A DNA stretch of 64,000 bases from positions 30,446,409 to 30,510,408 of the forward strand of contig OW203770.1 of NCBI GenBank assembly GCA_934045905.1, in the 5' to 3' direction. This DNA comes from Leuctra nigra (Eukaryota > Arthropoda > Insecta > Plecoptera > Leuctridae). Under the pieces are notes generated by a model. The model ran no database searches and was not told the DNA's origin. It saw nothing but the letters and a program-made list of their open reading frames with translations. Each line of letters starts with the position of its first letter. Position 1 is the stretch's first letter. Shown here one piece after another: positions 1 through 64,000 of the stretch. Made by a program: the position numbers and the translations under genes.

Positions 1-861
1 TAAATAATTTTCTACACTACAATATAATTATTTACAATAAACTCATTATTAGTCATTTTAATTTCAAGTAACCATTTGGTCAACTGAGCTTACTATTCTT
101 AATAGACACAAAAGAACTACTTGATTTTGTAAGTATTAGTTTACAAAACATACTCTTCATAATGCAAGTATTATTCAGGATCAAGTTAAAAAAGATAAAA
201 ATTACCATGCATTGGCGTTTCAATAAATCTGTGGTGTAACCAAGGATGACCTAGGTATAACCAGAGAGGTAATCTAGAATTTCTTTTGTATAACAAATTC
301 GAAAATATCACATTAAAACGTACTGTTTGATGATCCTACCTTTGTAATGAAAGAAGAAATGCAGTTACGATTTTATCTTCATGTATAAGTAGTCACCACA
401 ATGTTGTCAAATGACCAGTCAAGTACACATTCTTACAAATGAAATAACATCAAAATAATAATGGTACTAAGTTAGAAACTAAGTCAACAGGTCAATTCCA
501 AACAAATCTTATATCAAAAATGTTTTCGCATTCTTCTTAGAACACTTCAAGTAGTGATAAAAGGGGCGTCAAACCCCCTTTGCCTCCCACCCTCAAAACT
601 GAGTGACAATAAAGCGATTTTGATACGAATAACTTATAACAATGCTCTTAATTACATAAATTAAAACAAATTATCAAAATATTTAATTAAATGGAATATA
701 TAGACTCATTCCAATCTGCCATAAGCAGTAAATGTCCTTCCAATAATGATATCATCATTTATTATATTGATCAATGTTATTTATTTCTTGGGTAAGGTGA
801 GAAGATTGTCAATCGAAAAGTCGAGTTGTCATTTTATATGATTCAACCGAAGTTTTAAAAA
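1..861. other. AT-rich non-coding stretch
   Basis: I see no gene, RNA or complete transposon here. The sequence is AT-rich with stops in all frames. It ends at the CTAG terminus of the first Helitron copy. Confidence 0.5.
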
Positions 862-1465
862 CTAGGAAAACGCTCAGTGTAACGCGTTGATGAGCGAGCC
901 ATCGTACTGAATCCGATTTGATATGCGCTTGCAAGTAACAGCTGCTCTATATGCTTTGCTTTTTTCTATATGCTTTCTGCAGCATTAAGAAGGCAAGGAT
1001 GAAAATGTAGTATACACTTTTGGAATATTTCAAGATTATAGAATAAAATGTCCTTAAAATGACAATAACTTTTGAAATAACGACAGATTAGTCTTCAACA
1101 TAGCAAACAAATACCTAAAATGTTGTACCAACATTTTAGATATTTGTTACCAATGAACATGCAAAGTTTTAAGTTTATCGATAAATTTGTACTAGTTTAA
1201 TTTTAAAAAATCACAGGAAAGATTGTTTTAAATTTTAACCGATGGTAGGATTTTACTGAATTTGTGTAAGATTGGGGACAATGTTGGTTGCAATGACTTT
1301 GCCAAATTTCAAATCGATCGGAATAACCAATCGAAAGATAATTATTTTAAAATTTGAATTAATCACAGGATACCGTTCAAAATCGATCCCAGGGACCGCA
1401 CAGATTACTTTAGTAAGTGTGCAAAATTTCAGATCGATTGGTTGTGCGGTTTTACCTTGCAATTG
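862..1465 (-). mobile_element. Non-autonomous Helitron copy (family Hel-A), 3' end at 862
   Basis: Read on the minus strand, the 3' end is a hairpin (CGCTCA ... TGAGCG with AACGCGTT in the loop), then TTTTC and CTAG, followed by T. The same end recurs at 3168, 4299, 5605, 40944 and 42284. The 5' end is missing; the copy seems to stop where another copy begins near 1470. It has no coding capacity. The assignment rests on the Helitron signature: subterminal hairpin, CTRR end, T in the flank. Confidence 0.6.
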
Positions 1466-1469
1466 AATT

Positions 1470-1947
1470 TATTGTGCGAGAATAGCGAGCGTCACCACTG
1501 TGCTATATTTTTGTGTGTTTTAATGTGACATAAAATTTCAATTATGTATTTTTTACATGCTTCTTGTGTCACTTATAAATTGGGGATACTTTCTGTTTTT
1601 TTTTATGTGTGTTTTTATTGTATTTTTGTCGGCAGTGACTAGAACAAACCGTTCAACCAATCGATCTGAAAATCTGAACACACTAATGTCATCTAGAAGC
1701 GGTCCCCTGTAATATTATCATTCTAATCTTTCGTTAATTTCAAGAGTTATTGACATTAAACGGACATTTTATGAGTGTTTGGAATATTTGTCAAATTTCT
1801 TGAAGGAATTGTCAGGATATTTCATTACTGGTTCTCTGACGCCTTTCGTTTCGGCTCATTCCAAGGTTTGTATCTTAGAAACATGCAATCGCAAATCAAT
1901 TCACGTGGAAAACGAATTGGCTCGCTCATTAATGCGTTATAGACTAC
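1470..1947 (+). mobile_element. Degraded Hel-A Helitron copy
   Basis: The 5' end resembles the GCGAGCG...AGCGAGCGTC start of better copies. The 3' end near 1919-1945 is a decayed version of the GCTCGCTCATCAACGCG hairpin and lacks CTAG. It is probably an old copy. Confidence 0.4.
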
Positions 1948-3167
1948 GCACTTGTTAATGTATATTCATATGATCTTCATATTATGATCTGTTTGTTCAT
2001 TTTCTCTAAATGGCAATGCACAAAATTAATGTTTTTCCCCGAGTGCGGACATTATTTTGACACACATAAAAAAGAAAGTAAGACATTTTTGAAGGTTGAA
2101 TCGATGTGTTGTATTCGCTGCAATTAGCCCTTATGTGAGGCAACATATTTAATCAAAATTCAGACAAGCGATGATAAAATTTAAAAATAGCAAATTTAAA
2201 TATATGTGTGTCAGAATTTCCACTGAATCTTGGAGTTTTCAGACTATTTATAGAATGTGTAAAATAGGATATAATGTTGGTCTTAATTACCAATTCAACG
2301 TTTCTTTTTATTCTCGACCTATAGAAAATATTTTTTTAAATTGGAACCAATAGATATGGCGGAAACTTTGTAACGATTAAGAAAATGTTTGTCTTACAAT
2401 TTGTTTACAGTTTGTTTTACAATTTCAAATTGATCTGATCAACCAATCAGAAGACATTAATTTCAATTTGACCCAATAAACGAATTTCTAAAAATGTAGG
2501 TCTGCAAACCGCAGAGTTGATGCAACATGTTTGCAAAATATCAGCTCAATCGAATGCAATTACAGTGGGTGATACCTCAGTAACAAGCAAAAGAAACAGA
2601 CGAATTGATGCATAACTGACAAGTCAGTTTGCTGACATTGTCAAGAATTTAATTTAATATATTATTATTCTATTAGAAAGGTTCATTCAACGATTACAAT
2701 ATGATTATGCAAATAGCTATAAAATTAAACCCTTGAAAATACTACATTCGAACATTTTGGAAATATCAGTGTAATTCATTCACGGTAAACCACGGCGAGG
2801 ACAGTTCGAGCAGTGAATCAATCGAGGATCTTCTGCAGGTAGCAGTTATTGACATCGTTATCTATTTTAGTTCACCTCACTCCACTCCACCAGAAAACAA
2901 CTCGGCATGAACCACCCCAGTTAGTACCAAGTGCAAGCGAGACAAGACTACTTGTGAGTGAGATGCCCGACAACCTCTCGTCAATCTTTCTTCTCACTCG
3001 CACATCAACTATCGCGCTCTCTCACTCTACAGGGTACCTATTAAAATCGTTTACGGTGAAAGGACATAGCCGCAAAACGGAGTACCATTTATTATTTGGG
3101 GGAGTGTACATATAAGAAAATGCTATACTTTAGGTGTAGAATGATCCTGTTTTCCTTTTCAACTATA
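1948..3167. other. Non-coding stretch, no clear feature
   Basis: Only short open frames are present, and those near 2170-2350 and 2850-3115 have no recognisable domain. The second starts at TTG. I see nothing I can support as a gene. Confidence 0.45.
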
Positions 3168-4612
3168 CTAGGAAAACGCTCTGTGTGACGCGTTGATAAG
3201 CGAGCCTTCGTACTGCATGCGAATCGGTGTGTATTTGAAAGATTAAGCTGTATATACAGACCTTGGCAAGCGCCGGAACGAAATGCGTCAAATAAGCAGT
3301 GATTAAATATCAGGAATTTCCTTAAGAAAATTTATTAATTGAGCGAGCGAAGCGAGCGTCTCCTTTTGGCTCTTTTGGCACGGACCTCTGATTTTTTTTT
3401 CGTCTGTCGTCTGCTCGTATACAGATTGCACCGTTTATTTGATCGAGCTGAAATTTTGCACACATGTCCAGACCAAAAATGAGATTTGCAGACCCTAATT
3501 TTTTTGAAGTCCCCTGATTGGTTCAAATTTTAAAAAATTATCTTTCGATTGGTTGGTCCAATCAATTTGAAATTTAGCAAAGTCATTGCAACCAACATTG
3601 TACCCAATCATAATACATTTCAGCCAAATCCTCCCATTGGTTCAAATTTGAAACCATTTTTCCGGTGATTTTTGTAATTTAAACTAGAACCGATTGACTG
3701 ACCAACTTAAAACTTCGCATGATCATTGGTGCCAACATTTAAGGTATTTTTGCCAATTTTCAGTCTAATCTGTCGTTATTTTCAAAAGTTTTTGTCATTT
3801 TAGGGACATTTTATTCCATAATCTTGACATATTTACTTCATTTTCATCCCCGCCTTCTTTAAGCTTCTGCTCCGAGGCCTGTAGAGAAGCCAAGCGGTCC
3901 ACAATTTACAGTAAAACTAGCTCATATCAAATCGGATGCAGTACGAAGGCCGAATCATCTGAATCAGGCCGAATCATCTGATTGGTCGACAATCAAAATG
4001 TTCTGATTCAGTTCAAATTTTGCATGGTGACCATAAGACCAACATAATCTAAAATTTTACACATGTTAAGCCGAGTCAAGTATTAACTGTCATTTTACAA
4101 GTTTAGTATGGGTTGTCAAAAGTTGGTAAAAGTATGTAGGAAAGTCACGACACAATGGATATGATATTCATCCAGAGTATTTATATGGAGATTGGAAAGT
4201 TGCAGAGAAAATCGTCTTGTTCCGTGTCGTTTATCGTGACTGGGGATGTTGCATGTTCTGTGCTCGCTCATCAACGCGTTACACTGAGCGTTTTCCTAGT
4301 ATTTCCATAACACCCATAAAATGTCCGTTATATATTAATAACTTTTGAAGTAAACGGCAGAAGTCTGTAAAATATTTGTCCCGATGGGCATGCAAAGTTT
4401 TTAGTTGATGGGTCAAACGGTTACATTTTTAATTTTCAAAAAATCCCAGGACCACAATATAAAACTTCACGAGACCACTCATATGACATTAGAGTGTGTA
4501 CAAAATTTCAGATCTATCTACCGGGGCAAAGTCTACAAAATCACAAACAAACAAAAAATACTTACTGAGAAAGTTCCATAAAAGTACCTTAGTGACGCTC
4601 GCTTTGCTCACT
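3168..4612 (-). mobile_element. Hel-A Helitron copy split by a second copy
   Basis: The 3' end is CTAG at 3168-3171, followed by the hairpin and GAGCC. The element runs to 3338, is interrupted by another copy on the opposite strand (3339-4299), and resumes at 4300. It reaches its GAGC-rich 5' end near 4612. The resumed part, AACTTTTGAAGTAAACGGC and following, aligns by eye with the middle of the copy at 5605-6190. This shows the two pieces belong together. Confidence 0.6.
3339..4299 (+). mobile_element. Complete Hel-A Helitron, 961 bp
   Basis: The 5' end TTGAGCGAGCGAAGCGAGCG begins at 3339 directly after A. The 3' end is the hairpin, TTTTC and CTAG at 4296-4299, directly before T. Removing it restores an A-T dinucleotide in the host copy, with no target duplication, as known for Helitrons. 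It carries no Rep/helicase and is non-autonomous. The usual 5' TC is TT here, but is TC in the copy ending at 42226. Confidence 0.7.
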
Positions 4613-4933
4613 TATTTTATATTTTAATAAAAACATGTAATAATTTCTCTATTTAGCAGTCAACTAATACTACATGCGCAACGCAAATATAATTGAGTCT
4701 GCATACATGAAAGCAAATTCTGTAAAAATATAAAACGCCGTTAACACTAGCTTGTCGTTATTCCATCCTCGCTGGTATATATACAAGTTCCGAAAATGCG
4801 TTCATGGAGGGGGTCCGCGGTCGTGGAGTCAACAAGAAAAGCCAATGTAACGCCTTATTACCGTTCAACCCTTCAACTCTCACGACCAATTCGACCCCCT
4901 TTTTGAAAAATAACAACTTTCAAAAGGTTTTGA

Positions 4934-5383
4934 GCTAACGTCTCCTTTTGACTCATATGGCACGTCTGGTTTTCTTGTTTTTTTTCTGTCCGTACCGCTA
5001 TTCAGGTCGCACCGTTCCTTCGATCGGGCATAAACATTGTTTAAAAATCTTACAAAGTTTCAGCCAAATCCTCCAATTATTTTAAGTTTAAATAATATCT
5101 TCTGATTGGTCATTTATCACATTTTTAGCCCGATCGGTCAAGCAATTATACTTATTGACATTTTATGAGTTTGAAATTCGATTTCAGAACAGTTTGATAG
5201 AAAAATACCAACTTCATGGCTACGTTGATCTCTTATTCAATTGTTTCAGAGTATAGGTATAGAAGAAAAGTTGAAATGAAAATCTATAATGCTGTAGCAA
5301 GTTATCTTTTATTGAGTGAATCGTGTTTGGTTGTAGATGTTGCGCTATCCGTGCTCGCTCATCAACGCGTTACACTGAGCGTT
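4934..5383 (+). mobile_element. Diverged Hel-A Helitron copy
   Basis: It begins with an ACGTCTCCTTTTGACTC segment matching the 5' region of the 3339 copy. It ends with the GCTCGCTCATCAACGCG hairpin at 5351-5382. The terminal CTAG has been lost. Confidence 0.45.
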
Positions 5384-5604
5384 ATATTTGAGTTCTTACT
5401 TCTCACCATATTGCCATCTCGACTTTGCCGCCCATCCATGTAGCAAACCGGAAGTCCGGAAGTTCTACCAGATGGATCGTAATAATGAAGGTTATAATGA
5501 ATAACCTGATCAAGTTATTGGAAGGGCAACAATCAATAAGTAGTTATGTAATCCTGGTAGTTTGGTCGCAGACTTTTAACTACAAAGTACAAACTATTAT
5601 AGGA

Positions 5605-6190
5605 CTAGGAAAACGCTCTGTGTAACGCGTTGATGAGCGAGCCGTAGTATTGCGTGTGTTTGCAAGTATCAGCTGCTCTACAGGCCTTGGAACTGAAGAG
5701 TATCAAGTTATGTTAAAATAATTTAAATGATTGGCATTAGTTTGTATTATTTCAAGCAATATTTTAAAATATTCCAATTAAATGTTCTTAAAGTGACAAT
5801 AACTTTTGAAGATAACTGCATATTAGTCTGCAAATTGGCAAAAATATCATAAATGTTGGTCCCAATGAGCACACATAGTTTTAAGTTGATCGGTCAAACG
5901 GTTTGAGTTTATATTTTAAAAATCACATAATACATTTATTTCAACAATGGACTACCATTACATTTATAATTCTAAAACTGAAAGACGGTCTCAAAACCTG
6001 GGGTAATGTTGGTTTAATACGTCGTAAGGTGATCCCAGAAACCACTTAGATTACATTAGTAGGTAATCTGCATTAGTAGTACAAAATTTCAGATCGTTTG
6101 GTTGGATGGTTTGACCTGGGCAGTGACACAAAAAGAAGGAAAAAAAACACTCGAAGAAAGTGCCATAAAAGTCCCATGATGACCCGTGAT
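5605..6190 (-). mobile_element. Hel-A Helitron copy, 3' end at 5605
   Basis: CTAG occupies 5605-5608 with the conserved hairpin beside it, and the body shares the AACTTTTGAAGATAAC and GATCGGTCAAACGGTTT blocks with the other copies. The 5' end is lost near 6190, just before the next element starts. Confidence 0.55.
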
Positions 6191-6263
6191 GACTATTAAG
6201 AGGGCTGAGTAGTGAGCGTGGCCTTGAAGAGTTTTTTAATTGATTTTTATCAATATCTTTTAC

Positions 6264-7339
6264 CATGAACTAACACAGCTATACAGGGATAGATAACGCC
6301 GTATCAATTACATGCTAAACGACAGTCCCTATCCGTGTCCTGTTTTCAAATAAAATTCACAGAAATAAAACATGGTCGACCACTGAAAGCCCAAAATTGT
6401 GAGATTTCTTGTCAAGTTGACACAATGCCTACACCAATATATTACCAAAATTTGATTTATATAGGAGCGCCAATACAATATCGACTTAATTAAACCAGAC
6501 AAACCTTAATTAACAGCTAATGTACAGAGAAGAACATGTCAACATGAAGGCGGTTTTTCAAATTCTTAAATAAGGACGGAAAAATTTAATAGTTTCATAC
6601 GGATGTTCTTGCTAAATTAAATATATACGCACCGAGCGTGAATACCCCCAGCGCCACTAGCGAGAGACATCGGCAAAACTGTACGTAGAAGAATCTTTAG
6701 TTTTATCAACTCTCATTGGTCGTGGCCATGGCAACCTAACAAAATAAACATAAAACTCAAAATAGCTCAGAATTGGTAAAAGAGAGGAGCAAACAAGTAA
6801 TTTTATCAGATTCAGTGGAATTGTTTACACTTCATACATTTTTCACAGCGAAATATCATGTGGCGTGTTATTGTAAGAATGCAAACAATGAGTAATGTTT
6901 ACTAACTGCTGCAACTAAGGGTATGAGGATCACGTCACGAGTTGCTAGTTTCTGCCACCCATCGCGCTGTCCCTCATTTTCAGAAACAAAAGTGAGTCAA
7001 CACTCGGTGCCTATACTCGCAGCTTCACACATAATTAATAATCACTGATTCTTCTTCTTTGGCGTGGGAGTATTCACAGTATTGTCAGTTATTTTACGGA
7101 TGAAGAAACAATTAAAGAAAATCTTGTACGACAAAAGCAAGTAAAATATGTTAAAACATTTTTGTATCAGCTGTTTCAATGAAGTGACTTTCAGAAGGCT
7201 GTGGTTTATATTACTTTTTCTGCATGCATGAAAACTGCATGAAAACGAATGTATAGAAATGTTTAGAAGGCTAAGGTGAACCGGGTAGTTCAAATAAAAC
7301 GCGAAGTTATCTATCCCTGTATAGCTGTATTAGTTCATG
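6264..7339. mobile_element. TIR element with 7-8 bp target duplication, nested in FB-1
   Basis: The ends are CATGAACTAACACAGCTATA at 6264 and its complement (one mismatch, over about 34 bp) ending at 7339. CTTTTAC flanks both sides (6257-6263 and 7340-7346); CTTTTACC is possible. An 8-bp duplication fits hAT or P superfamilies, and P-type ends also start CATG, but no transposase is present to decide. The only sizeable frame inside (7042-7293, minus) has no known domain. Confidence 0.65.
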
Positions 7340-7628
7340 CTTTTACCAATGTAATTGTTAACAAAATAAAGCTTTGTACGCGTCTTCAGAACTGTTCAAT
7401 GAAAATAATTTCATAGCTTTGAATAAGTTATTAGTTTTATTTTGTCCAACAGATGTTTAAGTACAATAATTTTACTCATTCTCGGGCACTAAACATCTGT
7501 AGGACAAAGTTAATCTAATAAACAATTCCAAGCTATGAAATTGTTTTCAATTAACAGTTCTGAAGACGCGTACAAAGCCTTATTTTGTTAACAATTACAT
7601 CGGTAAAAGATATTGATAAAAATCGATT

Positions 7629-8504
7629 GAGGTATGATCATACACTGTTTTTAGTAAAAAAAGATAATTGTTCAATTTTCTAAATTTGTAATATTATTTT
7701 ATTTCAATCTATTGCTATCAATAATTCCAAAGCTTGTCCGTGTCACTCCCATAGATCATTTGCAAAAAAATAAGTTTTCATTATATTTATGAAAAACTTT
7801 AATATCTGAGCTCTGATTGACCTTACACTTTAAAGGTAAAAAAATTAAAATATAAAATTTAAAATTTAAATTTTTTTGTATTATATTTTTTAAGTGTTTG
7901 TTGCTTTACATAATTACAAAGTTTTTCCTTGCCATTGTCATTGTCATTGCGAAATCTTACAAATCTGGGCACCTATTTCCATTGAGCCGTATCTCAGGTA
8001 CAAATTTCTTTCTTTTTCCCACATTGAAAACATAAAAAAGCATACTTCTAATTAAGATAGAATCTCACACTTTTTTTTAAGTTGAAGGTAATTGATTATA
8101 GCAGGGAATAGACCTCCATCAAAGTGTTCTGATGAACCTGAAATTACTGACAGCTTTTATTGCAAATCAATTGGCGTTTTCTATTTTTATTTGAGAATAA
8201 AAACAACATTTTGTAGAAAGCAGAGTAAATATTCATTAAAAATTAGGTTTAGGACTTGGTGTTAACTATTGCCATGAGATTAGTGAAACAATTGGGGTTG
8301 TAAATTAAGTCATTGTTATTTAAATAAACATCTAGTGAATGCATTGTTAATAACATAAAATAATTTTTCAACAATGGAATTTATGCACCATTGTTGTTTT
8401 ATATTTTTTTCTTACTTAATGAATACAAATTGAAGCTACATAAAAAAAATTGGCTAAATCAACACATAAATAAATTTTTATAAAGGCTAGGGTATACCCA
8501 TACC
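7629..8504. mobile_element. Second insertion inside FB-1, type uncertain
   Basis: The FB-1 terminal sequence should run from AATCGATT straight into AAAAAACTCTTC. It is split by about 875 bp whose ends begin GAGGTATG and end CATACC, a short inverted match. The interior is AT-rich and non-coding. I could not fix the target duplication. Confidence 0.4.
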
Positions 8505-8545
8505 TTAAAAAACTCTTCAAGGCCAAACTCACAACCCATCCGTCT

Positions 8546-8968
8546 GAAATAGCCAGAGTATGGGAATGTCTTTGTAAAATATAAATCCTGATTTAGGTAC
8601 GGAGCAATTTCTTGACTAACTTCTGTGGCCACTTCTTGATTGAAATGAAAACATATATTCACTGCGTCAGAGATTGAGATCAAGTTCTGCGATGTTCAAG
8701 AAGCTGCATAGTGTTCATCAGGCTCAATAGATGGGAGTGTCATAACCGATGAAATCATGGATGCTGGAGTCAGAGACAAGATGAAGAAATGATCTGATCA
8801 ATGTATAACCCAACATTTGTTTATTCACAACATTAAATATTCTAAGTTTAGTGGTACATTTCGGTAGCAAGGGGTTGCTACAAGTTTTCATAGAGTTTTC
8901 ATCTTATTTTGAAGTTTTTATACTTGAATATGCACAAATGTGCTACATTTTCAATAATAATAACCCAT
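8546..8968. other. Non-coding stretch downstream of the LRR gene
   Basis: No gene is supported. The minus-strand open frame at 8459-8683 starts at TTG and runs through the FB-1 terminus, so its last third is transposon sequence. Confidence 0.4.
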
Positions 8969-8974
8969 TTTATT
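8969..8974 (-). terminator. Poly(A) signal AATAAA of the LRR gene
   Basis: AATAAA on the minus strand lies about 55 bases after the LRR stop codon. This is a reasonable position for a short 3' UTR. Transcript evidence is lacking. Confidence 0.45.
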
Positions 8975-9029
8975 TTTCCCGGACTTTGATGTTAGAGGCA
9001 CAGTTATTTAGTCTAAGATGTTAGTAAGA

Positions 9030-10435
9030 TTAATCCCGATTATTGAACCAATGTGCTATTTTGTAATATAACTGCGGGGTCATTCCACGCAACGTCACAA
9101 GTTCATTATAACGATCATTTCCTTCCGGTAGCCCGCCATATCTTCCGCAGTACAAACACGGTTTCGTTCCATTCGGTACTGAGCTCACTCGCCAGTGCCA
9201 CCAGCTGAGCAACTGACTCTTGCGGTCCGCGCTGGTATAGTTACAATTGAACACGTGATCGAACTCGATGGCGTTCTGGGCACTCCATGAGTTCACTGCA
9301 ATCATGTCAGGGTGAAGACACTGCCACGGGTTGGAATCCAAGAGGGCTGAATATCTCTCCTCAACGATTCTCACGGAGTTATTTGGAATTTCTTTGAGGA
9401 TTCTTTGGAATTGACGGAAACTGGCGATATTTATGGAAGTCAATAAATTGTCATTTAAACGAATATGCTTTAGTTTTACTAAATTATCAAAAGTATTTGG
9501 TTCAATCGAACTGATTTTGTTGTTGTCTAATATAAGCACTACCAAGTGCGGAACGTTGCGAAAGAAGTCATTTGGAATATTTTGAATTTTACATTTACTT
9601 AGATTTAACTCCTGAAGTGAAGAAATATTGATATGATAATTCGAAATATTTTCCAAATTATTACCTTCAAGATTAAGTGTAATTAACTTATTGTTAACAA
9701 ATAACAGACTGTCAATATCCTCAAGATTGTTATCGGCTAGAGATAGTTCTTTCAGTTTCGTAAGAGTTTGGAATGCCTTAGAGTTGATTGTCTTTATCGG
9801 ATTGTCATTTAAATTCAGATAAACTAATTCGTCCAAACCATCAAGATATCCTGATTCAATTGTAGTCAGATCATTACTGCCCAAATACAGAGAAAATAAA
9901 CCCAAACCTTGAAATAAATCCTGAACAACAGTATTAAGTTTATTATGGCTCAAATCCAGTTCAGTCAAATTATCGAATACTTTGAGAGAACGGGCGTCTA
10001 TCGTAGCTACATGGTTATAGGAGAGATTTAGAAATTTTATGTTCAACAAACCTGAAAAGCTGTCATAATTTATCCCAGATAAATTATTATTGGATAAATC
10101 CAATTTTTGAAACTTAGAAAGACTCAAAAACGACTCAGGATCGAAACTTAGTAATTGGTTATAACTGAATCTTAGTCCTCTGAGTTCTTCTAGAGTTGTA
10201 ATGTTGAAGTCTTGCGTCTTGTATTGGAAGTGTGGGCTGATGACGACGGCTATTTCGTGAAGCTTGATGTTCTCCGGCAGACCGCGTAGAATGTCGGAGG
10301 TGTTCGCGATGTTCAAGCAGGACACACTGGTGTCGGCGATGTCTTGGAGGTGGTAGTTGCAGACTGGTGTTAGATGACTCCAAGCGACGAGGGGGAGGAG
10401 AAGGATGACACAGAGAGTCCCCAGGACGTGGCCTC
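9030..10435 (-). CDS. Secreted leucine-rich-repeat protein, 3' exon
   Basis: This is a long uninterrupted frame with a classic extracellular LRR layout. It has a hydrophobic signal sequence (TLCVILLLPLVAW), a short N-terminal cysteine region, then about ten or eleven 24-residue repeats of LxxLxLSxNxL type over roughly residues 90-345. A C-terminal cap follows with NPWQC and later cysteines including CLYC. Such proteins act outside the cell or on its surface in binding or recognition; the ligand is unknown. It has no transmembrane segment near the C-terminus. The frame has no ATG at its 5' end: reading upstream it meets TGATTG, with TGA in frame. CTGATTTCAG|GAGG at 10436-10445 is a good splice acceptor, so I start the exon at 10435 (phase 1) and infer that the initiator exon is farther upstream. 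The first 120 coding bases are also the seed of the adjoining tandem array. Confidence 0.8.
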
Positions 10436-13400
10436 CTGAAATCAGGACACTCAATCATGCAAGACACACTGGTGTCGGCGATGTCTTGGAGGTGGTAGTT
10501 GCAGACTGGTGTTAGATGACTCCAAGCGACGAGGGGGAGAAGAAAGATGAGACAGAGAGTCCCCAGGACGTGGCCTCCTGAAATCAGGACACTCAATCAT
10601 GCAAGACACACTGGTGTCGGCGATGTCTTGGAGGTGGCAGTTGCAGACTGGTGTTAGATGACTCCAAGCGACGAGGGGGAGGAGAAGGATGACACAGAGA
10701 GTCCCCAGGACGTTGCCTCCTGAAATCAGGACACTCAATCATGCAGGACACACTGGTGTCGGCGATGTCTTGGAGGTGGTAGTTGCAGACTGGTGTTAGA
10801 TGACTCCAAGCGACGAAGGGGAGGAGAAGGATGACACAGAGAGTCCCCAGGACGTGGCCTTCTGAAATCAGGACACTCAATCATGCAAGACACACTGGTG
10901 TCGGCGATGTCTTGGAGGTGGCAGTTGCAGACTGGTGTTAGATGACTCCAAGCGACGAGGGGGAGGAGAAGGATGACACAGAGAGTCCCCAGGACGTGGC
11001 CTCCTGAAATCAGGACACTCAATCATGCAAGACACACTGGTGTCGGCGATGTCTTGGAGGTGGCAGTTGCAGACTGGTGTTAGATGACTCCAAGCGACGA
11101 GGGGGAGGAGAAGGATGACACAGAGAGTCCCCAGGACGTTGCCTCCTGAAATCAGGACACTCAATCATGCAGGACACACTGGTGTCGGCGATGTCTTGGA
11201 GGTGGTAGTTGCAGACTGGTGTTAGATGACTCCAAGCGACGAGGGGGAGGAGAAGGATGACACAGAGAGTCCCCAGGACGTTGCCTCCTGAAATCAGGAC
11301 ACTCAATCATGCAGGACACACTGGTGTCGGCGATGTCTTGGAGGTGGTAGTTGCAGACTGGTGTTAGATGACTCCAAGCGACGAAGGGGAGGAGAAGGAT
11401 GACACAGAGAGTCCCCAGGACGTTGCCTCCTGAAATCAGGACACTCAATCATGCAGGACACACTGGTGTCGGCGATGTCTTGGAGGTGGCAGTTGCAGAC
11501 TGGTGTTAGATGACTCCAAGCGACGAGGGGGAGAAGAAAGATGAGACAGAGAGTCCCCAGGACGTGGCCTCCTGAAATCAGGACACTCAATCATGCAAGA
11601 CACACTGGTGTCGGCGATGTCTTGGAGGTGGCAGTTGCAGACTGGTGTTAGATGACTCCAAGCGACGAGGGGGAGGAGAAGGATGACACAGAGAGTCCCC
11701 AGGACGTGGCCTCCTGAAATCAGGACACTCAATCATGCAAGACACACTGGTGTCGGCGATGTCTTGGAGGTGGCAGTTGCAGACTGGTGTAAGATGACTC
11801 CAAGCGACGAGGGGGAGAAGAAAGATGACACAGAGAGTCCCCAGGACGTGGCCTCCTGAAATCAGGACACTCAATCATGCAAGACACACTGGTGTCGGCG
11901 ATGTCTTGGAGGTGGCAGTTGCAGACTGGTGTTAGATGACTCCAAGCGACGAGGGGGAGGAGAAGGATGACACAGAGAGTCCCCAGGACGTTGCCTCCTG
12001 AAATCAGGACACTCAATCATGCAGGACACACTGGTGTCGGCGATGTCTTGGAGGTGGTAGTTGCAGACTGGTGTTAGATGACTCCAAGCGACGAGGGGGA
12101 GGAGAAGGATGACACAGAGAGTCCCCAGGACGTTGCCTCCTGAAATCAGGACACTCAATCATGCAGGACACACTGGTGTCGGCGATGTCTTGGAGGTGGT
12201 AGTTGCAGACTGGTGTTAGATGACTCCAAGCGACGAGGGGGAGGAGAAGGATGACACAGAGAGTCCCCAGGACGTTGCCTCCTGAAATCAGGACACTCAA
12301 TCATGCAGGACACACTGGTGTCGGCGATGTCTTGGAGGTGGCAGTTGCAGACTGGTGTTAGATGACTCCAAGCGACGAGGGGGAGAAGAAAGATGAGACA
12401 GAGAGTCCCCAGGACGTGGCCTCCTGAAATCAGGACACTCAATCATGCAAGACACACTGGTGTCGGCGATGTCTTGGAGGTGGCAGTTGCAGACTGGTGT
12501 AAGATGACTCCAAGCGACGAGGGGGAGAAGAAAGATGAGACAGAGAGTCCCCAGGACGTGGCCTCCTGAAATCAGGACACTCAATCATGCAAGACACACT
12601 GGTGTCGGCGATGTCTTGGAGGTGGTAGTTGCAGACTGGTGTTAGATGACTCCAAGCGACGAGGGGGAGAAGAAAGATGAGACAGAGAGTCCCCAGGACG
12701 TGGCCTCCTGAAATCAGGACACTCAATCATGCAAGACACACTGGTGTCGGCGATGTCTTGGAGGTGGCAGTTGCAGACTGGTGTAAGATGACTCCAAGCG
12801 ACGAGGGGGAGGAGAAGGATGACACAGAGAGTCCCCAGGACGTGGCCTTCTGAAATCAGGACACTCCATCATGCAAGACACACTGGTGTCGGCGATGTCT
12901 TGGAGGTGGTAGTTGCAGACTGGCTGGGGCTGACAAGCGATGAGGGGGAGGAGAAGGATGACACAGAGAGTCCCCAGGACGTGGCCTCCTGAAATCAGGA
13001 CACTCAATCATGCAAGACACACTGGTGTCGGCGATGTCTTGGAGGTGGTAGTTGCAGACTGGTGTTAGATGACTCCAAGCGACGAAGGGGAGGAGAAGGA
13101 TGACACAGAGAGTCCCCAGGACGTGGCCTCCTGAAATCAGGACACTCAATCATGCAAGACACACTGGTGTCGGCGATGTCTTGGAGGTGGCAGTTGCAGA
13201 CTGGTGTTAGATGACTCCAAGCGACGAAGGGGAGGAGAAGGATGACACAGAGAGTACCCAGGACGTTGCCTCCTGAAATCAGGACACTCAATCATGCAAG
13301 ACACACTGGTGTCGGCGATGTCTTGGAGGTGGTAGTTGCAGACTGGTGTTAGATGACTCCAAGCGACGAAGGGGAGGAGAAGGATGACACAGAGAGTCCC

Positions 13401-16400
13401 CAGGACGTGGCCTCCTGAAATCAGGACACTCAATCATGCAAGACACACTGGTGTCGGCGATGTCTTGGAGGTGGCAGTTGCAGACTGGTGTTAGATGACT
13501 CCAAGCGACGAGGGGGAGGAGAAGGATGACACAGAGAGTCCCCAGGACGTGGCCTCCTGAAATCAGGACACTCAATCATGCAAGACACACTGGTGTCGGC
13601 GATGTCTTGGAGGTGGCAGTTGCAGACTGGTGTTAGATGACTCCAAGCGACGAGGGGGAGGAGAAGGATGACACAGAGAGTCCCCAGGACGTTGCCTCCT
13701 GAAATCAGGACACTCAATCATGCAGGACACACTGGTGTCGGCGATGTCTTGGAGGTGGTAGTTGCAGACTGGTGTTAGATGACTCCAAGCGACGAGGGGG
13801 AGGAGAAGGATGACACAGAGAGTCCCCAGGACGTTGCCTCCTGAAATCAGGACACTCAATCATGCAGGACACACTGGTGTCGGCGATGTCTTGGAGGTGG
13901 TAGTTGCAGACTGGTGTTAGATGACTCCAAGCGACGAGGGGGAGGAGAAGGATGACACAGAGAGTCCCCAGGACGTTGCCTCCTGAAATCAGGACACTCA
14001 ATCATGCAGGACACACTGGTGTCGGCGATGTCTTGGAGGTGGCAGTTGCAGACTGGTGTTAGATGACTCCAAGCGACGAGGGGGAGAAGAAAGATGAGAC
14101 AGAGAGTCCCCAGGACGTGGCCTCCTGAAATCAGGACACTCAATCATGCAAGACACACTGGTGTCGGCGATGTCTTGGAGGTGGCAGTTGCAGACTGGTG
14201 TTAGATGACTCCAAGCGACGAGGGGGAGGAGAAGGATGACACAGAGAGTCCCCAGGACGTGGCCTCCTGAAATCAGGACACTCAATCATGCAAGACACAC
14301 TGGTGTCGGCGATGTCTTGGAGGTGGCAGTTGCAGACTGGTGTAAGATGACTCCAAGCGACGAGGGGGAGAAGAAAGATGACACAGAGAGTCCCCAGGAC
14401 GTGGCCTCCTGAAATCAGGACACTCAATCATGCAAGACACACTGGTGTCGGCGATGTCTTGGAGGTGGCAGTTGCAGACTGGTGTTAGATGACTCCAAGC
14501 GACGAGGGGGAGGAGAAGGATGACACAGAGAGTCCCCAGGACGTTGCCTCCTGAAATCAGGACACTCAATCATGCAGGACACACTGGTGTCGGCGATGTC
14601 TTGGAGGTGGTAGTTGCAGACTGGTGTTAGATGACTCCAAGCGACGAGGGGGAGGAGAAGGATGACACAGAGAGTCCCCAGGACGTTGCCTCCTGAAATC
14701 AGGACACTCAATCATGCAGGACACACTGGTGTCGGCGATGTCTTGGAGGTGGTAGTTGCAGACTGGTGTTAGATGACTCCAAGCGACGAGGGGGAGGAGA
14801 AGGATGACACAGAGAGTCCCCAGGACGTTGCCTCCTGAAATCAGGACACTCAATCATGCAGGACACACTGGTGTCGGCGATGTCTTGGAGGTGGCAGTTG
14901 CAGACTGGTGTTAGATGACTCCAAGCGACGAGGGGGAGAAGAAAGATGAGACAGAGAGTCCCCAGGACGTGGCCTCCTGAAATCAGGACACTCAATCATG
15001 CAAGACACACTGGTGTCGGCGATGTCTTGGAGGTGGCAGTTGCAGACTGGTGTAAGATGACTCCAAGCGACGAGGGGGAGAAGAAAGATGAGACAGAGAG
15101 TCCCCAGGACGTGGCCTCCTGAAATCAGGACACTCAATCATGCAAGACACACTGGTGTCGGCGATGTCTTGGAGGTGGTAGTTGCAGACTGGTGTTAGAT
15201 GACTCCAAGCGACGAGGGGGAGAAGAAAGATGAGACAGAGAGTCCCCAGGACGTGGCCTCCTGAAATCAGGACACTCAATCATGCAAGACACACTGGTGT
15301 CGGCGATGTCTTGGAGGTGGCAGTTGCAGACTGGTGTAAGATGACTCCAAGCGACGAGGGGGAGGAGAAGGATGACACAGAGAGTCCCCAGGACGTGGCC
15401 TTCTGAAATCAGGACACTCCATCATGCAAGACACACTGGTGTCGGCGATGTCTTGGAGGTGGTAGTTGCAGACTGGCTGGGGCTGACAAGCGATGAGGGG
15501 GAGGAGAAGGATGACACAGAGAGTCCCCAGGACGTGGCCTCCTGAAATCAGGACACTCAATCATGCAAGACACACTGGTGTCGGCGATGTCTTGGAGGTG
15601 GTAGTTGCAGACTGGTGTTAGATGACTCCAAGCGACGAAGGGGAGGAGAAGGATGACACAGAGAGTCCCCAGGACGTGGCCTCCTGAAATCAGGACACTC
15701 AATCATGCAAGACACACTGGTGTCGGCGATGTCTTGGAGGTGGCAGTTGCAGACTGGTGTTAGATGACTCCAAGCGACGAAGGGGAGGAGAAGGATGACA
15801 CAGAGAGTACCCAGGACGTTGCCTCCTGAAATCAGGACACTCAATCATGCAAGACACACTGGTGTCGGCGATGTCTTGGAGGTGGTAGTTGCAGACTGGT
15901 GTTAGATGACTCCAAGCGACGAAGGGGAGGAGAAGGATGACACAGAGAGTCCCCAGGACGTGGCCTCCTGAAATCAGGACACTCAATCATGCAAGACACA
16001 CTGGTGTCGGCGATGTCTTGGAGGTGGCAGTTGCAGACTGGTGTAAGATGACTCCAAGCGACGAGGGGGAGGAGAAGGATGACACAGAGAGTCCCCAGGA
16101 CGTGGCCTTCTGAAATCAGGACACTCCATTATGCAGGACACACTGGTGTCGGCGATGTCTTGGAGGTGGTAGTTGCAGACTGGTGTTAGATGACTCCAAG
16201 CGACGAAGGGGAGGAGAAGGATGACACAGAGAGTACCCAGGACGTGGCCTCCTGAAATCAGGACACTCAATCATGCAAGACACACTGGTGTCGGCGATGT
16301 CTTGGAGGTGGTAGTTGCAGACTGGTGTTAGATGACTCCAAGCGACGAAGGGGAGGAGAAGGATGACACAGAGAGTACCCAGGACGTGGCCTCCTGAAAT

Positions 16401-19400
16401 CAGGACACTCAATCATGCAAGACACACTGGTGTCGGCGATGTCTTGGAGGTGGTAGTTGCAGACTGGTGTTAGATGACTCCAAGCGACGAAGGGGAGGAG
16501 AAGGATGACACAGAGAGTCCCCAGGACGTGGCCTTCTGAAATCAGGACACTCAATCATGCAGGACACACTGGTGTCGGCGATGTCTTGGAGGTGGTAGTT
16601 GCAGACTGGCTGGGGCTGACAAGCGATGAGGGGGAGGAGAAGGATGACACAGAGAGTCCCCAGGACGTGGCCTTCTGAAATCAGGACACTCAATCATGCA
16701 GGACACACTGGTGTCGGCGATGTCTTGGAGGTGGTAGTTGCAGACTGGCTGGGGCTGACAAGCGACGAGGGGGAGAAGAAAGATGACACAGAGAGTCCCC
16801 AGGACGTGGCCTCCTGAAATCAGGACACTCAATCATGCAAGACACACTGGTGTCGGCGATGTCTTGGAGGTGGCAGTTGCAGACTGGTGTTAGATGACTC
16901 CAAGCGACGAGGGGGAGGAGAAGGATGACACAGAGAGTCCCCAGGACGTTGCCTCCTGAAATCAGGACACTCAATCATGCAGGACACACTGGTGTCGGCG
17001 ATGTCTTGGAGGTGGTAGTTGCAGACTGGTGTTAGATGACTCCAAGCGACGAGGGGGAGGAGAAGGATGACACAGAGAGTCCCCAGGACGTTGCCTCCTG
17101 AAATCAGGACACTCAATCATGCAGGACACACTGGTGTCGGCGATGTCTTGGAGGTGGTAGTTGCAGACTGGTGTTAGATGACTCCAAGCGACGAGGGGGA
17201 GGAGAAGGATGACACAGAGAGTCCCCAGGACGTTGCCTCCTGAAATCAGGACACTCAATCATGCAGGACACACTGGTGTCGGCGATGTCTTGGAGGTGGC
17301 AGTTGCAGACTGGTGTTAGATGACTCCAAGCGACGAGGGGGAGAAGAAAGATGAGACAGAGAGTCCCCAGGACGTGGCCTCCTGAAATCAGGACACTCAA
17401 TCATGCAAGACACACTGGTGTCGGCGATGTCTTGGAGGTGGCAGTTGCAGACTGGTGTAAGATGACTCCAAGCGACGAGGGGGAGAAGAAAGATGAGACA
17501 GAGAGTCCCCAGGACGTGGCCTCCTGAAATCAGGACACTCAATCATGCAAGACACACTGGTGTCGGCGATGTCTTGGAGGTGGTAGTTGCAGACTGGTGT
17601 TAGATGACTCCAAGCGACGAGGGGGAGAAGAAAGATGAGACAGAGAGTCCCCAGGACGTGGCCTCCTGAAATCAGGACACTCAATCATGCAAGACACACT
17701 GGTGTCGGCGATGTCTTGGAGGTGGCAGTTGCAGACTGGTGTAAGATGACTCCAAGCGACGAGGGGGAGGAGAAGGATGACACAGAGAGTCCCCAGGACG
17801 TGGCCTTCTGAAATCAGGACACTCCATCATGCAAGACACACTGGTGTCGGCGATGTCTTGGAGGTGGTAGTTGCAGACTGGCTGGGGCTGACAAGCGATG
17901 AGGGGGAGGAGAAGGATGACACAGAGAGTCCCCAGGACGTGGCCTCCTGAAATCAGGACACTCAATCATGCAAGACACACTGGTGTCGGCGATGTCTTGG
18001 AGGTGGTAGTTGCAGACTGGTGTTAGATGACTCCAAGCGACGAAGGGGAGGAGAAGGATGACACAGAGAGTCCCCAGGACGTGGCCTCCTGAAATCAGGA
18101 CACTCAATCATGCAAGACACACTGGTGTCGGCGATGTCTTGGAGGTGGCAGTTGCAGACTGGTGTAAGATGACTCCAAGCGACGAGGGGGAGGAGAAGGA
18201 TGACACAGAGAGTCCCCAGGACGTGGCCTTCTGAAATCAGGACACTCCATTATGCAGGACACACTGGTGTCGGCGATGTCTTGGAGGTGGTAGTTGCAGA
18301 CTGGTGTTAGATGACTCCAAGCGACGAAGGGGAGGAGAAGGATGACACAGAGAGTACCCAGGACGTGGCCTCCTGAAATCAGGACACTCAATCATGCAAG
18401 ACACACTGGTGTCGGCGATGTCTTGGAGGTGGTAGTTGCAGACTGGTGTTAGATGACTCCAAGCGACGAAGGGGAGGAGAAGGATGACACAGAGAGTACC
18501 CAGGACGTGGCCTCCTGAAATCAGGACACTCAATCATGCAAGACACACTGGTGTCGGCGATGTCTTGGAGGTGGTAGTTGCAGACTGGTGTTAGATGACT
18601 CCAAGCGACGAAGGGGAGGAGAAGGATGACACAGAGAGTCCCCAGGACGTGGCCTTCTGAAATCAGGACACTCAATCATGCAGGACACACTGGTGTCGGC
18701 GATGTCTTGGAGGTGGTAGTTGCAGACTGGCTGGGGCTGACAAGCGATGAGGGGGAGGAGAAGGATGACACAGAGAGTCCCCAGGACGTGGCCTTCTGAA
18801 ATCAGGACACTCAATCATGCAGGACACACTGGTGTCGGCGATGTCTTGGAGGTGGTAGTTGCAGACTGGCTGGGGCTGACAAGCGATGAGGGGGAGAAGA
18901 AGGATGACACAGAGAGTCCCCAGGACGTGGCCTTCTGAAATCAGGACACTCAATCATGCAAGACACACTGGTGTCGGCGATGTCTTGGAGGTGGCAGTTG
19001 CAGACTGGTGTAAGATGACTCCAAGCGACGAGGGGGAGGAGAAGGATGACACAGAGAGTCCCCAGGACGTGGCCTTCTGAAATCAGGACACTCCATCATG
19101 CAAGACACACTGGTGTCGGCGATGTCTTGGAGGTGGTAGTTGCAGACTGGCTGGGGCTGACAAGCGATGAGGGGGAGGAGAAGGATGACACAGAGAGTCC
19201 CCAGGACGTGGCCTCCTGAAATCAGGACACTCAATCATGCAAGACACACTGGTGTCGGCGATGTCTTGGAGGTGGTAGTTGCAGACTGGTGTTAGATGAC
19301 TCCAAGCGACGAAGGGGAGGAGAAGGATGACACAGAGAGTCCCCAGGACGTGGCCTCCTGAAATCAGGACACTCAATCATGCAAGACACACTGGTGTCGG

Positions 19401-22400
19401 CGATGTCTTGGAGGTGGCAGTTGCAGACTGGTGTTAGATGACTCCAAGCGACGAAGGGGAGGAGAAGGATGACACAGAGAGTACCCAGGACGTTGCCTCC
19501 TGAAATCAGGACACTCAATCATGCAAGACACACTGGTGTCGGCGATGTCTTGGAGGTGGTAGTTGCAGACTGGTGTTAGATGACTCCAAGCGACGAAGGG
19601 GAGGAGAAGGATGACACAGAGAGTCCCCAGGACGTGGCCTCCTGAAATCAGGACACTCAATCATGCAAGACACACTGGTGTCGGCGATGTCTTGGAGGTG
19701 GCAGTTGCAGACTGGTGTAAGATGACTCCAAGCGACGAGGGGGAGGAGAAGGATGACACAGAGAGTCCCCAGGACGTGGCCTTCTGAAATCAGGACACTC
19801 CATTATGCAGGACACACTGGTGTCGGCGATGTCTTGGAGGTGGTAGTTGCAGACTGGTGTTAGATGACTCCAAGCGACGAAGGGGAGGAGAAGGATGACA
19901 CAGAGAGTACCCAGGACGTGGCCTCCTGAAATCAGGACACTCAATCATGCAAGACACACTGGTGTCGGCGATGTCTTGGAGGTGGTAGTTGCAGACTGGT
20001 GTTAGATGACTCCAAGCGACGAAGGGGAGGAGAAGGATGACACAGAGAGTACCCAGGACGTGGCCTCCTGAAATCAGGACACTCAATCATGCAAGACACA
20101 CTGGTGTCGGCGATGTCTTGGAGGTGGTAGTTGCAGACTGGTGTTAGATGACTCCAAGCGACGAAGGGGAGGAGAAGGATGACACAGAGAGTACCCAGGA
20201 CGTTGCCTCCTGAAATCAGGACACTCAATCATGCAAGACACACTGGTGTCGGCGATGTCTTGGAGGTGGCAGTTGCAGACTGGTGTTAGATGACTCCAAG
20301 CGACGAAGGGGAGGAGAAGGATGACACAGAGAGTACCCAGGACGTGGCCTCCTGAAATCAGGACACTCAATCATGCAAGACACACTGGTGTCGGCGATGT
20401 CTTGGAGGTGGTAGTTGCAGACTGGTGTTAGATGACTCCAAGCGACGAAGGGGAGGAGAAGGATGACACAGAGAGTACCCAGGACGTTGCCTCCTGAAAT
20501 CAGGACACTCAATCATGCAAGACACACTGGTGTCGGCGATGTCTTGGAGGTGGTAGTTGCAGACTGGTGTTAGATGACTCCAAGCGACGAAGGGGAGGAG
20601 AAGGATGACACAGAGAGTACCCAGGACGTGGCCTCCTGAAATCAGGACACTCAATCATGCAAGACACACTGGTGTCGGCGATGTCTTGGAGGTGGTAGTT
20701 GCAGACTGGTGTTAGATGACTCCAAGCGACGAAGGGGAGGAGAAGGATGACACAGAGAGTACCCAGGACGTTGCCTCCTGAAATCAGGACACTCAATCAT
20801 GCAAGACACACTGGTGTCGGCGATGTCTTGGAGGTGGCAGTTGCAGACTGGTGTAAGATGACTCCAAGCGACGAGGGGGAGGAGAAGGATGACACAGAGA
20901 GTCCCCAGGACGTGGCCTTCTGAAATCAGGACACTCCATTATGCAGGACACACTGGTGTCGGCGATGTCTTGGAGGTGGTAGTTGCAGACTGGTGTTAGA
21001 TGACTCCAAGCGACGAAGGGGAGGAGAAGGATGACACAGAGAGTCCCCAGGACGTGGCCTTCTGAAATCAGGACACTCAATCATGCAGGACACACTGGTG
21101 TCGGCGATGTCTTGGAGGTGGTAGTTGCAGACTGGCTGGGGCTGACAAGCGATGAGGGGGAGGAGAAGGATGACACAGAGAGTCCCCAGGACGTGGCCTT
21201 CTGAAATCAGGACACTCAATCATGCAGGACACACTGGTGTCGGCGATGTCTTGGAGGTGGTAGTTGCAGACTGGCTGGGGCTGACAAGCGATGAGGGGGA
21301 GAAGAAGGATGACACAGAGAGTCCCCAGGACGTGGCCTTCTGAAATCAGGACACTCAATCATGCAAGACACACTGGTGTCGGCGATGTCTTGGAGGTGGT
21401 AGTTACAGACTGGCTGGGGCTGACAAGCGATAAGGGGGAGGAGAAGGATGACACAGAGAGTCCCCAGGACGTGGCCTTCTGAAATCAGGACACTCAATCA
21501 TGCAGGACACACTGGTGTCGGCGATGTCTTGGAGGTGGTAGTTGCAGACTGGCTGGGGCTGACAAGCGATGAGGGGGAGGAAAAGGATGACACAGAGAGT
21601 CCCCAGGACGTGGCCTTCTGAAATCAGGACACTCAATCATGCAAGACACACTGGTGTCGGCGATGTCTTGGAGGTGGTAGTTGCAGACTGGCTGGGGCTG
21701 ACAAGCGATGAGGGGGAGGAAAAGGATGACACAGAGAGTCCCCAGGACGTGGCCTTCTGAAATCAGGACACTCAATCATGCAAGACACACTGGTGTCGGC
21801 GATGTCTTGGAGGTGGTAGTTGCAGACTGGCTGGGGCTGACAAGCGATGAGGGGGAGGAGAAGGATGACACAGAGAGTCCCCAGGACGTGGCCTCCTGAA
21901 ATCAGGACACTCCATCATGCAGGACACACTGGTGTCGGCGATGTCTTGGAGGTGGTAGTTGCAGACTGGTGTTAGATGACTCCAAGCGACGAGGGGGAGA
22001 AGTAGGATGACACAGAGAGTCCCCAGGACGTTGCCTCCTGAAATCAGGACACTCAATCATGCAAGACACACTGGTGTCGGCGATGTCTTGGAGGTGGCAG
22101 TTGCAGACTGGTGTTAGCTGACTCCAAGCGACGAGGGGGAGAAGAAGGATGACACAGAGAGTCCCCAGGACGTGGGCTCCTGAAATCAGGACACTCAATC
22201 ATGCAGGACACACTGGTGTCGGCGATGTCTTGGAGGTGGTAGTTGCAGACTGGCTGGGGCTGACAAGCGATGAGGGGGAGAAGAAGGATGACACAGAGAG
22301 TCCCCAGGACGTGGCCTTCTGAAATCAGGACACTCAATCATGCAAGACACACTGGTGTCGGCGATGTCTTGGAGGTGGTAGTTGCAGACTGGCTGGGGCT

Positions 22401-23180
22401 GACAAGCGATGAGGGGGAGGAGAAGGATGACACAGAGAGTCCCCAGGACGTGGCCTTCTGAAATCAGGACACTCAATCATGCAGGACACACTGGTGTCGG
22501 CGATGTCTTGGAGGTGGTAGTTGCAGACTGGCTGGGGCTGACAAGCGATGAGGGGGAGGAGAAGGATGACACAGAGAGTCCCCAGGACGTGGCCTTCTGA
22601 AATCAGGACACTCAATCATGCAAGACACACTGGTGTCGGCGATGTCTTGGAGGTGGTAGTTGCAGACTGGCTGGGGCTGACAAGCGATGAGGGGGAGGAG
22701 AAGGATGACACAGAGAGTCCCCAGGACGTGGCCTCCTGAAATCAGGACACTCCATCATGCAGGACACACTGGTGTCGGCGATGTCTTGGAGGTGGTAGTT
22801 GCAGACTGGTGTTAGATGACTCCAAGCGACGAGGGGGAGAAGTAGGATGACACAGAGAGTCCCCAGGACGTTGCCTCCTGAAATCAGGACACTCAATCAT
22901 GCAAGACACACTGGTGTCGGCGATGTCTTGGAGGTGGCAGTTGCAGACTGGTGTTAGCTGACTCCAAGCGACGAGGGGGAGAAGAAGGATGACACAGAGA
23001 GTCCCCAGGACGTGGGCTCCTGAAATCAGGACACTCAATCATGCAGGACACACTGGTGTCGGCGATGTCTTGGAGGTGGTAGTTGCAGACTGGCTGGGGC
23101 TGACAATCTATGAGGGGGAGGAGAAGGATGACACAGAGAGTCCCCAGGACGTGGCCTCCTGAAATCAGGACACTCAATCT
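10313..23180 (-). repeat. Tandem array derived from the LRR gene's 5' coding segment (90 extra units)
   Basis: Counting unit starts from 10454 to 23177 gives 12,723 bases. That equals 71 units of 142 bp plus 19 units of 139 bp; the gene carries one more copy at 10313-10454. Each unit holds the acceptor CTGATTTCAG and codes for the gene's signal peptide and N-terminal cysteine region, ending in TGTCTTGC or TGTCCTGC before the next unit. The 139-bp type replaces the AWSHLTP coding with ACQPQP. Units are not multiples of three (142), so reading through one enters the next in another frame and stops there. No good GT donor is visible in a unit, so units cannot easily act as internal exons. Higher-order periods are visible at 2,553, 2,405 and 840 bp. 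I interpret the array as lying in the gene's 5' intron or replacing its 5' end. Confidence 0.85.
10436..10450 (-). promoter_or_regulatory. Predicted splice acceptor of the LRR exon
   Basis: On the minus strand, TGTCCTGATTTCAG precedes GAGGCC. It offers a CTGAT branch-like site and a short pyrimidine run before CAG. It is needed because the LRR frame is closed by TGA at 10455-10457 and has no ATG. The same acceptor is repeated in every unit of the upstream array. Confidence 0.5.
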
Positions 23181-23800
23181 AGTAAGCGCGAGCGTTTTTG
23201 CTGCTATTTGCAGGTACTTTCGTGGATACGATTGGAGACGAAATGGGTTGACGAAATTATTTTAAATTTTTTTCATGATAAGATAAAATACAAACTAAGG
23301 GTTATCCTTTGCTGTATTTTATAATTTTTTGATTCGTTAATTGAAGAGCTCCCCAGAACAAGGCTGAATGTGACACATTTTTCAAAACGCGTTTTTTTGC
23401 TTTAAAAGGATGAATAGCAATATATCCGTAAGATGGCGCAATCTAAGTTCAAAATATTGAACCTATCCCCTCTAAAAGAAGAATTGAAATCACTGGTTAA
23501 CATTGGTGGCTTATCTGGTGTTGGTTGGTTTTTAGTCGTTCCTGAACAATTTAAGAAATGTCACATTCAGCCTTATTCCGGGGAGCTCTTCAATTATAGT
23601 AATAATTAGTTGATTTTTGATGAAAATGTGGATATGAAAATTTATTTAAAAAATGTACCAAGTGATAATGCTAAGTTTGTCATTCATCTATTCATGATTA
23701 AAATTTGAGATCAAATGGTTCATGGGTTTGGTCTCCAATCGTATTCTAAATTTCATAGTTTTGGACGGTTTTGTTGAATAACCGGCGCCTAATTAACAAG
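23181..23800. repeat. Palindromic GCGCGAGCG-type repeat abutting the array
   Basis: AAGCGCGAGCG...TACGATTGGAGA at 23186 matches 32159-32215. The right half, TTTGAGATCAAATGGTT to AACCGGCGCCTAATTAAC, matches 32413-32420 plus 40488-40575. The two halves are inverted arms (GGGTTATCC near 23297; the other arm GTACCAAGTGATAA near 23653). The array ends exactly where this repeat begins. A smaller element (23345-23597) sits in its centre. Confidence 0.55.
23345..23597. mobile_element. Small TIR element (about 250 bp)
   Basis: The inverted ends are GAAGAGCTCCCCAGAACAAG near 23345 and the complement ending GGGGAGCTCTTC near 23593. The match extends through the CTGAATGTGACA block. AATT flanks both sides and may be the duplicated target. 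The interior is non-coding. Confidence 0.5.
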
Positions 23801-24030
23801 GCACGAAACAAAAATTAAAGTGCAACTAATATACAATCAGACTGATCATGTGAACATCCTATCAAAGTTACACCCACTAATGAAGCAAGTTTTCTCTCTC
23901 AATTTGCTCTAACATTTGAACAATTTATGCTTGTGTTTGACAAATTCAACTTTAGGACAATAGATACAAATAAGACAAGACAAGCCTTAATTATTGTTAT
24001 GCCAATGATAACATTTGAGTGGGTATCTCA

Positions 24031-24365
24031 TAGAAAGTCCTTTACTATAATACGCTTAAAAGAGAAGAACGTCGTCCCCGTAGCAACGTGGCTGAAAATT
24101 TGGTTTTCTATACAAATCTTGAATTTTCCACCGATCAAGTTGAAACTCGCCAGTAATGTATACAATTACGTAACTTGATTTATAGTAACACTTTTGCGAT
24201 ATTCTGTTCAGTATTTACCGAGTTATTCGTGAAAAACATCGCTTTTTCTGATGTCTTAATTTTAAACGTCAATTTCAATTGTGCGGTGAAAATAAATTTT
24301 AGTAGGCAGTGAAACTATGTAACTTGCAAAAATCGACCTGAACAATATTTGGCCATTGAATCATC
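24031..24365 (+). repeat. Dispersed repeat, second copy inverted at 62754-63065
   Basis: The block from CTTTACTATAATACGCTTAA through CGTAGCAACGTGGCTGAAAA to ACAATATTTGGCC is repeated in the opposite orientation near the right end of the window with modest divergence. No coding frame is preserved. The class is unknown. Confidence 0.55.
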
Positions 24366-24480
24366 TGTGAGCGAAAGGAAATAAAAATTAACTCACTGCC
24401 ACTAAGATATGCGCTATGAGAAGAGTACAAATCCATGACCTATCTATGCCCGACGTCGCGCTACCGATACGCGTTTCCTA

Positions 24481-24808
24481 GGAAACAAGGATTTTCTTCT
24501 TGGAGGTGATTTCAGGCAAACTTTACCTGTATTACAAGGCGGCCCCCGAACTACGTACATACCTACCATAGTGGAACATACCATTAATTGCCGTCTAAGG
24601 CGAAACTTCAATTCGCTTCGCCTTAACGTCAACATGCGAGTGAGGGAAGGAGAAGATAATTTTATGCAATTCCTCCTCAATGTTGGAAATGGAGAAGTTC
24701 TTAACAATTATCACCTCGATAAAAAAAAAAATTGAAGTTTGATGCTGTTTATGGAGAGGCAATATCTGTCGATCAGATTGCTACCGTCATAGACTATGCA
24801 ATTCTATT
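24481..24808 (+). pseudogene. Helitron-type PIF1 helicase fragment, frameshifted
   Basis: Read on the plus strand, the sequence codes for LLGGDFRQTLPVLQGG, then LRRNFNSLRLNVNMRV and GNGEVL. This is the order seen in the helicase domain of Helitron Rep/Hel proteins (related to PIF1). The first frame ends at TGA (24733-24735) after an A-run. The match resumes one frame over with FDAVYGEAISVDQIATVIDYAI. Nothing recognisable as the N-terminal helicase or Rep domain flanks it. It is a dead fragment, but shows that autonomous Helitrons existed in this genome and could have mobilised Hel-A. Confidence 0.75.
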
Positions 24809-24879
24809 GCATCTATTGCATTTCTTAGTTCGTAGTCCGCAATTTCCAGTCAGTCTTCATAGAAGTCATTGATGGAGGA

Positions 24880-25495
24880 CTACAAGGAAAATTGGCACAA
24901 TCGACCGATGCAATTTTTACGCAAACATTGTGTATCCTGAAATTCTGTTATAGTTTTCTCTATACTCCAAACATCATGAAAATTATTCAACATTTTCCTT
25001 CATTTCCATAATTTCACCAATGAAAAGTGAACAACTCTCTTCTAACTTCACTTGCACCTCCTACTTTCCACCACCATCCCAATTGAATAAAAATATAAAC
25101 ATATATAAATTTGAAGTTTCATTCAAACAATTTGTATAACTATTGCACAAATTATTGCCTTTGTCATGTGTGGCATGACGGGTCCCTCTAGTAGATAGAT
25201 ATTTTACAGCTACAACAAAAGAGAACAAAAGAGGCCTAGTGTACCTACTTCAAATAAGGTACACTCGGCAAAACAAACTATAGATGGCAATATATTATGC
25301 ATTCTTGTTGTCTCACTCTATAGTATAGGTGGGAACTCATTTCAATGATCGTAACAATTGCATGATTATTACGCTAACAAATTTAAATTTGTTCGGTGAC
25401 AAGTTTTTCTTTTTCCAAGTGTATTTAATGCAAAGTAAAATGTTGAAATGGTCAGATGACCTTAGTTTATCATTTGTACTAGTACACTATTTGTA
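24880..25495. other. Non-coding stretch
   Basis: AT-rich sequence with no supported gene or repeat boundary. Confidence 0.4.
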
Positions 25496-25517
25496 GCTAT
25501 GCATAAGGATGGAGAAA

Positions 25518-25758
25518 ATATCGATATATCGATATATATCGATATCAAAAAAATATCGAAATATCGATACCTGAATATATTGAATATCGATATATCGAAA
25601 TATTGAAATATTGAAATATCGAAATATTGAAATATCGAAATATCGAAATATTGAAATATCGATATATTGAAATATTGAAATATTGAAATATCGATATATT
25701 GAAATATTGAAATATTGAAATATCGAAATATCGAAATATTGAAATATCGATATATCGA
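25518..25758. repeat. Left arm of ATATCGAT-type satellite inverted repeat
   Basis: Tandem short words (GAAATATTGAAATATCGATAT and variants, about 9-10 bp period) form the inverted partner of 26015-26240. The arms could fold into a very long AT-rich hairpin. Confidence 0.7.
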
Positions 25759-26014
25759 AGCGTTACCGTATGATACAACTATATTCTTAATTGAAGTTTA
25801 TACCTACAATGGCAAAATAATTCATATTTGCAGTGCAGCGTTTATCAGATTTTAGGACAATTTCTCAGATTATTCACATTTCTTTCTTATCTGGCCGGTG
25901 ACTCTATATTTTGGAACGGCTGTGTTATTTCTATTTAAATTTTCCTTTCAATTTCCTATCAGTTTTAGGAGCAATTTAAGGCATTTATGCGATATATCAA
26001 TATTTCCATACCTA

Positions 26015-26240
26015 CATCGAAATATAATATTGTCATATATCAATATTTCGATATTTCAATATTTCAATATTTCGATATTTCGATATTTCAATATTTCAAT
26101 ATATCGATATTTCAATATTTCAATATATCGATACTTCAATATATCGGTACTTCAATATATCGATATTTCGATATTTCAATATTTCAATATATCGATATAT
26201 CGCGATATCGATATATCGATATATATCGATATATAAATGA
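26015..26240. repeat. Right arm of ATATCGAT-type satellite inverted repeat
   Basis: Complement-oriented copy of the left arm, built from ATATTTCGATATTTCAATAT words. It is separated from the left arm by about 255 bases of non-repetitive sequence. Confidence 0.7.
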
Positions 26241-26265
26241 TATCGATAGTCGATATCAAAATCCA

Positions 26266-26433
26266 GGACCCTTACCTAATATCGCCAGATTTCAGTAGCC
26301 CCGTGTTACTGTAGCACAACTTTTGTTTTAAAAGTTTAAGCCATAAGAGCTAACATTGTCGCCTTGGCAACTAGCCGATCGTGCTACTGTAACACGGTGC
26401 TACTGAAATATTGGCGATATTAGGTAAGGGTCC
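26266..26433. mobile_element. 168-bp foldback module (GGACCCTTACC ends)
   Basis: GGACCCTTACCTAATATCGC at the left pairs with GCGATATTAGGTAAGGGTCC at the right, and the arms continue through CAGTAGC and GTGTTACTGTAGCAC for about 55 bases. It may be an insertion or a structural part of the surrounding hAT element; no target duplication is clear. Confidence 0.55.
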
Positions 26434-26719
26434 AGGTTCGCTCCATCCCTAGCTATGCACATCATTTTACCTCAATAAAAAATGACTGGTTATCAGCGCA
26501 TTACACAGATCGTAATCAAATAATTTTTCACTCTTACCTCGGACTAAGCAGATCATTCAGCAGTCAGCAGTCGTCGAGAGAGGTTGTGTGTCCAGTTGCT
26601 CCTCGCAACTGGTTTGTTTTCCTGTTAGTGGGAATTTTCCTGTTAGTGTTAGTGGAATCTTGTATATCTGCGTCTCAAGTGATTTTAACTACATTAAATT
26701 ACGTATTTAATTTTTAATT

Positions 26720-27922
26720 ATGGCAGGGAAAGGGAATCAGACAAGTGCCATGAAACGCCCGACTAGAAGTGAAAAGTTGGCCGCGGTTGATCGCGTTAAT
26801 GACGGCGAGTCTAAGGTGTCGGTGGCGCGGGACCTCGGTGTCTCAGAATATGCCGTCAGAGATTGGTGTAAAAAGGCAGCGGAGTCGACTACTGGAAAGT
26901 CTGCGAGCATCTTATCAGCAGAAGAAGATGGCAGCAATCCGTGTAAAAGAGCATCTCTATCGTGTGAGCTTTGTGAAGTGAAAGACGTAGAAATTGCAAA
27001 GTTAGTGAGTGATCTAAACGAAGTTAAAATGCAGCTTACTGATATTGTAAGTAGGCTAGTTAATGTAGAGTTGGTGGCTTCAAAGTGGGAAAAGAGTAAA
27101 GAACTCCAGAAGAAGATTGCACAACCATGTGAAAGCCAAGGGACACAGGGCGTGTCTGCAATGACTCATGTCACAAGCACGGAGAACTCGGTACAGCATC
27201 ACAATACGTCACCGGTTAGAGAGCTGATAGAGGCGTTCGAGGAGGTCGAGTCCCGGTCAAGGGTGGCTAATAATTCTAATGTTATTATTAGACCAGATAC
27301 CTTGATTCTAAGAGAGAAGGAGTGTGAGGTGTTAAATGATGGGAGGGGGTTGCCTTTAGAGACTGTCATCAGCGGGAAATGTACAAATGATAGCATCTTA
27401 AATGGCAAAGAGGTTGTAATCATTGGGGACTCTATGGTGAGATTAGCTGGTCGAGTTAGAGCAGATATCACAGACTGTGTGGTGGCATATCCTGGGATGA
27501 GATGGCAGAATGTAGCGCAAGCGGTTGAGCGAGATGTGATCCAGGGTAAGAAAAGTCATCCAAAAACATTAATTTTACACTTTGGGACAAATAATATTAA
27601 AAGTGCTAAAAATCTGGATTATATCACAGGTGAAGCATATGATTCTATTACAAATGTAAAGAAAATATTGCCTGGTACAAAGATAGTTGTAAGTGGAATT
27701 TTGAATAGAAGAGATGTGTCTGCTAAAAAAATTAAATTACTAAATGAGAATTTATTGTGGGTCTGTGACGCACTGCATGTAAATTTTATCAATGCAAGTA
27801 AATGGTTGACTGATTCAGATTTGTGCAGAGATGGATTGCATCTCAATGTTAAAGGGGCTAGGGTGTTTGGTAAGTTTTTACACTATGCGGCTAATACAAA
27901 TTGTGGACTTCAGGGAAACTAG
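26720..27922 (+). CDS. LINE ORF1: HTH plus SGNH esterase protein
   Basis: A 400-residue protein starting at ATG. Residues about 13-50 look like a small helix-turn-helix of the pipsqueak/transposase type (EKLAAVDRVNDGESKVSVAR, then YAVRDWC). Residues about 85-135 are likely coiled coil, preceded by a CELC motif. Residues about 230-390 form an SGNH/GDSL hydrolase: GDS at 236-238 (nucleophile Ser), GTNN at 289-292 and DGLHLN at 371-376 (catalytic Asp and His). ORF1 proteins of CR1-type LINEs often carry such an esterase and bind the element RNA. The helix-turn-helix at the N-terminus is less usual. The stop overlaps the open ORF2 frame. Confidence 0.8.
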   Translation: MAGKGNQTSAMKRPTRSEKLAAVDRVNDGESKVSVARDLGVSEYAVRDWCKKAAESTTGKSASILSAEEDGSNPCKRASLSCELCEVKDVEIAKLVSDLNEVKMQLTDIVSRLVNVELVASKWEKSKELQKKIAQPCESQGTQGVSAMTHVTSTENSVQHHNTSPVRELIEAFEEVESRSRVANNSNVIIRPDTLILREKECEVLNDGRGLPLETVISGKCTNDSILNGKEVVIIGDSMVRLAGRVRADITDCVVAYPGMRWQNVAQAVERDVIQGKKSHPKTLILHFGTNNIKSAKNLDYITGEAYDSITNVKKILPGTKIVVSGILNRRDVSAKKIKLLNENLLWVCDALHVNFINASKWLTDSDLCRDGLHLNVKGARVFGKFLHYAANTNCGLQGN

Positions 27923-30870
27923 GAAGAGCTTCAGAGGTGTTGGCTAAGAATGTTATTTCTAATAACGTTGTTATGCATGTTAATATTCAGTCCTTAAGAA
28001 ATAAGTTTGAATTATTAGAAGCATTTTTAAAAGCAAATCCGTCTGATGTTGTCTGTTTATCGGAGCATTGGCTGGAAGCGGGTGAAATAAACAGTGCAAC
28101 TATTCCTGGTTACACTTTGATTAATTGGTATTGCAGAGATAATTATAAACATGGTGGTGTCATGATATATGTCAAGTCAGAATTAAATTCAAAATTATTT
28201 ACAGCAGACATACATTTAAATGAGGATAAGCTTTTTGAATATACATGCATTGAGCTAAGTGCACCGTACGGAAACTGCATTGTTGTGTGTATATACAGAT
28301 GTCCATCTGGTAACTTTTTGTTATTTGTTGATAAACTTACACTACTGTTGAATAAGCTGCAAATGACAGGAAAAAATATTATAATAAGTGGTGATTTTAA
28401 TGTTAATTTTAGCTCACATTGTAATCAGGCCATTACCCTTGTAGATTTATTTTCATCATATGGATTAATTAAGCAAGTACATGATTATACAAGAATTACC
28501 ATGAGATCTGAAACGTGTATAGATAATATTTTCACCAATATGTCAAATGCCACTGCCGTGTCACTTGATGCTGGTTTGTCTGACCATTGTGTTCAGCTGT
28601 TGAGAGTAAAGGCATGTGCATCGACTGATAGCAGTCAGGAATTTGTATACAAAAGATCATTCAGTGATGAACAAGTAAATACTTTCAAGTTGTTGATGAG
28701 TGGTGCCAACTGGGACAGCATTTATGTCGAAGAAGGTGTTAATAATATGTTTAATGAGTTCATGAGGATTTTTAATCAGTATTTTGATGAAGCGTTTCCA
28801 AAGAGAAGAGTTAGAATAAAAAGACAAAATAAAAAAGTTAATTCGTGGTTCACTAAAGAATTAAAACAGATGTCTGAAGAAGTAAAGAGGTTGTACGTAA
28901 TTTCAAAAAGAAATTTGGTGCACAAGGCACGATATTTAAAGCTGAAGAAAGATTACGCATTGGCCATTAAAAATAGTAAACGTAATATGAACATAACATG
29001 TATAAATACGGCAAAAAACAAGTCAAAGGCTGCGTGGAATTTAATAAAGAGTAATATGAATGATTCAAGTTTGTGCAGCTCAAGAAGTGGGGATATTAAG
29101 CTGGTTCATGAGGGGAGGCACATTAACTCAGCTAAAGAAGTTGCTAATGTATTTAATGACTATTTTAAAAATGCGGCAGATATTGTTTTGAAGAAGAGCA
29201 AGGAGTCGAACCAAGGAATTAGCAACAGTTGTGGTAGTTACATCCAAAATATAAGCAGTACCTGTAGCGGTAACAATTTTTTCTTGTATCCTGTTAGTAT
29301 GAAGGATGTCTATGATGTAATAGATAAAGTAACGCATAAAAAATCCGCAGGATTTGATGAAATTCCTTGTCATATTGTTAAGTATGTTGCAGGGTACGTG
29401 GCAGAGCCTTTAGTTTTCATTATAAATGAATCATTCTCGTCAGGTGTGTTTCCTGAGAATTTGAAAAAAGCAGTAATTAGTCCTTTATTCAAAAAAGGTA
29501 AAAAAGACGCGGTAGAAAACTACAGACCGATAGCCTTATTATCAGTATTTTCTAAAATTTTTGAGAAGGCATTTTATAACAAGTTAATACTATTTTTAGA
29601 GAAATTTGACCTGCTATCAGATTGTCAACATGGATTTCGTAAAGGAAGATCTACTACTACTGCCATAAACAATTTGGTTAATAAAATATATAATGCATTG
29701 GATAATAAAAGTCCAGCCGTTGGAATATTTTACGATTTTTCGAAAGCCTTCGATATGGTTAATCATGACAAATTAATGAATAAGTTAAAACACTTTGGTA
29801 TTGTGGGAGTCGCCAGCAGTTGGATTAAATCTTATTTAACGGAAAGAAAACAGGTGATAAAACTAGTGACTTCTTCAGGTGTTAATTTTTCTGATGAAAC
29901 TACTGTTAATATAGGTGTTCCGCAAGGTTCGACAATTGCTCCTCTAATATTCATTTTATTTACTGGCGATTTGACACATTGTATTCAAAAAGGAAATTTA
30001 ACATTATTTGCTGACGATACTTCTCACTTCTTGAGCAATGATCTTGATGATAGGTGCATGGAAGTACAGCAATTGGCTAGTTGGGTTGTTAACAACGACT
30101 TGTGTTTGAATGAATCTAAGACTGTTATGCTTCAATTTTCTCAAAGTACTAATAACAGTAATTTGTCCAGTCCATTAATTTACTTAAATGGGAGAAGTAT
30201 ATTGGTACAAAATTCAACAAAGTATTTGGGCATTACATTAGATAGTAAATTAAATTGGAAAGAACACATTTTTAATGTAGGTAATAAAGTGTCTTCCGGT
30301 TGCTTTTTGATCAAAAGAATAATGCAAATTTGTAATTTTGAGGCAGCTAAGTCCGTTTACTATTCCTATATTCATTCATTTATTTCTTATGGAATTGTGT
30401 TGTGGGGTCATTCCACACACACAAAAAGACTTTTTATTTTACAGAAGAGAGCTGTTCGGTTTCTGGCCAGTGCTAGTTACGATCCGTGTACTGCTGGTGT
30501 TTACTTCAAAGATTCATGTAGACCACTTTTTATAAGTTTTAAAATTCTCACTCTTCCTTGCATTTATATTTATAATACTATTATGTTCGTGATAGAAAAT
30601 AAGCATTTAACAATTGATAACAAGGAGGTACATAATCACAATACCAGGTTAAATTATAATTTAAGAGTATGTTCAATGAACTCTAAATCTAAGTTTAATA
30701 ATAAGTGTCCAGTCGCAGTTGGTGTCAGTCTTTTCAATAAATTGAATTCATCATTAAAATCTAAAATTGACTATGAGAGATTGTATATTTTTAAATCATC
30801 ACTGAAAGAATTTTTAATTATTAATTGTTTTTATTCAATTGACGAGTTTCTCAACGCAAAATGTTTATAG
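27901..30870 (+). CDS. LINE ORF2: endonuclease-reverse transcriptase
   Basis: The open frame begins inside ORF1 (overlap 22 bases), but its first ATG is at 27973, 51 bases after the ORF1 stop. That ATG directly precedes the endonuclease HVNIQSL motif, so translation probably starts there by reinitiation. An apurinic-type endonuclease spans about residues 24-235: SEHWL, SGDFNVNF (Asp165, Asn167), SDHC (Asp228, His229). The reverse transcriptase spans about 475-760 with YRPIALLS, HGFRKGRST, YDFSKAFDMV, GVPQGSTIAPL and the catalytic FADDT (Asp705, Asp706). All key residues are present. Residue numbers count from 27901. The C-terminus has no RNase H. Confidence 0.85.
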   Translation: MWTSGKLGRASEVLAKNVISNNVVMHVNIQSLRNKFELLEAFLKANPSDVVCLSEHWLEAGEINSATIPGYTLINWYCRDNYKHGGVMIYVKSELNSKLFTADIHLNEDKLFEYTCIELSAPYGNCIVVCIYRCPSGNFLLFVDKLTLLLNKLQMTGKNIIISGDFNVNFSSHCNQAITLVDLFSSYGLIKQVHDYTRITMRSETCIDNIFTNMSNATAVSLDAGLSDHCVQLLRVKACASTDSSQEFVYKRSFSDEQVNTFKLLMSGANWDSIYVEEGVNNMFNEFMRIFNQYFDEAFPKRRVRIKRQNKKVNSWFTKELKQMSEEVKRLYVISKRNLVHKARYLKLKKDYALAIKNSKRNMNITCINTAKNKSKAAWNLIKSNMNDSSLCSSRSGDIKLVHEGRHINSAKEVANVFNDYFKNAADIVLKKSKESNQGISNSCGSYIQNISSTCSGNNFFLYPVSMKDVYDVIDKVTHKKSAGFDEIPCHIVKYVAGYVAEPLVFIINESFSSGVFPENLKKAVISPLFKKGKKDAVENYRPIALLSVFSKIFEKAFYNKLILFLEKFDLLSDCQHGFRKGRSTTTAINNLVNKIYNALDNKSPAVGIFYDFSKAFDMVNHDKLMNKLKHFGIVGVASSWIKSYLTERKQVIKLVTSSGVNFSDETTVNIGVPQGSTIAPLIFILFTGDLTHCIQKGNLTLFADDTSHFLSNDLDDRCMEVQQLASWVVNNDLCLNESKTVMLQFSQSTNNSNLSSPLIYLNGRSILVQNSTKYLGITLDSKLNWKEHIFNVGNKVSSGCFLIKRIMQICNFEAAKSVYYSYIHSFISYGIVLWGHSTHTKRLFILQKRAVRFLASASYDPCTAGVYFKDSCRPLFISFKILTLPCIYIYNTIMFVIENKHLTIDNKEVHNHNTRLNYNLRVCSMNSKSKFNNKCPVAVGVSLFNKLNSSLKSKIDYERLYIFKSSLKEFLIINCFYSIDEFLNAKCL

Positions 30871-30974
30871 TTATTATGATTTCTTGTACAAGCCTGAATT
30901 TAATTTGTTTGCTTTACCTAATTGTTATGTAATTGACGTGTCCAATATCATTTGTATATGATCAAATAGGGATT

Positions 30975-31003
30975 AATAAAACTTGAAACTTGAAACTTGA
31001 AAC
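30975..31003 (+). terminator. LINE poly(A) signal and CTTGAAA tail
   Basis: AATAAA is followed at once by three copies of a 7-bp word, CTTGAAA. Such tails serve as the reverse-transcription start in CR1-like elements. Confidence 0.6.
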
Positions 31004-31211
31004 ATTTCGAATGTAGCTCTGGAATGAAAGTGTTTCCTCTACGTAATCACTCACTGACATGACACAATAGTTCACTGAACGAACTCTTCCGTGTACACAG
31101 CAATGTCAAGGTTCAACTCGAGCGATAGGACATTGATACTGACCGATTACGCTCTATTTACCAACCATACACACATGCGTCAGAACATAAACAAATCACA
31201 ATGTCATAATT

Positions 31212-31434
31212 AAGACGGCTGGGTAGTGTGTTCGACCTTGAAGATTTTTTTTTATCGATTTTTATCAATATCTTATACCAATGAAATTTTTTAACAAAAT
31301 AAGGGTTTGTACGCGTATTCAGAACAGTTCAATGAAAATAATTTCATAGTTTGGAATAAGCGATTAGTTTTATTTTGTCCAACAGATGTTTAGTGCCATA
31401 ATTTTACTAATTTTCGGACACTAAACATCTAGTG
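31212..31434. mobile_element. Half copy of FB-1 inverted-repeat element
   Basis: AAGACGGCTGGGTAGTGTG to the ATGTTTAG...CTAAACATCT hairpin centre matches the left half of the 6199-8545 element, without its insertion. The right arm is absent; Hel-A sequence follows directly. Confidence 0.55.
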
Positions 31435-32019
31435 ATGAATGAAAACATTCATTTCGATACTTCATTACTGACAGATATTAAAAATGTCAATAAGTTCATA
31501 CGTTCTTAACTGATTGGGATGAAATTTTGTAAAATAAGACACAATGTTGGTCTTAATGATCATGCAAAATATGAGTTTGATCAGAATTATCCAAGACCTT
31601 TTTCATTTTTCAGCCTATCAGAAAATATTTATTTAAATTTTAACCAATAAATGGATTTAAAAAAAATTAGGGCATGCAAACAGAAAAGGTTGTCTCGACA
31701 TGTGTTAAAAATTTCAGCTCGATCGAAGAAAAACTCTAACCTGTATAGCCAAAATATGAGTTTGATCAGATTTATCGAAGACCATTGTCATTTTTCAACC
31801 TACCATCAGGAGATGTTTATTTAAATTTTAACCAATCAATGGATTTCCAAAAAATTAGGGTCTGCAAACAGAAAAGGTTGATTCCACATGTGTGCAAAAT
31901 TTCAGCTCGATCGAAGAAAAACTCTGACCTGTATACCCTCAGGTAACAGAAAAGACACAAAAAAAAACAGAGGTCCGTGCCAAAAGAGCCAAAAGGAGAC
32001 GCTCGCTTCGCTCGCTCAA
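31435..32019 (-). mobile_element. Hel-A-related Helitron copy, 5' end at 32019
   Basis: On the minus strand it starts A|TTGAGCGAGCGAAGCGAGCG and GTCTCCTTTTGGCTC, like the 3339 copy. The body contains two tandem versions of a block with GAGTTTGATCAGA and AAATTTCAGCTCGATCGAAG. The 3' hairpin and CTAG end are missing. Confidence 0.5.
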
Positions 32020-32155
32020 TTACGTTTTTCTATCTGAAAAGTTCAGTTTTACATGTAAAATTGGGTTGCCATGGTAAAATGGCCTTCTAGAAATTCGAAA
32101 TTCTTTGCAAATTTGTAGAAATTTCCAGAAAACCGTGATTATATCTCTTATCCCT

Positions 32156-32416
32156 CCTTAAGCGCGAGCGATTTTGCTGCTTTTTGTAGACACTTTTTGC
32201 AATACGATTGGAGAAGAAATGGGTAAACCAAATTATTTGAAATTTTAATCGTGATTAGATAAAAGAAAAACTTAGGGTTATCCCTTGGTACATTTTTAAT
32301 TTTTTGCTTCGTTAATTAGTAATAATTAGTGGATTTTGGTTGTAAAAATTAAATTTCAAAAATGTGCCAAGGGATAACCCTAAGTTTGTCTTTCATCTAA
32401 TCATGATTAAAATTTG
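32156..32416. repeat. Palindromic GCGCGAGCG-type repeat, split by the Gypsy element
   Basis: The left arm and centre (GGGTTATCCC ... GGGATAACCC) are here. The right arm continues after the 3' LTR at 40488 (CAAGTGGTTAACGGGTTTGG). The copy at 23181-23800 shows the arrangement without the LTR insertion. Confidence 0.6.
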
Positions 32417-32420
32417 AGAT
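32417..32420. repeat. Target duplication AGAT, left
   Basis: AGAT precedes the 5' LTR and recurs at 40484-40487 after the 3' LTR. The unoccupied repeat copy near 23710 reads GAGATCAA, which confirms the site. Confidence 0.8.
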
Positions 32421-32929
32421 TGTAACAAGTTGGCCTATCTAGGTTAGAAAATTAACTTTAAAAATAATAATGTTTGCTTGAAATAGGTTTAAAGAATGAA
32501 CAAGCTTGTAGCATGGCATTCTTAGAGTCAAGGTTAACTGAAAACAAAGTAATTAATTAGAATCATTATGTAAACTTACAATCTTTAAAATTCAACAGCA
32601 ATCAAAATATAGACAAAAATATAACAAGCAATCAAATAAGTTTAACAATGTGCAATTCTATCAAGAAAGTGAGTGAATCCATATAAAAAGTATGTGACCT
32701 TACCTAAATTGTGATGTCACCACGTAATAACAAGTGAACCAGTCATTGTGATAACGCTACAAAACCAGTCAGCCAGACTAGTTTTCAGTGATTCCAAGAA
32801 AAGCATGGGCCTACGTGCAGAAAGAAAGTCGCTTCGCGGGCTTTAGAAATGACAGAATGTCTAAAATTAGCTATCACGTGTACGAAACCAACCAATCAGA
32901 TTCTTTGGAGGGAAAACGATGTCAGAGGG

Positions 32930-32965
32930 TATAAAACGTCAGGCTACCAGCCAAACATCATCAGT
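32930..32965 (+). promoter_or_regulatory. LTR core promoter: TATA box and TCAGT initiator
   Basis: TATAAAA at 32930-32936 lies 31 bases before TCAGT at 32961-32965, the arthropod-type initiator. This sets the likely U3/R border. The same pair occurs in the 3' LTR at 39901 and 39932. Confidence 0.6.
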
Positions 32966-33445
32966 CGGAGTTTTCTCAGAGCAGTGAGACCTGCCTCGCG
33001 AACCGTGAAGCCTTGTGCACACAACATAGTATAATTTCAGCGAGACAGTGCCGATGTGATCGAAGTATAAAAGTTAGTGAATTGCAACTCCGGGAGAAAC
33101 CGACGAGTCTGCAGCCACGAACGTCATCAGCCTGAGCCAACTTGATCCAACTGCTCGAGGAGGTCACTCCTTGTGCACGGACTGCTGGACGTCCTGATAA
33201 CCAAGGGGTTATTAGACAACATCATCGCATCGCAGCTGAAGGAGGTGACATATCCAGTCATTTCATGCTGCTGGTGGACTGGAGTTCACGGGACACACTA
33301 CGCAAGAGTCAACGCCATCCATTTGTTTACGCGGAAGTAAACAAACCAGACGACATCATCACTACTGCCGACGTATCGAACGTAATATTGTTTTTCATAA
33401 TTTTTGATTGCTCTTTTCACATCAATGAACATTTATTTTCTTTGT

Positions 33446-33451
33446 AATAAA
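33446..33451 (+). terminator. LTR poly(A) signal
   Basis: AATAAA within TGTAATAAACAAATT. It is downstream of the predicted start, so R would span roughly 32961-33470. Confidence 0.5.
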
Positions 33452-33513
33452 CAAATTATAATATTGCTGATTCTTTGTGTTCTACCCTCTGAGCCAAATC
33501 CCGCAGGTTTCAG

Positions 33514-33531
33514 TGGCGCTCAACGTGTGGG
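33514..33531 (+). promoter_or_regulatory. Primer-binding site
   Basis: TGGCGCTCAACGTGTGGG begins one base after the 5' LTR. It starts TGG, complementary to a tRNA CCA end. Which tRNA is used cannot be fixed without the host tRNA set. Confidence 0.6.
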
Positions 33532-33741
33532 GCTCGAATAACATTCCTGGGAGCAATTGTTTTGAAAGAAATAATTGTTTTTCTTGATTGTGAAAGAGTT
33601 ACTCAGTTGTTCTGAAACTTGTGGACACAGGCATTGCGTAAAATTTTCATGTATTTGGAAATTTTACATAGAATCAACCCGTTAACGTAAAGATAAAGCC
33701 AACTGTAGATTTGTGCATGTTAGTTCATTACATCTGTTACG

Positions 33742-35472
33742 ATGGCAGATCGAGATGCAAGTTTAGCGTCAACTGTAGATTTAGATGAGACTGTAGAGGG
33801 GGCGGGGGACCAGTCAGTGGTTAGTGAACTCGAGGTAACTAGGAGCCAGGTGATAGGGGAGGACGAACACGATGACTCGCTACCTCATGTTGAAATGCCA
33901 ATCTTTGAAGAGAGACAAAAAGAAGCCAGAGCTGACAGTATATATTCACAATTCGGTGAGAAAGAATTCAATAGTTCAATTATGGAATTCCTAATGAAGG
34001 AAAGGGAAGCAAGAGAAAAGGAAAAGCAAGAACAACAAGAGAAAGAAGCTATCAAGGAAATGAATAGGAAACTAGAGAAACTAAAAGAAAAGGAGGAAAG
34101 TAAAAACGAGAAAATTAAGGAGAAGGAAGAAAGAGGAAAGGAAATACGGGAGTTGCTATTAGAAACTAAAAATGAATTCAGGGAGATCGCGAGTAAATTT
34201 GAAGCTGGATTGAAAAAGGTTGAAACTAGGGTCACAAATGTAGAGGAAAGAGTACAACAAGTAAATGATAAAGTCGACACAGAGTTGGAGGTCATTAAGT
34301 CTTACGTAGAATCAATCGGAGCACAGACGAGCAGTGTTGAGGAAAAAGTAAATACCGGATTGGTAAAGATAAACACTGAGATCGATGAGCGTGACAAGAA
34401 ACTCAGCCTGGAGATATTTTCATTAAGCTCGCGATTTGAAAGAAAGGATAAAGAAAAGAATGAAAGCATTTCAGCTATCAAGGAGAAAATAGAGGACGTA
34501 AGTAAAAAGGTAGATGAGAATGCCAAGAAGACTGGAACGACATCGAATATCATGTGTCATGCAAATAACGAGTTGCAATTTGCAAAACATTGTACTGAGT
34601 CGCTGATACAAGAGGCAATAAGATTTAATGGGGAAGAGAGTTGCCCAATAAACGCAATGCAATTTTTGAAGCTAATCAAAGAGCGTTTTTCAACATTCAA
34701 TGTGAATAACAATCAGAAGCTGGGAATCATTGTCAAGTGTTTACATGGAAAAGCAGCAGACTGGTATGTAAATAATCCCGTTGAGAATATTGACAAATTT
34801 GAAGAGGCTTTTAAAGATAAATATTGGTCGCAAACTGTACAGCATCAGCTAATCAGATCAATCTATGCTGGAGAATACAAAATTAGTTCGAACCTAAACA
34901 TGGTGACCTATGTCAATCGGATTATCAACAAGGCAAAATATGTGACAGAATTGGTCAATATGACGGAACAAGTTTTGGTTGGCATATTGATTAATCACTT
35001 ACCACCAAACATCAGGGTGATAGTGCGTGGCAAAGTCAAAACTAAAGATGAGTTGATAAAAGAGCTGACTGACTTAGAGCATGATGAATTCACTGAAAAA
35101 CTAATCAGAGATCCCAAGCAATATGAGCCAATTCGTAACGGGAACGGTTACAATGATAATAGGAACGGCTATAATAACAGGAATAGTTATGACAGAAATT
35201 ACAATAACAACAACTACGGGAGAAACAGTCACGGCAGGAATGACTATGACAGAAATGGGTATGGTCACGGGAATGGCTATGCAAACAGGAATAATAATGA
35301 TCGGCAAAATCAAAGAGACAACTCTCAAGGTAACGGCAATAGTAGGCAAAACGAGAACGAACAAAGTAAAATCAATCCGCCACCGCTACCAATCTCACCA
35401 ATTCCAGGCATTAGCGGAATGAAGAATGAGACTCAGGGAAACGGACAGAGGTCGGCACAGAAAGGAAAATAG
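33742..35472 (+). CDS. gag: Gypsy Gag-like protein with long coiled coil
   Basis: A 576-residue protein. Residues about 80-275 are almost continuous charged coiled coil (KEREAREKEKQEQQEKEA and similar). Residues about 280-450 resemble the retrotransposon Gag core (FNGEESCPINAMQFL, GKAADWY, FKDKYW). Residues about 455-530 are rich in Asn, Gly, Arg and Tyr (RNGYNNRNSYDRNYNNN). No CCHC zinc knuckle is visible, so the NGR-rich tail may take over RNA binding. The stop codon lies inside the pol overlap. Confidence 0.8.
   Translation: MADRDASLASTVDLDETVEGAGDQSVVSELEVTRSQVIGEDEHDDSLPHVEMPIFEERQKEARADSIYSQFGEKEFNSSIMEFLMKEREAREKEKQEQQEKEAIKEMNRKLEKLKEKEESKNEKIKEKEERGKEIRELLLETKNEFREIASKFEAGLKKVETRVTNVEERVQQVNDKVDTELEVIKSYVESIGAQTSSVEEKVNTGLVKINTEIDERDKKLSLEIFSLSSRFERKDKEKNESISAIKEKIEDVSKKVDENAKKTGTTSNIMCHANNELQFAKHCTESLIQEAIRFNGEESCPINAMQFLKLIKERFSTFNVNNNQKLGIIVKCLHGKAADWYVNNPVENIDKFEEAFKDKYWSQTVQHQLIRSIYAGEYKISSNLNMVTYVNRIINKAKYVTELVNMTEQVLVGILINHLPPNIRVIVRGKVKTKDELIKELTDLEHDEFTEKLIRDPKQYEPIRNGNGYNDNRNGYNNRNSYDRNYNNNNYGRNSHGRNDYDRNGYGHGNGYANRNNNDRQNQRDNSQGNGNSRQNENEQSKINPPPLPISPIPGISGMKNETQGNGQRSAQKGK
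35415..35472 (+). promoter_or_regulatory. gag-pol overlap, probable -1 frameshift zone
   Basis: The pol frame is open from 35415 (after TAG at 35412-35414), and gag ends at TAG 35470-35472. This gives a 58-base overlap in the -1 frame. AGGAAAATAG just before the gag stop includes an A-run suited to slippage, though it is not a canonical X XXY YYZ site. Reading on in the pol frame gives a continuous sequence into the annotated pol. Confidence 0.55.
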
Positions 35473-35588
35473 AGAGTGACATTGCGCCGACCGAAAAAAA
35501 ATCATGGGAGGAATTATGCAAACAATTAGAGCTTACAATTGAAAACGAAGAAGAAAAAAACGAGCTAGTAGTCAATAACATACAGGCG

Positions 35589-38500
35589 ATGTTCCAGAAA
35601 CCTGAAGAATTCCTGCTGTCAGAAGAAGGAGATGAAATTACGAAAAGCAGAAATATTAGTAGCCCACGATGTCAAGTTGTGATAGATGGGATAGAGGTCA
35701 ATGCGCTGTTAGACCCAGGTAGCCAGGTTACCTGCATAAACGAACAGTTCCTGAACAATAACTTCAAGAATTTCCCAATATTACCTGTAGTGGGAGTCTC
35801 AATAAAATGTTCGTTAAACCAAACAATGAAAGTGACAAAACAAACATTTTTGGAGGTCATGGTTGAAAATGTGGCAATGGAGGCGGTGTGTCTAGTTGTG
35901 AAAAACTTGGCATGTGAATTGATTTTGGGCATAGACTGGTTGGTCAAGAATAACGTGAGTCTAGACTTTCAAGAGAAAGAAATAAGATTTGGTGGTGAAA
36001 TGAAAATAAGTATGAAATCCGAAGTAGAAGGTGGGCCACTCGGAAGCAGTTATCAGAGCATTTGTGTTTCTGAAATGAATGAAAGAAGAATGAGTAGAAG
36101 AGTAGCAGAATTTAGTGAAGACGGCGAAGAGTTGACTCGAAATATAATAAAGGAAGATTACGAATATATTAGAGAAGAAGACAGTGTAGATTATGAAATA
36201 TGTGCCCAAACAGCGTGGGAAGAATTGGAGGAAGATTGCCACCCGACCAACCAGGAAATACTTGAAATTGTCAACAACAACAAATTACTGAACCAAGAAC
36301 AACAACAAGACCTGATAGAAACAATGATGATGTTTCGTGAGGTTTTTTCAACTAAACCCGGCCTAATTCAAGAATATGAACATGTGATAAAAGTAAGTCA
36401 TGAAACGCATTTTAAAGGAAGAAGTTACCCCGTAGCTTTTAAATGTCGAGAAGCTGTGGAGAAGGAGTTGAATCGAATGCTTCAACATGGTATAGTGGAG
36501 AGAGCAACGAGTTCATATCTAAACCCACTTGTTGTTGTGGTAAAGAAAAACAATACTGTACGACTATGTCTAGACGCTCGCCAAGTGAACCAGATAATCA
36601 TACCGGACAGAGAAAATCCTAATCAACCCGACGAATTGCTGCAGAAATTTGTAGGTGTGAAGTGGATGAGCTCCATCGACATGACGTCAGGTTTTTGGCA
36701 GATTAAATTAGAAGAAAACAGCAAACAGTATTGTGCATTTCAGTATAACCAACAAGTTTATTGGTTCAACGTCCTACCATTTGGATTAAAAACATCAATA
36801 GCTTCTTTCACGAGGTGTATGAACCAGATTTTTGGAAACGAGTTTAAGGAGTTCATAACTATTTATGTGGATGATATTTTGATCGCCTCAAAGTCATTCG
36901 AAGAACATATAAAACATGTAGGAATGGTTTTAAAGAGATGCCAAGAAGCCGGAATAACAGTTAATATAGAAAAATCCAAGTTTTGCCGGGAAGAAGTCAG
37001 TTTTCTGGGACACGTTATTACACAACACGGGACAAAAATGGACCCGAAGAAGGTCGACGTGATAAGTAATTGGCCGACACCAAGAAATCAGAAACAGTTA
37101 AAGACGTTCCTAGGAATGTGCTCGTATAGTAGAAAATTCTCTAATCAGTATGCGAATAAAACAGTTCCGTTTCAACATTTGCTCAAGAAAAATACCAGGT
37201 GGAGATGGACAGATGAACTGGATGCGAAATTCAATGAGTTGAAAAGGTTATTTGAGAAGACTACGACGCTGATTCATCCAGACTTTGAGCGACCATTTTA
37301 CCTTCAAACGGACGCAAGTTATCACGGTATCGGAGCAATACTATTTCAGAAAGATGAAGATGGTGAGATGGAAATAGTTTCAATGGCGTCAAGAACTCTG
37401 AAGGGCCCAGAACTGAATTACAGTGTCACAGAAAAAGAGTTATTAGCTATTGTTTGGTCGCTACTCAGATTCAGGACATTCATCTTGGGGGCTGATCTCA
37501 CGGTAATTACAGATCACAAAGCATTAACATTCATTATGAGTATGAAGCTAATATCAGGGAGAATCGCAAGATGGATCCTAGTCTTACAGGCATTTGACTT
37601 CAAAACTGAATTTTGTGCCGGCAAGAACAACATAATGGCGGATGCACTGAGTAGATACCCCGAAAAAGAAGACGGAACGCTATTAGTGCCGGGGGATCAT
37701 GACCAGGAAATCTTAGTAGCAAACATAGTGAGCAATGTAAACGTAGAATTGAGAAGAAAGTTGAAGAATTTAGACAAATTTCAACGAGAAGACAATGAAT
37801 TACGTGAAATCATAAGATGTTTAAATGATGAAGGTAGCCACACTGAAAGAATGAAAAATTTGAAGAAACATTTTACGTTGCATAACGAAATACTTTTCTA
37901 CCGAAATAACGAGCAAAAAGTAAATTGGAAAGCTTGCATTCCAAGAGCATTAATTCACGACATCGTATGGGACACTCATCTACAACTGGGACATTTCGGG
38001 GCAGCAAAATGTATTTACATGATAAGGGAAACATTCTGGTGGAAAGGTCTTAATAAAAGCGTCAAAAGCATTTTGAGGACTTGCGACACATGTCAGAAGA
38101 CCAAATGTAGTGTAAGAACGTTACATGGGGACATGCATTCGTTGCTACCAACTGAAAAGGGTGAGTTAGTGAGCTCTGATATATACGGCCCATTGCCTCG
38201 AGGACAACTAGGATGGCAATATCTTATTGTTTTCATAGACAATTTGACGAAACATGTAAAGATATATCCGTTAAAGAAAGCAACTGCGGCGGCTATAACA
38301 CATCGATTGCAAGAATATATTAATACCGTGCAATGTCCTAAGAAAATACTCGCTGACCATGGGACACAGTATGTGTCAAAACTGTGGAAAAGAACAGCCG
38401 AAGAGAATGGAATAAAACCCATCTATTCATCTGTGCGACATCCTGAGAGTAATCCAACTGAACGAGTAATGAGAGAGATAGGGCGGATATTCCGAGCCTA

Positions 38501-38993
38501 CTGCAACCGTAAACATACTTCGTGGACAAAATATGTTACTGATGTTGAGAATCTACTCAATGTAACATTACATGAGGGAACAGGTAGTGCACCATGCGAA
38601 CTACAACTTGGCATAAAACCAGAGAGTAGGTTAGAAAAATTAATATCTTTTCCCGATGATCGAGTGAAGATTTTGGAGGATACCGACGTGAAGATTGCAA
38701 TGGCAAGAAATCGTTTGTGCAGTAAAGCAAGGAAACGCAGGAGACTACACGATAAAAAGCATCCTGAAAAGACTGTATTTGAAGAAGGTAATTTAGTATT
38801 ACTTAAAGCACTAAATGTATCAAAAGCTGTGGACAAGGTAATTAAGAAGTTTTTTGAATTGTATGAAGGCCCATACAAGGTCAAGAAAGTATTTGATAAT
38901 AACAGCTATGCATTAGTCGACGAAAGAAATGTGTATAAGGGAACACATAATATCGTGAGATTAAAGAAATATCATCCACCAGAAACAAAGTAA
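35589..38993 (+). CDS. pol: Gypsy Pol polyprotein (PR-RT-RNaseH-IN)
   Basis: It has 1,134 residues from the first ATG, but the frame opens earlier and is probably entered by -1 frameshift from gag. Aspartic protease: LLDPGSQ at about 41-47 (DPGS replaces the usual D-S/T-G) and LILGIDWL at 111-118. Reverse transcriptase: LCLDARQVN, LPFGLKTS and YVDD at 426-429. RNase H: TDAS (Asp575), EKELLA (Glu617) and TDHKAL (Asp642). Integrase: zinc finger His797, His802, Cys832, Cys835; catalytic Asp864, Asp923, Glu958. A GPY-like module (YEGPYKV) is near the C-terminus; there is no chromodomain. No breaks were seen. Confidence 0.9.
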   Translation: MFQKPEEFLLSEEGDEITKSRNISSPRCQVVIDGIEVNALLDPGSQVTCINEQFLNNNFKNFPILPVVGVSIKCSLNQTMKVTKQTFLEVMVENVAMEAVCLVVKNLACELILGIDWLVKNNVSLDFQEKEIRFGGEMKISMKSEVEGGPLGSSYQSICVSEMNERRMSRRVAEFSEDGEELTRNIIKEDYEYIREEDSVDYEICAQTAWEELEEDCHPTNQEILEIVNNNKLLNQEQQQDLIETMMMFREVFSTKPGLIQEYEHVIKVSHETHFKGRSYPVAFKCREAVEKELNRMLQHGIVERATSSYLNPLVVVVKKNNTVRLCLDARQVNQIIIPDRENPNQPDELLQKFVGVKWMSSIDMTSGFWQIKLEENSKQYCAFQYNQQVYWFNVLPFGLKTSIASFTRCMNQIFGNEFKEFITIYVDDILIASKSFEEHIKHVGMVLKRCQEAGITVNIEKSKFCREEVSFLGHVITQHGTKMDPKKVDVISNWPTPRNQKQLKTFLGMCSYSRKFSNQYANKTVPFQHLLKKNTRWRWTDELDAKFNELKRLFEKTTTLIHPDFERPFYLQTDASYHGIGAILFQKDEDGEMEIVSMASRTLKGPELNYSVTEKELLAIVWSLLRFRTFILGADLTVITDHKALTFIMSMKLISGRIARWILVLQAFDFKTEFCAGKNNIMADALSRYPEKEDGTLLVPGDHDQEILVANIVSNVNVELRRKLKNLDKFQREDNELREIIRCLNDEGSHTERMKNLKKHFTLHNEILFYRNNEQKVNWKACIPRALIHDIVWDTHLQLGHFGAAKCIYMIRETFWWKGLNKSVKSILRTCDTCQKTKCSVRTLHGDMHSLLPTEKGELVSSDIYGPLPRGQLGWQYLIVFIDNLTKHVKIYPLKKATAAAITHRLQEYINTVQCPKKILADHGTQYVSKLWKRTAEENGIKPIYSSVRHPESNPTERVMREIGRIFRAYCNRKHTSWTKYVTDVENLLNVTLHEGTGSAPCELQLGIKPESRLEKLISFPDDRVKILEDTDVKIAMARNRLCSKARKRRRLHDKKHPEKTVFEEGNLVLLKALNVSKAVDKVIKKFFELYEGPYKVKKVFDNNSYALVDERNVYKGTHNIVRLKKYHPPETK

Positions 38994-39391
38994 ACAATAC
39001 ATCGATCAGCTGATTCTCACAGTGACAACAATAAGTAATGTTGATGTTTGGTATGATGACCCAGCAGAAGTAGGTCACTAGGCCAATAACGGGATCGTGA
39101 GAGAGGGTTGAGTCGAGCATCGTTTCCGGGAGGTAGGATGAGGTTTGTTTTTGTTTTGGTAGGTGGAGGGGTGAGTTCATTCATTCAGGTTTAGATTAGA
39201 CAGCTGTAAGGGGAAATAAACTTGCATCTGTTGAAGGAAACTTTTTGTTTGTCAAAAGGAAGAGATTATTCCTGCTAGATAGTCCAGTCTCTATGTGAAT
39301 CCTTGTTTTATCACCATTTTCTTATTCAAAATTTCAATGTGTTTCAAATTTACTTCAGTCAAAAGGTGAACAACAAGAATTCAGGGGGCTC
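38994..39391 (+). other. Gypsy 3' untranslated region
   Basis: No env-like frame lies between pol and the 3' LTR. It ends GAATTCAGGGGGCTC, a weak polypurine tract, directly before TGTAAC. Confidence 0.5.
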
Positions 39392-40483
39392 TGTAACAAG
39401 TTGGCCTATCTAGGTTAGAAAATTAACTTTAAAAATAATAATGTTTGCTTGAAATAGGTTTAAAGAATGAACAAGCTTGTAGCATGGCATTCTTAGAGTC
39501 AAGGTTAACTGAAAACAAAGTAATTAATTAGAATCATTATGTAAACTTACAATCTTTAAAATTCAACAGCAATCAAAATATAGACAAAAATATAACAAGC
39601 AATCAAATAAGTTTAACAATGTGCAATTCTATCAAGAAAGTGAGTGAATCCATATAAAAAGTATGTGACCTTACCTAAATTGTGATGTCACCACGTAATA
39701 ACAAGTGAACCAGTCATTGTGATAACGCTACAAAACCAGTCAGCCAGACTAGTTTTCAGTGATTCCAAGAAAAGCATGGGCCTACGTGCAGAAAGAAAGT
39801 CGCTTCGCGGGCTTTAGAAATGACAGAATGTCTAAAATTAGCTATCACGTGTACGAAACCAACCAATCAGATTCTTTGGAGGGAAAACGATGTCAGAGGG
39901 TATAAAACGTCAGGCTACCAGCCAAACATCATCAGTCGGAGTTTTCTCAGAGCAGTGAGACCTGCCTCGCGAACCGTGAAGCCTTGTGCACACAACATAG
40001 TATAATTTCAGCGAGACAGTGCCGATGTGATCGAAGTATAAAAGTTAGTGAATTGCAACTCCGGGAGAAACCGACGAGTCTGCAGCCACGAACGTCATCA
40101 GCCTGAGCCAACTTGATCCAACTGCTCGAGGAGGTCACTCCTTGTGCACGGACTGCTGGACGTCCTGATAACCAAGGGGTTATTAGACAACATCATCGCA
40201 TCGCAGCTGAAGGAGGTGACATATCCAGTCATTTCATGCTGCTGGTGGACTGGAGTTCACGGGACACACTACGCAAGAGTCAACGCCATCCATTTGTTTA
40301 CGCGGAAGTAAACAAACCAGACGACATCATCACTACTGCCGACGTATCGAACGTAATATTGTTTTTCATAATTTTTGATTGCTCTTTTCACATCAATGAA
40401 CATTTATTTTCTTTGTAATAAACAAATTATAATATTGCTGATTCTTTGTGTTCTACCCTCTGAGCCAAATCCCGCAGGTTTCA
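39392..40483 (+). repeat. 3' LTR
   Basis: 1,092 bp, same length and content as the 5' LTR. AGAT follows at 40484-40487. Confidence 0.92.
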
Positions 40484-40943
40484 AGATCAAGTGGTTAACG
40501 GGTTTGGTCTCAAATCGTATCGCAAATTTCATCGTTTTGCGCGGTTTTGTTGAATAACCGGCGCCTAATTAACGATGCAATAAGCAAAAATTAAAAAGGG
40601 CTACTAATATACAATCAGACTGTCATGTGAACATCCTGTAAAAGTTACACTAACTTATGAAACAATTTGTCTCTCTCAATTTTCTAAAACGGCCGAGCGC
40701 TAGTATCACCTTAATTGCGAGCGTAACGATTCTTACTGGTCGTCTAGCAATTATTTCAATGTTAATCTAATAATCTTATCCCCATAAAAAAAACTCCGTG
40801 TAAAAATACCAGCCAAGTCTCTTCAACAATAAAAACAGAAGAAATCTAAAAAATCAGCACTGAAAAGTAGTGATATCAAAAAATGTTCCAAATCAAAACA
40901 TAATTTAAGAAACCGAAATATACTTGGAGCATCGTGTATATTA

Positions 40944-42226
40944 CTAGGAAAACGCTCGTTGTAACGCGTTGATGAGCGAGCACCGACACGCACGACATCG
41001 CCAATCAAGCACGATCCATTCAATCAAAGATAACTAACTATAGGTACATTATTTATTACCAATTTTCCTTGCAACTTTTCATAAACACTCTGGATCAATT
41101 AAATAACAGATTATTGTACTGATATATTTCCATCAATCTCTTTGGACAGATATTAAAAAACTTAAAACAGCAATAAGTCTGTAAATTCTTGACCGATTGG
41201 GCTGGAAATGTGTAAAATATGATGCTATCTAGTCAAAACGTTGTTTTCATAACTGTGAAACACAATCCATATCGTAAAATATTTTTTTTTAGATAAGGTA
41301 TACCTATACCTTTAAGTATATGAATAATACCTACATTACATTTTGACTACATTATGTATTGCAATATGATCCACTAAGGGCCGGTATAACCAAAGTTAAT
41401 CTGAGCCGGATTAACTAAATATTGGACTAAATTGGCGGCACAGCCAATCAGATACCTCAAAATGAGTGAAACAATTGAATTTAATCCAAAAGTTAGTTAA
41501 TCCAGCACAATTTAACTTTGGTTATTCCGGGCCCAATAAAATCATCTGTCTTATATTGATATTGAGAATAGCCAACTATAAACTTTGCTTTGCTACATAG
41601 AGCAACCCAGAATGCAGTTGAATTTCTGTTTTGAAATGTCATTTCTGACAGTTATTAAAACTGTCAATAAGTGCATCTATGTTCTTGACTTATAGGGCTG
41701 AAAATTTGTAAAATAAGAGACAATGTTGGTCTGAACGACCATGCAAAATATGAGTTTGATTGATCAGATTAATCGAAGACCATTTGATAGGTCAAATGGT
41801 GGTGTGGCTACAGGCCATTATAAATTAAGCTTACAAGTGTCAGTAAAATGTATTTTTCTTTTAAAGTTCATTACAGATTACAGATTTGTAAAATAACACT
41901 TATAATGCTGATACTAATGGCCATGCAAAATATGGTGATGATCGGTTAACCGATTCCAGCTTTATTGCACACAGAGTTGAGTTTCTTTCACATTGCCAAG
42001 CTTAGTATAGGTACAACTTTAATCAAGATTCTGATAAAAGTAATAGATCGATTTTGCTGGAAATTAATAGCCTTCTGCAGTGGATAGTAATGAATATTTT
42101 GTGAAAAAAATTAGCCAGATCCTTTCCTTCGTTTACAACTTAATGCGAAAAGCACAAAGACACACACAAAAAACCAGAGATTTGTGCCATTAGTTTCAAG
42201 TGGAGACACTCGCTCCGCTCGCTTGA
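40944..42226 (-). mobile_element. Complete Hel-A Helitron, 1,283 bp, with an internal MITE
   Basis: The 3' end is CTAG at 40944-40947 (T follows on the minus strand). The 5' end is A|TCAAGCGAGCGGAGCGAG at 42226, and this copy has the canonical TC. A 157-bp MITE (41378-41534) accounts for part of its length. It shares its 5' 600 bases with 51145-51757. Confidence 0.65.
41378..41534. mobile_element. 157-bp MITE with GGGCCGG ends
   Basis: GGGCCGGTATAACCAAAGTT and its near-complement AACTTTGGTTATTCCGGGCCC form the ends; inner GGATTAACTAA and TTAGTTAATCC also pair. GGGCC ends suggest PIF/Harbinger, but no clean 3-bp duplication is seen. Confidence 0.6.
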
Positions 42227-42283
42227 TAAATAGAAAGTAACTAGGTAGGTATATGCCAAAAATCAAATGTACCTAAATATATA

Positions 42284-42922
42284 CTAGGTAAACGCTCGGT
42301 GTAACGCGTTGATAAGCGAGCACCGGTGTGCAGCACATCTAACCATGATCTAGCAAATAATCACAAATAATTCCTCAAATAATCACTTGCAGGATAACAT
42401 AAGAGGTCAAATTTTCTTCAGAAACTGGGAAGATTGCCACAAAACCTTGCATTCAATATATCCAAGAGAAGCAAAATACTTTCCCGTCACTCCCAAAATC
42501 ACAGCCATTTTTCTACAGATATTGGCTAGATTACCACAAAACCTTATGTTCACCAAATACTTCCAAGAATAACAACTCCTGTCAATGTCAAAATAATTGT
42601 GAAACAAATGCCACTGCCTACTGATATACCTATACAGAAAAAAAGTTATCATGGTCCATAGGTATTTTATGAACATTTCGTAGAAGATTTAGTTGCTACG
42701 ATACGAAAATTAAGTTTCCGATGAAACCAAAGGAGCAAACTTGCTGAAAATCATTTTGACCACAACCAGTATAGTAATATAAGTATCGTGAAAAAATTAG
42801 CTTGATCCATTACTTCGTTTGGCAGGAGACGCCAAAAGCACAGATACAAACAAATAAAAAAACAAAAAAACAGAGATTCGAGCCATAAGTTTCAAGTGGA
42901 GACGCTCGCTCCTTTCGCTTAA
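42284..42922 (-). mobile_element. Complete Hel-A Helitron, 639 bp
   Basis: The 3' end is CTAG at 42284-42287 after the hairpin. The 5' end is A|TTAAGCGAAAGGAGCGAGCG at 42922. The A-T target rule holds at both ends. It lies 57 bases from the 40944 copy in the same orientation. Confidence 0.65.
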
Positions 42923-43345
42923 TAATATACCTATTGATGCTCTTAAAAACGATGTGCCAAGTTTATTTCGGTTTTTAAAATTAAGTTTTGACTTGGCCAT
43001 TTTTGATATCACTACTTTTCAGTACTGAATTTTTGATTTATTATATTTTTTTTATATTTGAAGAGACTTGGCTGGTATTTTTACACGGAGTGTTTTTTTA
43101 TGGGGATATCATTATTTTTTAGTTTATTTACACAACTTGTAACACATATCGGAGCAATAATGACTAAAATTCCTTATGCCATTTCCAATTTGGTTACTAA
43201 GAAAAGTTGCGTTCGGTACCAAAATATGCTTAAAGTGATATTCCATGAAGAATTGCGAGCATTGTTCTAATCGGTCCAGCCGTTTTCGAGATATGGCATC
43301 ACTTCCGGTTAGCAAAATGGCGGCTGAAATCTCTGCCACCTAGTA

Positions 43346-44005
43346 TTTATTTATATAAATGTTTGGATCATTTTAAGCCTTCTAAATGTGTAGTTATTGT
43401 AGAAGAGGTGATTGAAGTCCGATTCCTCCATCTAATGACGTTATTTCTGGTTTCGGTAATGGTACATTTCTTTTAAGTTTATTGTTGTTTTATATATATG
43501 ACCGTCCGAATCGTTAAACGCTGTAGTTTCGTTCTGATCGGTTTAGCCGGTTTTGAGATATGACGTCACTTCCTGTTTCAAAATGGCGGCTTCCAGTTGA
43601 TTTTATAAAAAGGCACCTCAGACGCCAAAAGTGCACATGTGGAAAAAATTTCAGATCGATCGGTTCAGCCGAAGGCTGTGGTGGTGATAGCGGTGTTTCC
43701 TGATATCAACTGAAGAAGAAAATGAAGAAGATGATTTTCACGGCCCTCTAGCTCGCTAATGGTATAAGCTATTGTTGGCTCACTTGGAATAATTTGTAGA
43801 ATGGGCCATAGCTCCAAATTAAAATATTTTTCAACAATGTGATATTTCCTATTTTTGAGATCCAGTAGGCCGAAAATGCCATTTTGTTGCGTTGCTTACA
43901 GTAAATGTGTTTGGTCTGCTCCTCAGTTTATTAGGCAGTAACGGTATGTTGAGTGAGTGTGAGTGTACAGTACGACTTTGCTGGGTGGAGCGACCGCTCC
44001 ACTAG
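43346..44005 (+). repeat. Dispersed repeat ending in hairpin plus CTAGAT (family HC-1)
   Basis: It ends with TGGAGCGACCGCTCCACTAGAT, a 7-bp stem with a 2-base loop directly before CTAGAT. The same end is at 60531-60556 (plus) and 57592-57620 (minus). Upstream blocks GGGCCATAGCT and GAGATCCAGTAGGCCGAAAATGCC are shared. It may be a Helitron/Helentron-type end, but the hairpin is closer to the terminus than usual. Confidence 0.5.
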
Positions 44006-44315
44006 ATGGGATAAATTGCTAGGCGACCGCAATGGAGTTATATAATCAGGGCCCGGTGTACTTAGCTGCAATTCCCAGGTTACACCATTCAACCAATAGG
44101 GCATGTGCAAAGCGAAACAAACAGCAGATATCAACCTGAGTTACTATTTTAAAAGTATGACAGTTTTAAAAATTCCTTCTGTTTTAAAAATGTCCTCATC
44201 TTCTGTAGGCATCAAATTGAAAACTCAATAGAAGTCATGGGTTGCAAGTTGCATGACATTTTATGAATCCTTTATACTTAAATATAGTTGAAATGTTGGA
44301 AAAGTTAATAAATAT

Positions 44316-45091
44316 TGTAACAGCTTGATTTTCGCGCCTGTCATTTTTCAAACGTTTGTAATTGTTACTCGGCACGCCGAGAGATAGCGCATCGTTAGGT
44401 CAAGGTCGCTCACGGCCGCTTAGACTCTTGTGACTACTGTTCAGTACAGGGGGCGGAATCGCCGCAGGCGTGGAATGTTCTATGTGACGTAGTTCAGATT
44501 GTCTTGCTGGTAAATCGAGGTCCCTATCTCGACCTCTTTCGGAGTTGACCAGCGGTGAGGACGGACACAGAGGATCTACCACGGCACATTGTATTCAGGG
44601 TATTTGTAAAATTTAACGTTCGGCCTTGTGCCCCTCTGGCTACTCTTCTACTGTCGTAGAAGTTTGCACAGTTTTATTTTTACAGCGTTTCCTTTCTTAA
44701 TCCTTGCAGGTGCGGAGCTAGGTGTGTCTCTTATGAGGCAGCCTTTGCATGATGTTAGTGAAATATACGTGAGTACGTGCCCTGGTGGTTCTTTGTGCTA
44801 GGCGTCCTGATCCGGCCCTAGTTAGTCCGTCCAAACTGTCTGGACGACTCCGATTGTAGCACATTTTCTCTTTTGGCCTGTCAAAACAAATTCTAGCCTT
44901 GTGTATTATTTTCTGTCGCGCTGGGAATGCATTTTATTTGTACTATTTGATGTTGTTGTAAGAGTATGAGGAATATCAGACTAAATGCGTGATGGCCCTG
45001 ACAAGGTCACCACAAGCCCATTTTGACATTGTGTGTAGTTTCTCGAGAAGAAAGAGATCTGGTAAGTCAGGCGTTTGCCTCACTTTATTAT
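44316..45091 (+). repeat. Partial LTR, plus orientation
   Basis: TGTAACAGCTTGATTTTCGC to CACTTTATTATT corresponds to 48466-49242 of the full LTR. It breaks there and passes into an inverted LTR piece. Confidence 0.75.
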
Positions 45092-45487
45092 TCCAGCAAG
45101 GATTAAGAAAGGAAACGCTGTAAAAATAAAACTATGCAAACTTCTACGACAGTAGAAGAGTAGCCAGAGGGGCACAAGGCCGAACGTTAAATTTTACAAA
45201 TACCCTGAATACAATGTGCCGTGGTAGATCCTCTGTGTCCGTCCTCACCGCTGGTCAACTCCGAAAGAGGTCGAGATAGGGACCTCGATTTACCAGCAAG
45301 ACAATCTGAACTACGTCACATAGAACATTCTACGCCTGCGGCGATTCCGCGCCCTGAACTGAACAGTAGTCACAAGAGTCTAAGCGGCCGTGAGCGACCT
45401 TGACCTAACGATGCGCTATCTCTCGGCGTGCCGAGTAACAATTACAAAGGTTTGAAAAATGACAGGCGCGAAAATCAAGCTGTTACA
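45092..45487 (-). repeat. Partial LTR (first ~400 bp), minus orientation
   Basis: It is the inverted copy of the LTR start, from TGTAAC at 45487 back to CCTTGCTGG at about 45093. It borders the integrase end of the minus internal region, so it is the 3' LTR of that copy. Confidence 0.75.
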
Positions 45488-45524
45488 ATTCCCCCCTTCC
45501 TCATAAGAAAATTACTCAATTTTC

Positions 45525-46646
45525 CTAAGTTACGATACGGGTTTGAGATCCTTGACGTGCCACTTGCCCAGGTCACGTTTGTTTCTGTCTTCGAGCCGGT
45601 AGACGAGAGGCGAGATTTTCATCTTGACCTTGAACGGAGCGTGGAAGCGTGGAGCGAGCTTCGCCGCGAAGCCTTTCGCTGCGTCGGAGAGGTCATAGTT
45701 CCGTTTCCACACCATGTCTCCGGGCTGGAACTCCAAGTGACGGCGTCGTCGGTAATACTGATGTCAGTACCGTCCATGAGCTACTGCTAGTCGAGCACGT
45801 ACGTCTGTAAAGATAGGTTTTAAGACAATGTTCCTCACAACAAGAGGTACAACAGTGTCAGGATGACCAACTCGGTCGTGATCGGTTCCACATAAGATAT
45901 ATTCTCTGCCGAAGGTAAGAAGGTACGCTGAATTGAAGTCTGAAATTTCTCTCGTAGCCGTCCGAAGAGCGCAGCCGATCTTCGGGAGATGTTGGTCCAA
46001 GCGTTGATGGTTGTCCGAGATGTGGGAATGTAGCGGAATGTCCAGACGTGACTTCGTCTTGGTCAAGAAATCAACTCCTAAGATAAGAGCTGGCTGACAT
46101 TCACGACGAAGCGCCTCCACAAGTTCGTCCCATGACACCAAACGGTGTCGTGCAGAACGAGACCAAAGACGGGCGGGTCCGTCAAACAAATCAATGGCTT
46201 CACGCCACAGGTCGGTTTTCGACGAATGTCGAGCCTCCATTAAATCTTGAACATTCTCTAAGAACGCTCCCACACTCAGCTCCTTTCCTTCCCCTGTGAA
46301 TTTTTTTTATTCCCCACGTGGACAGTGGTCGCTGTTTGGGTCGCTGTTTCGTGGCCTGCGTCACTTCTGGTTCCGGGTTCTCGGTCTTAAAAATACCTAA
46401 TGCTTCCACTAGGGTATCTAGGCGAGTCTGGATCACTTCAAGGTCACGTACGACGACGTCCTTGGCGGTCGTGACTGCGGCAACAACATTCGTTACTAAA
46501 CCTAAGCGTCGGTTCAGGAAATGAAATTTCAGATCAATAGCTCTCTTCTGATCCTCTTGACCTTCAAAGTTTTCCACTAGGTCTCTGATTTCAGCAACCT
46601 TGACACTGATCAAGGTCAATTCAGCAATGCACTCTGCTTCAGTCAT
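45525..46646 (-). pseudogene. Gag fused to protease and integrase remnants, internally deleted
   Basis: ATG at 46646 starts a gag-like frame (TEAECIAELTLISVKVAEIR ...). It shifts at an A-run near 46295-46303 into GAFLENVQDL and the Gag-core DLWREAIDLFDGPARLW and SWDELVEALRRECQP. It then passes directly into a protease end (ALILGVDFLTK) and integrase core end (DQHLPKIGCALRTATREI, FGREYI). An in-frame TGA follows GRY; the integrase tail continues as EFQPGDMVWKRNYDLSDAAK to WHVKDLKPVS (stop near 45530). RT, RNase H and most of PR and IN are missing. Confidence 0.75.
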
Positions 46647-46811
46647 CTTGAGTGAAAATTATACGCCGACAATAGTAAAGGTACGATACAGCTCACCGTT
46701 TGCGTGGAAATCGTCGGTGACTCAGCTCTATGTTCGCTGGCTCCAGTCGGTGTTGTGAAAACTCCAGGCGTTGAACTTGTAGACTCGAGGTCAATAGCCC
46801 CACGTTGGGCG

Positions 46812-46814
46812 CCA
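46812..46814 (-). promoter_or_regulatory. Primer-binding site start of the minus-strand copy
   Basis: TGGCGCCCAACGTGGGGC on the minus strand starts two bases after the LTR end. It is similar to the 33514 site but not identical. Confidence 0.6.
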
Positions 46815-46816
46815 TT

Positions 46817-47734
46817 TGCCACATCTGTCCCATCAATGTGGACTGGTCCGGCTAGTTCCTCAGTCGGGGACACGGGTCGTAGGTACGTGAGGCAGAAAGT
46901 CGTACAAGTTATTACAATGGAGTGAGGACTGGTAAATGACATACGTAAATGCACAGCTGAATAGGTAACAAAACCCACGTGTCGTGGTTTATTAACCCAA
47001 CCTCCACCGTACACTGAAATGGCGAACAGAATGATAATAAACTAAAGGTGAAATTGATAGTACATTAAAAATGAACACTGAGACATAGCTCTGAAGTGAG
47101 TGAAGTTACTAATAAATTGAACAAAGCAAGAAACAAGGAAAGATAATGAAATAATAAAGTGAGGCAAATGCCTGACTTACCAGATCTCTTTCTTCTCGAG
47201 AAACTACACACAATGTCAAAATGGGCTTGTGGTGACCTTGTCAGGGCCATCACGCATTTAGTCTGATATTCCTCATACTCTTACAACAACATCAAATAGT
47301 ACAAATAAAATGCATTCCCAGCGCGACAGAAAATAATACACAAGGCTAGAATTTGTTTTGACAGGCCAAAAGAGAAAATGTGCTACAATCGGAGTCGTCC
47401 AGACAGTTTGGACGGACTAACTAGGGCCGGATCAGGACGCCTAGCACAAAGAACCACCAGGGCACGTACTCACGTATATTTCACTAACATCATGCAAAGG
47501 CTGCCTCATAAGAGACACACCTAGCTCCGCACCAGCAAGGATTAAGAAAGGAAACGCTGTAAAAATAAAACTATGCAAACTTCTACGACAGTAGAAGAGT
47601 AGCCAGAGGGGCACAAGGCCGAACGTTAAATTTTACAAATACCCTGAATACAATGTGCCGTGGTAGATCCTCTGTGTCCGTCCTCACTGCTGGTCAACTC
47701 CGAAAGAGGTCGAGATAGGGACCTCGATTTACCA
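46817..47734 (-). repeat. Partial LTR (3' ~920 bp), minus orientation
   Basis: It runs from the LTR end (GTGGCA at 46817) back to the GATAGGGACCTCGATTTACCA region and then breaks into a gag segment in the opposite orientation. The LTR start is missing here. Confidence 0.75.
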
Positions 47735-48465
47735 AAACCGACCTGTGGCGTGAAGCCATTGATTTGTTTGACGGACCCGCCCGTCTTTGGTCTCGTTCTG
47801 CACGACACCGTTTGGTGTCATGGGACGAACTTGTGGAGGCGCTTCGTCGTGAATGTCAGCCAGCTCTTATCTTAGGAGTTGATTTCTTGACCAAGACGAA
47901 GTCACGTCTGGACATTCCGCTACATTCCCACATCTCGGACAACCATCAACGCTTGGACCAACATCTCCCGAAGATCGGCTGCGCTCTTCGGACGGCTACG
48001 AGAGAAATTTCAGACTTCAATTCAGCGTACCTTCTTACCTTCGGCAGAGAATATATCTTATGTGGAACCGATCACGACCGAGTTGGTCATCCTGACACTG
48101 TTGTACCTCTTGTTGTGAGGAACATTGTCTTAAAACCTATCTTTACAGACGTACGTGCTCGACTAGCAGTAGCTCATGGACGGTACTGACATCAGTATTA
48201 CCGACGACGCCGTCACTTGGAGTTCCAGCCCGGAGACATGGTGTGGAAACGGAACTATGACCTCTCCGACGCAGCGAAAGGCTTCGCGGCGAAGCTCGCT
48301 CCACGCTTCCACGGTCCGTTCAAGGTCAAGATAAAAATCTCGCCTCTCGTCTACCGGCTCGAAGACAGAAACAAACGTGACCTGGGCAAGTGGCACGTCA
48401 AGGATCTCAAACCCGTATCGTAACTTAGGAAAATTGAGTAATTTTCTTATGAGGAAGGGGGGAAT
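47735..48465 (+). pseudogene. Second copy of the deleted gag-integrase segment, plus orientation
   Basis: It begins inside gag (KTDLWREAIDLF) and runs through the same gag-PR-IN fusion, the same TGA after GRY and the same integrase tail as the minus copy. It ends at a polypurine tract (GAGGAAGGGGGGAAT) directly before the LTR. Sharing the deletion and the stop shows both come from one defective parent. Confidence 0.75.
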
Positions 48466-49574
48466 TGTAACAGCTTGATTTTCGCGCCTGTCATTTTTCA
48501 AAAATTTGTAATTGTTACTCGGCACGCCGAGAGATAGCGCATCGTTAGGTCAAGGTAGCTCACGGCCGCTTAGACTCTTGTGACTACTGTTCAGTACAGG
48601 GGGCGGAATCGCCGCAGGCGTGGAATGTTCTATGTGACGTAGTTCAATTGTCTTGCTGGTAAATCGAGGTCCCTATCTCGACCTCTTTCGGAGTTGACCA
48701 GTGGTGAGGACGGACACAGAGGATCTACCACGGCACATTGTATTCAGGGTATTTGTAAAATTTAACGTTCGGCCTTGTGCCCCTCTGGCTACTCTTCTAC
48801 TGTCGTAGAAGTTTGCATAGTTTTATTTTTACAGCGTTTCCTTTCTTAATCCTTGCTGGTGCGGAGCTAGGTGTGTCTCTTATGAGGCAGCCTTTGCATG
48901 ATGTTAGTGAAATATACGTGAGTACGTGCCCTGGTGGTTCTTTGTGCTAGGCGTCCTGATCCGCCCCTAGTTAGTCCGTCCAAACTGTCTGGACGACTCC
49001 GATTGTAGCACATTTTCTCTTTTGGCCTGTCAAAACAAATTCTAGCCTTGTGTATTATTTTCTGTCGCGCTGGGAATGCATTTTATTTGTACTATTTGAT
49101 GTTGTTGTAAGAGTATGAGGAATATCAGACTAAATGCGTGATGGCCCTGACAAGGTCACCACAAGCCCATTTTGACATTGTGTGTAGTTTCTCGAGAAGA
49201 AAGAGATCTGGTAAGTCAGGCGTTTGCCTCACTTTATTATTTCATTATCTTTCCTTGTTTCTTGCTTTGTTCAATTTATTAGTAACTTCACTCACTTCAG
49301 AGCTATGTCTCAGTGTTCATTTTTAATGTACTATCAATTTCACCTTTAGTTTATTATCATTCTGTTCGCCATTTCAGTGTACGGTGGAGGTTGGGTTAAT
49401 AAACCACGACACGTGGGTTTTGTTACCTATTCAGCTGTGCATTTACGTATGTCATTTACCAGTTCTCACTCCATTGTAATAACTTGTACGACTTTCTGCC
49501 TCACGTACCTACGACCCGTGTCCCCGACTGAGGAACTAGCCGGACCAGTCCACATTGATGGGACAGATGTGGCA
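48466..49574 (+). repeat. Full LTR of the deleted Gypsy family, 1,109 bp
   Basis: TGTAACAGC to GACAGATGTGGCA, preceded by a clear polypurine tract and followed by the ATAT duplication. Confidence 0.75.
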
Positions 49575-49609
49575 ATATTGCTAATTTTAGTAAAAAATAT
49601 TTTCGGGGT

Positions 49610-49704
49610 GTGGCATTCGATGTTCGGACCTTAAGCCGTTGCGAAAGCTCGTACGTTATATTGGAGCGGTGCTTGGCAGCGTCGAGCTAGCGCTCGACTA
49701 GATA
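49610..49704 (+). repeat. Hairpin plus CTAGAT repeat end (family HC-2)
   Basis: GTCGAGCTAGCGCTCGAC (7-bp stem, TAGC loop) directly precedes TAGATAG. The second copy at 56640-56711 shares GAGCGGTGCTTGGCAGC. The CTAGAT end is common to HC-1 and HC-2 though the bodies differ. Confidence 0.5.
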
Positions 49705-49760
49705 GCACAAACGTGCTAATAAAGATCTACTACAATATACTATACCTACTTTATCTGTAG

Positions 49761-50530
49761 TCAAGTGTATGACAATTATAACTAAAAATTTATTGTCCAT
49801 CCAAATTGTTGGAATATTTTTTATATTATTATCGAATTGCTTAGAAACGATGCTAAGTGATTTACGAAAACTGCATTGTAATAGAAATAAGCATACCGTC
49901 TTTTTCCAATCTGATTTAAAGATGTCGAGGGAAGTTGAAACCTTTATGAACGAGTTAAGAGAAGAAATACTACATCGATTTGAGCTTTGCTCGAAAAATC
50001 CTCTCCATCAGTTCTATTTACATTGCGGCATAATGGACGCCGCTGGTGTTACTTTGAACCCTTTCATGGTTAACTTTAAGGTTATGAATAAAGAAAGCAT
50101 AGTCCCAAGTGAACCAATCACAAAAGCAACACGTCAACCAACACCCGCCAAAACTCCACATCGATTAAGCAAACTCTTTAGATGCGGCTGTTGCTGTAGT
50201 GAAGCTGTTCAGGTGAATGAAAATTGGCTTCAAGTGAATGAAGACCCGGTTCAATTAAATGAAGACTCACTTCAAGTGAATAAAGAGCAAGCTCATACAC
50301 CAACCACACAAATTCCACCAAAATGCAACACCATGAATATAGCTAGCCCGTGTGCTACTGCACGTCTGTTCGAAGCGCTCAACTCCATATCCGAACGAGG
50401 AGAGAATGACAGCTACCCAAGCGCATTTATCGAAATCGACGACACACGCCCGGGGGGAGACGCACCGCCACCTCTCAGAAGTCCAAGCGAGACGCCGTCG
50501 ACAACTTCTCCACAAAGAGAGAACACTCCT
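49761..50530 (+). CDS. Probable internal exon of an unrecognised host gene
   Basis: The frame is open from 49706 to 50551. A pyrimidine-rich CCTACTTTATCTGTAG acceptor ends at 49760 and an excellent donor CCT|GTAAGT lies at 50530/50531, giving a 770-base exon ending in phase 0. The encoded segment has a hydrophobic helix (IQIVGIFFILLSNCL), a charged helix (SREVETFMNELREEILHR), an RCGCCC cluster, four 7-residue repeats (xQVNExx) and a Ser/Thr/Pro-rich end. I do not recognise the family. The TM plus EVETFM...AAGVTLNPF region faintly recalls insect gustatory-receptor C-termini, but the long polar tail argues against it. If translation starts in this piece, the ATG is at 49769. Confidence 0.5.
50215..50298 (+). 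repeat. 21-bp coding minisatellite, four copies
   Basis: Four imperfect 21-bp units encode VQVNENW, LQVNEDP, VQLNEDS and LQVNKEQ. Differences are in-frame substitutions only. Confidence 0.7.
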
Positions 50531-50562
50531 GTAAGTTATCCGACGACATGAAATACACGAAG

Positions 50563-50710
50563 GCCCGGTCTTTCGATACTCTGCTAAAGTTTCAAATAGC
50601 TCTTAACATGAAGTTAGTGGTCATTCTAGAAATGCCATTGGTTGTTGCCATGGCAATATAGTATTGAAAGATGCATTGAATGCATTGATATGCATTGAAA
50701 GACCGGCCCT
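50563..50710. mobile_element. Small MITE, GGCCCGGTCTTTC ends
   Basis: GGCCCGGTCTTTCGATACTC and the right end TTGAAAGACCGGCCC are inverted. A diverged second copy starts at 50973 and ends near 51112. Non-coding. Confidence 0.55.
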
Positions 50711-50784
50711 TAGTTTAGAGATCAGTGGAACTCAACCTGCGGCCAGCGGGACTCGCTTTTGTGGCCCCTCTAGTTGATGTTTTA

Positions 50785-50969
50785 TACCCTGTTCACACTG
50801 TAAAAGTTGATTGTGATCAAGCTGATGTAGATCAAAGCACTAATCACGTTCAGGGAACGAGATCAAGGTGCTTAATCTACATCAACAAGATTTAATTGTG
50901 TTCACACTGGTTTATTTGATTGTGATTAAGAGTTAATCACAATCAACTTTTACAGTGTGAAAATGGGTA
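50785..50969. mobile_element. PIF/Harbinger-type MITE, 185 bp, TTA duplication
   Basis: TACCCTGTTCACACTGTAAA pairs with TTTACAGTGTGAAAATGGGTA, with arms extending through AAGTTGATTGTGAT. TTA flanks at 50782-50784 and 50970-50972 match the 3-bp duplication of this superfamily. Confidence 0.65.
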
Positions 50970-51144
50970 TTAAGGCCCGGTCTTTCAATACTCTGCTAAA
51001 GTCTCAATTAGCTCTTAGCAGTTAGTTAGTGGACATTCTAGGAATGTCATTGGTTGTTGCCATGGTACTATAGTCCTAATTGACTGTATAAAAGTTAGCA
51101 AGGCATTGAATGACCTACTTATTCACAAAATTTGTCCCTTGTCA

Positions 51145-51757
51145 TTAAGCGAGCGGAGCGAGCGTCTCCACTTGAAACTTATGGCTCGAATCTCTGTTTT
51201 TTTTTGTGTGTGTTTATTTGTGCATTTGGCGTCTCCTGCCAAACGAAGTAATGGATCAGGCCAATTTTTTCACAAAACTTAAATTACTATTCTCGTTATG
51301 GTCAAAATGATTTTCAGCAAGTTCGCTCCATTGGTTGCATCGGAAACTTGATGTGTAGTTATAGTTAGCTTGGCAAAGGGGATGAAAGAAATTCTATGTA
51401 TATAACTGCAATAGTTTGACCGATCATCACCAAATTTTGCAAGGTCATGTGTACCAGCATTATAAGTGATTTTTTACAAATCGGTAATGAGCTTCAAGAG
51501 TAATAGAGATTTTACTGACATTTGTATACTTAATTTAAAACGGCCTATAGCCACACCACCATTTGACCTATCAAATGGTCTTCGATTATTCTTATCAATC
51601 AAACTCATATTTTGCATGGTCGTTCAGACCAACATTGGCTCTTATTTTACAAATTTTCAGCCCTACCAGTCAAGAACATAGATGCTCTTATTGACAGTTT
51701 TAATAACTGTCAGAAATGACATTTCGCAACAGAAATTCCACTGCATTCTGGGTTGCT
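51145..51757 (+). mobile_element. Hel-A Helitron copy lacking its 3' end
   Basis: A|TTAAGCGAGCGGAGCGAGCG begins at 51145. The body is an inverted match of 41630-42226, including TTGGCAGGAGACGCC-type and ACCATTTGAC blocks. The hairpin terminus is absent. Confidence 0.55.
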
Positions 51758-51769
51758 CTACAGTGTTGT

Positions 51770-51935
51770 GACTAGATAATTTTATTTTTATCTAGATAAA
51801 GATAATAGATAACTGCCAAAAATTTATCTAGATAAGATAATAGATAATTGTTTAAAACATTATCTAGATAATAGATAAAGATAAAAAAAAATTATCTAGA
51901 TAAATATTAAAAGATAAAAGATAATTTTCTAAAAT
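51770..51935. repeat. TATCTAGATAA low-complexity tract
   Basis: Repeated self-complementary words such as TATCTAGATAA and GATAATAGATAA occupy about 165 bases. It could fold or simply be slippage-prone; no further feature is seen. Confidence 0.6.
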
Positions 51936-52245
51936 CTCGTCTAATTTCATTTTACATAGGTATTATAATAAGGTATCTATAAACATTTACTTTATAGGCA
52001 TATCTAACCAGATTATTGATGTTCCTACTGCCTGTGATTAAAATTTACTAAAAGGGAAGGGACTATTTTTATTATACGGGACTATAATTTTAATTTTCTA
52101 ATGCGTAAATTTGGAAACGTCGCATATGCCTCATTATCTATCACAGATTTCATTATAACATTATTTTCTAACAAATGTTTTGAAAAGTATTGGCGGATAG
52201 GATACAGTATTTTTGGTAGGAACGATGAGGTACCTAAGTAAGTAA

Positions 52246-52844
52246 ATGTTGTACAAAAACAAAAACTTGTAAAAAAAACTGCCAAGCACCTTCCCACTTA
52301 AAACAATTGAGATCTAAAAGAAGGGCCAAGCAATAATATATTGTTTAAACATTTTCGCACTTAAAATTCGTGAAATCATTTCGCCCAGTTACTGCCGCCA
52401 AGCACAACACTAAAAACCTAATGTTGTGTCCAAATTTGAAGAATACAATCTAAGTGAACCATCATTGTTAATTTAACAAAATTATAAAAATTAAAAACGA
52501 CTTCAAAATAAATTTAAAATTGAAATTAAAAAAATTAAAAATAAAGCTAGGCGCATTGTGTCAAGAAGAAGGCAACATAAGAAAGAAGATGACGATAAAG
52601 GAGCCGAAGAAAGACAGAAAGTAGGAAGAAGATAGAGGAAGTCTACAATATGGTCGGTGCAAATTCAATGCGCCAAGCCTTATTTTTAATTTTTTAATTT
52701 CAAATTTCAAATGATTTCACGAATTTTAAGTGCGAAAATGTTTAAACAATATATTATTGCTTGGCCCTTCTTTTAGATCTCAATTGTTTTAAGTGGGAAG
52801 GTGCTTGGCAGTTTTTTTTACAAGTTTTTGTTTTTGTTCAACAT
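52246..52844. mobile_element. Long-TIR DNA element, about 600 bp
   Basis: The arms are about 135 bases (ATGTTGTACAAAAACAAAAA ... TTCGTGAAATCATT and complement at 52709-52844) and almost identical. The middle is AT-rich and non-coding. No transposase; target duplication not clear. Confidence 0.6.
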
Positions 52845-52849
52845 GTCAT

Positions 52850-54000
52850 ATGGGGTATAAGTTTATAGCAGCTTTCACTGATCATTAAGTGTTACCTATC
52901 ATTACAGTTAACGCCAACAACGTCACTTCTTGTCTAAAGTTTTCTGTTTTTATTTCAATAGTTCCGAAGTAAGTATAACGAAAGGGTCTATTTCTTTTGG
53001 TTGAATTTGAGTTATATTAAATTATAATTTGTTAAAAGTTCACAGCTTTGAGTCATGTGAATAACGTAAATTGTAGGTGTATTGTTCCGGAGTAAACCGG
53101 AATTTGTGCGTTCATCTCGTAAAACGCGTATTTGTCGCCACTAGGTAAACTGAAAGGTACACGAAAGATGATTGCAAATGCGTTTCCTCATTTTTAAATT
53201 CTCCCATGTTCACTCTTTTATGTCAAAGTTCCGAAGTATAAACTCAATTGGTAAAGCGTGCAGGCTTACAGATGTTTACAACACATTTTAAATAAAATCC
53301 GGATGGTTTTTGGAAGGCAATGTAACTTAAAAGGAACTTAGTTAAGATTAACTAGCTGAGCCACCTGGTGTTTATAGTGCTGGTGGGAAGGAGTATGACG
53401 GGTGATGAAATTTACGCTACCCGCCTTACTCGCCTATGTACACGGATAGCATGGGCCGGCCTATACCTGGCATCTCAACCTCTCTGCCTCTCCCTGTCAG
53501 GTCAACTTAATGCTTACATTTGTTTGTTCATGGCAAATACGATCGATGTCCATTTAGTATTGTTGTCTTCTTCTATAGGTACTTGTAAACAGTTATCGAG
53601 CTTGCATTTTAATTAGTCCACTGATCTTATTTAGTGATTATTATATTGTTTTGTGATGTTGCTGTGGAAGATAATATTTTCATATTTTCAAACCAGGAAA
53701 CAACTTCGTGCTATTGCCTAGATACTTGAAGAATATTATTGTATTGCCGATGTAAACAAGCCAGACTACTTTCGTATATAACGTTCGCATCAAAACCAAT
53801 GTTTATTTTATTAGTGTCAGATTAGGAGGAACATCAGTTTCAGTTTCATTTATTTCCATTAAACAATGTCACTTGATGAGACTTTGACTCACAGTTTGGA
53901 AATAAATCATGACAATTTAAAAGCGTTTTATTATTCTAACTTTTTAACGTAAGCATTGTTGGATGATGAAATGAAATTTAAATCTCTCATACCCACAGAT
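52850..54000. other. Non-coding stretch
   Basis: No supported gene. The 53368-53616 frame has no conserved features. Confidence 0.4.
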
Positions 54001-54771
54001 TTCCATTAATTATCATGGACCATTTAGTGTAGTTTCTTGTTTATTGTAACCGAGCTTCTAAGATTGACAGATTACAACATCTGAAATAATGAAATAATTT
54101 TTACTAAGTTGTAAACACCTAATAAACCTAGTAATGGAGCCATTTTGTGTGGTTTCTTGTTTCGTATCTGAACCATCAAGATCGACAAATTTTCATAATT
54201 AAAATAATTAAATTTATTTTAGAAACTTAAAGTTGTGATCACGTAATGGATGCACGTAATGGAGCCTTTTTGTGTGGTTTCTTGTTTCGTGTTGTTCTTG
54301 TTTCTTGTTGAGCCACCAATATTGACAAATTAACTCTATTTTAAATAATATATAAGTGTGACAAATGAAAAGTTGTAAACACGTAATACACTGAATATTA
54401 GTAATGGAGCCTTTACTGAATTTTACTATTTACTAAATTACCTGAATTTTACATAATTAAATAATTCGGATAAATTAAAAGCTGTGACAACCTTATGCAC
54501 CCAGTAATGGAGCCTTTTTTGTGTGGTTTCTAGTTTAGTAACTGAGCCACCAAGATTCTGTTGATAAGCATGACCACGAATTGTTTTATTGCACAACTTT
54601 ACGTACAACGTGTACATTGACAATCATTATTAGAGTCCAATGAGTATAATATTAAAAAGAGTTGCTATGTAATCGTTGAATGTATTCCGTATTCGGATTA
54701 ACATTTTGAATATATACACAAGAAGGTTAAACATTTTTTAAGTAAAGAAAGAGATAAAAAAATAAAACATT

Positions 54772-54850
54772 TGTTACGGGGATCGAACCCGGCAACGCCG
54801 TGATCGAAGTCACTTGCCTCATGTGACCGAGCCAATTCGCCACACTGAAA
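54772..54850 (-). ncRNA. tRNA-Arg-like Pol III unit, copy 1
   Basis: The minus strand has an A-box TGGCTCGGTCACATGAGG, an anticodon-like arm GTGACTTCGATCAC (TCG, arginine) and a B-box GGGTTCGATCC, then a T-run. Acceptor-stem strands do not pair, so it is a tRNA-derived repeat or tRNA pseudogene rather than a working tRNA. Confidence 0.5.
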
Positions 54851-55709
54851 TTAAACCTGTGTAGTATATCAAAGAAGAAAGGTAGAGCGTAAAACGACGT
54901 GCGCAATTCCTGTTTCCCTGATATCTTCACTGTTCACGATGGCAACCGGCGTGCCGCGATGGCGATGTTTCTGTCTATTGATGATCTTCACAGCATCCAT
55001 TGGTAGTCTCATTTATTAAAAATGTACCAGAGCACCAGAGCATTAGTCTCTTAGAGTATTAGGAGCAAAGAGCACCTAATATACCTAGTAATGGAGCCTT
55101 TTTGTGTGGTTTATTGTTTCTTAACTGAGCCATCAAGATTGACAAATTAGCATAATTAAAATAATTAAATTAATTTTAGAACCTAATGCACGTAATGGAT
55201 GCACGTAATGGAGCCTTTTTGTGTGGTTTCTTGTTTCGTGTTGTTCTTGTTTCTTGTTGAGCCACCAATATTGACAAATTAACTCTATTTTAAATAATTA
55301 AATAAGTGTGACAAATGAAAAGTTGTATATACTGAATATTGGTAATGGAGCCTTTACTGTATTTTACTATTTACTTAATTAACTGAATTTTACATAATTA
55401 AATTATTCGAATAAATTAAAAGCTGGGACAACCTTGTGCACCCAGTAATGGAGCCTTTTTTGTGTGGTTTCTAGTTTAGTAACTGAGCTACCAAGATTAT
55501 GTTGATTAGCATGACCACGAATTGTTTTATTGCACAACTTTACGTACAACGTGTACATTGACAATCATTATTAGAGTCCAATGAGTATAATATTAAAAAG
55601 AGTAGCTATGTAATCGTTGAATGTATTCCGTATTCGGATTAACATTTTGAATATATACACAAGAAGGTTAAACATTTTTTAAGTAAATAAAAAGATAAAA
55701 AATAAAACG

Positions 55710-55790
55710 TTTGTTACGGGGATCGAACCCGGCAACGCCGTGATCGAAGTCACTTGCCTCATGTGACCGAGCCAATTCGCCACACTGAAA
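55710..55790 (-). ncRNA. tRNA-Arg-like Pol III unit, copy 2
   Basis: Same A-box, TCG arm and B-box as copy 1, carried by the 949-bp duplication with very few changes. Confidence 0.5.
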
Positions 55791-56017
55791 TATAAACCTG
55801 TGTAGTATATCAAAGAAGAAAGGTGGAGCGTAAAACGACGTGCGCAATTCCTGATTCCCTGATATCTTCAGTGTTCACGATGGCAACTGGCGTGCCGCGA
55901 TTGCGATGTTTCGGTCTATTGATGATCTTCACAGCATCCCTGGACCTCTCATTTGAATATATATCCATGAAGGTATCATCGCTTATACAAATTAAAAAAT
56001 AATATATGAAAAAAAAA

Positions 56018-56105
56018 GTTTTCCGGGATCGGGAATCGAACGTGTTATGCAGATGTCGAAGCCAGCTGCCTTCCTAACATGAGCTATCAGTCCGATGGGA
56101 ATTAG
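56018..56105 (-). ncRNA. tRNA-Arg-like Pol III unit, diverged
   Basis: It has TAGCTCATGTTAGGAAGGC (A-box), GGCTTCGACATCTGC (TCG arm) and CGTTCGATTCCC (B-box), followed by nine T (56013-56020 region). It is related in plan to the two upstream copies but clearly older. The acceptor stem is not preserved. Confidence 0.45.
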
Positions 56106-56424
56106 AGCCGCTGTTTAGTGTATCAAAGAAGAAGGGCGGAACGTAAATATTGATAATTTTCCCACTTCCGGTTTAAATTTATTGATTTTTCTTGAAGTGG
56201 AGTGTCTAGCAATACATTGTCTTTATTGTTGCCAAATTTCAAAACTCTCGATGGACCCGTTTGACTTTTAAAATATTTAAAATTTAAAATTGTAATAACT
56301 TCACTTCCGGTCAAAATGTTTCAGATTTTCTTTCAAAGGGCACTGTTATAAATATGACTCTATGTCTCTGCCAAATTTCAACTCTCTAGGACAAACCGTT
56401 CAACCTGTGGAGAGGGGCAAACAA

Positions 56425-56460
56425 ATTGACCGTGCCTAACTAACTAACTAACTAACATGA
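56425..56460 (+). repeat. TAAC microsatellite
   Basis: CCTAACTAACTAACTAACTAACATG, about five units, just before a stretch shared with HC-2 type repeats. Confidence 0.6.
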
Positions 56461-56639
56461 AAGTCAATCCTTGCATGTTTGAGGCCCAAAATTCACCCCG
56501 AAGGGATGATCGCAGCACTTTGATATTTGGTTAGGTGTTGTCAGGTGGCTAAATATACCCGATAACCATGGTTTTCAACTTTCATTTCTAAATGCTTGCA
56601 TGCGTACTGACACCCCGAAATCGGGCCCGAAGCGCTTGC

Positions 56640-56711
56640 AGTATAAGTCTGGTAGTAGCTCGCACGTTGTATTAGAGCGGTGCTTGGCAGCGTCGAGCTA
56701 GCGCCCGACTA
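56640..56711 (+). repeat. HC-2 hairpin plus CTAGAT end, second copy
   Basis: GAGCGGTGCTTGGCAGCGTC and GAGCTAGCGCCCGACTAGATAG match the 49610-49704 copy with one change in the stem. Confidence 0.5.
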
Positions 56712-56759
56712 GATAGAATGTAAGACATAATATTTAGTTAAGATTCTTTCCTTAATATA

Positions 56760-57579
56760 CCGGGTTGCGCAAAAAAAAAATCACCCTGATTGAGAAGTCA
56801 AAACTATTATAAATAGGATTCTGAAATTTGTACACATATTAGAAAACATACCAAAATGTAATATGTGCAAGTTTCAAAAACATTTCTATAGTAGGAAAAA
56901 AGTTACAGCTGTTCAAATTTAGGTTGTCAAAAAATTAATTATACGGAGCTCAAATAGCTCGCGTCCAGAAAACTTCCAATGGCCGGGACGCTGTTTCTTC
57001 AAAACTACGTACGATATCTAGCTGAAAATTTCAAAATATATCGAAAATATAAGATCAATTGTGTACAAATGTCAATCAATTTAAATGAATTGAACGAAAG
57101 TTATGTGATCTTGAAGTTGAGCGTAAAATCAGAATATGTAGATTATTTCTATATTTTACACACGTTATAAAAGTGATTTTTTCCCCCACTATTCTGTTTT
57201 CATGCTCAACTTCAAGATACAATAACTTTCGTTACATAAATTGATATTGATTGAAATTTTTACACAATTGATCTTAATCTATTTTGAATTTAATTTGAAA
57301 TTTTCAGCTTGATATCTTACGTATGTTTTGAGAAACAGCATCCCGGCCATTGGAAGTTTTCTGGACGCGCGCTATTAGAGCTCCGTATAATCAATATTTT
57401 GGCAACCAAATTTGAACAGCTGTAATTTTTTTCCTACAATAGTAATGTTTTTGAAACTTTCACATATTACATTTTGGTATGTTTTCTAATAGGTATGTGT
57501 ATAAATGTCAATATCCTATCTAAAATAGTTTCGATATAAAACCGTCTCAATCAGGGTGATTATTTTTTGCGCCACCCGG
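56760..57579. mobile_element. Mariner/Tc1-type palindromic element, 820 bp
   Basis: CCGGGTTGCGCAAAAAAAAA at the left and the complement ending TTTTTTGCGCCACCCGG at the right are flanked by TA (56758-56759 and 57580-57581), the mariner/Tc1 target. The two halves are inverted copies of each other almost to the centre near 57170, so the whole element can fold into one hairpin. No transposase. Confidence 0.7.
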
Positions 57580-57591
57580 TATTATGAATTC

Positions 57592-57959
57592 TAATCTAGT
57601 GGAGCGGTCGCTCCACCCAGCCAAGTCGTACTGTACACTCACAGTTACTCAACATACCGTAAATGCCTATATAAACTGAGGAGCAGACCAACCACTTTTA
57701 CTGTAAGCAACAACATAGCATTTTCGGCCTACTGGATCTCAAAATTGAAAAATATCACATTGTTGCGAAATATCTTAATTTCGAGCTTGATTCAGATGTC
57801 AGGAAACAAACACCGCTGTCACCACCGCAGCCTAAACGGCTGTGCCGATCGATCTGAAATTTTTACCACATAATCACTTTTGGCGTCTGAGGTGCCTTTT
57901 TATAAAACCAACCGGAAGCCGCCATATTGAAACCGGAAGTGACGTCATATATAGAAATC
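57592..57959 (-). repeat. HC-1 repeat copy running into the gap
   Basis: On the minus strand it ends TGGAGCGACCGCTCCACTAGAT. Its body, with GGCCGAAAATGC and GGAAGTGACGTCAT blocks, matches 43346-44005 and runs into the N run. Confidence 0.5.
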
Positions 57960-58159
57960 NNNNNNNNNNNNNNNNNNNNNNNNNNNNNNNNNNNNNNNNN
58001 NNNNNNNNNNNNNNNNNNNNNNNNNNNNNNNNNNNNNNNNNNNNNNNNNNNNNNNNNNNNNNNNNNNNNNNNNNNNNNNNNNNNNNNNNNNNNNNNNNNN
58101 NNNNNNNNNNNNNNNNNNNNNNNNNNNNNNNNNNNNNNNNNNNNNNNNNNNNNNNNNNN
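57960..58159. other. Assembly gap, 200 N
   Basis: Exactly 200 N, a common placeholder for unknown length. Open frames through it are meaningless. Confidence 0.95.
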
Positions 58160-58430
58160 ATATTAGGTTCTTTCTAGACGCAAAGTGCTGCTCGAACTTT
58201 TCTACCACTGGTTTCACTTTTTTCTTGTCAGCGTCTGTGGCCCACTTGAATGTGTTGAAGATCTCTAGCCCGTTATCTCCTATGAAATTTAGCAATATAG
58301 GGATACCTGTCGCGGCTCAGGTTCAGCGTCATTCTTGGTAGCTTGCATGAAGATTGTAAATTTTTGATGCCATCTGCGCCAGTTTTCAGCTAATGCGGCC
58401 CTAGGGTCCTTCCAAAATCATGATTTTCTC
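58160..58430 (-). pseudogene. Gypsy-type gag fragment, frameshifted
   Basis: The minus strand codes for ALAENWRRWHQKFTIFMQA and, one frame over, LLNFIGDNGLEIFNTFKWAT and VVEKFEQHFASRKNL. This pattern is typical of Gag N-termini of K02A2.6-like Gypsy elements. One frameshift lies near 58300. The frame enters the assembly gap, so the rest may be hidden there. Confidence 0.6.
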
Positions 58431-58439
58431 ATGAAACGC

Positions 58440-59020
58440 TGTTTTTGCCATAAAAATGAATTTTTAATATGCCTCAACAAAATTTCTCTCTGGCCTTCAG
58501 AGATTTTTTTCTTGGGGTCTTCGCCCTCAAACCCCTTTTCCTCGAGATATATATTTTTATAAGTAGCACTAGGTATATGGGCTGCTTAAAATACAAGCTT
58601 ACAGCAAGCTCTTTTTAAATTTCTACCAAAATATTATTTGGAAATTCAAGGACCATGCTAAGTCTAAAAACCAGACAAATCCGTCAAATCCAATTGAGGA
58701 TCATAATTTTTCTCTGGGGCACCCTTTGTCATAAGTAAGAGATTAGGCCCACAAACGTCTCAAAATTGATTTGGAAGTGCCAAAAAACTAAAAATCGCCC
58801 TGCGGGCAAGGTGGGGGGCCCGCCCCCCCACCCCCCTTAACGTGTGGGCCATTTTTCCCTCTGGCATTAATCCTACCGATGCCCATGTTGCCCCCCCCCC
58901 TACTGATTTCTTCTGCGCACGCCTATGTATGTAGTCACTTGTCTAATGACCACCCTCTGTCCACGTGAACGGCCATGTAGTCGCGATCATTGTGAGTGAC
59001 CATTCTCATCGTGTCTCTCG
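58440..59020. other. Non-coding stretch with GC-rich hairpin
   Basis: No gene supported. GGTGGGGGGCCCGCCCCCCCACC near 58810 is self-complementary and stands out from the AT-rich surroundings. Confidence 0.45.
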
Positions 59021-59023
59021 TCG

Positions 59024-59156
59024 CCCTCCTTGTGTTGTGACCCTTTACTCTTCTTCCTCATGTCGCCCCTTGTGACCCTCTCATCGCCCTCCTTGTGTTG
59101 TGACCCTTTACTCTTCTTCCTCATGTCGCCCCTTGTGACCTTCTTATCGTTCTTCT
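59024..59156. repeat. 66-bp minisatellite, two copies
   Basis: CGCCCTCCTTGTGTTGTGAC ... CATGTCGCCCCTTGTGACC occurs twice in tandem. The open frames here follow the repeat. Confidence 0.65.
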
Positions 59157-59579
59157 CGTGTTGCTCCTTCCCTCTCACCGCACTCCTATGTCCTCGGCAT
59201 GCTCTGACTTTGACTCTGTATGAAAAATCTATTCATACAAAAAATCACAAAATCCATTTAAGGTGGCTGGATCGATCGATTTTCTGAAGTATTGGAGAGC
59301 TTTCACTAATTTATTAAGTGTAAAAAAATCACGTTTATAAATTCTTTTAGCACATAATTTACTTGCATAATATACTAGGTAGTTGAAATAGACAACATTT
59401 AAATGGTGTTTATACGTTTTCTTATTATTTAGAGCAGTATTACTGCCCCAAAGAAGTTAGTTTTGAATTGGATATTGAAGATTTTTCTATAATATTAACA
59501 ATATGGTACAATATGGCAACATCGTACTTTGGAAATTTTGATTTGTATGGAATCATGATGGCTGAGCTTACTGAGCTTA

Positions 59580-60036
59580 CACCTAGAGCAGAGCGAATGG
59601 AAATCACAGCCTTGTATACCTAACATGAATAGTGTATCCACTGAACGCATTTAACATTGGGCCGAATGTAGATGATTTTGGGCGGCGAGTTCGCCTGTCT
59701 GGCGATCTCAGCGCTTGTCTGCGCTGCGGTCAAAGTGTCAACTAGGAAATATTATTATAATTTCTCATTCAAAATGCCATTTTAGGAACATATTTTGAAT
59801 TATTATTATATTATTATTTAAATAAAACAACTCTGGTTTAATACATGCAATAACGAAGGGCAAACAAGATAATAAAGACTTAACAGTATGTAGTCCTCCC
59901 ATATGCCGCCAGGATCGCGTCGGTCTTGAGACAGTTCAAGGTCATATTTTAATATCAAAAAATGTTACACGTTTTTGCGTTCAGTGGATACACTATTCAT
60001 CTTAGGCTTTGATTTCCATTCGCTCTGCCTAGAGTT
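59580..60036. mobile_element. TIR element, about 455 bp
   Basis: CTAGAGCAGAGCGAATGGAA at 59584 and its complement TTCCATTCGCTCTGCCTAG ending near 60032 have arms of about 65 bases that include TGAATAGTGTATCCACTGAA. Non-coding. Confidence 0.6.
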
Positions 60037-60359
60037 CACTTTCATGCAAAGTCAAGGTATCTGTAGTAGGCATTTAGTACGTTCTACAGATCGTTTTTCC
60101 TCTGTTTGAACTCTCTACAGACCGAGACACCGTCAGTTGTTCTGTAAGGCCGAGAAGGACAACATTGCAAGATGAGCGCGCAATGAAGTCTAATCTCGGC
60201 CTAGCAGAACAATTGACTTTACAACTGTAACTACCTTGAGCACTCCCATGTTGCCAACAGTATTTTGTTTTAATGCGCTATTTGAATTGAATCGCCTATA
60301 ACTTTTTTATTTAGCGCACGATGATATTGGTTTATATTTTTAACGTATTGTTCCCAAAT

Positions 60360-60556
60360 TTGTTGTATGTGGTGGGGTGGGCCATAGCTCGAAATTAAGA
60401 TATTTCGCAACAATGTGAGATTTCCCAATTTTGAGATCCAGTAGGCCGAAAATGCCACTTTGATGCTTACAGTAAAAGTGGGTTGCTCCAGCCTTTTTAA
60501 ATAAGTGTGCGCGCGCCGTACGACTGGCTGGCGTGGAGCGACCGCTCCACTAGATT
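60360..60556 (+). repeat. HC-1 repeat copy
   Basis: It contains GGGCCATAGCTCGAAATTAA and GAGATCCAGTAGGCCGAAAA and ends in TGGAGCGACCGCTCCACTAGAT. The adjacent 60570-60750 carries HC-1 sequence in the opposite order, so two copies probably abut. Confidence 0.5.
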
Positions 60557-61082
60557 ATTCATCTTCCAATAAATTCCGCGGTCTCCGCCACAGCCTAAAC
60601 GGCTAAGTCGATTCACCCGAAATTTTCACCACATATACAGCTCGTCTGCCTGATGATACCTTGCCCTTACGATTTTTTTCTGCCGCCATTTTGAAACCGG
60701 AAGTGACGTCATATCTCAAAAACGGCTAGACTGATCGGAACGAAATTTGCGCAGAAATGACGTCATAGTTGTGAGAAATCTGCCTAAATTCTCTTCCCAT
60801 TTATATAAAACTAGAGAGCCCCGCCATGCAATACATGACACAATGAGCTCTCTTATCTGGGCAAGGCAAGGCACAACAGAAGATGGACCGTGCACCATTA
60901 AAATTAAACTAATCTTATATGTTGGCAAAGAATTGTCTCTCGTGACAATTTTTTTACCCTCACGGAATGACCTATCATAAATGCAAATCAATGCTCTGTT
61001 ATAGTAATATCTGTGGAAGGTACATTAACTCCAATGCACACCTGTTGTGTATACATACACGTAAGAACATGTGTAACTGTTT

Positions 61083-61376
61083 TGAAGATACGAAACAGGT
61101 ATATGGCTGCGTGGTAACGCTCGGAACTTGTATTCCGGAGGCCCGGGTTCGATTCCCGCGGTCGTCCTTCCTGACTGGGGTTTTATCGTGGTATTCCCTC
61201 AGTCGACAGGCAAATGCTGGGAAGGTACCCTACTAATAGGCCACGACCGCCTCCTTCCCACCTTCCATCCTTACCTACTCTTCACCATCATCTCCCAATC
61301 ATCATCATAATCATTCATCCGTCGCCATTAGCCTCGCTGCAGAACAGTGCGACGTTAAGCCCCAGACAAAAAAAAT
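61083..61376 (+). mobile_element. tRNA-derived SINE
   Basis: The head has an A-box (TGGCTGCGTGGTAACGC) and a perfect B-box (GGTTCGATTCC) about 35 bases later. The body has TCAGTCGACAGGCAAATGCT and GCGACGTTAAGCCCCAGAC, then A8. Order head-body-A tail fits a Pol III SINE. The small open frames across it are incidental. Confidence 0.7.
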
Positions 61377-62150
61377 GTTTTGAAGATATTTAAATAAATC
61401 GTGAATAACTTAATATTAAAACATTTTAAGCTTGATAAAAAATATGAATATACGACTCAATGAAGATTAAATACAAAAATTGCAGTTGCATGGAATAAAG
61501 AATTAAAATAATTTGTATAATATTTGAAACAACAGAATAAATATGTCATTATGATGATCGAATTTAGGTTATAAAATAAGAATACATATTTGAAACTTAA
61601 TTAAAACAAATATGCACGATGATTAATAATAAAATGGAATACTTTGATTTGAAATATGATGAACGAAAAATGGTACCGAGATTTAATCAAAGTTTGTCAC
61701 TTTTTATGTAATAACATATAGAAAATTACTGACATTCCAGGTTACGAAAGGGAATAATAGAAATCTACTAAATTTTTTGCAGGTTTCCACTTTATAACTT
61801 ATCCTGATTATTTGATCGTTCGCATCTCTGCACACATCAAAACATCAACAAACTATTCAATATCATTTCGATTCCTAAAATATACAATTCATTATAAGGT
61901 GTATGTTCCACCTAAAATGTTTTAATAAAATGCGAAGTTGTGACGTCTGGCGGATAATATATGTCCTCGATTGATCCTTGTTAATAGTTATATCAAATGA
62001 TAGACGTATTGGAAATAATTAAGGTACAATATCAAAAGGTAACAATATTACAGTGTGGATAGAAATGTTCCCTTATGCCTCCCTCCCCCATAACCCACCC
62101 CAAAAATGTCTGCATTTATTCACATGAAATGTTGCTTTGCCCGTGTTTCA
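61377..62150. other. Non-coding AT-rich stretch
   Basis: No gene or repeat boundary found. Confidence 0.4.
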
Positions 62151-62165
62151 AGTCAAGGTCACCAG

Positions 62166-62486
62166 GAGGCCAAGTCTTGAAACATACGCTTTCAGGACGC
62201 AAACGCTCTAGGACGTCATAAAGTCCCATTTACTGTAAGAGTGATCGACATTGAAACATAAAGTCAAGCCACTTATTTGATTGTCATCCAGAAATCTATT
62301 GGAAACAATTTATTAACATTATAATTATTATTACATATATTATACAGTCATAAAACCTTATTCAAAATTAAGCTAAACAGTTAAAGGTAGATTTCAAGGT
62401 CATCATTCTTACAGTAAATGGGACTTTATGACGTCCTAGAGCGTTTGCGTCCTGAAGGCGTAAGTTTCAAGACTTGGCCTCCAGTG
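62166..62486. mobile_element. TIR element, about 320 bp
   Basis: GGAGGCCAAGTCTTGAAAC at the left pairs with GTTTCAAGACTTGGCCTCC at the right. The arms (about 80 bases) include GGACGCAAACGCTCTAGGAC and TTTACTGTAAGA. Non-coding. Confidence 0.6.
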
Positions 62487-62753
62487 GAAATTCCAATATT
62501 TTCTCCACTGCCAAATGGATTCACGGTTTCCTACATATTATGGAAAGTTTCGAAGAAAGTGACTTTTTCAATGACAATTTGGTTTCTATTTAATATCTCT
62601 CTAAATACTTATCGGATTCAAACGAATCTTTTTGCTTGGCAGTTCGCTTGAAATTATGTACAGGAAAAGTCAAGTTTCGTAGAAAATTGTGCAAAATTTC
62701 TCGATGTCTATAGACGCGAATCGTAACGCAACTTCCGAGCTCCGGATTCCATG

Positions 62754-63065
62754 GCCAAATATTGTTCTGGTCGATTTTGGAAAATTAGTTTCACCGCCTA
62801 CTAAAATTCATTTTCACTGCACAATTGAAATTGACGTTTAAAATTAAGACATCAGAAAAAGCGGTGTTTTTCACGAATAACTCGGTAAATACTGAACAGA
62901 ATATCGCGAAAGTGTTACTATAAATCAAGTCACGGAATTATATACATTACTGGCGAGTTTCAACACGATCGGTGGAAAATTAAAGATTTGTATAAAGAAC
63001 GAAATTTTCAGCCACGTTGCTACGGGGACGACGTTCTTCTCTTTTAAGCGTATTATAGTAAAGGA
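62754..63065 (-). repeat. Inverted copy of the 24031-24365 repeat
   Basis: GGCCAAATATTGTTCTGGTC to AAGCGTATTATAGTAAAG is the reverse complement of the earlier copy, with moderate divergence. Confidence 0.55.
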
Positions 63066-63139
63066 TCCTATAAATACCTATTCAGAAGGCTTATAATGAT
63101 ACATAAGATTTATAGAAATAAATTATAGGTGGCAGTAAT

Positions 63140-63792
63140 TTCAGCCGCCATTTTGAAAACCGAAAGTGATGCCATATCTCGATAACGGCTGGACCGATTG
63201 GAACGATGCTCTCGCAATTCTTCATGAAATATCACTTTAATCTTATTATTTAGAACCAAACAAAAAATTTCTTAGTAACCAATTCGTAAATGGCATATTT
63301 TTTTTAAAGGAATTAGTCATTCTCATTGTTGCTCCGATATGTCTTACAAGTTGTGTACCTAAATAAACTAAAAAAATTTGTGATATCCCCATAAAAAAAC
63401 ACTCCGTGTAAAAATACCAGCCAAGTCTCTTCAACTATAAAAAAATATAAGAAATCTAAAAATTCAGCACTGAAAAGTAGTGATATCAAAAAATGGGCCA
63501 AGTCAAAACTTAATTTTAAAAACCAAAATATACTTGTCGCATCGTTCTTTAGGGCATTTTAGGGTAGGTAGATTTTATGTATATTACACATCTGGCCTAT
63601 ACTTCTAAACTATCTATTATGCACGATGCGCCAAGTATTTTGGTTTTTAAAATTAAGTTTTGACTTGGCCCATTTTTTGATATCACTACTTTTCAGTGCT
63701 GAATTTTTAGATTTCTTATATTTTTTTATAGTTGAAGAGACTTTGCTGGTATTTTAACACGGAGTGTTTTTTATGGGGTAGTTATTACTTGC
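63140..63792. repeat. HP-1 hairpin repeat, uninterrupted copy
   Basis: The arms at about 63385-63545 and 63630-63785 are inverted (ACTCCGTGTAAAAATACCAG / CTGGTATTTTAACACGGAGT). The left flank matches 43106-43345 in reverse. The small minus-strand frames here are part of the repeat. Confidence 0.55.
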
Positions 63793-63948
63793 AAAAATGG
63801 AGCCCTTAATGCTTAAATTGACCCATTGTCCGAGCGTCGATTGTTAATGATTTTTAATTTTGTTTTTTCTAGACTCAGTCAGAGAAGATCGGTGCGGACA
63901 AGAGGAAGTCGCGTTGTAAGTTCTACGTGTTGAAAAAATCTTAAGACG

Positions 63949-64000
63949 GTTGGGTAGTGAGTTTGACCTTGAAGAGTTTTTTAATCGATTTTTATCAATA
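63949..64000. mobile_element. Start of an FB-1 element, cut by the window end
   Basis: AAGACGGTTGGGTAGTGAGT then GACCTTGAAGAGTTTTTTAA matches the FB-1 ends at 6199 and 31212. The rest lies outside the window. Confidence 0.5.

Follow-up and report, generated by a model that had tools for sequence, protein, structure and literature searches.

The choice of a 3' splice site is usually attributed to the branch point, the nearest AG, and exon definition. Arrays of alternative exons are a known case of exon sequence repeated in tandem within a gene, and classical satellite DNA consists of head-to-tail arrays that are homogenized in blocks. In amphioxus, minisatellites that lie across an intron-exon boundary have been described as "mirages" in the genes BflGb6, BflGb9, and Adh3; RT-PCR was consistent with regular splicing, and somatic instability was reported for the Adh3 mirage (PMC3087553). 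The array described here is located in a stretch of 64,000 nucleotides from Leuctra nigra (the window, on C9). Our preferred reading, with a probability of about 0.78, is that it is a mirage minisatellite that arose from the boundary of exon 2 of an LRR gene and was amplified in intron 1 before the locus was duplicated, and that it is a neutral by-product whose upstream acceptors are ignored.

The tandem array and its host gene

The array, the gene, and their surroundings comprise the following features.
9030 to 10435, minus strand: exon 2 of the LRR gene, the first part of which is formed by the last array unit; a phase-1 acceptor precedes its 467 whole codons and stop
10313 to 23179, minus strand: tandem array of 91 units of 142 or 139 bp (TRF and motif count)
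Array unit: TTGAGTGTCCTGATTTCAG, the 3' end of the intron, followed by the 5' part of exon 2 (signal peptide and first cysteines)
23180 to 26537, minus strand: remainder of intron 1, from exon 1 to the array, with pieces of dispersed repeats at about 23338-23596 and about 23633-23908
26538 to 26556, minus strand: ATGATCTGCTTAGTCCGAG (MICLVR|G), the coding part predicted for exon 1 by comparison
26557 to 31003, plus strand: LINE, antisense to the gene and inserted at the start codon (ends approximate)
31004 to 32420, minus strand: sequence upstream of exon 1, putatively the promoter and 5' UTR, collinear with C11
3106 to 40628, no strand assigned: duplicated region, aligned with C11:9547469-9566587 at about 99% when the insertions and the array are left aside

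TRF reported a single array with 91.0 copies and 96% matches, and a motif count gave 91 acceptor-bearing units spaced by 142 bp (71 spacings) or 139 bp (19 spacings). The original prediction of 90 similar tandem copies upstream of the LRR gene and in its orientation is borne out, with one more unit, the final one, fused to the open exon of the LRR gene, on the minus strand and in the orientation of that gene. Each unit was also said to carry an acceptor and signal-peptide coding sequence, in agreement with the CAG acceptor kept in 91/91 units and with the signal-peptide part, in which a stop codon occurs in 0/91 and from which the shortest product has 70 codons. The proposed source of the unit was right in that it is the 5' end of the main coding exon of the neighboring LRR gene, acceptor included, but wrong in that this is not the first coding segment: the unit consists of ∼20 nt of intron and the 5' part of exon 2, and a separate coding exon 1 is predicted at 26538-26556. 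The assembly contains 31 distinct unit types on C9. Among coding changes between units outside the 139/142 block, 9/22 are synonymous as compared with 8.3 expected (P = 0.45); no coding constraint on the units is detected, which makes a selected coding role for them less likely.

Candidates for exon 1 were sought in 140 kb, on both strands, as an ATG with at most 10 residues and a phase-1 donor of at least 12 bits. The scan returned four rows that represent three sites, every one ending in R|G and lying upstream of LRR genes X, A, and D; an exon 1 of the LRR relative B was not found in the scanned stretch. A rival exon 1 for gene X, MIIENNRRGSS|G (12.4 bits, C11:9543306), was set aside as lying outside the part shared with C9. 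The donor of the predicted exon 1 is GTAAGA in the window copy and GTAAGT in C11, and the position and phase 1 of the exon 2 acceptor agree with those of three LRR relatives on C11 (A, B, and D). With exon 1 predicted at 26538-26556, the array would lie inside intron 1. Protein searches with the LRR gene, in which only the candidates sharing most words were scored (7981 and 7997), gave general LRR proteins only, and no close orthologue was found among the best 120 of 1262 and of 301 matches.

The LINE has two open reading frames, ORF1 (26720-27922), with GDSL-esterase and CENP-B-like matches, and ORF2 (27901-30870), with endonuclease and RT matches, and a target-site duplication of CATT or ATT. 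It is present in the window copy and absent from the C11 copy, and it separates the putative promoter and 5' UTR from the start codon. The LRR gene had been taken to be live; with an antisense LINE at its start codon, this is doubtful for the window copy, which has probably been silenced or rewired, the working copy probably being that on C11. Between C9 and C11, the LRR exon differs at 15/1341 positions, the 3' flank at 10/918, and the intron at 20/3348. The exon diverges like the 3' flank and above the intron, so this comparison gives no indication of a functional protein; its 15 differences comprise eight that change an amino acid and seven that are silent (test for selection, P = 0.08).

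The duplicate locus and similar arrays

The array at this LRR gene is present twice in the assembly, with 91 units on C9 and 22 units, 20 of them distinct, in the duplicate locus on C11. A genome search with the unit (two candidates at first look, one scored) gave, besides the window, 22 matches that are all in the C11 duplicate; arrays of the unit at many or heterochromatic loci were not found in this search. The AG is lost in 1/22 of the C11 units. The two arrays have 25 minor alleles in common, ∼10 of them in a single block diagnostic of the 139-bp type, and the C9 array also has alleles absent from C11. The first units of the two arrays are one event apart and the second units two events, whereas the last units are four events apart and no closer than inner units. 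Many inner C9 units are block copies: 80/91 units on C9 have an identical partner as compared with 4/22 on C11, and the longest identical runs are of 14, 9, 9, and 8 units on C9, with none of at least two units on C11. As judged from these shared and private variants, the array is older than the locus duplication and grew on C9 by block duplication, to which the assembly may have contributed some of the exact copies.

The duplicated segment may extend beyond the aligned sequence. C11, where LRR relatives A, B, and D are located, was considered as the ancestral copy; this was dropped because C9 also has an A-type LRR gene, ∼4 kb to the left of where the window begins and, as in the C11 copy, oriented toward the LRR gene.

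The array was originally regarded as unusual, which it is not, because five further arrays with the acceptor-side anatomy were found in the same genome; nor is it a dispersed satellite, the unit having been found at two loci only in the genome search. The further arrays involve two zf-AD exons, two kringle half-exons, and one glypican exon.
zf-AD exon array on C2: Pfam 1.9e-8
zf-AD exon array on C10: best unit 28.2 bits, cut-off 28
Kringle C-half exon array: 7.5e-12
Kringle N-half exon array: 1.1e-4, below the curated cut-off
Glypican exon array: 5.8e-8

The arrays in other genes have 12-37 copies, and 4/40 sampled 2-kb genome points fell inside arrays. Whether mirage arrays are pervasive we judge to be an even question; they would then be present in hundreds to thousands of ordinary genes, within introns, and make up several per cent of the genome, with tens of copies of an acceptor and exon start in each, and the spliceosome would routinely pass dozens of near-identical acceptors and take the last.

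Other arrangements were also seen. A neighboring kringle array repeats a whole exon, with both acceptor and donor in the unit, and in a LINE-like array no intron is visible; the acceptor-side anatomy is therefore not the sole kind. Classification of one more array (L043) was attempted, and no class was obtained.

Acceptor choice and alternative explanations

In the preferred reading, the array would have begun when the 3' splice site of a secreted LRR gene and the adjoining 5' part of its exon 2 were duplicated in tandem, with amplification inside intron 1. It would already have had multiple units when the locus was duplicated between C9 and C11, and unequal exchange of multi-unit blocks would have led to 91 units on C9 and 22 on C11. 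Exon 1 would be joined to the last acceptor and the upstream acceptors passed over, so that the array is normally intron; the last acceptor would be chosen through exon definition because only the last copy leads into a complete exon. No complete exon, with acceptor and donor, was found in the LRR unit, in which the best donor-like site scores 4.8 bits and the frame shifts at each unit. The array is most likely a neutral by-product, and a function is not needed to account for it.

A consensus scan identified a branch-point-like motif at a usable distance in 1/91 units; this motif, CTTAC, begins 28 nt before the acceptor of the first unit and would favor that acceptor, contrary to the use of the last. 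On C9, use of any of the 90 upstream acceptors leads to a product of 70-138 codons, and use of the first acceptor on C11 to one of 71 codons, the LRR protein being obtained from the last acceptor only. Both observations fit a functional splice switch, in which the first acceptor is the default and gives a short secreted peptide (the signal peptide and ∼60 residues), and the LRR protein requires the entire array to be bypassed. Such a switch appears unlikely, because the units are without coding constraint, their number differs fourfold between the duplicates, and an equivalent arrangement at the glypican and zf-AD exons would truncate their proteins. The branch-point argument is also weakened by the report that Drosophila introns depend little on the branch site (PMC2891723).

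It is slightly less probable still that the real array is much shorter and was expanded by the assembler through duplication of exact multi-unit blocks. The C9 blocks of 14, 9, 9, and 8 units are indeed exact copies, and the C2 array in the same assembly includes a run of 200 N; however, the separate and mostly distinct units on C11, the 31 unit types and private alleles on C9, and the arrays of 12-37 copies in other genes all argue against such an artifact. A true satellite or a small-RNA source controlling the LRR family, for which that large family (97 matches in the genome) would be a possible target, is very improbable, because the unit was found at two loci only and spans a signal-peptide segment in which relatives A, B, and D are highly divergent.

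Comparison with known systems

Between 12 and 91 similar acceptors per intron, with a full exon after the last only, are found in unrelated genes with different units. Such arrays appear to characterize the genome as a whole and to offer a natural experiment on how false splice signals are ignored, and the C9 and C11 pair provides one gene with 91 and with 22 units for comparison. If the frequency in the 40 sampled points holds, they represent a large and little-described route from genes to tandem repeats.

The LRR units differ from arrays of alternative exons in that they have no strong donor, shift the frame, and are not complete exons. In contrast to classical satellite DNA, the unit is restricted, within the search, to one gene and its duplicate. 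In Drosophila, also an insect, exon sequence with a splice motif has been duplicated inside genes, as here, and yields new introns; the cases described are old single duplications, inferred from intron positions, and not multi-copy arrays (PMC2891723). Human genes in segmental duplications have internal tandem repeats at exon-intron boundaries, the number of which differs between recent paralogues as it does here, but these average four units of 30 bp and some create new introns (PMC2812944). A literature search of titles and abstract openings found no multi-copy arrays of the mirage kind in an insect, and the terms "tandem repeat" and "satellite" are absent from the main text of a psyllid genome paper (PMC12203342).

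Amphioxus BflGb6 resembles the LRR array in that its units, of 150-160 bp, combine the 3' end of an intron with the 5' part of exon 2; amphioxus mirages vary in copy number, as do the C9 and C11 arrays, and the boundaries of their clusters escape homogenization (PMC3087553). The systems differ in unit number (6 and 3 in BflGb6 haplotypes, 91 and 22 here), in host (a chordate and an arthropod), and in the evidence for splicing, which is from RT-PCR in amphioxus and predicted from sequence here (PMC3087553). At the LRR gene, the unit extends across the predicted intron-exon boundary of its host, with 91/91 acceptors, a predicted exon 1, and a terminal unit that continues into the exon, and the copy number is unstable, at 91 and 22 in the two copies of the locus. 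The array is of a known kind, the mirage described in amphioxus, found here with many more units and in several unrelated genes.

The array and the predicted gene structure

The window belongs to a 536-Mb genome in 144 contigs and lies on contig C9 (30785394 bases), its right end ~275 kb from the contig end. As described in the original prediction, it contains a tandem array in the orientation of an LRR gene (X); 91 units were counted, with spacings of 142 bp (71 instances) and 139 bp (19 instances) and a mean pairwise identity of 94.8%, and the last unit is fused to the LRR exon (exon 2). The unit runs from the intron end, TTGAGTGTCCTGATTTCAG, through the start of exon 2 in frame, GHVLGTLCVILLLPLVAWSHLTPVCNYHLQDIADTSVSC, to ATGA and the next unit; the last unit is followed by 467 open codons with LRRs.

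Features at the window locus (window positions)
10313-23179, minus strand: the array, 91.0 copies by TRF
25516-25759 and 26026-26256: arrays of 8-bp repeats in predicted intron 1
26538-26556: predicted exon 1
26557-31003: LINE at the start codon; ORF1 with GDSL-esterase and CENP-B-like matches, ORF2 with endonuclease and RT
32421-40483: second insertion, a candidate gypsy-like element with ORFs 33742-35472 and 35589-38993, in our reading gag and pol

No ATG precedes the LRRs in the frame of the LRR exon. The place and phase of the acceptor are identical in three relatives (A, B, and D) on contig C11, which carries a duplicate of the locus. A scan of 140 kb of C11 on both strands for short, phase-1 first exons returned four hits located at three sites, each with R|G at its end (the bar marks the splice boundary). 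The sites are upstream of X, A, and D; no candidate was found for B. The predicted exon 1 of X, MICLVR|G, occurs in both copies, and the joined N terminus includes a hydrophobic stretch resembling signal peptides, with a mean hydropathy of 2.8 over 12 residues. Because this exon lies beyond the array, the array would, if the prediction is correct, be located within intron 1. The two 8-bp repeats in the same intron, AAATATCG and AATATTTC, are mutually complementary in type.

The duplicate locus and the history of the arrays

Insertions excepted, C11:9547469-9566587 aligns to window positions 3106-40628, with 20 mismatches in 3348 bases of intron, 15 in 1341 of the LRR exon, and 10 in 918 of the 3' flank; the C11 array consists of 22 units. 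C9 and C11 each carry an A-type relative that faces the LRR gene, so the duplication may extend beyond the aligned part. The C9 member (C9:30441141-30442256) is ~4 kb to the left of the window start. The LRR family is large, with 97 matches to the window protein genome-wide.

The two arrays have 25 minor alleles in common, ~10 of them within a single block characteristic of the 139-bp type, and one event separates the first unit of one array from that of the other; therefore, the array already had multiple units before the locus was duplicated. The last units are 4 events apart, and inner units are no farther. Private alleles number 5 on C9, four of which are in 4–15 units, and 14 on C11, each in 1 or 2 units. 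The C9 array comprises 31 distinct sequences in 91 units, 80 of which have an identical partner, with identical runs of up to 14, 9, 9, and 8 units, whereas the C11 array has 20 distinct sequences in 22 units, 4 units with an identical partner, and no identical run of even 2 units. The C9 array has thus grown by block duplication, although assembly may have contributed to its exact blocks. Unit substitutions outside the 139/142 block showed no coding constraint (9 silent of 22 coding versus 8.3 expected, P = 0.45), and the signal-peptide frame of the units contains 0 stops versus 0.5 expected.

On C9, the LINE, which has two open ORFs, lies antisense directly at the start codon of the LRR gene; on C11 the same site is uninterrupted, and the second insertion is likewise missing. 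On the 5' side of the interrupted site, a copy of the ATG remains and opens a frame of ten codons that ends in a stop. To judge from this arrangement, the window copy is probably disconnected from its own promoter. Its LRR frame remains open and differs from the C11 copy by 8 replacement and 7 silent changes (excess of silent changes, P = 0.08).

Arrays elsewhere in the genome

Forty 2-kb stretches at round coordinates chosen by hand on 12 contigs (C1-C11 and C13) served as a control, with arrays defined by a period of ≥80 and ≥6 copies. Four of the 40 points were inside arrays (95% interval 2.8–23.7%), and three were inside acceptor-side arrays, whose unit holds an intron end and an exon start (1.6–20.4%). 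The sampled points led to the arrays starting at C2:5000630, C4:14998337, and C8:24001353, which are the acceptor-side ones, and to the unclassified array at C4:7996001.

Arrays outside the LRR loci
C2:5000630-5003342: zf-AD exon, 121 bp (Pfam 1.9e-8, above cut-off)
C4:14998337-15002830: kringle C-half, 145 bp (Pfam 7.5e-12, above cut-off)
C4:15005153-15007956: kringle N-half, neighbor of the C-half array, 128 bp (Pfam 1.1e-4, below cut-off)
C8:24001353-24003071, minus strand: glypican exon, 21 units, 80 bp (Pfam 5.8e-8, above cut-off)
C10:23081752-23083387: zf-AD, 12 copies, 136 bp, acceptor-side anatomy, run-on exon NFKQCCLLADQTLQERNNAK|gtctgg at the end
C4:7996001-8001569: unclassified, at least 36 copies, 153 bp, donor-like and acceptor-like sites

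In the first four, the unit combines an intron end with an exon start, and it is solely the last unit that continues into the remaining exon (the N-half was followed for 44 further bases). AG is kept at 186 of 186 sites found in the five arrays counted; the motif search is biased toward AG-containing sites. The C2 array has a 337-bp gap coincident with 200 N. Near the unclassified array, an ORF at 8966-9739 of the stretch starting at C4:7996001 is a candidate acetyltransferase (Pfam 0.13, below cut-off).

The 64 zf-AD matches form 54 loci by our own grouping (11 C10 matches being one locus), at least 2 of which (C2 and C10) have acceptor-side arrays; this is a lower bound because half-exon units seldom score (in the C2 array, only the last copy did). 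For kringle (PF00051), 27 of 34 matches are in the 145-bp array, and the remaining 7 are found elsewhere and form no regular rows; arrays are therefore not present in every gene. Nor is acceptor-side anatomy the sole kind, as two arrays show. (i) The 168-bp unit at C4:14996001-14997888 is an apparent kringle exon with acceptor and donor (Pfam 0.0013, below cut-off; its left edge is beyond the fetched stretch). (ii) The 145-bp unit at C11:9583196-9617957 (~240 copies, between relatives B and D) is, in our reading, the C terminus encoded by a LINE ORF on the minus strand, with the last copy continuing to a stop; no intron was visible in this array, and Pfam gave no supported family. Three kringle-coding arrays (168, 145, and 128 bp) occur in succession within 12 kb (C4:14996001-15008000).

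When the LRR unit was used as a whole-genome query (best candidates scored, very common words skipped), it matched C11 alone besides the window. This result, the acceptor-side arrays elsewhere, and the LINE at the start codon speak against the original proposal that the array is a satellite, or a special decoy, belonging to a single live gene.

Splicing and comparison with known systems

By conceptual translation, splicing to any of the 90 C9 units upstream of the last would give 70–138 codons and then a stop, and unit 91 alone would yield the LRR protein; for the corresponding 21 units on C11, the products are 71–138 codons long. AG is kept in 91 of 91 C9 units, and one of the 22 C11 units has CAA in place of the AG acceptor. 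In the favored mechanism, the spliceosome would use the last acceptor, through exon definition. Unit 1 is the only one with a branch-point-like motif within usable range; in relatives A and D, the same scan found motifs starting at -43 and -24. Such motifs are frequent by chance. According to work on Drosophila, the branch site is of little importance there (PMC2891723); on both counts, the branch-point argument from unit 1 is weak.

The LRR array is one mirage (a minisatellite across an intron-exon boundary) among several seen in the Leuctra nigra genome, where mirages are perhaps very many. The name comes from the cited account of amphioxus globin and Adh3 genes, which describes repeats at intron-exon boundaries, 6 and 3 units in two BflGb6 haplotypes, unstable lengths, cluster boundaries that escape homogenization, and RT-PCR results suggesting that regular splicing continues (PMC3087553). 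Shorter repeats are reported at exon-intron boundaries of human duplicated genes (PMC2812944), and single tandem duplications have been inferred as the origin of some new Drosophila introns (PMC2891723). With the amphioxus mirages, as described there, the LRR array shares a boundary-spanning unit (the boundary here being predicted) and variable copy number; the number of units and the apparent abundance are different.
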